From positions 13,687,001-13,751,000 of the forward strand of contig NC_091094.1 in the NCBI RefSeq assembly GCF_024713975.1: a DNA stretch of 64,000 nt. The letters are read 5' to 3'. Made by a program: the position numbers and the translations under genes. Positions 1 through 64,000 of this stretch are shown here, one piece after another. The stretch comes from Paralichthys olivaceus (Eukaryota > Chordata > Actinopteri > Pleuronectiformes > Paralichthyidae). How positions within the stretch are numbered: position 1 is the stretch's first letter; the number at the start of each line of letters is the position of its first letter. The notes beneath the pieces were generated by a model. It saw only the letters and a list, made by a program, of their open reading frames with translations, had not been told where the DNA came from and made no database searches.

Positions 1-142
1 AGGATCTACACTGGAAGCAGGCGTCATGGTAAGTCCTGTTCAAGGCCTCGATCGCGGGTTCAGAAAGAGCCACGGGCTTCCGACAGAAGCCACACACCTC
101 TGTGTCGTACACAAACATCCTGTGTCAGAGCAGGTTATAGTC

Positions 143-174
<32 letters not shown>

Positions 175-3095
175 AAAGTAGATGTTACCTTTACTCTCCT
201 CACATGTGTCCTGGGACTGTTCACCTCGGTTTAACCCACTAGATGGTGTTCTTGTTTCCACCTTTAATGTAAAACACTTCATTAATGTCAAACTAAAGAC
301 TGAGCTGAGACACAGTTCATGCTCGTGTTTGGGTTCGGACTCATTAGATGAACCACAAGTTTGTGATGCTCGGTTTTGACTACAGGGTTGTGTTTGCTGC
401 TGAAAGAAAAAAGGATAAAGAGTTGTTCTGTGTGGTTACAGGTTGAAACATCACGTCAGCCAACACAATCAGGACTGCACATTTAAATTATACGTTTCCC
501 TGCATGTTTGGCTTTCCAGAGTTTTTATTCTGGTTTTGTTGCCTTTTTAAACAACTTGCTCCAAACATTTTTACTTTTTGACTGTTTTCTAATCAAGAGG
601 AGCTTAGTGCAGACAAATTGATTATCCTTGAACGTTTGTCACATGATTAAAAAAATGCAATCACATTACTTTTGCTCCAAAGTCATGTGAGAATCTTGGT
701 TGAGTAAGCACATTATCTGTGTCTAATGTTGGTTTGTGTAATACAGGAACCTGAATCCCTCCAAAAAGCTGCAAGTTCTTCCGAAACAAGGAAGTTGAAA
801 TTAATTAACTCCGCAAAGAAGGTTATGTTTTCTTCAGTGTTTGAGTGATAGCAGGATTACACAGAAACTGCAGAACCAATTTTCATCAAATTTGGTATAG
901 TTAGGCTAGAACACAATACATTTTGATGTGGATCTAGTTCAGGGGCAGGATCTAGGATTGTGTGTCTTTTGTGTCAATTTTCCTTTATTCTCAGAGAATA
1001 ACTCATGAATCTTGATGACTAAATCAGGCATGTTTAGGAGACTGATATTTGTGAGTCTGCAAATTGGTGTTGATCCAAATAAGAATACAGAGCTGGTGAA
1101 TTTAAATGTGGTTTCATAAGGGGAACGTTGGACCTTGGCAGAGGTCAACATATTAAATATTGTGATATGCATTTTATAGTTTCTACACAGAGACTGGGGC
1201 AGAAAATAAGGGAGCATAGGGTTTCTTATAATGTCATTAACGGACTGGAAAGTGCTCTGTTTGTGCACAGTTCATAAAGTTTCTTCTGATCTTTTATCCA
1301 CAGCTGAAGAAACAGCAGTTTTTTCCTTCATAATGTAGTTTGCAGATGATTCTTTACAACCACTGCAGAACATAATACACTATCTGTCAAAGCCGTGGAA
1401 AGTAGTAATTTTTCACTGCGGCAAATTAAATCACTTGTCTTCTTCAAGAGAAATGTATCAAAGGAAATTGGATCAAGGGTTTAACACAGTAAATGACATC
1501 AGTGGTTTGAACATAAAGAAGTGCAGGATGAAAATAAGGCTGATATTTAGTGACCGTGTGTGAGAGAGAGGTACCTCTCTGTTGTAAAGCGGCTGCTGGC
1601 CTGGGGTCAGAGGGTGTGAGAGGGGCGTCTGGGCAGGTGGTGGTGGAAGTGCTGATTCCTCAGGGAGTGCTGCTCTCTGAGGGGAAGGCAACGCACCAGC
1701 TGGAGGGGGAGGATGAGGAGGAGGAGGACGGCACTCTGACAGCAAAAAGACATAATAATAACAAAATAAATTTAAAAAAAAGGTTGAGATACAAAATAAT
1801 GAAATAAAAACAATGATAAAATCTTGCATGTTCCAAAAACTGTTCATTGCTGATAATACTTTTGTCCAACCTAATAACATAAACATATATACAGAGTCTA
1901 GAACATACATGAGTAGGGAAGAATATTTGTAAGATTTCACTGCACTGGTGTTACACTATTATAACACTGTTGTAACCATGATGGACACAGAAGGATCATA
2001 ACAGATGCAGCATAACCAGGCATATCTTGTTCCCCCCAACTCATTCTTCTTCTTTGTCAAAACCTGGCATCTAAATTACCCACAATGTAGTTATTGCAGC
2101 TACACAAGTTATCTCACTAAGCCACTAGCCTCAAGCAGAGATGAGGAGCAGGCAGGCTACTGAGGTTTGAAAGCTCAGTGGCTTTATTTCATTTGCCAAG
2201 GAGGTTATGTTTTTACCTCTGTCTGTTGGTTTGTATGTAAGCAAGATTATACAAAAACTAATGACTGGATTTCCACAATAACTGGGTGGGGGAATAGAAC
2301 ATAGAAGCAGAGGAACCCGTTATGGTGCAGATTCAGACAAGGGGGCTGTTTCAGGAAGATTTTTTAAATTATCTTTTATGTAGTAATTTGTAACGTTTGA
2401 ACCATTTCCCGACACATTTGCAGAAATCTCGATGAAAAAAATCGGGTTAGTGTGTGAAATGTGGTGTGGCTTGATTGTTGGGCCTTGACAGAGGTTTGCA
2501 CTCTACTGAGTCACATTCTAGTACTTGATCTATACGATACTGTTTTCACATATCTAATAGTGTCTCCAACATCTGTTAAGTATCTATAAAATCAGTGGAG
2601 TTAAGACATCTTGCAATAAAAGACAGGGAGCAATAAACCCTTATAAAGGGCAGATATTGATAACGTATGAAGTGGAATCACACCACCTGAACAGAGGATT
2701 CAAAAACATGAACTATTATATGAAAAAAGATGTTGTCATGTACCTGCAGCAGCTCTGTCGTCGTCTGTCTTCTTTCCTCTGCTGCGTCCAGGCTGGGCAG
2801 GTTTTGGACTCTGAGGGCCTGAAACTTGGGTCAAGGCTCCTGCATGACCCCGGTCTTTGCTGTCTACACTGCTGTGAGACTCAGGTGAAGAGAAGACGTC
2901 TTCTTTCCTGTGTCTCAGGACGGGGACACTTTCACTTGGGCTGACTCGCACAGCCGTGTGCTGCTTGTCTCTAGCTGTGGAACTGTGGGCTTGGAGGGTG
3001 GGCTGCTGCTGCTGTGTCACCGTGGCTCGGTAGGGGGATGCCAGAGTGATAAAGACGGAGGACACCATCCTCTTTGGTGGAGCTGCTGATGCCAT
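1..3095 (-). CDS. fblim1: Filamin-binding LIM protein 1 (migfilin), 5' part only
   Basis: Adaptor that links filamin and actin to cell-matrix adhesions. Three coding exons are visible, read leftwards: 3095-2744 (start ATG at 3095, probable acceptor near 3119), 1735 to about 1575 or 1555, and 119-1, which runs off the window. Exon 1 begins MASAAPPKRMVSSVFITLAS, close to the human migfilin start with its filamin-binding SSVFITLA segment. Exon 2 is proline-rich (ECRPPPPHPPPPAG, then more PPPP), as in the family's middle region. Exon 3 opens the first LIM domain with the zinc ligands of CGFC and HDAC and the segment EALNRTYH. The consensus donor after 1575 leaves the wrong phase for exon 3. A weaker donor after 1555 restores it, or a small exon lies between. 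The remaining LIM domains are outside the window. The family call is secure; the exon 2 end is not. Confidence 0.88.
143..170. repeat. (GT)n microsatellite
   Basis: Perfect GT dinucleotide run in the fblim1 intron just upstream of the first LIM exon. It produces a meaningless Thr-His open frame on the minus strand. Confidence 0.95.
815..1150 (+). repeat. Teleost dispersed repeat, family A
   Basis: Carries the phrases typical of a very common fish repeat: a plus-strand start near aaggttatgtttt, an attacacagaaact block, then tctcagagaataactcatgaatcttgatga and a final ccttggcagagg. Related copies in this window lie at about 2200-2515, 10880-11135 (inverted), 11950-12160 and 62540-62800 (inverted). 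I recognise the pattern but cannot give a database name. Here it lies in an fblim1 intron. Confidence 0.6.
2195..2515 (+). repeat. Teleost dispersed repeat, family A
   Basis: Second plus-strand copy in fblim1 intron 1. It starts gccaaggaggttatgttttt, has the tctgttggtttgt and gcaagattatacaaaaact phrases, and ends in gggccttgacagaggtttgc. It is longer and better preserved than the copy at 815. Confidence 0.6.
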
Positions 3096-3119
3096 GACTG
3101 TATTCAACCCACACACAGT

Positions 3120-5890
3120 CTAACAGGAAGAAAGCACAGAGATTATCATGACTCAATACTGCTCGTAACATTTATTGTTTTACAGAGCAGTTTAACAGGA
3201 CAGTCATAGGATCTACGTGACCTTTTTAATCATCAAGAATAAGATTAAAACATAAATAAGGAACATTTTTCCCTCTAAGATGAAGAATATTTAATCTGAG
3301 CGTCTCAGTTTACTTTGTGGGAGCTCTCACTTTCACAATACAAAAACACACACACTCACATCCCTCTTTACCTATAATGAATGGTTATAGAGGCAGAAAG
3401 CACAAATCTGAGATATCTGTAACCCCCTCACCGTGGCTGTGAGCTACCATTACCTACCTGGGAGAAACTGTGGTTTGAAGATGTCTCTCTCTCCCTCTTT
3501 TCCTCTCTCTCTCTCCTTCTCCCTATTCTGTGTCTCTAAACTTTTGTTTTCCCTCCTGTGTGCTGCCACAGTGAGAAGACTTTACTCCGGCAGAGAGGGC
3601 GACTATCTGCAGAAGGCCACTCCTTTTCCTCCTGCACCTCCCTTCCCAACTCTCTCGTCCGCCGACCCCTCCTCCCTCCCCTCTCTGGTCGAATGAAAAT
3701 ACCACCTCCCTCCCAACCGTAAAAGGTGAACAGTTAATCTCGGGCAAAGTGCAGTAAAAAAAACATGACACATTCATCCACTGTGAAATCTCTGAAGACA
3801 CACACACACACTGACATACATGCACGCAGACACACACTCATGCAACTGTTGCAATCCAGCCAAGCAAACAGACTGGCCCTTCAACAAATATAATAACTCC
3901 TACAGTATCATAAAGTTTCTCCAAAGGTTTTCACCCTTAAATAGACAAGCGTAGGCAAACAGAGCCACCTCCCACTTCTTTATCTTTGTGCATGCCAGCA
4001 GGATGTGACTGTACCTGCCTTTCTACCTCGAGTGGCCCTCTTTCTCTCTCCCCTGTGCAGCTCTGCCTTATTGTTCTGTCAGCTTTATTTTCCCTACCTC
4101 CCTCATTGAGTCTGCCTCCTTTTTTCTTCTCCCTCTTTCTCTTTCCTCCCTTCCCCCCACTACATTATATCAGTCCAGCCTTGACTTACTATCAGCGAGT
4201 TACGGCGTTGCCTCCATTGGCTCCTCACTGACGTGCAGAGCAGAGCACACTGTCTGATTACATGTGTTGGACTCTCCTGATCAGGCTTTTTGTTGTTCTG
4301 CTCTACAGGAGCAGCAGCATTACAGAGCAATGAATCACTGCATTGTGCAAGAGGAGATGTTGGTATATTAGGAGAGGTGGGGGGGAACAGTGAGTGATGT
4401 CTGTGAGAGCTATGAAAAAGCTGCTTTGTTGTGTTTGCCGCTCTCCACCAGAATGAGTCTGAGTGCTATCAGGTCTGCTGATCAGCAAATATTGTGTTCG
4501 GTTTCCGGAGGCAAACTTTGTGAGTTCTACCGTCTCTCCGAGAGTCAAAAAGGAGGATGGTGTGAGCTGAAGCTAAACTTTCCTGATCGAGGCGGAGGAA
4601 TGTGTGAGAGGGGGTTAAAAGGAGACGGAGATGAGGAGAGTGATGGGGGTCTCTGTTGTTCCAGCTCTGTGGAAAGGAATGCTGCAGTGATGTCACGGCT
4701 GCAGGAGGGAGCATGCCTGCTGATGACACAATCCCCAGACCTCCACGCTCCGCCCACCTCACAGCCACAATCCTCATTAAACCCTCTGAACCTCTTCGCT
4801 GCCTCTAACAGCACGACTTTCCATTTGACTCACCACCATAACATTATGTGTCTCTACTTCAGTGGCAGTGGATGTGCAGACAGAATATGGAGGGAAATTT
4901 GAAGGGAACGCAACAGGAAGAAACACAGGATAAAGGAAAACCAATGACAACTGCATGTTCACAATTACACTTGATGCTTTTTTTCTAAATGTGAACATCT
5001 GGAGCGGCGGTAACAAATCTACTGAAAAGAAATACTTCTGAAGAAAATGATTAAAAGTAGTTTTCTATTTAAAACTGCTTTCAGTAAAAGTTAAGACAGG
5101 ACTTCAGCAGTTAGGCCACAATGGATTCTGAGAAACAGCCTCAACAGAGTTCGAAATAATTTTCCTTTTAGGCCCAAGGGAGGGTAAAGTTCAGAAAATG
5201 TGGACCCTACATTTCCCATGCTGCATCTGGACAATGTTGCAATTAAACTCCCCTGCCACTTACATTTCCACTCACACAACCAGTTTATAATGCAGACTCT
5301 CCAGAGTCACAGAAGACATAAAACATGTATTTTAAGGGAAGCAATAATAGTACTGCTTTTACAGAGTGATCTGATATCAGACATTTGTTTTATTACTTTA
5401 TTTTATTGTTTTTGTTACTATACAGCTTTTAACCAAACATCTGTGTTCTATTGCTAAAGTACTATAAAAATAAATTGTATTCTTATTATATTATTATTTG
5501 ATCATCAATAACGGGTCACTTTTCTACAGTGGGCAAGACAGCTCAACACACTGCACATTTAGAAAACAACTTCATCAATTTGACGACACATGCTCTGCAA
5601 AATGTCACCACACGTGCAAATGCAGAAACAATCAATACCTCTGCTAGGCATCAGCATTTTTTAACATTAATCATAAAGGAAGTGTTTCTCTAAGAATCAA
5701 AAAGTAAATATTTGATTATTCATATCTGCTTAAGCTCCTATTTATCAATTTCCCAAAGGGCAGTTATCAATAAAGTATTTCTGATTCTGATTGTTTAAAA
5801 TCTTCTGATATCACTATTGGTTGATTCTTCACATTAATACTAGAAACAAAACAGCAGCAGTGATTTGAAGCACAGTTTAAGAGAGGCCAC
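3120..5890. other. Intergenic, fblim1 upstream / tmem82 downstream
   Basis: No supported coding exon. It holds pyrimidine-rich tracts (about 3480-3520 and 4015-4155), short CA runs near 3800, and a segment at 4540-4790 with a CRE-like tgatgtca (about 4687) and a CATTCC motif on the minus strand. That segment could contain the fblim1 promoter or first non-coding exon, but I cannot place a start site. The open frames here (for example 4390-4902) show no family features. A phrase near 5755-5790 (gggcag..tcaataaagtattt) resembles a LINE 3' tail. Confidence 0.5.
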
Positions 5891-5899
5891 AATAATCGT

Positions 5900-5905
5900 T
5901 TTATT
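5900..5905 (-). terminator. Poly(A) signal of tmem82
   Basis: AATAAA on the minus strand, about 70 nt past the tmem82 stop codon; the position suits its 3' end. Confidence 0.6.
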
Positions 5906-5973
5906 AAATAAAGTTGAATATCAGTGTATCTTAATATTTGAGGTAGTGATGAGTTAGATCTCAGGTAGATCTA

Positions 5974-7893
5974 TCAGCTGTCGTCTGATGATGGTTTCCT
6001 TTTGACTTTTTTGTGACCAGAGATCTGCTCTTGTTTTCTCAGGCTTGTTTCTTCTTCTTCCTGCAAACGGAGCATGACAAATAAACATCTCTTGTCATTT
6101 TCACATTTCTCAACACTACTGACACCTAACAGTTATATACTGAACATAAAGCAATGGGAAACATGCAACATATAGGTTTTGGTGGGGATTTATTTATACA
6201 GACCCTTGACACGGCCTGCAGCAGGTCCTGAGAGGGCAGCAGACAGGCTGCTTCACCCAGGAAAGAGATGAGGACGTGCAGGACGTCAGACCAGTCGCCC
6301 ACTGTCAGCATGAGCACCAGTAAAGCTCCCAGTCGCAGCACGGCCGTGTGCCAGAGGGCCTCCGCTCCTGTCTGCCGATTCTGATCCTCTGCATTACAAC
6401 ACAAAGTTACACAATGATGTTATGTGCTTGAGTGTTTTCTGAGATATGGATTTGGTTTTGGGTTTTAAATGTATTAGGTTTGTTTATTTGGTATATCTAG
6501 TGTCTCTTTTCACATTTCTACTACTCTAATATGGGTTAGTTTATGTATTAGTGCCAGTTGTCTTTAATTTATCCCATTATCTACTCACCACTATGCTGAA
6601 CGAGGGGTGGAGTTTCGTGGACAAAGTGTTTTGTGGACTCAAACACTTTCACCCTCCATCGGCATAGTGGTGAGTAGATGAGTGAATTTATTTTACGCCT
6701 TTAAGTTTATCTAATCTTAAATTTGTACTATCTCCTTAAGAACAATTTTCATTTCCCACATCATTCCCCTGACCATTACCTTGAATGTAGACAACCAGCA
6801 TGGTGTAGCAGAGTGTCAATGGAGTCCATAACTTCAGAGAATCCTTCTGGGACAGGAAGTGGTCATATACTGTGGAGAAGGAAGCCACAGTTGCAAAAGC
6901 AAAGGCCAAGATAACCGCTCTCTGCAGTGAGGTCAGTATGGTGTGTCCTGAGGTCAGGAGGGTGATGCATTTCCCACAGTAACGCTCTGTGCTATGCAGC
7001 GGGTAGAGTCTGGCCACATGGCTCCACAGACTGTGGCTGACACTTGCCAGTGCCCAGCTGATCGAAGCTGCCAGGAACAAGTTGAGGGAGCTGTGTAGAG
7101 CCCCCTGGTGGAGGAAGACCAGAGCACAGGTGAAGCAGCAACCAAGGGAAAACTGGCACTGGAGCAGGAGGAGGTATAGGCCTCTGCCATCCTGAGTAAA
7201 GACGGATTAAAGCATGGATGAAAATGAGTCAGATCAGTGTATCAGAGGATACATATGTTGAACACAAGAACAAACACTGAGTGTCTCCTGAATTAAATGT
7301 AAAATAAGACAAAATCAGCGTTTTCAGCTGCTCTGTACGTCTGTTGGAGGAACTCACCAGACCTGCTGATGCCCAAGAGGAAACAGCTCTGAGAGAAAAC
7401 TCCAGCACTATGATAGAGGAGACCCTGGAGCCCACTAGAGACAGGACGAGTGTCAGGGACCAGAACTGGAGTGCTGTCTTCCAGTTCCCTCTCAGGGGAT
7501 TGACGGGTGAGGACGACCTCTGCTTACTTTCAGTTTCAGACTCACTGTGTTGAAAGACACACAGAATAACTCAGCAACCTGCTCTTAAAGGTTCACTACA
7601 TTTTGCTCTTTCTTTTCTCCACCATAAACTCACCTGCATGTTTGTAGGAAATAGTAAACTCTCATCAGACTGCACAGCACTGATATTGCACATGCACCCA
7701 CAAGGCCTTGGAGAACAAGAAACAAAACAAAAATGTAATTTCCTTTTTTTCTAATTTCGTATTGAGGATTGAGGATTGAGGATTTTTAGGAATATTTACG
7801 TATGAACTCACCTTGAAAAAAACAGTCAATTGGGTTTGAATTAAAAAGTGTCCATTCAGACGTCCCCAGGATCCAGGAGAAGGGGAGAAACAT
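5974..7893 (-). CDS. tmem82: Transmembrane protein 82
   Basis: Multi-pass membrane protein of poorly defined function. Six exons, read leftwards: 7893-7812, 7706-7634, 7544-7358, 7191-6780, 6388-6204 and 6060-5974. All junctions are GT-AG, phases agree throughout, and the total is 1026 nt or 341 residues, close to the human length of about 343. Exon 1 gives MFLPFSWILGTSEWTLF. Exon 2 gives GLVGACAISVLCSLMRVYYF, matching the conserved first membrane helix. Exon 4 carries DGRGLYLLLLQCQFSLGCCF and further hydrophobic segments. Exon 5 carries LGALLVLMLTVGDWSDVLHV. The last exon encodes a charged tail, EEEETSLRKQEQ to KRKPSSDDS. It sits between fblim1 and slc25a34, as in human, and all three are on the same strand here. 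A separate poly(A) signal lies about 70 nt downstream. Confidence 0.93.
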
Positions 7894-8930
7894 GTTTGTT
7901 TCACAAAAACACTAGGATCTCTCGCACATGCTACTACAATCTGTTCAGCAAAGACGAACAAGTCAGTTTGTGCTAAATTCCTGTGAGTCAAAGCTTTGGC
8001 CAAGTATGTGAGTGTGCTCCACACTTCAGCTCCAAAGGTCAACTTTGATTTGACTGCGTTTATCTCATCTCGTCATTTCCTGATGAATAGGACTAAATGT
8101 CCTCAAAACAGATGATTAGGTTTACAGACCAATCAGACACCTTTTCACTGGTTCAGAATAAAATCACAGAGTTTACACAAAAACACATTTATACAAGAAA
8201 TGTCATACAAGGAAATGTCTTTATTATTATTCTCATTTTTTTTATTAACTGCTGTTCAAAGGCTTCAAGTTCCCTTGGGTTAAATAAAAAAATCAAATGG
8301 CATCCTTGCCGTTCTGAACCAGCAGCTGATGTGTGTAAATACAAAACATCCCCATCACGTTTTTTTCTTTACATACAACAAAGGCAACAAGAGGTATGTA
8401 TGAAACCACAACACATTTCAGCAGCCTGATTTTTAACATGGAATAGACACTTTGTAATAATCCAGATTTGTTCGTGTGCTTCGTTGAATTGCTCGCAACA
8501 TAAACAGGAGGCATTTCTCTCATTCCAGTGTGAGCCATAGAGAAATCACTTTTTAATCATCATTTGAGGTATTTTAAGGCAAAACCCTGATAGCTTGTCA
8601 ATAGCTTCATACATATGTATCAGAGAGTTTCTAGAGGAATTCTGTCAGTCTGTGCAACATGTGTCTGTCTTCTGTATGTCAATCCAACATCCTGACTTTC
8701 TGGGATCTGAACTGTCTCTGAGCTGTGGGAGGAAACGGGAGTAGCTGGAGAAAACCCATGCAGAACGCGCAACACAGCAAGAACCGGGAACCTTTTTGCT
8801 GTGAGGCGACAGAGACCCTGCACAGTTCATATAAAAGTACAGCATGAAGACTGGAAACAAAGCGACTTATCTACCCTGGCTCCGACTGCTGTACCGACAC
8901 GACAGTGGTATCAATAATCGTCATTTGTCT

Positions 8931-8936
8931 TTTATT
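8931..8936 (-). terminator. Poly(A) signal of slc25a34
   Basis: AATAAA on the minus strand, 58 nt past the slc25a34 stop codon; implies a very short 3'UTR. Confidence 0.6.
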
Positions 8937-8993
8937 CACTGATGGACCACTCCAACAGCTCTAACTGAGTCCAGCTGTTGCATTTTGGTAGTT

Positions 8994-13693
<4,700 letters not shown>

Positions 13694-14185
13694 TCAGGGA
13701 ACAAGGAGAGTGTGTTGTACTTAGCACAGAACAGTGACGTCAAAAACAAACGCTATCAGCCTTTGTGATGACACATTGAATCTTTGTTCAGCATGTGTAT
13801 CACATGACACCCAGCCCCTCTGGTGTCCTTCTGCAGTGACTTTCATTAGCTCCCTTGACTGCCAGGCTGTTTAATAGAGGCACCATCTGCAAGGAGAATC
13901 AAATAGTGTTGTTTATGTTGTGAATTATAAAGGTTATGTTGACAGAGGCTATAAGGGCAGGGAGTGGTAGTGCAACAAGAGGAACAGGAATGTCCTCTTC
14001 GAAGTTTAACTTAACTTCACTACAAGCAGAGATGCGGAAACAAGAGAAAGCCAGTTAGATTTAATATTAAAGTATCATAGAAAGCAGACAATTATTTCTC
14101 CTGCAGATACAAACACAGGCGCTCACACATGGGCCTTCTCTTAAATTCATTCAAACCAACGACACAAACCTGAACAGCACCAGCT

Positions 14186-14186
<1 letters not shown>

Positions 14187-14225
<39 letters not shown>
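14187..14225. repeat. (CA)n microsatellite
   Basis: Near-perfect CA run of about 39 nt upstream of slc25a34. Confidence 0.95.
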
Positions 14226-14227
<2 letters not shown>

Positions 14228-14789
14228 AAACAACACGCTCCTCTCACTTGCCTCATGAAAATTTAGCAAAACAAACTCTCTCTTGTCTTTGGTGACTTCA
14301 TAAGGAAACTCACAGTGTGCAGTGGTCCTGTGCAGTAGCTCCATTCTTCCCCCTCTCTCCCCCTATCATTGTAAACATGTGTCCTCAGCACATTCATTGT
14401 CACAGGCTCCTCCCACTGCCTCGCTGTCAGAGCCAATACCTTCTCAGTGCAGTCTGCCACCTCACCACCTCCCTGAGTCTGCTCAAATCAGACCGCTGAG
14501 CTCTGAGCTGCCCCTGCTCTGCTCCTATAGCAGCTCTCTGGGTAAAAGGTTGTTGGTTCGCAGAGGGGGATGGAGAGTCTGAGGGAGAGGAGACTGAGGA
14601 TAAAAAAAGTGACTGGGGGTGTGGACACAAGGTCAAAAGATTCTGTGGATACTCTCGGAAACAAAATGTTGATTTAGCACATAATAATAATAATTTAGTA
14701 TATAAATATATGATATAAATATTTGCTATAGAGACATTTAGAGTGTAACCAATTATCTTAGTGAATTGTATATGATATAGTATGTAATA

Positions 14790-14965
14790 ATTATCAACTT
14801 CATTCATATAGCACCTTTCAAAGTACAGTTACAAGGTGCTTCACAAGTTAAAAATGAAAAATTGAAGGTAAAGAATTTAAAAGCAATTGGAAGATCACAG
14901 AGCAACAGATACAGAAAGGTCAAAATCATTATAATAGTAGAAGATCAGAAATCTGAGAAAGCACA
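14790..14965 (+). repeat. Teleost dispersed repeat, family B
   Basis: Contains tatagcacctttcaaagtac, tacaaggtgcttcacaagtta and gcaattggaagatcacag, wording typical of a common fish repeat. A diverged copy lies in szrd1 intron 1 at about 23645-23850. No coding potential. Confidence 0.5.
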
Positions 14966-15606
14966 CCTATAAAAATGTCTTTAGGAGAGATATAAGAGGA
15001 TAAGGATAATTTGTAATTGCTCTGTTAAAAATCTGCACTTAACTATGTATAATTACTTTCTATTTTATACTAGGATGATGTTACTTGCAGTTGAGATGAC
15101 TCATCACAGAATGACCCCTTTCCTTTTTGTGCTGATGTAAGAGCAGCCACTAGAGGCCGCTCTTCCTCAGCCCCAATAATAAACGTGTATTGAATAACCT
15201 GCTGAGAAAGTGAATTCCCCATATTTCAAACAGAGGTTACTTTTCTTTGTTTCTTTATATATTGGGACCGATTCAAGTTTTAAATCAAATTATTTCCATG
15301 CTATAAATTCCAAAGCATTTATGAGCATTTGGTATATATTTAACTCACATTAAAACTTTTTGTTGTTTATAAAATTAAAAATATCATGGCTTCTCTTTGC
15401 CTTCACACACTTCTCATCTGTATTGGCTCCAAAGTTCAGCTTCAGAGCTATTGATTTATGCTCCATTTCCATATCACCTGCTGAAGAACAGGTGATATCA
15501 GGGGAAGCTCTTAAAAAAGCTACTTATAGAACTAAAAACAGTAAATACTGATAGACCACAAACACTGCAGCAATATGAAGACTGTGACAGATTGGACATG
15601 GAGGCC

Positions 15607-15612
15607 TTTATT
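15607..15612 (-). terminator. Candidate poly(A) signal of fbxo42
   Basis: AATAAA on the minus strand about 590 nt past the fbxo42 stop codon. First good hexamer found; longer 3'UTR forms are possible. Confidence 0.4.
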
Positions 15613-16197
15613 GTTCAACTATCTTTTTAGTACAGTGCCATATCTCTCACACCATGAGCCCGACACACAGTCAAAAACTTTTAATCACTACTGTGCGCGT
15701 ACGCACATGTACACACACACACACACGCTCACACTGTTTTCAATGTAAACATAGCAGGCTTTAAGAGTGATACAAAAATCAAGGTAGTCATCAACCACTT
15801 CTGTCAGTTCTTCCAGAGTTCCTCTCTGTTAAGAGTTCAGAGGAGGGTGACACAGAACAAATAAACAGAAATTTTGTTGTTTGGTTGATCACCGGGGCAA
15901 CAAAAAATGTCATGTCCCTGTCCTGGCACTCGCAAATACACACACTCGCTCTCAAACACACACACACACACACACACTCAGGATTCTCATTGAACCATAT
16001 GTTTTATCAAAGTGTAATTAAAGTGTTATTTTGAATGCTTGCAGTAGGCAGAAGGGAGGGTTGTGAATTTCTGAAGTGGAACATCTAACAATGTCCTTTT
16101 CAATACTCCTCTCTATAGGAAAAAGGCTGTGTGTCTTCGTTCCCTTGTGTGGTCACAGGTTGAAGCATCCGTCTTCCCAGTCCCGCCTGGAGCTGCA

Positions 16198-20838
<4,641 letters not shown>

Positions 20839-22991
20839 TATTGTCTGTTGAGACATGGGGAGACATTGCTAGTGATGAATGCACTAATGATCCTGGTGCT
20901 CAGGAGCATGTTTACAATCAGCCCAAATTTGGCTACACAGACATGACTTTTAAAATGACTTCATTATTCTATTCAGGGTAGTAGACTCACCACATTTCCA
21001 CCATGTTCATTCTAGGACTTCTGCAAAGCAAATTTATTGAGGAAGAATCCTACAACAACACTGGATGAGAGTTGATCCTACCCTGGAAACCCAATGACAC
21101 TGCAGAGCTGTGAACAACATAGCATGTATGTGTTCAGCAGACTTGATTGTTACTGCTATTGTTTAAAACGGGTGGTGCCCTTTCTTTAGCCTGAACAGCT
21201 GGCCCCTACACACAGCGCGTAGGCTACATCCAACTAGCTGTCGTTAGCCGTCATACAATAAATAAATGGTTGTGCTGCTAATGTTAATTTTCGCCAAAAG
21301 ATATCTTCATTGGAGAAAAACATCAGGTGTATTACACACCATACTTATAAACGAGGACTGTCTTGTGCCTTTCCACTGACTAACCGGCCTGTGCATGTTG
21401 CTAAATCTAACGTTTGATTCTTGGAGCATATGAGCTAGCATCGGCTAACGACGCTAGCTACCTTAACATGAGCACCTAAGCTAGCGTTAGCCAACATCAG
21501 TGCCTCCTTCGATAACGGTGAAAAGACACATTATACACATCTTACTTTAAATACTTCTGCTACACACATTGTGGACTACCCTACATCTTAATTGTCTCAA
21601 TGACACGCCATGCTTTTAAAGCTTAGTTACACCCTGGCAGCTCACGAGCTAGCTGCTATGTTCAGTCCGGAGCACTGCTGATAATCTTAGCTAGCGGTGG
21701 CTCCTCCAATGCCACACACACACTTTCCCCGGGATTTCAACCCTGAAACTGAAAAAACCAAGTTAACCCAGTACCGTGGGTTTAGACGTGTTCTTCAGTG
21801 GGCGCTGTGTGTTGTCTCTTCTCCTTCCCGGTATCAGCTTTGGAGGTTCCTCTGCAGCCTCCAAACAGTCGCCATCTTCCGCTCAGTGAACAACATCTTC
21901 CGCAGCACAGCGACGCTCAGGCAGCCGCGGACGGTCCGTGGCACCAGGGTGGGTCCGGTGGGTCCCCTGCCCCCCGAAACCCTGCGTCCTCAGCCGCGTC
22001 ACCCAGAGAAAAGCTCACATTCAAAAAACTAATTTAAAGTATTGTAAATGTCAGAGGTGGAGAAAGTATTCAGATCATTACATCTGCACGTAGAGCCACA
22101 ACATAAAGTCCCTGCCTGTGACCGTGACACTCTAACTTTCCGTTGCAAATAACTGTACTTGGCTCAGTCTCTGGTGTTTTCTTACAACGTATTGCACAAT
22201 CCTTCCCCTGGTGCTCATAGTATTTTTTTATATTTAATCGTTTCACTTTTTTTCAGTTATACTTGCACAAATACACCACAGCAAATTCCTTGTATGTGTA
22301 AACCTGCTTGGCAATAAAACCAGATTCTGTTATATTAAGATAATAAGCTGCAGGTAAGAATTCACTTAATGAAAGAGTGTGTAAATAATGATTAATTGTA
22401 GTAAACTATACAGTTATACTCACCGTGCTTCTGAAAACTACATGTTATGAGTGATTGGTGAAATGCATTAATGCTGGTTTTAATATCACAGTTAAGTAAT
22501 GCATGTTAGTTATTATTTACTGATGACTATTTTGACTCTTGCTGCTGCAATATTACAAATGTCCCGATGGCGGGACTAATAAAGTATGATCTTCTTATCT
22601 TATTTCCAGATTAATGAAGTTTAGGTCGAGTCACAAACACGATCTCTAACATAAGTGACAGTTGTGTGTGTTGTAGTTTTTCCGTGTTAACGACATGTGC
22701 ACGTCACACCGGTTGATTCAAGTGGGGCGGGGGGCGTGACGCCAGATTTAAAGTCGCAGGCGCCCATTGGAGGAGGTGTCCCCAGTGGAGTGCTAAGCTA
22801 ACAAGCTAACAGGCTAACACGCGGCCTGGGAAACATCTGTGAATCTCCTTCTTCCGCCCTCACCTGGCCACTGAAGCCCGCCGGCTCGAGCTCCCGCGGT
22901 CCGGTGCAGACGCCGCTCTCCGTCCCTCGCCCTAGGCGCGGATGGGAACTCGTTTTCAAGAGGTAACCAGCCAGCGGTCCGGTTAATAAAA
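20839..22991. promoter_or_regulatory. Head-to-head promoter zone of fbxo42 and szrd1
   Basis: The two genes are transcribed away from each other from this interval. The left part (20985-21960) should hold fbxo42 non-coding 5' exon(s): atgtg|gtgagt at about 20990 on the minus strand is a plausible 5'UTR donor, and the GC-rich block 21780-22010 is a likely CpG promoter. The right part (22690-22985) is a second GC-rich block in front of szrd1 with a GC box (ggggcggggg, about 22722) and an inverted CCAAT box (cattgg, about 22765). The middle (22040-22660) is AT-rich repeat debris. Confidence 0.6.
21870..21878 (-). promoter_or_regulatory. YY1-type site AAGATGGCG
   Basis: cgccatctt on the plus strand, reading AAGATGGCG on the minus strand inside the GC-rich fbxo42 5' block. 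This is the canonical YY1 core often found just downstream of vertebrate housekeeping start sites in the direction of transcription. Confidence 0.5.
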
Positions 22992-24985
22992 ATGGAGGAT
23001 GATGAGGTTGCAGAGAGCTGGGAAGAGGCAGCGGACAGCGGGGTGAGAAACACGTACACATGTCGTGCTACACAAACCAGCTGGTAACTTGGGTTCACTT
23101 CGACAGTCACTCAGAGATGATCGAAGATACGATGGGTCATTTTTATTATCAGTCAAAGAAAACAGCATCTTTCTCCTGGCTCCAGTCTGCAGGCCTCACC
23201 GTCCCATAGCGTCGTGGGACTTAGCCAGCGTTCATGACGTTTTAGATTCTCGATCAAATCATTTGTATTATAATCTGTAGTAAAACCCGAGTGGTGATCA
23301 CAAAGAAAGCTCGTTTTTTTTTTTACACAATATACTTTTCTTCCACAGTGGACGTAGTGTTTACACCCGCCCATTGCGGAAATGACAGGCTACACTGTGG
23401 TGAATCATTACAACATCATTGAGGTGTAGTAAATCTGGTTTAGGGGGACTAATCTGAGAGACCTAGCTGGGTTTTCTTGCATGTGTTTGTCGGTGAAAGT
23501 GGGGGTGGACCAATAAATTGTGGTTTCACTTAAAAATTCAATTTATAGCTGGCCCAGGATGATATATATGTTATTTGTATTCTTAAAGTCAGCTAATTTA
23601 CCATCACACAAGTGAGATTACTATACTTATATTCTATATTAATACATTTTACTTTCATAGCACTTCTCAAATCATGGTTACTAAGTATTTCACAAGTAAA
23701 AATGCATCAAATCTCTAAAAGTAATAAAAAACAAAGTTGACTCAATAAAAACTCTTTAAAGTGTGGCAGAAATTTAAGCAGGACCTCCCTGTAGCAAATC
23801 CAACAGTAGCACAGATTACAGCACTGACGAGTGATCAAATTCATGTGGTGTGACTTTGAGATCATACTGTATATGAATTACTTCTTCAGTGTATTAGGAA
23901 AATATTTAGATTTTAAATGTGTTAACCCCAGCCTTCCATTTAGCTTACAACAGAAATAAACCAAATTAAAGTTTACAGTGTACTTTAAAAAGCCATAGTC
24001 TAATTTTGTTATATGGAATATATCCCAACAAAACATTGAGATAGAGGCACAGATGCAACGAAAAACAAATCAGTGTATCAATAAGTGTAATTAGATCTAT
24101 GTGACGCCACCCATGTGGAATTGCTGAGTGTTCTGTAGATGCATCATCTACTGTGGATCATCCATGTGTCAAGAGATTAAACAGATCCCTCACCATAGAG
24201 AGGGATTAATGGGCTATAGTAATTGAGTGTGCTTTCTCAGACGTATTGATCTCGTAAACAGGTTTGCTACACAGAGCGATGAGACAGAAAATGTACTTGT
24301 TGAGCAGTAATAAAAAAATTGTAATTTTTTTTTTGTCTTTGTCCTCAGGAAATAGAGAGAAGGCTTGAAGCTAAACTGAAAATAAATCAGGAAGCAAAGT
24401 AAGTCAACAGAGCAAAGAAAATGTGTCTGAAATCTTTGAAATATGATGTGAATATATTCATGCAATTTTTTCTCTATTTGTATTCCTCTAACACTTTTTT
24501 TTGCCTGTGCAGGAAGTCCAGCTTGGGCTCAAGTGTTTCACTTGTGCAAACTGCAATGGTTATTCAAGATGACTCTCTGCCGGCAGCACCCCCCCCACAA
24601 ATCAGAATCTTAAAGCGTCCTACAAATAACGGTGCCGTTGCAGCGTCCTCATCCCGTCCCTCCCAGCAGATGAAGTCTTTGGCCCAGAGGGAGGCAGAAT
24701 ATGCAGAAGCCAGGAAAAGGATTTTAGGTAGTGCTTCTTCAGATGAAATGCCTCAGGATAATCCATGCCACGACAGGTAGGAAAACCAACATTTGTCAAA
24801 GTTGGGAAGAACATATATTAATATTTGTGGAGAACAAATTAAATTTACTCCAAATGTCTCCTCATTTGACTAGGCCAGCTCGTTTGACTGCGCAGCAACC
24901 ATCAGAACCAGTTCCTCCACACAATCAAGTGGTCCGCCAGCCCACTGGCCCAGATGGCACCTCAGGCTTTCGACTCTGCAGATAA
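22992..24985 (+). CDS. szrd1: SUZ RNA-binding domain containing 1
   Basis: Small, conserved, probably RNA-associated protein named for its SUZ domain. Four exons: 22992-23042, 24349-24398, 24513-24776 and 24874-24985; all junctions GT-AG, phases consistent, 158 residues (human about 152). The start [17 protein letters not shown] is nearly the human N-terminus. The SUZ region is [15 protein letters not shown] followed by [20 protein letters not shown]. The C-terminal SUZ-C-like end is [18 protein letters not shown]. Residues 28-40 ([15 protein letters not shown]) differ from the mammalian form I recall. It neighbours fbxo42 (head to head) and necap2 (tail to head), as at human 1p36.13. Confidence 0.95.
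23645..23850 (+). repeat. Teleost dispersed repeat, family B (diverged)
   Basis: catagcacttctcaaatcatgg and actaagtatttcacaagtaaaaatgc resemble the repeat at 14790. It lies in szrd1 intron 1, which otherwise shows no exon. Confidence 0.4.
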
Positions 24986-27900
24986 ACTGAAGCTACCTGC
25001 TGCAAGGAAACGTCTGTCTCTCTGAGAGGCTGCAAAGGGTGTGGTATGAAGAGCAGAGTGGTGGAACGACATAAAATTTGACAGATGTTACAAATATGAA
25101 GACGTAGCATGGATTGTGACGAACTTCTCCACCCTCTCTCTACTCTGCTTACAGGCATGGTCTTTGCCTTTCACCTTGTCTTTTCCCTCTGTGGAACATT
25201 GCAAGGGGCTGGCAGAGATCAGCCAAAGATCCGAAACCTCCTATGTTCCACGCTGAACAGGTTTTTGCCTCACATCCCTACACACTGTGATACTTCGATG
25301 TACCATGAGGTGCCCTATGATTTTAGGTCTGATCGGCCGGCAGAGTGCCAGGGCATCAGGCATCTGTCTCTTCAGGGATAATAAAGAGAGCTTGTGAATC
25401 TATGGGAATTCCCTGGAGACATGAAAATGAACGAGCTGGCCGTGTCACTGGTGGATTGTGGATCATGGCTGGGTGTCCACTGGGAAGCTTGATTCAGTGA
25501 AAATTAAGTGCTTCACAGTGCCGAGGGTTTGCTGTGTGTTCAGCACCTTGAGTACGAGTTGACAGAAATTCGTAATGATTCAGCTTTTTGCGTAAAAGTG
25601 CTCTGTGCTCAAAAGTGTGTTTCAATACTGTAGTGGCCCAGACCAGCACTTTCCACAATCCACAGGCCTGTCTTTGGCACTGGTGGCTATTAAAGAAATG
25701 CCCAGTGGGCTCACAGCCTGTGGCCAAAGATTATACATCAGAAGGACAGAGTGTCACTAAATCTAAGCTTGTTCAAGCAATAATATTCCTGAAATTTTTC
25801 CCTAGATTATTACTTTTTGTTTGTTTTTACATATTGACAAATTGCCTGTGCTGTTTTTTTTTTGTTTTAATCAGTTTACATTGTTTGGTTAGTTTGCATT
25901 TTTTTCCTGAGTAATAGTAGGATTAAATCAGGACATCCATAGTGTGTAACAGAATAGATGATGTAGCCTGTGTAGGAAACCTCGCTGGTGGTATCATTAT
26001 TAAAGTCGTCAAATTGGAAAAAGTCAGACCTATCCCTGTATTGAAATCTTAAGTGGTTATGCATCAGTGTCCCTGTTTGTGTTGCCTCACTGATTCAAAT
26101 TGGTTATAGCCTTTTTTCCTACTCTTTCTACAGATGTTAGATCTTAAAATCAACTGCAATTCATCTGTTTAGCAAAGAAGACTTGAGGCTTATTTTTCAC
26201 AGGTGGCAGTTTACTGACAAATTGTTATCTTGGCTGACAGTTGTTCAGAAACAAACAACTTAAATACTCAACAAGGAGGAAGATGACATAAACTCCCAAT
26301 AATCCTCCTTCAATCAGGGTCAGAGAAATGTGTGATTTAAATTATGAAAATTATACAAACATACATCTTTTAATCTGTCTCCTCCAGAATGAATCCATAT
26401 TCCACTGCCTGGTTTTACTGAATGTTTTTCTGTGACCTGTGTTTTTTGTACACACCAGGGTTTTACAACATTGTCTGCATGTTTGCAACCAATTGAAGAA
26501 AAGTTTGCAAACCATGAATTCAATAATGCAATCAAATAATGAGTTATTAAGATGTTCACTGTATGAACTTGCAGTTCATTTTAGAACCTTTTGATACTTT
26601 GCCTTAAATAACAGTTACCCTGGATACACTTTTCAATTGTTGGTGCTAGTTAATCTTTCTTTTTATGCACACATGATAAGGTAATTATTCTGTGAAATCC
26701 AATGTAATTGAGGTGAAGTTTAAAGCTGCACCAAGCTATAGTTTTAGATTCATACAAAACCACTTTGTCCAAATATTTTCTGGTGAATTCATTGTTTAAC
26801 ATCTTGCTTTTGTGAGCAAATGTGCTATGGATCAAATAAGAAAGTAAAGTTGGCAGAATGTTGGATCTCAGTATTTATGTTATGAGATGACATCCATTGT
26901 CCGGATGAGTGACATGCAAGGTTGTTACTGATGTCTATGGATGCCCATAATAACTTTGACCAGGGATCTGGTTCAATTGCTGAAAAACAAGAATTTGTAA
27001 TAATTTCAAATTGAGAAAGTAAAGAAAATGTTATCCTGTACCTATGCGATTTACCCATGTTGCTTTGTTTCAGTCATTCAGCCACCTGTTGGGTTTGTGG
27101 CTGATTTTGATGTCATTAGAATTTCCAAATTTGAAAAAATGCAAATGACATTTCAATACCCTTTAATACACATACTTCAAAAAGAGAACTTGGTGTATGT
27201 TTTATGTTTCATTAGACTGGTTCTTTAGCAGAATGTCATATGAACTCAAACCACATGTTATTTCTAAATGATTTATTTTGACACAGGAATAAACTAATTG
27301 TGGCAAATATAAATACATTGATTAAAGGATGGTTATTCTCACAACGGCAAGATAATTACAGTTTAGTCATTCAGGTAAATTGTAAACAAAATCATTTACA
27401 ACCCTGTATTTTTCGTTACTTGTGTTTAGTAATGGCACAATTGATTGTGTCTTCAGTGCCTTTAAAAAAAATTCAAGAATAAGCCATACAAAAGTATGTC
27501 AATTGACAACTTTTACATGTTGTAGTCATTGGGTCCTGTGCTACATGTTGATAAACCTTTTTTTAATTTATCAAGATCTTGCAGGCTCGCACACCATTCA
27601 AGACCTTTGCAAACTCTACAAAGCTACAAACCTAAAACTAGGATGACCCTGTGAATTTGAAATTGTACTGGTGATATTAAAAAACAAGACAAGATGGTGA
27701 ATATCTCTTCTTCATTTGAAGGTCCTCAGAACTATACTGATGAACAAATTGCTATCAAGCAGCAGATGTCAAGGATCACCAGCAACTGTTGGCGACCACC
27801 AGTGGAAGTTAGGGACACATCATCAGTTGGGAACCTGTTGGAGTTAGGTATGCATCTTTATGTTTGCATTTATTATGTCACTTGAGGAAAAAACCGTCAG

Positions 27901-28103
27901 CTAAATGATATGTTATGCATTCATTTGGTTATAAACCTGGCTTTGTGGATATCCATATTTCGTTTTTTTACATAAAAAACATGCGCTGCGCCAACCCCGA
28001 CCAGGGGCGGCGCTGTGGTGGCTTGTCCTGTGGTGCAGCTCCAGCCCCCAGCCGTGTCCATTGAAAGTCGGAAGTTGTTTTCTAGTTAGTGAAACTTTAC
28101 AAA
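24986..28103. other. szrd1 3'UTR and szrd1-necap2 intergenic
   Basis: No coding exon. The AT-rich sequence is consistent with a long szrd1 3'UTR, as in mammals. Poly(A) signals AATAAA occur at 25380-25385 (proximal) and 27288-27293 (distal), suggesting alternative polyadenylation. The block 27960-28100 just before necap2 is GC-richer and probably carries its promoter and 5'UTR. Confidence 0.5.
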
Positions 28104-31100
28104 ATGGCAGAAGACAACTCTTATGAGTCCATGCTCTGCGTCAAGCCCGAGGTCCACGTTTACCGGATCCCGCCGCGCGCCTCTAACCGGGGATATCGGT
28201 AAGTTGACGTCAGAGGGCGCTTACGTTTGTGACAGACAAGTGTCGGTCAGCGAAGCGAACTTAAACGGAAATACACCCATTATCGGACAGAATCGTTTGG
28301 CTGGTGTTTTGTCTCTTTGCTCCCGTTTCCCCGATAAATGTCGTCGACGCTGAAAAGCCCACAAAGTCCGTACACTACACCACGCAGTATTTAGATGGAT
28401 GCACGTGGTTGTTGTGCAGGTTTGCGGCCAAGAAGTTCCCGCTGTTCTCAACGAAACCCTCCGCTCCATCTGCACACGGAAACCGGACACCTCCACCGAC
28501 GAACAGCTCACCGGAGACTCGAACTTACGGTCGTGAAAAACGGTCAACACGAGCTGCCTGTGAAAGACGCGAGGGACTTTGTTTATAATAATATGAAAAG
28601 TTCTAAATAGCTGAGCTCGTGCAAAACACCACCACAAGGGGGCCCCATGTCGTTTCTGTCCTTCATTTGGTTTAAAGTACATTAGACCTTCGCACTAAGT
28701 ATCAACACTGACGGTCTGTCTTCATCTTCCAGCCTTGTTTTCTAGAGACGCTCTGTGTTTTACCTTTTGTGTTTATCAAACCAGATCGTATATAAAGATG
28801 GACGACATGACAGTTCCCCAAAAAACGAAGCCAAAACGCCACGACCGCCCCTTGGTGGTCGAGTACGGTATAGTTCACAGATCCCTCTTTCTCCATGTCA
28901 GTGGATGGAACTGCGAAAAAAACACAAACATTTCAAAACACAGCTGAAACCGAGTGTGTATCACCACTGTGCAGAGTCTGGCACCAAATGACGTCATTGG
29001 CACCAGGGCTGGGTGATTAACTTAATTTCAATTCAGATTATTGCTTCCAACGATTTTGGAAACAAAGCAATCCACATAAAACGATAATTATCCTGCGTTC
29101 TGTTTTGCCTTATGACGCCCTTGTCAAACTGTCTGCGTGAGTGGCGTGTGACTGCGCTGTGGTTCTGCTGTTTGCCACGGTTCTCTGTTGGTCACACAGG
29201 CAACCTATCTGCTGGGCTTCTGCGGTGTGAGGTTTCTGGTATAACGACATTGTTATGGTATTTCGACAAATAAAAATTGGGCTTTATACTCGACTAAATG
29301 CCAGGACACTACAGCAGGGTTTCTGCTATGTTCATTATGGACGCCCCTACTTCAGGATCAGGGCAGACACACATCGTGGACCTGGTATACTAGTACTGTG
29401 CCGTATTACCCTGCTGCTGATCTCCCTCCTCACTCCCCCGCTGACCTGCGCTCACTTTACATGTTAACAATGAACACCAACACTAATCATAAATGACTAG
29501 TACACATCAGTACTTGAAGTTTACTTTGTGTTTGTGTGAGGAGTGACAGACAACACTCCAAAAGACAGGAGAGAAGTTCTCCATGCAGATTGTGACACAA
29601 TGTGAAGTTTTAAGAAGAAGCGATGCCGTGCTTATCTTTGAACATAAATATAAATTCAGAAGGTTGTTCTAAAGATCAGTTCTATGTGTGAGTAATTATT
29701 TGGTGCCAACTTTGCTTTTATTCATTTGGCCGTAGAACAAAAGCACTAAGTTTCCCTTAATGTCTGATCTTAGTCGTACAAAAACTTTCAATTTCGCTTC
29801 CTCCTGCTGTGCAAAGCAGCAGTTCCCCACATGAAAGTTGTGATTGTGTCAGCTGTTCTTGTGATTGACTATTACACAAACCGCTTTCTTATCCAGATGG
29901 GTGTTTTCTGTGTTTTTGTAGTGCTGCTGACTGGAAGCTGGATGAACCTGCATGGAGTGGTAGACTGAAAATCACTGCGAAAGGCAAGATGGCTTTCATA
30001 AAGTTAGAAGACAAAAACACAGGTACAAAAATGTAAACACATCTGCTTACAAACTACATGTGAGGTTTTCTGCATGCATCTCATTGAGTTCATAATGTAT
30101 TCATGGTTCACAATCAACTCCTTTATGAAACCCTTTGCTTGACTTATATAAGCTCTTTTCCTTCCAGCCCCAGGTAAATGTCAGTGAGTCTCATGTGAGA
30201 TTACAGCAGTAAATATCTGGAAAACTCACAGTGAGCATGTGGGTGTGTTGATGACATTTCTAATACACATGACCCTGATCTGCTCATCAGCACTGAATAT
30301 ACATTAGACCTTGTTAGATCATCTTTAGGTTGCACATGAGGGCGATTAAAGGCCCAGTGTGTAAGATTTAGGTGGAAGGGATGTTTCTTATTATAAATTG
30401 GATAAAAAATAATCCTGACGTTTTCACTAGTGTGTAGTCATCTAAATTATTGTTTTCTTTACCCTAGAATGAGCCCTTTATATTTACATTGAGTGGGTCG
30501 TCTCTATAGCAGCTGCCATATTTTTTACGGATTAATTGAATAGAAAGCTATTCAAAGCCACAAGTGACTGGTAAGATTTTCCCGTAGAAACAAATTATTT
30601 ATATCAACAAAAAGTGGAAGATTATGTGAAAGCATCTGGCTTTACTCACAATTTCATTAATCCATGGGATAAACCTTCATATTTTAACATCCTCCCACAT
30701 TTATCACAAACTGTGTGTTTATCCTTCAGGAAGATGACACACAAGCACAGCGGGAAAAAAATGTGTTTGTGTTGTGTGTTTGTCATGACGGCAGATTCTC
30801 TATCTTGCTTGTTTAACAGTAACGCTGAAGACAGTGCCATGCATTAGTGACTATGTGATCAAAGTTCCTGTGAAACAGCCTTTTTATTTCATTATTTACC
30901 ACAGAAAATACCCCTAAGGCACAATTTGTTCTTTGCAGGAGAGCTGTTTGCACAAGCTCCAGTCGACCAGTATCCAGGTTGTGTAGTTGAAGCAGTCACC
31001 GACTCCAGCAGGTATTTTGTGATACGGATAGAGGATGGCAATGGTAAGACTTTTTCAACAGGATAATAATTAAATGAGAATGTTTCATATGTAAAATGTC

Positions 31101-32885
31101 GCAGTATGTAAACTAATTACCCTATTGGTCTTAATGTATGACGACCCTGATTATAGATGATATTATACAGCTCATATTTTGTAAATCTTTTTTAAATAGG
31201 AAATATTAAGTATATCAAATAAAGCAGGTAGCTGTACTGTGCTTGTTGTCTCTTAAATTGAATATCACATGTACGTAAACAACAGAATGAAAAACAAGCC
31301 TGTAAATACGACAAACTCTTGTCAGACTTTCTAAGAATATTTTTCCACATCCAGATATCACAATCTTTGATTGTATGGTTGCTGTTAAATAGTTCATTAA
31401 TGTGGCCCTAAATGATTAAAATAATTTCCATCATTGATCACCATCATGGTGACATACAAATTGTTAAACTTGGCCTGGTTCTCCATTTCTCCAACTGTCT
31501 CATGTTGGAGTTGGAAAGTGTCACATAAAAAGTATATGTTAGTATACGTCTATTGTGTAACTATCATACGAACATATTTGTTTATGTGATGTAAAGTTAG
31601 TTTGCATCACCTAAAGTTTACTTTTTTGTCTTTACAATTACTTTGATTGAAGGACGTCATGCTTTTATTGGTCTGGGCTTTGCTGATCGTGGAGACTCAT
31701 TTGACTTCAATGTTGCTTTACAAGACCATTTTAAGTAAGTTACTGCCTGTTGCATGTGTTTTTTTGCACCTAATGTGTATTTACACGTACGACCTATGAC
31801 TGATCAAGTCTATTTGACCAGCTTAATTTTTCTAGACTCATCTTTGTACTACTGTTTTTGTCTAAATGTGTATTTAATTTCTAACATTTAACCTTGTGTG
31901 AGTGGATATTATTATTTTTTATTTAAAAATGAAAATACATTTACAGTATTTGTGAAACTATGTCAATAGCAAGCAACGTGACAATATTTTAAAACTCTCT
32001 AGTACGATTGTTAAAATGTTTAACCATTGATCTACAATTTGTTGTCTTCACCATCCCCATTGCATTCTGAAGTACCAACTTAAAGTTTAACTTGACCAAA
32101 AGATATTTCCAGTAATAACTGCTATGCTTCCAAACCCCATTTCTAAAGATGGGTGAAGCAAGAGGGTGAGCTCGCAAAACTGGAAGCTTCTGAGAGCGCA
32201 GCACCTAAGCTGGACCTGAGCTTCAAAGAGGGACAGACAATCAAGATCAGCATTGGGGTGAGCATGTTACCCAGACGTCACAGATCGAAGGAGATGACAC
32301 CAATGACAACAATATTGAACAAATAAATTATGATTTGAAGTTTTAGAAACGGTTGTAACTCTGTCTACCACAGAACATTAAGAAAAAGGATGCAGGTGGT
32401 GTCAAACCTAGGCAAATGGTTGGGGGCCTGCTCCCACCTCCACCAGGCGCAAAGGCTGGAAGCACCATGCAACCTCCTGGAGGACAGCAGACAGTCCCAG
32501 CTGTTGAGACTAACACTGGTGATCACCCTGCTCTTCTATTAGATACATTTTTAAAAAATCATTACAGGATGTAAACATCATTCATACTCTACATTATTGT
32601 TTTTTCCTCAAATATAGCCTCTCTATTAGACTTTGGTTCCCCCATCCCTGCAGCCCAGCCCAGCTCGGACGGTTGGGGGGATTTCACATCTGCAGGTTCC
32701 AAGTAAGTTTTTCAGCATCTTTTTCTTATGTAGTAATACATCCCAGCCATTTGCTCAACATGTATCACTTTTACGTGACTGTTTTTGAGATATTCCTCAC
32801 TCATTATCACTCTCATCTTCCACCACCTCTCCTCCACAGCTCCAGTAAAGATGCTGTCCAGTCAGGATGGGTGCAGTTTAGTTGA
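28104..32885 (+). CDS. necap2: NECAP endocytosis-associated protein 2
   Basis: Accessory factor of clathrin-coated vesicles that binds AP-1/AP-2 adaptor ears. Eight exons: 28104-28198, 29922-30022, 30939-31043, 31653-31734, 32149-32257, 32374-32518, 32618-32702 and 32840-32885; phases agree and the product is 255 residues (human 263). The N-terminal PHear domain spans exons 1-5: [74 protein letters not shown]. The linker is Pro/Gly-rich ([11 protein letters not shown]). Two WxxF adaptor-binding motifs are visible, WGDF (232-235) and WVQF (251-254); the protein ends one serine after the second. The ATG lies in acaaaatggcag, which resembles a YY1 site. Exons 4, 5 and part of 6 are duplicated 11 kb downstream. 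A candidate poly(A) signal is at 33867-33872. Confidence 0.95.
28780..28905. repeat. Dispersed fish repeat fragment in necap2 intron 1
   Basis: aaagatggacgacatgacag, cgaagccaaaacgcc and cgccccttggtgg form a phrase I recognise as a common teleost repeat (name unknown). A further repeat, ccagggctgggtgattaact, begins at about 29005. The remainder of this 1.7-kb intron shows no supported feature. Confidence 0.4.
30346..30560. mobile_element. MITE with TTAAAGG..CAGTGTGTA terminus (copy 2, partial)
   Basis: The left end attaaaggcccagtgtgtaa is clear, followed by gatttaggtgg, ttttcactagtgtg and gttttctttacc, shared with the copy at 53803. The right end is not visible. It lies in necap2 intron 2. 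Confidence 0.5.
31108..32415 (+). repeat. Segmental duplication block S1, parental copy (necap2 exons 4-6)
   Basis: From gtaaactaattaccctattgg in necap2 intron 3 to cctaggcaa inside exon 6, this stretch recurs almost base for base at 42145-43578. The copies differ by scattered substitutions and by about 117 nt present only in the downstream copy, near 42945-43060. Confidence 0.9.
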
Positions 32886-34009
32886 GTTGTGAGAAAACGT
32901 GCACGCACTCAGGTTACATACATTCCATGTGCAGGACCATTGTGGCAAAAAGAAAAGAAACTAAGAGAGAGGAACTGTTAGTAAAACTTGACCGGCTCTG
33001 TCACTGCACTTGTTCTGTAAAGAGTCTGTTTATGTCGACCATAGCCCGCTGACCAACACATTCTGAAGGAACAAACAGCAAAATGTACTGAATTTTTACA
33101 ATCCTGCTATTTTTGTCACACTCTGCTATGCAGTGAGGTTTGTCTTTGGATTTTTAGTAGTCTGGTGACCTCTAAACTGTCATTGTTAGGGGCCTCTGCT
33201 CTCTCAGAAAAGTGAGCGTCCTGTGGTTGAAAGGCAGGGTGGTCTCATTATACTAACAGGTGTGTGTCCAGTGCCTTAAATCAAATGCTCCTTTATTTTA
33301 TTCCTACTTTCTCGTCAATCTGTCAAAAACCAGACTTGAATCCTATCCCTCTATTTTTCTTCTGCTGTCACACAGTTATCTCATTACACCAGCACAGCTC
33401 ATCTCAAAATGATCTTAACATAATGGAAAAACACAATGATTTACATATGTTTTGTTTAGCTTTATGTGTCTGTGTTTGTGTTAGTGATCTTACATTGATG
33501 TTTAATAAGTTAGGGCCCGAGCACAGAATGGTGCACATTAGATGGCCCAAACATGCTCGCTGTGCGAACAATTATATATTTTAGGGGTCTAAAGTTATTT
33601 GGCATGGCAAAATGTCTCAATTGCGCAGTTTAAAAATCAAAGCCCCCTGCTTTAACTTCGCCCTAGATGTATGAAATTCAGGAGATATCTCTCTCAGGCA
33701 GAATCCTCCTGGAGCTGTATGCTATACCCAACAGGAAATTCTCCATTTTGAATTTATTGGTCAAATTTCTTTTGCCATTTATACACCTTGTACTTTGATG
33801 AATTCACATAGGGAATTAATTTATTCTTCTTCAATTGTGTCGGTCTAATCTTAATACACTGATTGTAATAAATTGCAAACTTTTTTAGTTTCCGGCAATT
33901 GCGTGGCGTGAAATTTTGGTGTTTTTTGATTAAAAAAGATGTCCAGTCGCCCACGTACACTCACTACGTACCATTACCTGGATTGCTGACAATCTTCAGT
34001 CCTTCAACA

Positions 34010-34290
34010 ATATTTCAACTCCTGAAGAATGTGGAGATGCTTGCTGTCAAAGAGGAAAGAAGCTGGAGATGGTGCCAGGCTTTTTGTACAGGCCACTTTT
34101 CAAAGAGGAGGCAATACATTTCTGACTGTTTTATGAGAAAGGAAACCAATAGCAACTCTGGACAAGGCCACTTCTAACGCAACTCCCTGAAAATGGCCTT
34201 GTCTTGCAAGATCTTTGATTATTTGTGGGTTGACAGTTAATTTAATGTCTTTGACCTCGGCCCATATTTTCAGTTTTTCCACGTTTTAAA
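34010..34290 (-). pseudogene. Decayed third copy of the unknown 16-residue-repeat gene (3' part)
   Basis: On the minus strand the frame read from 34282 gives KIWAEVKDIKLTVNPQIIKD. The two intact genes at 38338 and 45067 have IWAEVKD(I)NLTVNP and then KDLDKDIFKELCKK. The similarity continues at the DNA level to the end of their coding region (gaatgtggagatgcttgctg, tcaaagaggaaagaag, tttttgtacaggcc on the plus strand against the corresponding 45080-45140). The reading frame is lost after the shared segment, and no 5' half or repeat array is seen. It is much more diverged than the two intact copies are from each other, so it predates the recent duplication. It is a relic of the host's own gene family. 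Confidence 0.72.
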
Positions 34291-34852
34291 GAACATGTCA
34301 CAATAAGAAATTCAACCAAGCTGTGGTATAATAATAATATTCTCTTTCAATGAGATAGATGACTATGAGAGCAGAGACTAATACAGAGTTCACAAATAGT
34401 TAAGAAATGAAATATGAAAATGCCCATGTGTCAAATTATAGTGCGAGTGCTGCTCACACATCTGATAGGCTTGTGCAAATTATGTATGTATAGTTATAAT
34501 GTTAAAAAATGGACACAGTAGTACATTAAACATCAATAAACTGCTTATAACCACTCTTAGTATAGCACTACCAGGTTTATTTATACTGAGTGAGCATTGG
34601 TAAACTGTCAAATGCTAAATACTTAAGGTAGCTGTGCTTGCTAGCTATATATCTATTAAAATAAAACAACTACTAGCAACGATACTTATTTAACCCAACA
34701 CTACAAAAAACTATACAATAATTCTTAACAAAAACAAACTTTAAGAACAATGATACTAATAATAGAATAGTAACATGCTTCCACTGTCACATATGATTAG
34801 TCTACAAATGCTCTGCGTGCAGAACAGGGAAGGCTTTCGTACTTTGTCTAGG

Positions 34853-35530
34853 TGGGGATGGGTATTGTCACTGATTTCCCAAATCGATTCGATTCCGGTT
34901 CACAAGGTCCAGATTCAATTCAATATCAATTCAGTTAAGGATATTTCCTTGTAATACAAGTTTTTCTTGGATATGAAAGAACTAAATGTTTAAATTGTAA
35001 CTTTGTGCAATATTAAAAATATTAAGGTAGGCCTGTCACGATGACAAATTTTGTTGGATGATATATTGTCCCAGAAATTACTGCGATAAATGAAACCATT
35101 TCACACCACTGATATAATAATATAATAGCATATTAATAACCCTTTCAAAGAGCAATGAACTTTAAAATCTTGAGAATATCAGTCTGACATTTGAATTAGA
35201 AATAAAAAATATTAAAACATTTTAAATAAATAAAACATAAGCAAAAAAAACACACACACAACCAAAACAATAAATGAAATCACCCCCAACCAACAGCACC
35301 TGAATGCAGCACCAAAAACGAAACTTATTTTTCGCCTGGTGACGGGTGTGAGAGAACTCCGCCTCGCTCCAGGAGAGGAGATGATCGGATCATTTAAATG
35401 AGGATCAATTTTAATCAGAGAATATTTCCAAATCCAGCTCTATGTTCAAACAGCAATTCAGAAATCAGGAAATTCTGACAGGGCGAATGCAATTCACTGT
35501 TAAATACCAATTCTTTTCTTACCCATCACT
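34853..35530. mobile_element. MITE-like repeat with a second repeat nested inside
   Basis: The outer element has ends ggggatgggtattg and caattcttttcttacccatcac, an inverted gatgggtat/acccatc pair. Its body has aaatcgattcgattccggtt phrases seen in many fish elements. At 35028 a second repeat starts with taggcctgtcacgatgacaa and ttgtcccagaaatta, another widespread fish element, running to about 35340. No coding potential. Confidence 0.5.
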
Positions 35531-36829
35531 ATAAAACATTTTTCTTATACCATCTGCTCCCCCTTCTTTCCTTTGTCTTGTGATTATGGTGCAGGTCTAC
35601 TTACTATATTGTTAGTATCTTTGTCTCTTCTGCCCTTTCAGTTGTCACTCTTGAAATGTTATACACCGTCTCGTTCTCCATTTACAAAGCAGAGGTTTTG
35701 TAAATTATGAGTAGAATCTATTATATCACATACATGTGCTGATCTATCCAAGAGCAATGGCCCTTTAATACTCCTTGCACCTTTAATGTTCTTAAACCCT
35801 CTTTAGAAATACAATTTTTCGTCACTGTGTTGGGATAGAGTCATGATTGCCATTTTGTCTGGGATTCATTTGAAAATGTTTATCTGTTCATGTTTGTTTT
35901 TGTCTACACCCTCTATGTCTTTTCCTTGTTTGTTTTTTTTAAATGTGCCTTTTACCAAATTAAATTTTCCTGAATCTGAAAAATTTGCAATAAGAATTTG
36001 ATCAAGTGCCTTTCTGAAAAAGACCTAAAACATGTTTTGTTTTCTTGTAAATAAACAATGTATTTCATTGGCTCTTTGTGAGTGTAAATCAATGAAATAA
36101 CCAGTGTCTGCCTGTGGAATTATGGAGAGAATTTAATCTGAAATTGTTTGTTCTCTGAAACTCGTGTCAGAGTTCTTCACATTTGCGAGTTTAAAGGTTA
36201 ACACTGCATCAAATAATAAAAGTGTTGATAATATAGAACATGAAGTCACCTTTGAATCATGTTAATCTAAAGAATGTTAAAAGATAAATATGTTCAGTTT
36301 GATATCTTTTATTTTAGACTGTCAATTGTTCCATGGTCTACAGTTGTAAAATATTCAAATCATTTCAGTCACTTCATTTTCCCTCGAGAGAAATTGTGTC
36401 ATTGTGAATGGATTCATATAGAGACTATATGCAATTGCCACCTGATGCCTGTATGAATATACAGTTATTTTCTGAAGTGTTTCAACATTATTTCATTTAT
36501 ATGTATTTGCAGAGGTAAAAGTATAAGTACAGATACTTGTGTAAAAAAGGACTGGTAAAAGTAGAAGTACAGGCTCTGAAATGTACTTAAGTACAAAAGT
36601 AAAAATTAATGTTTTACTTCAATGATACATGATAACTCTTAAGATAAATTAAAAAAGTTGTAGGCAAACAAAACAGGATAGTTTTCCTCTTTTAAAAACC
36701 TGCACAGAGCTGGTACAGAGAAAATAATCCCTGTACACAGTCTAGTTTTGCTGCAAAATGTCAGACAGAATAATAAAGACTGAACTGAGTCCTGCATAAG
36801 CACCTGGATCATTTTTGCAAGGAATAAGT

Positions 36830-36886
36830 GGATGGAGAATGTGCTGGCCTTCATTAAGTCCCTGCCCTTTGTACACACCCCCTGTT

Positions 36887-36926
<40 letters not shown>

Positions 36927-37490
36927 ACCCAGCTGGAGTCGGTCACGGCCCTGGCGGAGCGTCAAGAAGACGATCAAACTTGACTATCTAGAACATGGAG
37001 AGAATGATAAACTCTTGTGTGAGAGAGTGGTCCCAAGATGTCTGAGCAACATCGGACATGACATCCTTGAGCTGCCTATCTCAAGTCTTGTAGAGGAACA
37101 GGACGGAAAAGGACACCAAAAGAAGCCACTTACCATGCTGACATTGTGGGCCACATTCAACAGGGAAGAGGAGGTTTGGGCCTAGGTCAGATTAGACCCC
37201 TGTGGAACAAGGCAACTCCTTCAGAGAAGCGAAAATTGGTAGTCCTGGAAATCCGGCATCAGGACGAGGCAGCAAGATGTCCAAAGGCGGTCACTCAAGC
37301 AAAACGGGCTGTGAATGGAATGGGGAGCATAGAGAAAAGGAAGATCAGCTGGAAGGACCTGTGAGAAATGGAAGCAAGCAGGATTAGCTTCCTGCTTAGA
37401 GTAACCTATGACGTCCTTCCCTCACCCAAAAAAAAAACCTGAGGCACATCCTCACTGGTTGTAAAATAAGTCTCTTCCGAGGTAGGTATA
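36830..37490 (+). mobile_element. LINE-type reverse transcriptase C-terminal fragment (copy A)
   Basis: Plus-strand frames give RPLWNKATPSEKRKLVVLEI, then IEKRKISWKDL, RVTYDVLPSP and HILTGCK. These match a pattern I recall from fish non-LTR retrotransposon proteins (PLWxxxxPSExRKLVV ... YDVLPSPxNL ... LExxLSSC). An upstream part reads LPFVHTPCCYYRLDGLVRSS. It is degraded by frame changes and a poly-A tract and has no ends. The duplicate at 43620-44060 lacks about 230 nt of it. Confidence 0.55.
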
Positions 37491-37530
37491 CGTGGAGACA
37501 CAACCATTTTAAAACATGATGGCTGATTAA

Positions 37531-37898
37531 TTAAAGGTACAGTGTGTAGAATTGTGTGATATCTAGTGTTGAAATTTCATGTTGCAGCTGAACACCACTC
37601 ACCTCACCCTCTCCTTCCAAACATGAAAAAGAACCTGTGGTAGCTTCAGTTGTCATAAAAACTCAAAAGGTGTTTAGTTTGTCCAGTCTGGACTAATGTA
37701 ACAAACATGACGGCCTCCGTAGAGAGGGTCCCCTCCATGTAAATTAAGTATTTAAATATAAAGTATTTAAATATAAAGGGCCTTTTCTGGGGTAAAGAAA
37801 ACTACAATTCATACAATTTAGATGAAACGAACTAGTGAAGACATCGTGATGATTAAATATCTGCCAATAGATCCCATTCACCTAAACACTGGACCTTT
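37531..37898. mobile_element. MITE with TTAAAGG..CAGTGTGTA termini (copy 3)
   Basis: Left end ttaaaggtacagtgtgtaga, right end taaacactggacctttca, imperfect inverted repeats. The body includes gctgaacaccactcacctca and gtttagtttgtccagtctgg. It was carried along in the segmental duplication as the copy at 44107. Confidence 0.65.
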
Positions 37899-38336
37899 CA
37901 AGAAGAAACTAAACTTGCAACTGTGCATTAGTTTCTGTGAAATAGATACTGAGAGAAACTGATTAGATATTGAATCTTTTAAAATGTTCTAACGACTATG
38001 GGAGGAAACCAGAGCACATGGAGAAAACCCACAACAAAACTTTAGTCACAATGGAGTAAATACTGAAAGCTCATTTTAATTCACTTTCTAAGTGCGAGGG
38101 AAACCAGAGAACCTGGAGAAAACCCCCAAAAAAATGTATAAAGAAAAAGCTAATTATAATTAGCGGAACAGGTGATTGGGAGAGAGACAAGTAGATCAAA
38201 AAGGTCTAGTACAGTAACATAGCAGTATGACAAGTTTTCGTCTTTTCATCTTCTTCTACTTTTTCCTTGTTCAGTCTTTTGGCAGGTGGCAACGAACATC
38301 ATGGTGCATCCACTGACTTAGTGCACTGTTCCACCT

Positions 38337-38342
38337 TTTATT
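38337..38342 (-). terminator. Poly(A) signal overlapping the stop codon of gene A
   Basis: On the minus strand the stop TAA (38340-38338) is embedded in aaaaaataaaag, so the AATAAA hexamer covers the stop codon. The same arrangement exists in gene B at about 45066-45071. If used, the 3'UTR would be only 10-30 nt. Confidence 0.45.
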
Positions 38343-40353
38343 TTTTTCTCTTGAACATGGAAAAGATCTTTGAAAAAGAGGAGAAGAGGCCACGCTTTTT
38401 GCAAAGGCATCTTTTCACAGAGGAGAGAATTGATTCCTGAAGTTCTGGCTCCCTTAAAAGAAGGGCAAACAGCATGTTCTGAGGTTTCCACTTCTTACAC
38501 AACTCCTTGAAAATGTCTTTGTCAAGGTCATTGAACATTTGTGGATTAACAGTTAAGTTGTCTTTGACCTCCGCCCATATTCCCTCCAGCAGTTGATGAC
38601 TTATGTTCTTTATGTCAACCCTACTCATCCTGGCATTATCATAGATTTTTGTGATGAGCTGGTCCACGAGAACACTGACATATATTTTATATCTTTCTGC
38701 TGCCAACATCTTTACATTCTCTGATGATATTGACTGATTTGGAGAGTTCTTCCCCCCACTGCTGACCAATGATGGTGTTGACTGATTCGATGAGTTCTTC
38801 CCCCCGCTGCTGACCAAGGATGGTGTTGACTGATTCTTTGTTTTCTCCTCATTGCTGGTGATCTCTGATGATATTGACTGCCTCGGTGTGTCCTCCTCAA
38901 TGCTGCTGATCTCTGATGATGTTGACTGATTCTTTGTTTTCTCCTTATTGCTGGTGATCTCTGATGATATTGACTGCCTCGGTGTGTCCTCCTCAATGCT
39001 GCTGATCTCTGATGATGTTTCCATTGAGTCAATGGCATTTAAAGCCTCTGTCACCCTGTCTGTGTGGCTGTTAACCTGGTTATTCACCCACCAGCTTATC
39101 AAGGACAGGAAACAAAACACTCTGGTCTGTATGTCTTCATACATGCCCTTATTTGCCTTAGGAACAGCCACTGGACTTGAACTGAGTTCTGCATTCTTTC
39201 CAGGTATGATGTGCACATAGATGAGATCAGAAAGCTGTTTTGTGAATGCAAGAACCTTTTCAGATGTAGGCTTTTTCAGTGTTTGGAAAGCATAACTTTC
39301 ATTTCCACCTCCCTGCTTGTCCTGCTTCAGAAGCACAGCATCAATACTATCTATCAGTGAGGTTATTGCCAGCCCGCTTTTGAATTCAGTCTCCTTCTTG
39401 AATTTCTTTGCGATCTGTGTCAGTATTTGGAGCATCCCTGCTGATGCAAAAGTCTTTATGAAAAGCCTATTGATTGTCCGCATTCCTTTACAGATTGAGG
39501 AGCTTGGCTCTTGAGATTCCCTCCCCTTTTTGCTTTCCTTAAGGATTGACTCAATAATTTCATCTAAAGCCTCATATATCTCTGGAGAAATCAAAGCATT
39601 GAGCTTAAGACTCTCATTGAACTCATTAAAGAACGTTGTGATATCAGTCAAACTATTGTTGATTGTTTCCTGGATAATCCTCTTTACACTTTCTACACTA
39701 CTGGTTGGTGAACCCTCTGAGGAAATTCCCAACTTGGAACTGATTTGTGACGATTGGGAGCTTGAAGAGGTCCTAGCCATCTGAACAGAATGGTCTGTAG
39801 TGCTCTGCTCTTCTGAGGAAATGGAATGACTTTGCCTGTGAGATTGACTCTTGAACAAGCGTTTGATCTCTTTGTCTGCCTTTAACGCCTTGCAGGCATA
39901 ACAGATCATCTTCTGGAGTTTACTGGGATTAATGGTGCGGGATGGTATCCCAGAGCTCACAGAGGTTGAACTTGCAGACAAGATGGAGTTGACAGTCTTT
40001 GTCACCTCCTCTACAATCAGCTCTGTGAGTTGATCCAAACTCCTAGAACGTTTTGTGTTGCCTGGTGAAAAAGCGTTATTGACAGTGTCGCCCAGAATGG
40101 ACCGAACCCTTTCCTGAGACACAGGTACGTGGGTACTTCGCTTCGAAATGGCATTGGAAACGGTCATCATTAAGTTCAGCAGGAGATCTGCCAACAGTAT
40201 TGTTGTAGCTTCATCCGGTTTGCTTGACTTCAACAGCCGCCACTGCTCCGCAGTGATCTTCATAAAAAAGGAATTGAAGTATGGGCGGACAGTCTCAGCA
40301 TTTATGGCTGATTGGTTACCAGATTGGAGAGTCAGTGTCTGAGTTGTCTCCAT
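38338..40353 (-). CDS. Unknown intronless Ser-rich repeat protein, copy A
   Basis: A single 671-codon open frame; I do not recognise the family. Residues 1-70 are well ordered and helical in character (AETVRPYFNSFFMKITAEQW, ILLADLLLNLMMTVSNAISK). Residues 70-440 are mixed helical and Ser-rich segments (RTSSSSQSSQISSKLGISSE). Then six 16-residue tandem units occupy 39015-38728: SSEISSIEEDTPRQSI and SSEITSNxEKTKNQST alternating twice, then two PSLVSSGGKNSxNQS units. The C-terminal 130 residues are non-repetitive and end in a Cys/Lys-rich basic tail (CLCKKRGLFSSFSKIFSMFK, then RKK). No signal peptide or clear membrane span. A TATA box lies 111 nt upstream of the ATG. The frame is kept in both copies, which supports a real protein. 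It could be a domesticated mobile-element gene, but no reverse transcriptase, capsid or transposase feature was seen. Confidence 0.75.
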   Translation of the reverse strand: METTQTLTLQSGNQSAINAETVRPYFNSFFMKITAEQWRLLKSSKPDEATTILLADLLLNLMMTVSNAISKRSTHVPVSQERVRSILGDTVNNAFSPGNTKRSRSLDQLTELIVEEVTKTVNSILSASSTSVSSGIPSRTINPSKLQKMICYACKALKADKEIKRLFKSQSHRQSHSISSEEQSTTDHSVQMARTSSSSQSSQISSKLGISSEGSPTSSVESVKRIIQETINNSLTDITTFFNEFNESLKLNALISPEIYEALDEIIESILKESKKGRESQEPSSSICKGMRTINRLFIKTFASAGMLQILTQIAKKFKKETEFKSGLAITSLIDSIDAVLLKQDKQGGGNESYAFQTLKKPTSEKVLAFTKQLSDLIYVHIIPGKNAELSSSPVAVPKANKGMYEDIQTRVFCFLSLISWWVNNQVNSHTDRVTEALNAIDSMETSSEISSIEEDTPRQSISSEITSNKEKTKNQSTSSEISSIEEDTPRQSISSEITSNEEKTKNQSTPSLVSSGGKNSSNQSTPSLVSSGGKNSPNQSISSENVKMLAAERYKIYVSVLVDQLITKIYDNARMSRVDIKNISHQLLEGIWAEVKDNLTVNPQMFNDLDKDIFKELCKKWKPQNMLFALLLREPELQESILSSVKRCLCKKRGLFSSFSKIFSMFKRKK
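38728..39015 (-). repeat. 48-bp coding tandem repeat, 6 units
   Basis: Six consecutive 48-nt units inside gene A, each encoding 16 residues. Units 1-4 form two 96-nt higher-order pairs; units 5-6 are the PSLVSSGGKNSxNQS type. All begin at the same place in the codon frame. Confidence 0.9.
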
Positions 40354-40462
40354 TGCAGCTGTTGTATCAATATGTGTATGCCAAAAATGGTTTTCTTTGG
40401 GCTGTTCACACTGAGTTTTCCAAAGTGTCTTGTGAAGAATCTTTTGTTTTTGCCAAATGGCT

Positions 40463-40472
40463 GGTTTATAAA
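40463..40472 (-). promoter_or_regulatory. TATA box of gene A
   Basis: TTTATAAACC on the minus strand, about 111 nt before the gene A ATG, implying a 5'UTR of roughly 80 nt. The flanks are conserved in copy B (47585-47594). Confidence 0.5.
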
Positions 40473-41009
40473 GACTGATTCTTCACTTCCTTTTTGTTTT
40501 TGACTAAAGGATGATTTAAAAGGATTAAAGCATTATAGGTAATTAAGGCAAAGAAATCAAAGAGAGGAGGTTAAAGGAATTGAATGATCAAAGGAAACTG
40601 CAAATGAGAAGCAGCCCCACCCCTCAACTGTGCCTGTAATATAGGCAGATGAAAGGTAATCACTCATTGAACTTAGCCTGGTATTAGGCTTTGGTTTCAC
40701 AGACAATATCTGTGCTTGCTCCATCCACTCGGATCAACCTGGTATTGCAGTACCTCAAGGAAATGTGCAACAACTCAGTAGATGGTGGTAATGCACCTTG
40801 ATGTTGGTTGCCACTCGCTAATAAACCAAACAAAGAAGAAGAAAGAAGAACTATATCTATTCCTAAAAGTTTTACTTGATACAAACACATAATTACTATC
40901 ATATTACAGGAATTATATGTGATGTAAAAGATCACTTATTTTTAAACAGTGAAAGAAATGGAGCAAACCCTGCAAGGTAGTTCAGGCAGCCAACTCGAGC
41001 TGTGCTGCT

Positions 41010-41287
41010 CACATCATGTGACATACCTCATTCTCCATAATCATCTATTATACACACCCACCTTATTAGGCGGCCTATTTAAGCAACCCCTTTGCTTGCA
41101 ATGCTGCTGCAGTATTACTACCAGTTGCTTCAGCCCCTCCACCACCCCAGCATCCACATGTACTACAGCAATATCAATGTAGCAGTGGGGCAAGCAAAGG
41201 GAGTAATGGGAACATTTTCTCTGCTTAAATAGACAGCTGGTTGTGTATTATAGATGATTGTGGAGAATGAAGTATGTCACATGATGT
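41010..41287. mobile_element. Fold-back (long inverted repeat) element, copy A
   Basis: The left arm starts acatcatgtgacatacctca and includes ttctccataatcatctatta. The right arm, read as its complement, is acatcatgtgacatacttca, ttctccacaatcatctataa. Inner arm parts also pair (cccctttgcttgc with gcaagcaaaggg; tatttaagca with tgcttaaata). Together they form a long hairpin of about 280 nt with a loop of about 70 nt. A TATA-like tatataaag follows at about 41307. Confidence 0.7.
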
Positions 41288-41289
41288 AT

Positions 41290-42140
41290 GTGTAGCCCAT
41301 AGACTGTATATAAAGAGTGTGTGGCACTATGCTAGGGTTATGGCACCCTGATTGCTGGGCGGCATCGGTCTGCTGCTTATAACCGGGTGAGTGGCCACAC
41401 CACGCCCCTTCCTTCCACTCTGTGCTCCCTCTCGGGTGGTGGCTGGCGTGGCGTGTTATACCTCGGGGCGCAGGTGTGCATGTGTGTGGATGAATGTGTT
41501 TTAATAAGTGACCATTGTTGTTTCTTTTTGGCTATCAGTTTACATTTTATGTACTCATGGCATGATTTTAACTTTTCTTTTTGTGTTAGACAGGTGCTGT
41601 AGGCCCCAGGCGGCAGCCCAACTCCCTTTTTGAGTTGGTGTGCAGTGTTACAGGTGGTTAGTTTGTGGTCCTCTCCTTCTTTTGCTTCCCTGCTGCTGTG
41701 GTAAGCCCCAGCCCTGTCCTTCCTCCCTTTTGATCCCTATGCCTGAGTGCCATTTTATCCTTTCCTGCCTGGTATCCTGGTGAAACTCCCCCCAGGTGGC
41801 ATTGTTGCAACCAACCACAACCCAGTCTGCCACATTCTGGCGATGTTGGCACGATTTCCACGTTTAAAAGGCAGAGACGTGTTCTTTTTTTTTTCTCTTT
41901 GCCTTTTTGTTGTATTGCCTTTTTTTTTCATTACTAGTCATTAATGTTCTGTGGTTGTGTTTTGTTTGTGTAATGGTAGAGCCAAAACAGCAGTATTTAT
42001 TCCAGAGATCCACCCAACTTTCTGGATAATTTTGTGAGGCTTTGGTGTCGCTTCCCCTCGGTCAGTATGGAGGAGGAGGTGCAGCAGCTCAGGGACCTAG
42101 TGTTGTAGCTTAAGACGGATAATGAAAGGCTTCTTCGGGA
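41290..42140 (+). mobile_element. LTR-retroelement-type fossil sequence (copy A side)
   Basis: A fossil with no intact genes. It has a core-promoter-like tatataaag near 41307, GC-rich leader-like sequence, and at about 42068 a short gag-like beginning of the MEEEVQQLRDLV type. I infer a Ty3/gypsy-like or similar element. Boundaries are uncertain and the element is broken. It ends abruptly where the necap2 duplicate begins (42145). Confidence 0.35.
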
Positions 42141-42144
42141 GCGG

Positions 42145-43578
42145 GTAAACTAATTACCCTATTGGTCTTAATGTATGACGACCCTGATTATAGATGATAT
42201 TACACAGCTCATATTTTGTAAATCTTTTTTAAATAGGAAATATTAAGTATATCAAATAAAGCAGGTAGCTGTACTGTGCTTGTTGTCTCTTAAATTGAAT
42301 ATCACATGTACGTAAACAACAGAATGAAAAACAAGCCTGCAAATACGACAAACTCTTGTCAGACTTTCTAAGAATATTTTTCCACATCCAGATATCACAA
42401 TCTTTGATTGTATGGTTGCTGTTAAATAGTTCATTAATGTGGCCCTAAATGATTAAAATAATTTCCATCATTGATCACCATCATGGTGACATACAAATTG
42501 TTAAACTTGGCCTGGTTCTCCATTTCTCCAACTGTCTCATGTTGGAGTTGGAAAGTGTCACATAAAAAGTATATGTTAGTATACGTCTATTGTGTAACTA
42601 TCATACGAACATATTTGTTTATGTGATGTAAAGTTAGTTTGCATCACCTAAAGTTTACTTTTTTGTCTTTACAATTACTTTGATTGAAGGACGTCATGCT
42701 TTTATTGGTCTGGGCTTTGCTGATCGTGGAGACTCATTTGACTTCAATGTTGCTTTACAAGACCATTTTAAGGAAGTTACTGCCTGTTGCATGTGTTTTT
42801 TTGTACCTAATGTGTATTTACACGTACGACCTATGACTGATCAAGTCTATTTGACCAGCTTAATTTTTCTAGACTCATCTTTGTACTACTGTTTTTGTCT
42901 AAATGTGTATTTAATTTCTAACATTTAACCTTGTGTGAGTGGATATAATGCAAGGTTGCATAGCATGCATACTGAATGTTAATTGTATTCTTTAATTATA
43001 TTCAATAAAAGTGACATAATGACTGCTGTTTGTTGAGTTATGTAATAATTTACTTTAAAACAGAGACACTATATTTATTTTTCATTTAAAAATGAAAATA
43101 CATTTACAGTATTTGTGAAACTATGTCAATAGCAAGCAACATGACAATATTTTAAAACTCTCTAGTACGATTGTTAAAATGTTTAACCATTGATCTACAA
43201 TTTGTTGTCTTCACCATCCCCATTGCATTCTGAAGTACCAACTTAAAGTTTAACTTGACCAAAAGATATTTCCAGTAATAACTGCTATGCTTCCAAACCC
43301 CATTTCTAAAGATGGGTGAAGCAAGAGGGTGAGCTCGCAAAACTGGAAGCTTCTGAGAGCGCAGCACCTAAGCTGGACCTGAGCTTCAAAGAGGGACAGA
43401 CAATCAAGATCAGCATTGGGGTGAGCATGTTACCCAGACGTCACAGATCGAAGGAAATGACACCAATGACAACAATATTGAACAAATAAATTATGATTTG
43501 AAGTTTTAGAAACGGTTGTAACTCTGTCTACCACAGAACATTAAGAAGAAGGATGCAGGTGGTGTCAAACCTAGGCAA
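42145..43578 (+). pseudogene. Truncated necap2 duplicate (exons 4, 5 and part of 6)
   Basis: Nearly identical to 31108-32415. Exon 4 (from about 42695; [20 protein letters not shown]) is intact in frame, but its donor has changed from aa|gtaagtt to aaggaagtt, so the GT is lost. Exon 5 (about 43314-43422) and the start of exon 6 follow with splice sites like the parent. Exon 6 stops at cctaggcaa, where block S2 sequence begins. There is no promoter and no exons 1-3, 7 or 8, so it cannot make NECAP2. It carries about 117 nt near 42945-43060 that the parental intron lacks. Confidence 0.9.
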
Positions 43579-43688
43579 GACTGAACTGAACTGCGGTCCT
43601 GCATGAGCACCTGGATCATTTGCAGGGAATAAGTGGATGGGGAATGTGCTGGCCTTCATTAAGTCCCTGCCCTTTGTACACACCCCCT

Positions 43689-43731
<43 letters not shown>

Positions 43732-44106
43732 ACCCCGCTGGAGTCGGTCACGGCCCTGGCGGAGCGTCGAGAAGACGATCAAACTTGACTATCTTCAGAG
43801 AAGCGAAAATTGGTAGTCCTGGAAATCCAGCATCAGGACGAGGCAGCAAGATGTCCAAAGGCGGTCACTCAAGCAAAACAGGGGCTGTGAATGGAATGGG
43901 GAGCATAGAGAAAAGGAAGATCAGCTGGAAGGACCTGTGAGAAATGGAAGCAAGCAGGATTAGCTTCCTGCTTAGAGTAACCTATGACGTCCTTCCCTCA
44001 CCCAAAAAAAAAACCTGAGGCACATCCTCACTGGTTGTAAAATAAGTCTCTTCCGAGGTAGGTATACGTGGAGACACAACCATTTTAAAACATGATGGCT
44101 GATTAA

Positions 44107-44476
44107 TTAAAGGTACAGTGTGTAGAATTGTATGATATCTAGTGTTGAAATTTCATGTTGCAGCTGAACACCACTCACCTCACCCTCTCCTTCCAAACAT
44201 GAAAAAGAACCAGTGGTAGCTTCAGTTGTCATAAAAACTCAAAAGGTGTTTAGTTTGTCCAGTCTGGACTAATGTAACAAACATGACGGCCTCCGTAGAG
44301 AGGGTCCCCTCCATGTAAATTAAGTATTTAAATATAAAGTATTTAAATATAAAGGGCCTTTTCTGGGGTAAAGAAAACTACAATTCATACAATTTAGATG
44401 AAACGAACTAGTGAAGACATCGTGATGATTAAATATCTGCCAATAGATCCCATTCATCTAAACACTGGACCTTTAA
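44107..44476. mobile_element. MITE with TTAAAGG..CAGTGTGTA termini (copy 4)
   Basis: Duplicate of the element at 37531 with a better preserved right end (aaacactggacctttaa). Confidence 0.65.
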
Positions 44477-44882
44477 ATGAAGAAACTAAACTTGCAACTG
44501 TGCATTAGTTTCTGTGAAATAGATACTGAGAGAAACTGATTAGATATTGAATCTTTTAAAATGTTCTAACGACTATGGGAGGAAACCAGAGCACATGGAG
44601 AAAACCCACAACAAAACTTTAGTCACAATGGAGTAAATACTGAAAGCTCATTTTAATTCACTTTCTAAGTGCGAGGGAAACCAGAGAACCTGGAGAAAAC
44701 CCCCAAAAAAATGTATAAAGAAAAAGCTAATTATAATTAGCGGAACAGGTGATTGGGAGAGAGACAAGTAGATCAAAAAGGTCTAGTACAGTAACATAGC
44801 AGTATGACAAGTTTTCGTCTTTTCATCTTCTTCTACTTTTTCCTTGTTCAGTCTTTTGGCAGGTGGCAATGAACATCATCGT

Positions 44883-45050
44883 CCGAAACCTGGTAATCAC
44901 CTCTGCCCTCCGACCCTGACCAAGTCTTCTGCCTGTTGCTTATGTATTGCCTGCCACCTGATCTGCTGAGAGCTGTGAATAAAGACTGTTACCAACTGTC
45001 CATGCTTGTTGCATTTGCTGCATTTGGGTTCAAACCATACCCGTTACAGG
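44883..45050 (+). mobile_element. Retroelement-end-like fossil inserted beside gene B
   Basis: About 165 nt absent from copy A. It ends in gtgaataaagactgttacca and gcatttgctgcatttgggtt, wording typical of fish LTR or retroelement 3' ends. It has no genes. It lies immediately past the gene B stop and would interrupt any longer 3'UTR shared with gene A. Confidence 0.35.
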
Positions 45051-45066
45051 TGCACTGTTCCACCTT

Positions 45067-47475
45067 TTATTTTTTTCTCTTGAATATGGAAAAGATGTTT
45101 GCAAAAGAGGAGAGGAAGCCACGCTTTTTGCAAAGGCATTTTTTCAAAGAGGAGAGAATTGATTCCTTAAGTTCTGGATCCCTTAAAAGAAGGGCAAACA
45201 GCATGTTCTGAGGTTTCCACTTCTTACACAACTCCTTGAAAATGTCTTTGTCAAGGTCTTTGATCATTCGTGGATTAACAGTTAAGTTAATGTCTTTGAC
45301 CTCCGCCCATATTCCCTCCAGCAGTTGATGACTTGTGTTCTTTATGTCGACACCGGTCCTACTCAACTTGGCATTATCATAGATTTTTGTGATGAGCTGG
45401 TCCACAAGAACACTGACATACATTTTATGTCTTTCTGCTGCCAACAACTTCTCTGGTGATATTGACTGATTTGGTGAGTTCTTCCCCCCACTGTTGACCA
45501 ATGATGGTGTTGACTGATTCGATGAGTTCTTCCCCCCGCTGCTGACCAAGGATGGTGTTGACTGATTCGATGAGTTCTTCCCCCCGCTGCTGACCAATGA
45601 TGGTGTTGACTGATTCGATGAGTTCTTCCCCCCACTGCAGACCAATGATGGAGTTGACTGATTCGATGAGTTCTTCTCCCCGCTGCAGGCCAATAATGGT
45701 GTTGACTGATTCGATGAGTTCTTCTCCCCGCTGCAGACCAATGATGGTGTTGACTGATTCTTTGTTTTCTCCTCATTGCTGGTGATCTCTGATGATATTG
45801 ACTGCCTCTGTGTGTCCTCCTCAATGCTGCTGATCTCTGATGATGTTGACTGATTCTTTGTTTTCTCCTCATTGCTGGTGATCTCTGATGATATTGACTG
45901 CCTCGGTGTGTCCTCCTCAATGCTGCTGATCTCTGATGATGTTGACTGATTCTTTGTTTTCTCCTCATTGCTGGTGATCTCTGATGATATTGACTGCCTC
46001 GGTGTGTCCTCCTCAATGCTGCTGATCTCTGATGATGTTGACTGATTCTTTGTTTTCTCCTCATTGCTGGTGATCTCTGATGATATTGACTGCCTCGGTG
46101 TGTCCTCCTCAATGCTGCTGATCTCTGATGATGTTTCTATTGAGTCAATGGCATTTAAAGCCTCTGTCACCCTGTCTGTGTGGCTGTTAACCTGGTTATT
46201 CAGCCACCAGCTTATCAAGGACAGGAAACAAAACACTCTGGTCTGTATGTCTGCATACATGCCCTTATTTGCCTTAGGAACAGCCACTGGACTTGAACTG
46301 AGTTCTGCATTCTTTCCAGGTATGATGTGCACATAGATGAGATCAGAAAGCTGTTTTGTGAATGCAAGAACCTTTTCAGATGTAGGCTTTTTCAGTGTTT
46401 GGAAAGCATAACTTTCATTTCCACCTCCCTGCTTGTCCTGCTTCAGAAGCACAGCATCAATACTATCTATCAGTGAGGTTATTGCCAGCCCGCTTTTGAA
46501 TTCAGTCTCCTTCCTGAATTTCTTTGCGACCTGTGTCAGTATTTGGAGCGTCCCTGCTGATGCAAAAGTCTTTATGAAAAGCCTATTGATTGTCCGCATT
46601 CCTTTACAGATTGAGGAGCTTGGCTCTTGAGATTCCCTCCCCTTTTTGCTTTCCTTAAGGATTGACTCAATAATTTCATCTAAAGCCTCATAAATCTCTG
46701 GAGAAATCAAAGCATTGAGCTTAAGACTCTCATTGAACTCATTAAAGAACGTTGTGATGTCAGTCAAACTATTGTTGATTGTTTCCTGGATAATCCTCTT
46801 TACACTTTCTACACTACTGGTTGGTGAACCCTCTGAGGAAATTCTCAACTTGGAACTGATTTGTGACGATTGGGAGCTTGAAGAGGTCCTAGCCATCTGA
46901 ACAGAATGGTCTGTAGTGCTCTGCTCTTCTGAGGAAATGGAATGACTTTGCCTGGGAGATTGACTCTTGAACAAGCGTGTGATCTCTTTGTCTGCCTTTA
47001 ACGTCTTGCAGGCATAACAGATCATCTTCTGGAGTTTACTGGGATTAATGGTGCGGGATGGTATAGTCTTCCCAGACCTCACAGAGGTTGAGCTTGCAGA
47101 CAAGATGGAGTTGACAGTCTTCGTCACCTCCTCTACAACCAGCTCTGTGAGTTGATCCAAACTCTTAGAACATTTTGTGTTGCCTGGTGAAAAACCGTTA
47201 TTGACAGTGTCGCCCAGAATGGACCGAACCCTTTCCTGAGACACAGGTACGTGGGTACCTCGCTTCGAAATGGCATTGGAAACGGTCATCATTAAGTTCA
47301 GCAGAAGATCTGCCAACAGTATTGTTGTAGCTTCATCCGGTTTGCTGGACTTCAACAGCCGCCACTGCTCCGCAGTGATCTTCATAAAAAAGGAATTGAA
47401 GTATGGGCGGACAGTCTCAGCATTTATGGCTGATTGGCTACCAGATTGGACAGTCAGTGTCTGAGTTGTCTCCAT
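45067..47475 (-). CDS. Unknown intronless Ser-rich repeat protein, copy B
   Basis: A single 802-codon open frame, paralogous to the gene at 38338-40353. The non-repeat parts align end to end with few gaps (for example two extra residues giving VRSGKTIPSRT). The repeat array has 14 units of 16 residues (46131-45460) instead of six: four pairs of SSEISSIEEDTPRQSI plus SSEITSNEEKTKNQST, then six units of the PSLVxSGxKNSxNQS type, one of them PLLACSGEKNSSNQS. The extra eight units account for 128 of the 131 additional residues. The C-terminus ends CLCKKRGFLSSFANIFSIFK, then RKK. The TATA box, 5' flank and stop/poly(A) overlap match copy A. No known domain recognised; function unknown. Confidence 0.75.
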   Translation of the reverse strand: METTQTLTVQSGSQSAINAETVRPYFNSFFMKITAEQWRLLKSSKPDEATTILLADLLLNLMMTVSNAISKRGTHVPVSQERVRSILGDTVNNGFSPGNTKCSKSLDQLTELVVEEVTKTVNSILSASSTSVRSGKTIPSRTINPSKLQKMICYACKTLKADKEITRLFKSQSPRQSHSISSEEQSTTDHSVQMARTSSSSQSSQISSKLRISSEGSPTSSVESVKRIIQETINNSLTDITTFFNEFNESLKLNALISPEIYEALDEIIESILKESKKGRESQEPSSSICKGMRTINRLFIKTFASAGTLQILTQVAKKFRKETEFKSGLAITSLIDSIDAVLLKQDKQGGGNESYAFQTLKKPTSEKVLAFTKQLSDLIYVHIIPGKNAELSSSPVAVPKANKGMYADIQTRVFCFLSLISWWLNNQVNSHTDRVTEALNAIDSIETSSEISSIEEDTPRQSISSEITSNEEKTKNQSTSSEISSIEEDTPRQSISSEITSNEEKTKNQSTSSEISSIEEDTPRQSISSEITSNEEKTKNQSTSSEISSIEEDTQRQSISSEITSNEEKTKNQSTPSLVCSGEKNSSNQSTPLLACSGEKNSSNQSTPSLVCSGGKNSSNQSTPSLVSSGGKNSSNQSTPSLVSSGGKNSSNQSTPSLVNSGGKNSPNQSISPEKLLAAERHKMYVSVLVDQLITKIYDNAKLSRTGVDIKNTSHQLLEGIWAEVKDINLTVNPRMIKDLDKDIFKELCKKWKPQNMLFALLLRDPELKESILSSLKKCLCKKRGFLSSFANIFSIFKRKK
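45460..46131 (-). repeat. 48-bp coding tandem repeat, 14 units
   Basis: Fourteen 48-nt units in gene B, arranged as four 96-nt pairs followed by six 48-nt units of a second type. Some adjacent units are identical in sequence, pointing to recent slippage or unequal exchange. All frames of this strand stay open because the unit is a multiple of three. Confidence 0.9.
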
Positions 47476-47584
47476 TGCAACTGTTGTATCAATATGTGTA
47501 TGCCAAAAATGGTTTTCTTTGGGCTGTTCACACTGAGTTTTCCAAAGTGTCTTGTGAAGAATCTTTTGTTTTTGCCAAATGGCT

Positions 47585-47594
47585 GGTTTATAAA
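47585..47594 (-). promoter_or_regulatory. TATA box of gene B
   Basis: TTTATAAACC on the minus strand, in the same place relative to the ATG as in gene A. Confidence 0.5.
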
Positions 47595-48131
47595 GACTGA
47601 TTCTTCACTTCCTTTTTGTTTTTGACTAAAGGATGATTTAAAAGGATTAAAGCATTATAGGTAATTAAGGCAAAGAAATCAAAGAGAGGAGGTTAAAGGA
47701 ATTGAATGATCAAAGGAAACTGCAAATGAGAAGCAGCCCCACCCCTCAACTGTGCCTGTAATATAGGCAGATGAAAGGTAATCACTCATTGAACTTAGCC
47801 TGGTATTAGGCTTTGGTTTCACAGACAATATCTGTGCTTGCTCCATCCACTCGGATTAACCTGGTATTGCAGTAACTCAAGGAACTGTGCAACAACTCAG
47901 TAGATGGTGGTAATGCACCTTGATGTTGGTTGCCACTCGCTAATAAACCAAACAAAGAAGAAGAAAGAAGAACTATATCTATTCCTAAAAGTTTTACTTG
48001 ATACAAACACATAATTACTATCATATTACAGGAATTATATGTGATGTAAAAGATCACTTATTTTTAAACAGTGAAAGAAATGGAGCAAACCCTGCAAGGT
48101 AGTTCAGGCAGCCAACTCGAGCTGTGCTGCT

Positions 48132-48428
48132 CACATCATGTGACATACCTCATTCTCCACAATCATCTATTATACACACCCACCTTATTGGGCGGCCTAT
48201 TTCGGCAGAGAGAAATTTCCCATCAACCCCTTTGCTTGCAATGCTGCTGCAGTATCACTACCAGTTGCTTCAGCCCCTCCACCACACCAGCATCCACCTG
48301 TACCACAGCAATACCGATGTAGCAGCGGGGCAAGCAAAGGGAGTAATGGGAAATTTTCTCTGCTTAAATAGACAGCTGGTTGTGTATTATAGATGATTGT
48401 GGAGAATGAAGTATGTCACATGATGTAT
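48132..48428. mobile_element. Fold-back (long inverted repeat) element, copy B
   Basis: Longer and cleaner than copy A: the left arm also keeps ggcagagagaaatttcccat, which pairs with atgggaaattttctctgc in the right arm. The arms are about 105-120 nt each. A tatataaag follows at about 48446. Confidence 0.75.
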
Positions 48429-48429
48429 G

Positions 48430-49690
48430 AGTAGCCCATAGACTGTATATAAAGAGTGGCTTGCACTATGCTAGGGTTATGGCACCCTGATTGCTGGGCA
48501 GTGCTGGTCTGCTGCTTATAACCGGGTAAGCGGCCACACCACGCCCCTGTGGAGTGTTATACCTCGGGGCGCATTCCCATACATACAGCACGGCAGGTGG
48601 CAGGCTTTACTGATGGACGGGTCGTCCCGCTGGGAGCTCTGCTGGGGTTGGGTTTGTGTCCACAGCGTTGTGCCATTTGGTGCAACACTCTCGCCCTTCT
48701 GCGCATAGGAAAAGGCTGCAGTCAAGTGTGTGGCTTGTCTCTCGCCAACACTCCCTGGAATAGTTCTGCTGTTTTGGCTCTGTGGGTTCTGTTGGGATCA
48801 GGTTGCTCTGCCATACGCTGGTCTGGTGCTGGCTGGTCACTTTATTCATGGCATCTCCACCCGTGTTGATCGGCTGGTGGTGTAACCTTGGGCAGGCAAC
48901 GTCTGACGCCACTATTTTTAACCATTGATATATATTTATTTAGTTAATTTGGTTTGGTTTCATTTCTATGAATTGTAGGGTTTATTCTGGTTTGTATTTT
49001 TGTTATTTTGTAGTTAATTTGTGGATTACTTGTTTTTCTTTCTTTGAGTGTGGTTATTTTATTTTCTATCATTGGTCCTGAGTGTGTGCATGTGTGTGGA
49101 TGAATGTATTTTAATAAGTGACCATTGTTGTTTCTTTTTGGCTATCAGTTTACATTTTATGCACTCATGGCATGATTTTAACTTTTCTTTTTGTGTTGGA
49201 CAGGTGCTGTAGTCCCCAAGCAGCAGCCCAACTCCCTGGTGGTGGTGTTCTTCACGATTCCCTTTTTGAGTTGGTGTGCAGTGTCACGGCTGTGGCCCCC
49301 TCCCCATTTTGCTTCCCTGCTGCTGTGGTAAGCCCCAGCCCTGTCCTTCCTCCCTTTTGATCCCTATGCCTGAGTGCCATTGTATCCTGTCCCGCCTGAT
49401 ATCCTGATAGCCAGCGTATTGTTTATTTTTGTATTGTTAAGTGTTCATTTCATTCGTGTTTAATAAAATGTATTTTTTATATGGAATGCTCTCTGCCCCT
49501 GTGGATAATTGAACATGTGTGATCCTTAAACTTTTCCCTCTCTAATTTCCTGGGGGTGAAACTCCCCCAGGTGGCGTTGTTGCAACCAACCACAACCCAG
49601 TCTGCCCGATTCATCACATGATTGAAGCAGCGCAGCTCGAATTGGCTGCATGAACTAGCTCGCAAGCGTCGCTCCAACCACGACAGAAAA
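48430..49690 (+). mobile_element. LTR-retroelement-type fossil sequence (copy B side)
   Basis: Counterpart of 41290-41831 with an extra inner stretch of about 500 nt. No intact gene. The last 70 nt (49610-49680), read in reverse, resemble the sequence just left of the fold-back elements (gcagccaaytcgagctgygc), so related termini face each other across the block. Family assignment is tentative, and the element is broken. Confidence 0.35.
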
Positions 49691-49863
49691 CTTTGAAGTG
49701 TGAATAATATTCACATCTGGCCAGACAACCAAAATAAAAAATAAATAAGACAAAACACAAGAAAAAACACTTAAAAAAAAAACACATAATCAACCCTCTA
49801 GGAATTCTACAAAATAACATTAACATTACATACCTGATACAAATTGTGCTAGAGCAGGATGCA

Positions 49864-50490
49864 TCAATCTCTCATGTCCATCAGTCGGGCAAGGAATGGG
49901 CCCCAAACTCTAACCAATAGTTCTTCTCTTCCATCCACTCTATAAGTCACCTGCTCATAGCTTGCCATTGTATTTACTACCTCTATCCATTCCAGGTGTA
50001 TGAAGTAGAACACTTCCAGTGGTGTAGGGTTATCCTGCACCCTGTTTACAAAGCTAAACAGCAATCTCTGGCATTTTGTCAACATTGTCCGGTAGTAATC
50101 CTCAAAGAAATATTGTAGATTTTTGATTAAATGTTTTCCAAACAACAGGGAAGGTATTATTTTATCCCACATGCTGTCTTTTTTAACACAATCATATAAC
50201 ATGTGCACCAGAGTTCCCTCCTTTCTATTACATCTCCAACATGTATCGCTGCTGATGTCTAAGTTTAAGTCTGGCTAATTTAGAGGGAGACCAATATTTA
50301 GTGACAAAACACAAAGAGTTTTTTTTTACAGTTATCTTCTGGGATCTCCTGATCCAGGTCCCTTTCCCAACATATTTTAAGGCCCTCCAACTTTGGAAAT
50401 TGTGTATGTCTAAAATAATCATTGCTGCTCGCTTATTTTTGTGCTCCATCTTAAGTGAGAGATCATGAAATCCAGTTGTACCTTGCAAAA
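49864..50490 (-). mobile_element. LINE (L1/Tx1-like) ORF2 C-terminal fragment
   Basis: Minus-strand translation gives LRHQQRYMLEM in one frame. One frame step later it gives DISSDTCWRCNRKEGTLVHM, then LYDCVKKDSMWDKIIP and VWGPFLARLM. The CWRC...H.L.DC pattern followed by W is the zinc-knuckle-like end of L1-clade ORF2 proteins. It is 5'-truncated with at least one frameshift between the two pieces, so inactive. Confidence 0.7.
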
Positions 50491-50499
50491 TGTATTTAT

Positions 50500-51140
50500 T
50501 TGAAAATAATGCCTAATTTGAAAACATCTCCAGAATGCAGAATTACTCAAACGCTATATTTAAAAAAAAATATTGACATAAGAACTGAATCTAACATCTC
50601 CCATCACATCACCTAAATCACCCTAATCCATTCATGAGTTGCCGTGATGAAATTCACACAATCAGCAAAGAGTTTTCCTAATTTAATTTAACTGTAATGT
50701 TATAATTTTCAAGTGATTTCTTCGGTGGCTACCCCATTTATACAGTATTTTGTGGTTGTGTTTTGTATTCATAATAATTGAAGGGTTTTACATTCTATTG
50801 GCCAGGTATTCAGTATCCTAAGCTTCCACATTCAGATCTAAAGATGGAAAAGTAATTCCACAAATACAAAACCTAATGCAAGAATAACTATTTACATTAT
50901 ATTTATCCACCATTTGTTCACTTTAACCTTCTGTTCATTGATTTGAATTAATATCGATCTTAAAGCTGAAAAAAATTCGAAAATATAACTGAAAACGATT
51001 TTTTGCATTTCTCTTAAAAGATTTACAGCTTGAGAGATTTGTTTTTAGCACCTCGTGGGTTTTTCACTAATGGCTGTCAGGCTTTCTGAACACAAAAATA
51101 AATAAAGAGGAATTATGTTGATGGTTGTATTTGATTTGAA
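50500..51140. other. AT-rich spacer
   Basis: No gene, splice pattern or strong repeat recognised. Confidence 0.4.
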
Positions 51141-51930
51141 GCAGAGATAAGTGTGATCATATGACGTGACGGCAGCGGGACACCATCTCAAACAGACGGG
51201 ACACAGACTGACTGCAGGCTGGTGCTGAGCTGAAAGCCCCTCCCCGGAAAAAGCATGTCGTAGGAGCTTTGAGATCGAGGCAGCGCTGCCTGACAACAGC
51301 TTTTGGACGCGGCTTATTCCTGGTGTCAGAGTCCGCTCAGAGGGATGGAGGGACGGCACCGGATCGCCGATCACACAGGTGACTCGAGGTGAGATGCGTC
51401 AGAGTAAACACCAGACAGGGAAGTGGGTGTTTCTGCGGCGAAGGCGACATTAAACGCAACACGATGCGTCGCTGTGTAAAGCGGTTTATATTCACACTGT
51501 TGTTTCCACAGTCTCAGTATTTAGCTCATATGATGCGTGCACCCCCCTCCTGTTGCGTGGTGTAGATGCTGCGCAGTTTAACGCTCAAACACCCTCCTCC
51601 CCGCTGCTGCTCCTCCTGCTGCTCCTCTGCTCCTCCAACTCCTGACAGACTTTTGAAAACTTGGGCGTGTCCTTTTTCAAAGCGTTGGTGTGCGTGTGAT
51701 CAGGTCAAGAGGATGCTAGTGATGAATTCAAAGCCGTTTTCGGACATTATTCTCTGGACGGGCTGTATTTGAGGATGCAAATACAGTGAGAGCCTCCGGA
51801 CTTTCTGCTGAGTTTCTTCAGACATTCCCCATCGTAAAAACTCCGCAGAAACTCCGGAAGCTGATGTGAGAACACAGTAGGAGATCCTCTGCAGGATTCA
51901 CTGCCAGTAAGTTGTTGGTGAAGAATCTAA
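51140..51930 (+). promoter_or_regulatory. GC/CpG-richer block, possible upstream promoter or 5' exon
   Basis: Higher CpG density than its surroundings. It contains ATG at 51345 (MEGRHRIADHT, then a donor-like acag|gtgact) and a donor-like gcca|gtaagt at about 51907. It could be a distal crocc promoter with a non-coding exon, or a separate non-coding transcript. No conserved protein is seen. Confidence 0.3.
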
Positions 51931-52770
51931 ACACCTGACAGACACTAAAATAAAAAGCAACAACAACAATACAATTATCTAAGGATAAATGTCGGAAGAT
52001 GATCTGGAGTTCAGTGCTTGTCTAAATGCTGCTATGCACACATGTCATGTTGGTAACAAACAAATAACTGCTGATGAAGAAGTTAATGATCAATGGCTGG
52101 AGATCTCGCTTAATATTTGGCGGTTTCTTTATTGGTTTGCCTGTAGGGCTGCACAATTTAAAAAAATAGCACAATGTTCATGAGAGGAGCCCCTCTCTTT
52201 CTCTGGTCCCCTTCGCTGACAAAAAGTGTCCTTGGAACTGAGCTCAATGTTTTGGAGGGCAAGGCATTGGCAGTAGTTCTCGTTAGCTGTTTTCAGACAT
52301 GACCTTTAGGTAAAACCTGGTGAATTGGCTGCAGAGTTTACACGTAGTCTGCGTTTCACACATGCACAACACAGCGGGAGTGTTGCTGATGTCGTCACAT
52401 GCTCCTTTGGCGTGGTGTGTGACGCCGCTTTGAGTCGAATTTGAATGTTGGGGCTTACAGACACACACACTGCTTACTGGTATTGAGATAATGTATATTA
52501 TGATTTTACTCAATATCTGTGGCGCCCCCAGTTGGTCTGTTGGTGTATATATGGCTGGCATCGATGCAAATGTTCATATCAGTCAATAATCAGGATAAAT
52601 ATCATGATAATTATTTTTTTTGAGCTCATGAGTGCAGGTTGTGATTTTAAACTTTTCTCATTGAACAAGAGAATGAGAAAATATTTGTCTTACCTTCTCA
52701 CTGATGAAAATTGTGTTACATTCGATCATTTTGATAGCTTTTAATGGCTGGGCTCTGGGAGGCAGGGGTA

Positions 52771-53224
52771 TTAAAGGTGCAGTGTGTTGAATTTAGTGAC
52801 ATCTACAGGTGATGTTGAATGTTTCAGCTGAACACCCCTCACCTCACCCTCCCCTTCCAAACACGAAAGAGAACCTGTGGTAGCAAATTAGATAGATAGA
52901 TGGATAGATAGACTTTCTTCATCCAACACTGGTGAAATTTAGGCATTACAGCAGCAGAAGGGCATTAAGATAGAAAAAAATAAAATTCCAAAGGTGTTTA
53001 GTTTGTCCAGTCTGGGCTACTGTAAAACAACATGGTGGCCTCCATAGAGAGGACCTGCTCCCAATTTAAATATAATTTATTTAAATATAAAGAGCCCATT
53101 CTAGACAAAGAAAAACAATTCATACAATGAAGATGAAACACACTAGGGAAAACATCACTAGGATTATTTTATAATTCAATTTCTGCCAAAATCTCAGCTA
53201 AATCATACACACTGAACCTTTAAA
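52771..53224. mobile_element. MITE with TTAAAGG..CAGTGTGTA termini (copy 5), interrupted
   Basis: Left end ttaaaggtgcagtgtgttga, right end tacacactgaacctttaa: good inverted termini. The body matches copies 3 and 4. It is split at gaacctgtggtagc by an insertion at about 52885-52990. Confidence 0.7.
52885..52990 (+). repeat. LINE-tail-like insertion (GATA repeat) inside the MITE
   Basis: agatagatagatggatagat followed by actttcttcatcc, resembling the inverted simple-repeat tail of fish LINEs (gatagatactttattgatcc type). It interrupts the MITE, so it is younger. Confidence 0.5.
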
Positions 53225-53802
53225 GTGTACTTGCATCTTGTGTTTGCTACACAGCAATGGTGAGTGGTCAGAGGCTCCGCTTGTGAACAGGCAAGGCTGG
53301 CAACTACTTGAGGGGGCCCCTGAGGGCTGAAAAACTTAAGCAGTGTCTCATTAAGTGGCCAGGGACTAGAGCAGAAATGATGTAGGTGTTTATTTGCATA
53401 TAGGGCAGGGAAGTGAGATCAGATCATGAGACGCATTCGGGGCCACATGTTAATACCCGGTGTGAATTCACGCACTCAGAGCTGTCCATACAAAAACTAC
53501 ATGTTAATACCAGGTGTGTACAGGGCCATTCTCAAAGTTTTTATTGAAAATGAAAGTTAAGAAAAATAGGAGAAGTTATCCATCTGGAAGTGAAAAAAGA
53601 AAGAGAAAACAAGATGGTGAGGAAAAAGGAAAGCAAGACAGTAGTAGGTCAAGCAGATAACAGTATAACTGAATGCTGTCATTAGCATTGACTAATGGGA
53701 GAGACACTTGAATTTAAGTCATTATGTTATTTATGTTGTACATATTTGTATTGTGCCATGTGAACACTGGCTCTTCATGTCTTTGTTTTTAAATTTACTT
53801 AT

Positions 53803-53982
53803 GTAAAGGTCCAGTGTGTAAGATTTAGGTGAACGGGATTTATTGGCAGAAATTTAGAATAATTCTCATGATGTTTTCACTAGTTTGTTTCATCTAAATT
53901 GTATGAATTGTAGTTTTCTTTACCCCAGAAAAGACTCTTTATATTTAAATACTTTATATTTACATCGACACTGAACCTTTAA
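53803..53982. mobile_element. MITE with TAAAGG..CAGTGTGTA termini (copy 6, short)
   Basis: Left end gtaaaggtccagtgtgtaag, right end cgacactgaacctttaag. Only about 180 nt; an internally shortened member. Confidence 0.6.
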
Positions 53983-54451
53983 GTGACATTTTTTAAATTA
54001 AAAACATCTTTACACATCCTTCCCTTTGATGTAAAATTCTTCATAACACATTGTTAAAGAATGCTGTTTGAGGGGCCCCTTGGGATTTCTTGCTTGGGGC
54101 CCCAATAGACTCTAGATTCGCCACTGTGGAGCGTGTTGCTTCGTGCAGTGAGAGTGTGGAGGAGGTGGAGGAGCGGAGGTGGAGGAGCTGTGCATCTTAA
54201 AACCCACTAATCCTGCTGACTGCCGTCCTCAATCTGTGCCTGCTCGAGCCGGAGCAGGACGCGCACACTCTCCGCTTCTCTGCGACTGCAAACAGCAACA
54301 AAACAACCACACTGCGGTTGTTCAAAGTTTTTTTCCCTCTGATTTGAATCGATCTCATCGGGACGTGAAAGACGATCGCTGAACTCTTGAAGAGGTCGCG
54401 CTGAGTTAATCCGATTCCCCCGAGGGATCTGAAATATCTGCTGGGACCGCG

Positions 54452-57400
54452 ATGAGTGCAGCGGAAAACTCAGAGGCGGACTCCAACAAGCTAGCGAGTG
54501 TGATCCAGGTGAGGTGCAGCGGCTCTTCCTCTGACTCCTATCGCTGATTTAATGCGCAGTAAGAAGGGCCTGGGCTCAAATGTGACAAATAAATCTGCTG
54601 ACACGTGTTTGTGTGTGTTCGTTTTGGAGGATCATTACGCAGCAGTTTTGGAGCAGTGTGACTGCTGTGGCAGCTCCTGGTCTTCCCTCACAATCAGCAT
54701 AATCTTTCACTTTGTTGTTGTTGTTATCACTGTGTCTCAAGCTATACTTTCATATTGTCATTATTGACTCTTATCAAGGGTAAATGTGTGTTTTCTGTTC
54801 ACAGAGGCTGGAGGAGAGTGTTCTGTCCGAGGAGAAGCGGCTGACAGTCCGGGGCCCTTCACCTGATGACCCCCCTACATGTCTGCCAGCACGAGTACGA
54901 CAGATTGTCACAAAGAACCTCAGTGATAGTTGTGAGTGGTCACAGTCTGCTTTTGTGGTATCAAATTAAAGATGAGACCCTTCTCTTTGCCTAATCAGGG
55001 TCTCTTTCCCTGTCTCCTTTCTGCAGCGGGGGCCATGTCCTCGGTCATGTCCCTCCAGGAGGAGAACCGAGTGCTGCAGGGAGAGTTGGCAAGGCTGGAG
55101 GATCTGCTGGCACACAGCAGGGCCGACCGAGATGAGCTCGCTATCAAGTACGGTGCAATTAGTGAGAGGGTAAGGCAACACACCAGGACAACAGAAACAG
55201 TAGAGACGTGAGCTGCAGAGAGCTGAATAAAAACTTAAATGGTGAACAATGCCCTCATCAAGTATCCTGATTTTTAAACTTGATTTGACCCCTGACATCA
55301 TCTGCACTCTTAGTATAAAATGTTAGATCTCAAACATTTGAAAATCCTTCAGGTTAAATACTGTTAGGGGCTGTTTTCCAAATGTACTTGTTTTCTTGGG
55401 GTTTCTTTGTCTGAGGTCTGCCGGTCTCCCAGGTGATGGGGGCTGGAATGAGCTGAAGTGGAATGTTGCCATGGCGTCTGTCACCCTGGGCAACTGTAAA
55501 CAGGGGCTTCAGTGGAGAGGAGTTGTAGTGATTGTCATTGTGGGTTTTTGGGTTGAACATTAATAAAGAAATGCACATCTCCAAAACCAAAAGGCAGCTC
55601 AGATTAAAGAAGCTTCACTATCAGATAAAATGGCTCCTTTACTAAGCTCTGTTGATTATTACATATCAATACTAAGCTGATTTTCAGTCTCTCGAGTTGA
55701 GGAGGGGTCTTCAGAGCAATGTTTGAGAAGCTCTAAATCCAGTGACTTATACATGGTGATGTCTTAGCTGCACCCCTAACTAATTTAATTCAACAACATT
55801 AAAGTAATAGTGAGTGACTGGAACAAGGTGTTCGCAGAAATAAAAATACGTTGTCCGTCTAACTCTCTGTCCGCCCGATTGTCGTGAACATGTGAAGGTA
55901 ATTTATTCAAATCTGGTACAAATGATTCATAGATGAACTGCTTAGGATTTGATGGTCAAAGGTCAAGAATCCTGGATTTAAAGATGAACTGATTAGATTT
56001 TTAGTTTTAAAAGGCCAAAGGTCACATCTTAGTCTGGAAAAATAATGAACTTTCAGACTCAAATATTAAGTATGCGTGGGATCGACAGTACATGTAGGAG
56101 TGGAGTGTGAAATATGTAAAAAGTGTAAAAATCAAACATCGCTCTCTGCCCCTCACCTTTGCTTAAATGCTCAGCTGGAGCAGGCGCTACGTTTCGACAC
56201 GGGAGATGGCGACCACAATTCCCCTGAGTCACGCAGCCTGGCTCAGCAGAACGTGGATTTACGCAGACGACTGGACGAGGAACAAGCTGCCTACAAGCGT
56301 AAACTCACCGCGTACCAGGAGGGTCAGCAGAGGCAGGCGCAGCTGGTGCAGAAGCTCCAGGCCAAGGTAGGACTGTTTCACACTGTCCTTATCTGTGAAG
56401 TGGTCAGTGAGACGTGACACAGGAAACAGATCTCTGTGCTGCGTCTTCAGGTACTACAGTACAAAAAGAGATGTGGGGATCTGGAGCAGATGCTGCAGGA
56501 CAAGTCCTCAGAACTGGACAAACACAGGCTGAGTGTAAGCTTATTTTCTTACATTGAGGAAATCAACTTTTATCCACACGACCATTGACCCCTCACACAC
56601 GTCATGACACGTTTTCTCATTTAGAGTCCCAGCGACACGTCAAACGGTCGCCATCACGACGAATCAAGCAGCAACCTGGAAGATGCTCTAATCTGTCTGG
56701 AAGAGGAACAACAGAGGTAACTGTTTACACGAGACGTGGACATTTCATCTCATGAGCTTTTACAGGGTTTCAGCAGGGTCTTAAAACGTTTTAAATGGAA
56801 TGATCGTTGGTCTTTACATTTAGGTAGGTTTGAATTATTTTGATGTTCATGCATTTCAAAAAGCTGACTACTGATAGGACAGGGGCACTTCAGGGGCAAA
56901 TCAGATTTCAGCGGATCCACCCCTGGATCCTCCGATCCAGATATTTGCAGGTTGTAATAAAACTATAAACAACTCCAACGTGGAACTGATAACTCATTGT
57001 CAAACATACTGGTCAGAAATGATCACAGTACACTCAGCTTGGCTTCCAAACCATGTTCCCAAATTAATATGTAACATAAATTTGAAAATATATAATAAAG
57101 TAATTGTGATATTCCTTCATATCTGTCGTACTTGACAGATACGTCAAAACATCCTGTTGTTATCTCTGACTCTCGGACACTGTCGACCACGCAGTCAGTT
57201 TTTCCTTTGTGTGTCGCTTGTGTGTTTTGTTGTCAGGAGCAGCAGTTTGTCTGCAGTGAATGCGATGCTGAGGGAGCAGTTGGAGCAGGCAGGTTTGGCC
57301 AATGAGGCTCTCAGCCAGGACATCCGACGGCTCACTGCTGATTGGACGAAAGCCAGGGAGGAGCTGGAACAAAAGGAGTGTGACTGGAGGAGAGAAGAAG

Positions 57401-60400
57401 AGGTGGGAGAAGGATGCCGTAAACTGTGAAACGGTCATCAAGGAGAACGTAAAGTCCGGATAGTTTATTTGTGTTTTCTCTCCTCTCTTCCTCTCAGTCT
57501 TTCCACAGTTATTTCAGCAGTGAGCACAGTCGTCTGCTGATGCTGTGGCGACAAGTGGTTGGGTTCAGGAGGCACGTCTGTGAAATGAAGAGTGCAACTG
57601 AGAGGTTAAGATCAGCAGTTTTGCACAACCACGTTGTTTGTATTTTGGGAGCTGTGCGCATTCACATGTCATGTTTTCCTCCCTCCCCTTCCTTCTCCCT
57701 TCAATCTCAGGGACTTGTCAGAAATGCGAAACGAGTTGGCCCGGGTCTCCCACTCTGCTCAGGTGTCCTGTGCAGGTGTGTCGGCCTCGCTGCACAGCCG
57801 AGAGGGAGGAGCAGCTCTGGCTCTGGAGGGAGAGAAGGCTCTCAGGGTTCAGCTGGAGCAGCAGCTGAGAGAGCGACTGACGGAGATGATGAATCTTCAG
57901 ACTAGGACAGACACAGAGAGGAGCGAGCTCAATACCAGGTCAGTACCATTGTTATTAACAGAGTAGAGTTTCCATGGAACAGTCCCATCCATTGTCTCCA
58001 TAAACAATGTCAGGTCATTTACAGTTCAAGCATGAAGCTGGCCCAGTTACATCATCAATGCAAATTTTGATAAACTTCCTATCTATATATTTTGTTGTTT
58101 CATTTTTATTTATACTTGTTTATGTTAAACTGTAAATTATCAAGCCTCAAACACATTTCTTTGTCATAAGGATCTCACAACAGCATCTTAGGAATCATTG
58201 GCAATTTTTTATGTGTACATCGGCTCATTTTCCTCGATTGATGGTTTGTCGATCAGGTTGTCAGATTGTTTACGAGAGGCGGAGAAACTAAAGGGCCAAA
58301 TGGAGGAGCGAGAAAGAGAAGTTGTCGAGTTGACGAGGAGGCTCGAGGTGAGAGGACCATCATAGAGATTCTGGTCACATTAATGCTCCTTCTTCAGGTC
58401 ACCGATGGGTCTGTGCTTCTATTTCCTGAATTGTCCTGCAGGAGAAGAGTGGTCATGATGAGAGTGACATGCAGATGATGAGAGCTCACACTGAAATGTT
58501 GTTGGACACACTGCAAGACATTGCGCAGGTAACAAGCTGCACGCACCTGCACACACACTCACACTGTTAGGATGCGAGAGCCTCATTTGAATTGTCTTTT
58601 CAAGACGACTTTGTCAGATGGAGAGTCGTCATCGGAAGCGGACCAGGACAACGCTACGGCTCCTCTGCTGGCCTTGATGCGTGGCTCGTCCCCTCATCGC
58701 TCCTCCTCTCCTCGGAGGTCGTCCTCCCCCTCTCGTTTCTCCTCAATGGCTGCTCCCACAGAGGCAGCGCTGTCTGCTCTACGCTCTTCAGTCACAAACA
58801 AGATGCTCCAGCTGCAGGTGACAAGTACATTTTATACTCCTCTGTATGATCTAGGACCGCATGCACACACACACACACACATGCATGCATACAACAACAC
58901 ACACACGCAGTGCTTATTTGATTATTACTCAGAGAAATGTAACAGATATTTTATTTGTCGTATGCCTGTGTTTAAACTGGAAGGAGCAGAGCACAACATT
59001 AACAAGACCGAACATATGCATGTTTGCAGGATGTTCGAGGGCGTCTCCTCTCAGCCCAGTCTTCTATACAACAGTTAAGAAAGCAGCTTTCAGAGGCAGA
59101 TTGGACTAAAAGAGACGCAGAACAGCGAAACCAAACTCTGCAGAGAGAGAAGGACGCTGCTCAGAGAGAGCGGGAGACCACACAGAAGGAAAAGGAGCGT
59201 CTGAAGCAGGAGAGAGACACACTGGCCAGGTTAACACAGTCTCATCACATTTAACAATCTGCTCCTGATCCTTACTTACTCTACAATGTGTTGTCCTACA
59301 TGCATCTTGCAGTGATAAGGTGAACTTGGAGAAGACTGTACAGGCGGCACAGAGCAGCAAACAGATGCTGCAGATGGACTGCGAGAAGCTGCAGCTGACG
59401 GTGGCGTCCACGCAGCGAGAGCGTGATCACGAGAGGGAGGAGAAGGAGGCCGCCATTCAGGAGAGAGACCGTGCGAAGGCAGAGACTCAGAGGATGTAAG
59501 TAGGGTAAATAACAGTGAGTAAGTGAATGTGATGTAGACACTAATCCACAGTCTAGTCTGGTGTAGCCAACACACAAACAGCAAACATGCATGTAATCAC
59601 CGGGAGCCATTCAGAAGTTGTGCATTAGCTTACGGAGCAGAAAGGTCTCCGTCTGTCGATACTAAAACCTCATTAACCAACATACACTTTTAAAAAGATC
59701 TGATGTAAACCCCATGAGGGCTCCTCTGACAGATGGCTGACAACAGTGTTTGGAATTTTTGGACACAGTACTTTCCTAAGAAAATACTCAAATAAAATAC
59801 TGAGTCTATAAAACACTTGTAATTTTAATCTTCTGTCTATTTCCTGCAATAGTAGCCTAACTAGAATAGCATTCTATAGAGCAGGTACCTCTGCTAAGGC
59901 CCAACAGTCCCCGAATAAAACCACATTTAAATTCACTAGATCCAGATTATTTGGGCATCTGCACCGATTTCACACTTGCACTCATAAATATCAATCAATC
60001 AACTCCAGGTACGTTTTTTTAATCAAGAAACGTAGTTATTGAGTTATTCTCTGAGAAATCAATAAAAATGTTGAACAACCCTTTATCCTGCAAATGATAA
60101 AGAAAGTGAAAAATAATTCCAGGAATCTGTTCCCTTAACTGGATCTGCACCAAAATAAACCCAGATGAAAACATAGCTTTCTTGGCGCAGGCAAGAAAAT
60201 ATTGTTATAGTTCTGCATTTGCATTGGTTTGATACAGACAAAAGCAGTGGGACCAAAGCGAGATTCGAGCGTCCACTCAGCGTGCAGAGTTGTCTACAGT
60301 GAAGGAAACTCACCAGCAGGGGGAGGTTGAGAGGCAGCTGCTGGAGAGAGAGAAAGCCCAAGTGTCTGAGGCGCTTGCCAAAGTGAGAAAAAGTTGATCT

Positions 60401-63400
60401 GGTTTAATTTTGTGTGTTTGTATTTTGTGCTCTGTTGAAATTTATGACGTTACTGTCCCTCCAGACTGAGAGCAGTAATGCAGAGCTCTCTCTGCTCCTG
60501 AACAAGCTGCAGTCTGAGGCCGCAGCTCTCAGAGACTCTCTGGCCAAAATGGGCAACATGAATGAGAGCCTGGTCCAGGATAAAACTGAACTGAACACTT
60601 GCATATCCCAGGTAAGGGAACTTCAGGGATGTGACCTTGAAATTAATCTGTGTGTATTATTTTCTTTTGTAAACTGCCACATTTGGCATCATACACTTTC
60701 ATACACTTGGTCATTCTGAAATCAAATGTTTGTGAGTGATAAAAAGCAGCATTCCTAGTTGTTTTTTTATGAAGAGTTTAACATTTAGAATTCAGCTGCC
60801 TCAACAGGAATTAATGTGTGACTAAATTAGATTTTATTGAGTGGGCAACAAAATTAACCCTAAATTCTTACAGAAAAATACAAGAAAAGCCCATTTTCCT
60901 GAGTCCTTCCCTTTTCATATATATATGTATATATGAAACACAGAATTCTCGTGAAAATCTTAAAATAACCAAAACTGATTCAACTTTGAAAATTGTGTAA
61001 ACACAAAATCTCATTGCTAGTAAAAATCTTTCCGGGCCTGTAATGTAAACGTCTCTCCCTCGCCTCTCTCTCAAAGCTGGAGGAGGAGAGGACCCTCCTG
61101 CAGGCTCAGAAACGCCAGGCGGAGCAGGAGAAGTTGACCATCAGGGACGAGCTAGTGCGATTGGAGCAAGACCGGCTGGAGTTGGACTCTGCGCGCATCA
61201 CTCTGCACCAGTCGCTGCAGGATGCTGAGCTGAGCCGAGTGGGGATGGAGGCAGAGCTCCAGAGTCTCAGGGCTGAGAGACTTAAGCTGCAGGAGAAAGT
61301 CACCCAGGTACATAACAGAACATATTATGTCGTCATTAAAGGCCTGAAAATAACTCTTATGAGAGATGATGAAAGATGATTTGACTTCATTTCTAGATAC
61401 TTTTTCACTCACTTTGTTTTCTGCTCGGCCTTTGTTGTCAGCTCTGTGGCGAGGTGACCTCTCTGGGGTCAGAGTTGAGTCTTACCAGAGGAGAGGGCCA
61501 GAGGAACGAGGTGGCGTTGGAGGAGGTTGGCCGCGGTCGGGCAGAACTGGCTCGAGACAAAGCGGCTCTCGTTGTTCAGCTGACGGCGTCTGAGAGAGAA
61601 AACACTGTGCTGTCGGAGGAGCTGGCTGCTTTCAGGTGTGCATCGTTGTTTGTCCACAACACATTAGCTGTCACACGTGTGAGTGGCTGTGTGTTGAGCT
61701 TTGTCTTTGCGTTACCCTGCAGGTCGGAACGTGAGTCCCTGGAGACGAGTCTGTTCGAGGTGCAGCAGCAGCTCGTTCAGGTGGAGTCTCGCAGAGAGCA
61801 GCTGGAGACGGAGAACCAAACCCTGCGAGTTCGCTGTGAAACTGCTGCTGGTGAGCGCAGGGAGACAGCACGTAAAACACAAAGAATAAAACAGAGGAGA
61901 GAAAACTGAAGATATTTGATATAATGACAAAGCCAGTTGGTGAGTGATATGATACATTGTGGTTGAATTGTGTTTCCCTCTGTTTTTGTTTTCTTGGATG
62001 TGATTTCCAGCTGAACTGTGGCAACTTCGCTCCGACGGGGAGAATATTTTGACACAGGCCGAGCGGGAGAAACAGGCTCTGACTCAGTCTCTAAGTGCGG
62101 CACATCTGGAGGCCCAGCAGGCTTTACGCAAGGCCATCTCTGAACACCAGGAGGAGGTGGAGAGGCTGGTCTCAGAAAAGGTCAGAAGTGGTTCAGTGTG
62201 GTTCTTTAAGAGCTATTTGTGAATCTATTGGACATCTTGAATCAGGCTGTTCTATGCTGACGACTCTTTTATCCGTGTATGATCTCTTCCCTGGGCCACT
62301 TCGCTTCACAGGAAGTCTTGCGGCACAACCTGCTGATGGAGCACGAAGTCGCGCTGAGGAAGCTCCGGCAGGAGACGGAGGATCATCTTCACAGAGTGCA
62401 GAGGGAACGAGAGGAGCTGCAGGAGGAACTGAGGAGTCTCCAGCATGACAGAGACCAGAGTCTGCTGCAGGCCGAGACTGAGAAACAACAGGTCTGATCA
62501 GACTCCAACCCTGAGGAACTCCAGTAGATCTAGATTTTTATTTTGAAATGCACCAAATTGCTCACACTCATAGATATCAGTCTCTAACATATTGGTGAAA
62601 ATTTGGAAAAACACTTATCTTGCAGTATTAAAAGAAAGTGATAAAAAAAAAATCTTTAAAAGACCTTTATCCAGATCCCAGCTAAAGTTCAATAGCTTCT
62701 CTCTTGGCCCATGTCCCATCCTTCCACCCAGTGTAATAGAAATCTGTACAGACAGGTCAGGGGTGAAAACAGAACTTCCTTGGCCAGGGTAATAAAGTGG
62801 AATCCTAATATCAGATAAACAATCCATACTTTCATCTCTTTGTTAACAAGACTTCTTCTTTCTCCCCAGGCTCTGTCTCTGAAGGAGGCAGAGAAAAGTG
62901 TTTTGTCTGACAGGGTGTGCAGTCTGCAGGTCGAGCTGTCAGCTGCATCCTTGGAGGCTGAAAGGATGTCCAGGGAGGCGGCGCATTACAAAGAGCAGGA
63001 GCAGGTGAAGGGAGTTCTTCCTGTCCGTATTTATCTTCTTTTGTTGTTGAATTAGTGTCAGTATTATCTAACACAATTAGACAGATTGACTAAAAATCTG
63101 TGTTGTTTTTTTTTATTTATTAATTTTTTTCCGCAGGTCAGAGTCGGCGCTCTGACCACTGAGCTGCTGCAGCTTCGCTCTCAGCTGGAGGACGCAGGCT
63201 GTGATCATGAACGTCAACTCCAGAGTCTACGAGAGACTTGTATGGACCTTCAGTCACGTGCTGATGTTGCTCTCAAAGAGGTAGATAATCCTTCACTGGA
63301 CAGAAAGAACAGTTAGTGACTGCAATGCATCATGAAAAAAAAAAATTATCTTGATAGCTAATCTCAATACTTTAAAAACAAAAAATTTAAAAACTGATCT

Positions 63401-64000
63401 GTTCATTTACTTTTGATGATATTTTACTGAAGATGATGATACTGATACTGAGATATAAACGATCAAACATCTGTGGTGGATGTTCTGACTGTATTCACCA
63501 TATCTTTATGCCTCAGTGCCGGTGATGGCCAGAGGCATTATGTTTTTGGTACTTTCCCATTCTTTTGAACATGATATTTGAAGAATACCTCGAGATTTTG
63601 GTAAAAATATTCACTTAGACTCACATATTAACTGATTCCATTTGGTTTGTCAAAGGAAAAGAATACGGTGGCCTCATGATTAAGGAATGTCTTAAAATTT
63701 TGACCAGTTTGTCTTTGGACTCAAAGATGAACTGATTTGATGGATTTCATTTTTGTGAATGCAATACATCAGAAACACATAGAGGTACTGAGACACCACT
63801 GGATCACGAAGGCATACAACCTCATTTGATATTTTCGCCCTCCAGTTGGACCAGTGCAGAGCTTCCTTCTCAGCGACCGAGGAGAGTAGAGACCAGCTGA
63901 GGCGGGAATTGCTGCACACTGAGCGCAATCTCAACCAAACTCAGGACGCAACAGAAAGCCAAAGGAGAGAGAGCATGGAGCTGCGACGCAACCTCGGTGA
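54452..64000 (+). CDS. crocc: Rootletin (ciliary rootlet coiled-coil protein), 5' part
   Basis: Structural coiled-coil protein that builds the ciliary rootlet and links centrioles. Twenty-four coding exons, about 1199 codons of a protein of roughly 2000: 54452-54508, 54805-54931, 55027-55169, 56175-56366, 56451-56534, 56625-56716, 57237-57402, 57498-57604, 57711-57938, 58257-58347, 58442-58528, 58605-58817, 59030-59229, 59313-59495, 60238-60382, 60465-60611, 61077-61307, 61442-61635, 61723-61850, 62011-62180, 62312-62491, 62870-63004, 63137-63280, 63846-64000 (continues off the window). Every junction is GT-AG and in phase. Rootletin hallmarks: MSLQEENRVLQGELARLEDL, RDELAIKYGAISER, AYQEGQQRQAQLVQKLQAK, YKKRCGDLEQ, FSSEHSRLLMLWRQVVGFRR, LAKMGNMNESLVQDKTELN. 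Exon 12 has the family's Ser/Arg/Pro break (SSPHRSSSPRRSSSPSRFSS). The start MSAAENSEADSNKLASVIQ aligns with the human ...TVIQ junction. Confidence 0.95.
55855..56060 (+). repeat. Dispersed fish repeat fragment in crocc intron 3
   Basis: gtccgtctaactctctgtccg, tcgtgaacatgtgaagg, tgatggtcaaaggtcaag: a common teleost repeat pattern, also seen in the last intron (63480-63760: ggccagaggcattatgtttt). Confidence 0.5.
58861..58882. repeat. (CA)n microsatellite
   Basis: Short CA run in crocc intron 12. Confidence 0.9.
62540..62800 (-). repeat. Teleost dispersed repeat, family A (inverted)
   Basis: Reverse-strand copy in crocc intron 21: caaattgctcacactcatagatatcag, cagatcccagctaaagttca and aacttccttggccagggtaa. 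Confidence 0.55.

Follow-up and report, generated by a model that had tools for sequence, protein, structure and literature searches.

The 64-kb stretch of Paralichthys olivaceus DNA analysed in this study (the window) contains two intact single-exon genes on the minus strand, C2a (38338..40353; 671 codons) and C2b (45067..47475; 802 codons), with the positions and lengths that a previous sequence-only reading had given for them. The two proteins show 96.1% identity at 438 aligned positions within their first 440 residues, and their difference in length resides mostly in an array of 16-residue (48-bp) Ser-rich repeats, which has around 6.8 units in C2a (residues 443–550; 38704..39027, minus strand) and around 14.6 units in C2b (residues 445–678; 45442..46143, minus strand). 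A decayed relic with broken frames, suggested earlier, lies at approximately 34065..34387 on the minus strand, as recognized by blastn, tblastn and the sequence itself; tblastn with family proteins, which match it at 34387–34117 (minus strand), confirmed that it corresponds to the C domain only, split over several frames. The conserved gene neighborhood described before was also recognized, by eye, on the plus strand: the first exon of necap2 lies at ~28143 and a later exon at ~31706, and crocc-like coiled-coil exons begin at ~54.9 kb. The region 31108–32415 recurs at 42145–43578 (plus strand) in two blocks with 99% identity, and the splice donor in this copy is altered (GGAAGT at ~42772, where the original has GTAAGT). 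The local duplication therefore exceeds the gene, a necap2 exon having been copied too. The upstream flank of C2a (40354..41409, minus strand) is ~96% identical to that of C2b (47476..48548, minus strand); the first 577 bp of the latter are found in the family only, judging from 40 scored candidates out of 792, and are followed by repeats that are also present elsewhere.

Genome-wide tblastn searches using C2a, C17 and C10a as queries revealed at least 17 intact, intron-free genes of this family on eight chromosomes. Close copies number 12 on six chromosomes, 10 of them intact and full length; all 55 first-look candidates were scored, and the counts are lower bounds. The deeper relatives, seven of which are intact, have 30–37% identity to C2a. 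The idea that the genes are a local duplication between necap2 and crocc thus gives way to a wider distribution, in which the window pair represents two of the 12 close copies and deeper relatives are located elsewhere. All relatives found with the three queries are single-exon genes and fragments, consistent with the intronless family proposed from the window alone, and no intron-bearing parent was found with these queries, pieces on C1, C7 (2.09 Mb), C19 and C21 being left aside. The close copies have 0.3–1.1 kb or more of upstream flank in common, with approximately 88–96% identity, and the longest common segment, between C15 and the window, extends up to ~7 kb; in C8a only ~320 bp is common to the other close copies. 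Because such flanks, from 0.3 kb to several kbp long, accompany the close copies, our results show that the recent copies spread as DNA segments, by DNA-level duplication and not by retroposition, and a retrocopy origin of the recent group is ruled out.

The intact genes exhibit a common architecture, in which N and middle domains are followed by a linker and then by the C domain. This linker differs by group: the close group has the Ser-rich repeat array and C11 a repeat of another kind, Asp/Pro, whereas in C10, C17 and C18 the linker is short. The repeat linker motifs (SxxE/D, TP and R/KxS) are rich in phospho-acceptors, and a basic C-terminal tail is a feature of the close group. Pfam gave no family above its cut-off for either window protein, and no solved relative was found for them. 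Several matches were rejected: Fibrinogen_BP in Pfam, hit by one of 10 members at 2.6e-05 and taken as low complexity; perilipin, with a best E of 0.0051 in two of 10 members, and GrpE, at E 0.25 and below its own cut-off, both judged to be chance matches; and gp120 entries, matched by the C-domain profile at E 0.36 and above and judged likewise. The whole-protein fold model (pLDDT 41) was too weak to search, and the C-domain model (pLDDT 64) gave no match at E 0.001, its best PDB row being an eIF2B epsilon fragment at E 0.77. Among the papers listed in literature searches, none names this gene family. The earlier reluctance to assign a family, and the description of these genes as fast-evolving and intronless, are thus borne out, since there is no convincing curated family match and the residues change fast. 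Capture of the gene from a virus would fit the lack of introns and of relatives in the libraries searched, but this origin is extremely improbable: in a scan of viral contigs, sensitive to close relatives only, seven stretches fit a pattern and none encodes a relative, and no viral fold was matched at E 0.001 with the weak model.

The copies could instead be the cargo or the coding part of a mobile element, moving as a transposon with the gene serving the element. They are present on several chromosomes, and the C15 copy and the window have a common upstream limit (C15 18558135, corresponding to window position 53968). Furthermore, the C8, C15 and C20 copies are followed downstream by a hAT-like end that, judged by eye, has a BED-finger-like reading, and the GGTACC-rich part of this end is also found downstream of C7. 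However, the C2 copies have no hAT end, C8e stops ~1.2 kb before reaching the C15/window limit, and C8a has just ~320 bp of upstream sequence in common; long flanks in this comparison of unit ends came from C15 and C8e only. A long-inverted-repeat transposon around the unit was rejected, because its arms are copies of a high-copy, MITE-like element of ~370 bp, which has 3694 first-look candidates in the genome (40 of the 40 scored match). Pfam searches of 10 aligned members (the C15 row without its C domain) and of the window proteins detected no transposase, reverse transcriptase, integrase or gag. The absence of a transposon domain and a count of just a dozen close copies argue against a transposon, which we regard as distinctly unlikely. 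The earlier suggestion of capture from a mobile element is thus unsupported. The hundreds of genomic copies that would have counted against the sequence-only reading were not found either, the search yielding the 12 close copies, as a lower bound.

The genes are under weak constraint in the N and middle domains (pN/pS ~0.6–0.7) and under none in the linker (1.26) and the C domain (1.01), and the median dN/dS over 45 pairs is 0.71. Such values, with a C-domain pN/pS of around 1, would fit copies that had multiplied recently without function, their frames being open by chance or through gene conversion. In that case, however, neutral decay should have introduced stops into most copies: in a neutral model of seven genes that ignores frameshifts, the chance of no stop per gene is 0.018–0.10 at 3% change and 0.06–0.21 at 2%. 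The frames have thus stayed open longer than this model predicts while residues change fast. The distant members at 30–37% identity are also open over their full length, and the promoter motif described below persists, so that non-functional copies are very improbable. A fast-evolving immune gene family would account for the birth and death of copies, the near-neutral residue change and the combination of tandem and dispersed copies; as Pfam shows no immune domain, we consider this quite improbable.

The sequence-only reading also proposed a TATA promoter shared by the two genes. The sequence TTTATAAA is indeed present at −117 in both window genes, but TATA[AT]A occurs within 250 bp in just four of the 18 promoters of intact genes, ruling out a TATA box as the family-wide promoter. 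By contrast, CTTTGAT is found on the coding strand in all 18, at −103 to −311 relative to the ATG. The TCF binding element is given in PMC9956233 as 5'-SCTTTGATS-3', and this TCF/LEF consensus is matched by 17 of the 18 promoters, the exception being C17 with TCTTTGATC. It occurs only three times in the window, two of these being the genes' own sites, namely CCTTTGATC upstream of C2a (40586..40594, minus strand) and CCTTTGATC upstream of C2b (47708..47716, minus strand), both starting at −241. Because paralogous promoters share descent, the 18 promoters amount to around seven lineages. ATCAAAG/CTTTGAT is the only 7-mer present in seven of seven independent promoters, and none of 1000 dinucleotide-shuffled promoter sets contains any 7-mer in all seven, the motif having first been noticed in the same promoters on which it was tested. 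Among the close copies, promoter conservation is no higher than that of the adjoining sequence; C8a was left out of this divergence, because its flank is non-homologous beyond around −320 and inflates the value. TCF/LEF target promoters, as described in PMC9956233, have the same element, whereas the candidate site here is confined to one strand and a narrow distance range and extends over a whole gene family.

We therefore favor, with a probability of roughly 0.55, an old single-exon host multigene family with birth-and-death turnover over a transposon. A TCF/LEF-class HMG-box factor would bind the CTTTGAT site and turn the family genes on, although a different HMG-box protein may read the 7-mer. 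Expression would probably be narrow, with the germ line or the early embryo as the likeliest setting. The protein may be a helical (from a low-confidence prediction), cytosolic scaffold, with a basic C-terminal tail in the close group, and the phospho-acceptor-rich repeat linker might adjust spacing or binding; changes in the numbers of copies and of repeats would in that case alter dosage and the length of the linker. It is conceivable, if doubtful, that this intronless family is lineage-restricted and answers as a whole to beta-catenin/TCF signaling in germ cells or the earliest embryo, that new copies carry their own TCF switch and die on losing it, and that the length of the phosphorylatable linker varies between them. 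The damaged copies C3a and C7a are without CTTTGAT; they lost it through deletions, and site loss therefore need not have killed them.

A-kinase anchoring and fibrous-sheath proteins have helical, Ser-rich, amphipathic segments. The present proteins appear similar in these respects, with no sequence match found, and might be sperm-tail or cilium scaffolds of that kind, an unlikely reading to which the Ser-rich, phospho-acceptor repeats lend themselves. In six of seven representatives the C domain starts with an amphipathic RII-binding-like pattern, but this pattern is degenerate (a mean of 0.66–0.96 hits per shuffled protein) and fits any amphipathic helix. In the PDB profile search, the N/middle alignment scored best with radial spoke protein 3, at a non-significant E of 0.29 judged to be chance. 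There is no Pfam match, and FSIP2 (PF15783) was absent among the window-protein matches with E up to 10, most of those above ~0.1 having been dropped; the FSIP2 model gave no match in the genome, where its controls gave no signal either.

The teleost lineage-specific and single-exon genes described in PMC3599513 and PMC8207432 are likewise intronless or young fish genes. In contrast to those gene sets, the genes here form a single multicopy family, in which the repeats vary in length and a TCF-type site is shared. Heyn et al. (2014; cited in PMC12006353) describe the first zygotic genes as short and newly evolved; being short and fast-evolving, they resemble the family here and may be linked to it. 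What is new here is the CTTTGAT/TCF-LEF-like motif upstream of every intact family gene examined, which connects an orphan, repeat-rich family with a single, well-defined and deeply conserved control element. Because the same motif lies upstream of each of these genes, the time and place of their action are directly testable, and the direct question arises of whether TCF/beta-catenin drives the family genes, and when. With its many copies in one genome, the family also offers a case for comparing the loss of a promoter element with the death of genes.

The two intact minus-strand frames proposed by the sequence-only reading were borne out: the single-exon family gene C2a (38338-40353(-)) is an open frame of 671 codons and C2b (45067-47475(-)) one of 802 codons, their main difference being a 48-bp, 16-residue repeat array of about 6.8 units in C2a versus 14.6 in C2b. 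The proposed decayed relic is likewise present, as a third family piece, a broken C domain at about 34065-34387(-). By eye, the neighbouring genes are an fbxo42-like F-box gene, szrd1, necap2 and crocc. Three segments of the locus are repeated: 31108-32415 has a second copy at 42145-43578 (two blocks, 99%), 37219-38305 has one at 43793-44882 (99%), and 38718-41409 one at 45834-48548 (96%). A necap2 exon sits inside the first pair, and its splice donor in the 42145-43578 copy has changed from GTAAGT to GGAAGT; therefore this second necap2 copy looks like a dead fragment. We read the repeats as a single local duplication that would have carried the necap2 piece along with the family gene.

The local duplication noted earlier is present, but the family is not confined to the necap2-crocc interval. 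In the genome assembly (588 Mb, 25 contigs) the C2a query matched 74 stretches by tblastn, and the copy numbers that follow are lower bounds. The 12 close copies lie on chromosomes C2 (two), C8 (five), C20 (two), C15, C3 and C7; ten of them retain an intact, full-length frame of 671-958 codons. The C7 copy is open over 851 codons and lacks the first 72 or so codons and the promoter; the C3 copy has a frame shift near codon 76, one stop, and about 340 bp of promoter missing. Intact deeper relatives, with 30-37% identity to C2a, were found on C18 (two), C10 (two), C11 (two) and C17, which brings the intact genes to at least 17, on eight chromosomes. C3 also has a shorter member, an open frame of 360 codons without the middle domain; a third member on C11, of 366 codons, is broken, and fragments occur on C11, C12, C17, C19 and C21. 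C-domain-only frames on C7 and C1 (L034:988-1491 and L035:359-1132) may be parts of spliced genes; no relatives with introns were seen among the family matches in the genome.

The close copies have a common upstream flank (about 88-96%), whose length ranges from some 320 bp in C8a to >1 kb, and the 577 bp immediately upstream of C2b match at family loci only (40 of 792 candidates scored). That one common unit was copied is suggested by the identical upstream limit of C15 and the window, whose common blocks reach C15 18558135 (window 53968), but the C8e match ends elsewhere, at window 52745, which speaks against it. Flanks and promoter are shared between copies, and the close copies therefore spread by DNA-level duplication. 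Window 49655-52090 is absent from the C15 copy; within it, frames at 49867-50512 resemble, by eye, the C-terminal part of LINE ORF2. By eye, an alignment of copies other than C3 shows a hAT-like end downstream of those on C8, C20, C15 and C7, and none behind the C2 pair. At loci L016-L023, downstream of C15, C8 and C20 genes, this end has by eye a GGTACC-rich terminus, with a BED-finger-like reading in several copies. Copies of a MITE-like element lie at 44107-44476, about 37530-37900, 52776-53223 and 53806-53982; it is high-copy (3694 first-look candidates genome-wide, with a match in 40 of 40 scored), and its copies look like long inverted repeats enclosing the gene unit; a transposon with such arms was accordingly rejected.

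In a tree of 18 rows (C1, C11c and C3b omitted, C3a absent), the 11 close genes form one group, the C10, C11 and C18 members pair up each, and C17 is a singleton with a long branch. The deep branching order is not settled, since six of the 15 inner branches appear open in the drawing and the tree program flags long branches.

The median dN/dS is 0.71 over the first 440 codons (45 pairs of ten close copies), and the value over the last 125 codons is 0.88 (ten close copies). Regional pN/pS, pooled over 10 pairs from five genes, is 0.59 for the N domain, 1.26 for the linker (166-215), 0.67 for the middle domain and 1.01 for the C domain, ratios that agree with the earlier suggestion of fast evolution. 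In neutral simulations (400 runs each, frameshifts ignored) of seven genes with partly common history, a change of 3% left each gene a chance of 0.018-0.10 of staying stop-free, and a change of 2% one of 0.06-0.21. Thus the frames are maintained, with weak constraint on residues.

No Pfam family scored above cut-off for the C2a and C2b proteins. The best match among the ten members of alignment A1 (the C15 row without its C domain), Fibrinogen_BP at 2.6e-05 in one member, was taken for low complexity. No PDB relative was detected by sequence at E up to 10, and profile searches gave weak rows only. Fold prediction gives a helical protein, with low confidence (pLDDT 41 for the whole protein, 64 for the C domain). 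Linkers of 11 copies carry 3-9 TP, 4-31 R/KxS/T and 7-20 S/TxxD/E motifs each, patterns that we take to be phosphorylation motifs. The C-terminus, described previously as basic and Cys/Lys-bearing, is basic in the close copies; its cysteines are not conserved.

CTTTGAT/ATCAAAG was the sole 7-mer found in all seven independent promoters (350 bp upstream; 14 sites), an agreement partly due to common descent and tested on the same promoter sequences in which the motif was first noticed. The overlapping GATCAAA occurs in six of seven and the next 7-mer in four; dinucleotide shuffling produced no 7-mer common to all seven in any of 1000 sets, and one common to six in 16 sets. PMC9956233 gives the TCF binding element as SCTTTGATS. 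Together with the short C3 member the 17 make 18 intact genes, and over the 1 kb preceding each of them CTTTGAT on the coding strand is confined to -103 to -311; exact SCTTTGATS is present in 17 of these promoters, C17 having TCTTTGATC instead, and reverse-strand ATCAAAG falls in the same zone in three (C8b, C8c and C18a). Coding-strand CTTTGAT was not found in the loci of the damaged close copies C3a and C7a. Exact SCTTTGATS occurs three times in the window, at C2a, at C2b and at 54023(+), the last just past the upstream limit common to the window and C15. Because the upstream regions differ greatly outside the CTTTGAT site, we read this site as kept by selection.

No published description of the family was found in titles and abstract openings, and it may still be published or annotated. 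Judged from its sequence, this is a real host gene family carrying a putative family-wide TCF/LEF-type site. Its genes would be switched by TCF, in the germ line or early embryo, and its protein may be a phospho-tuned helical scaffold.
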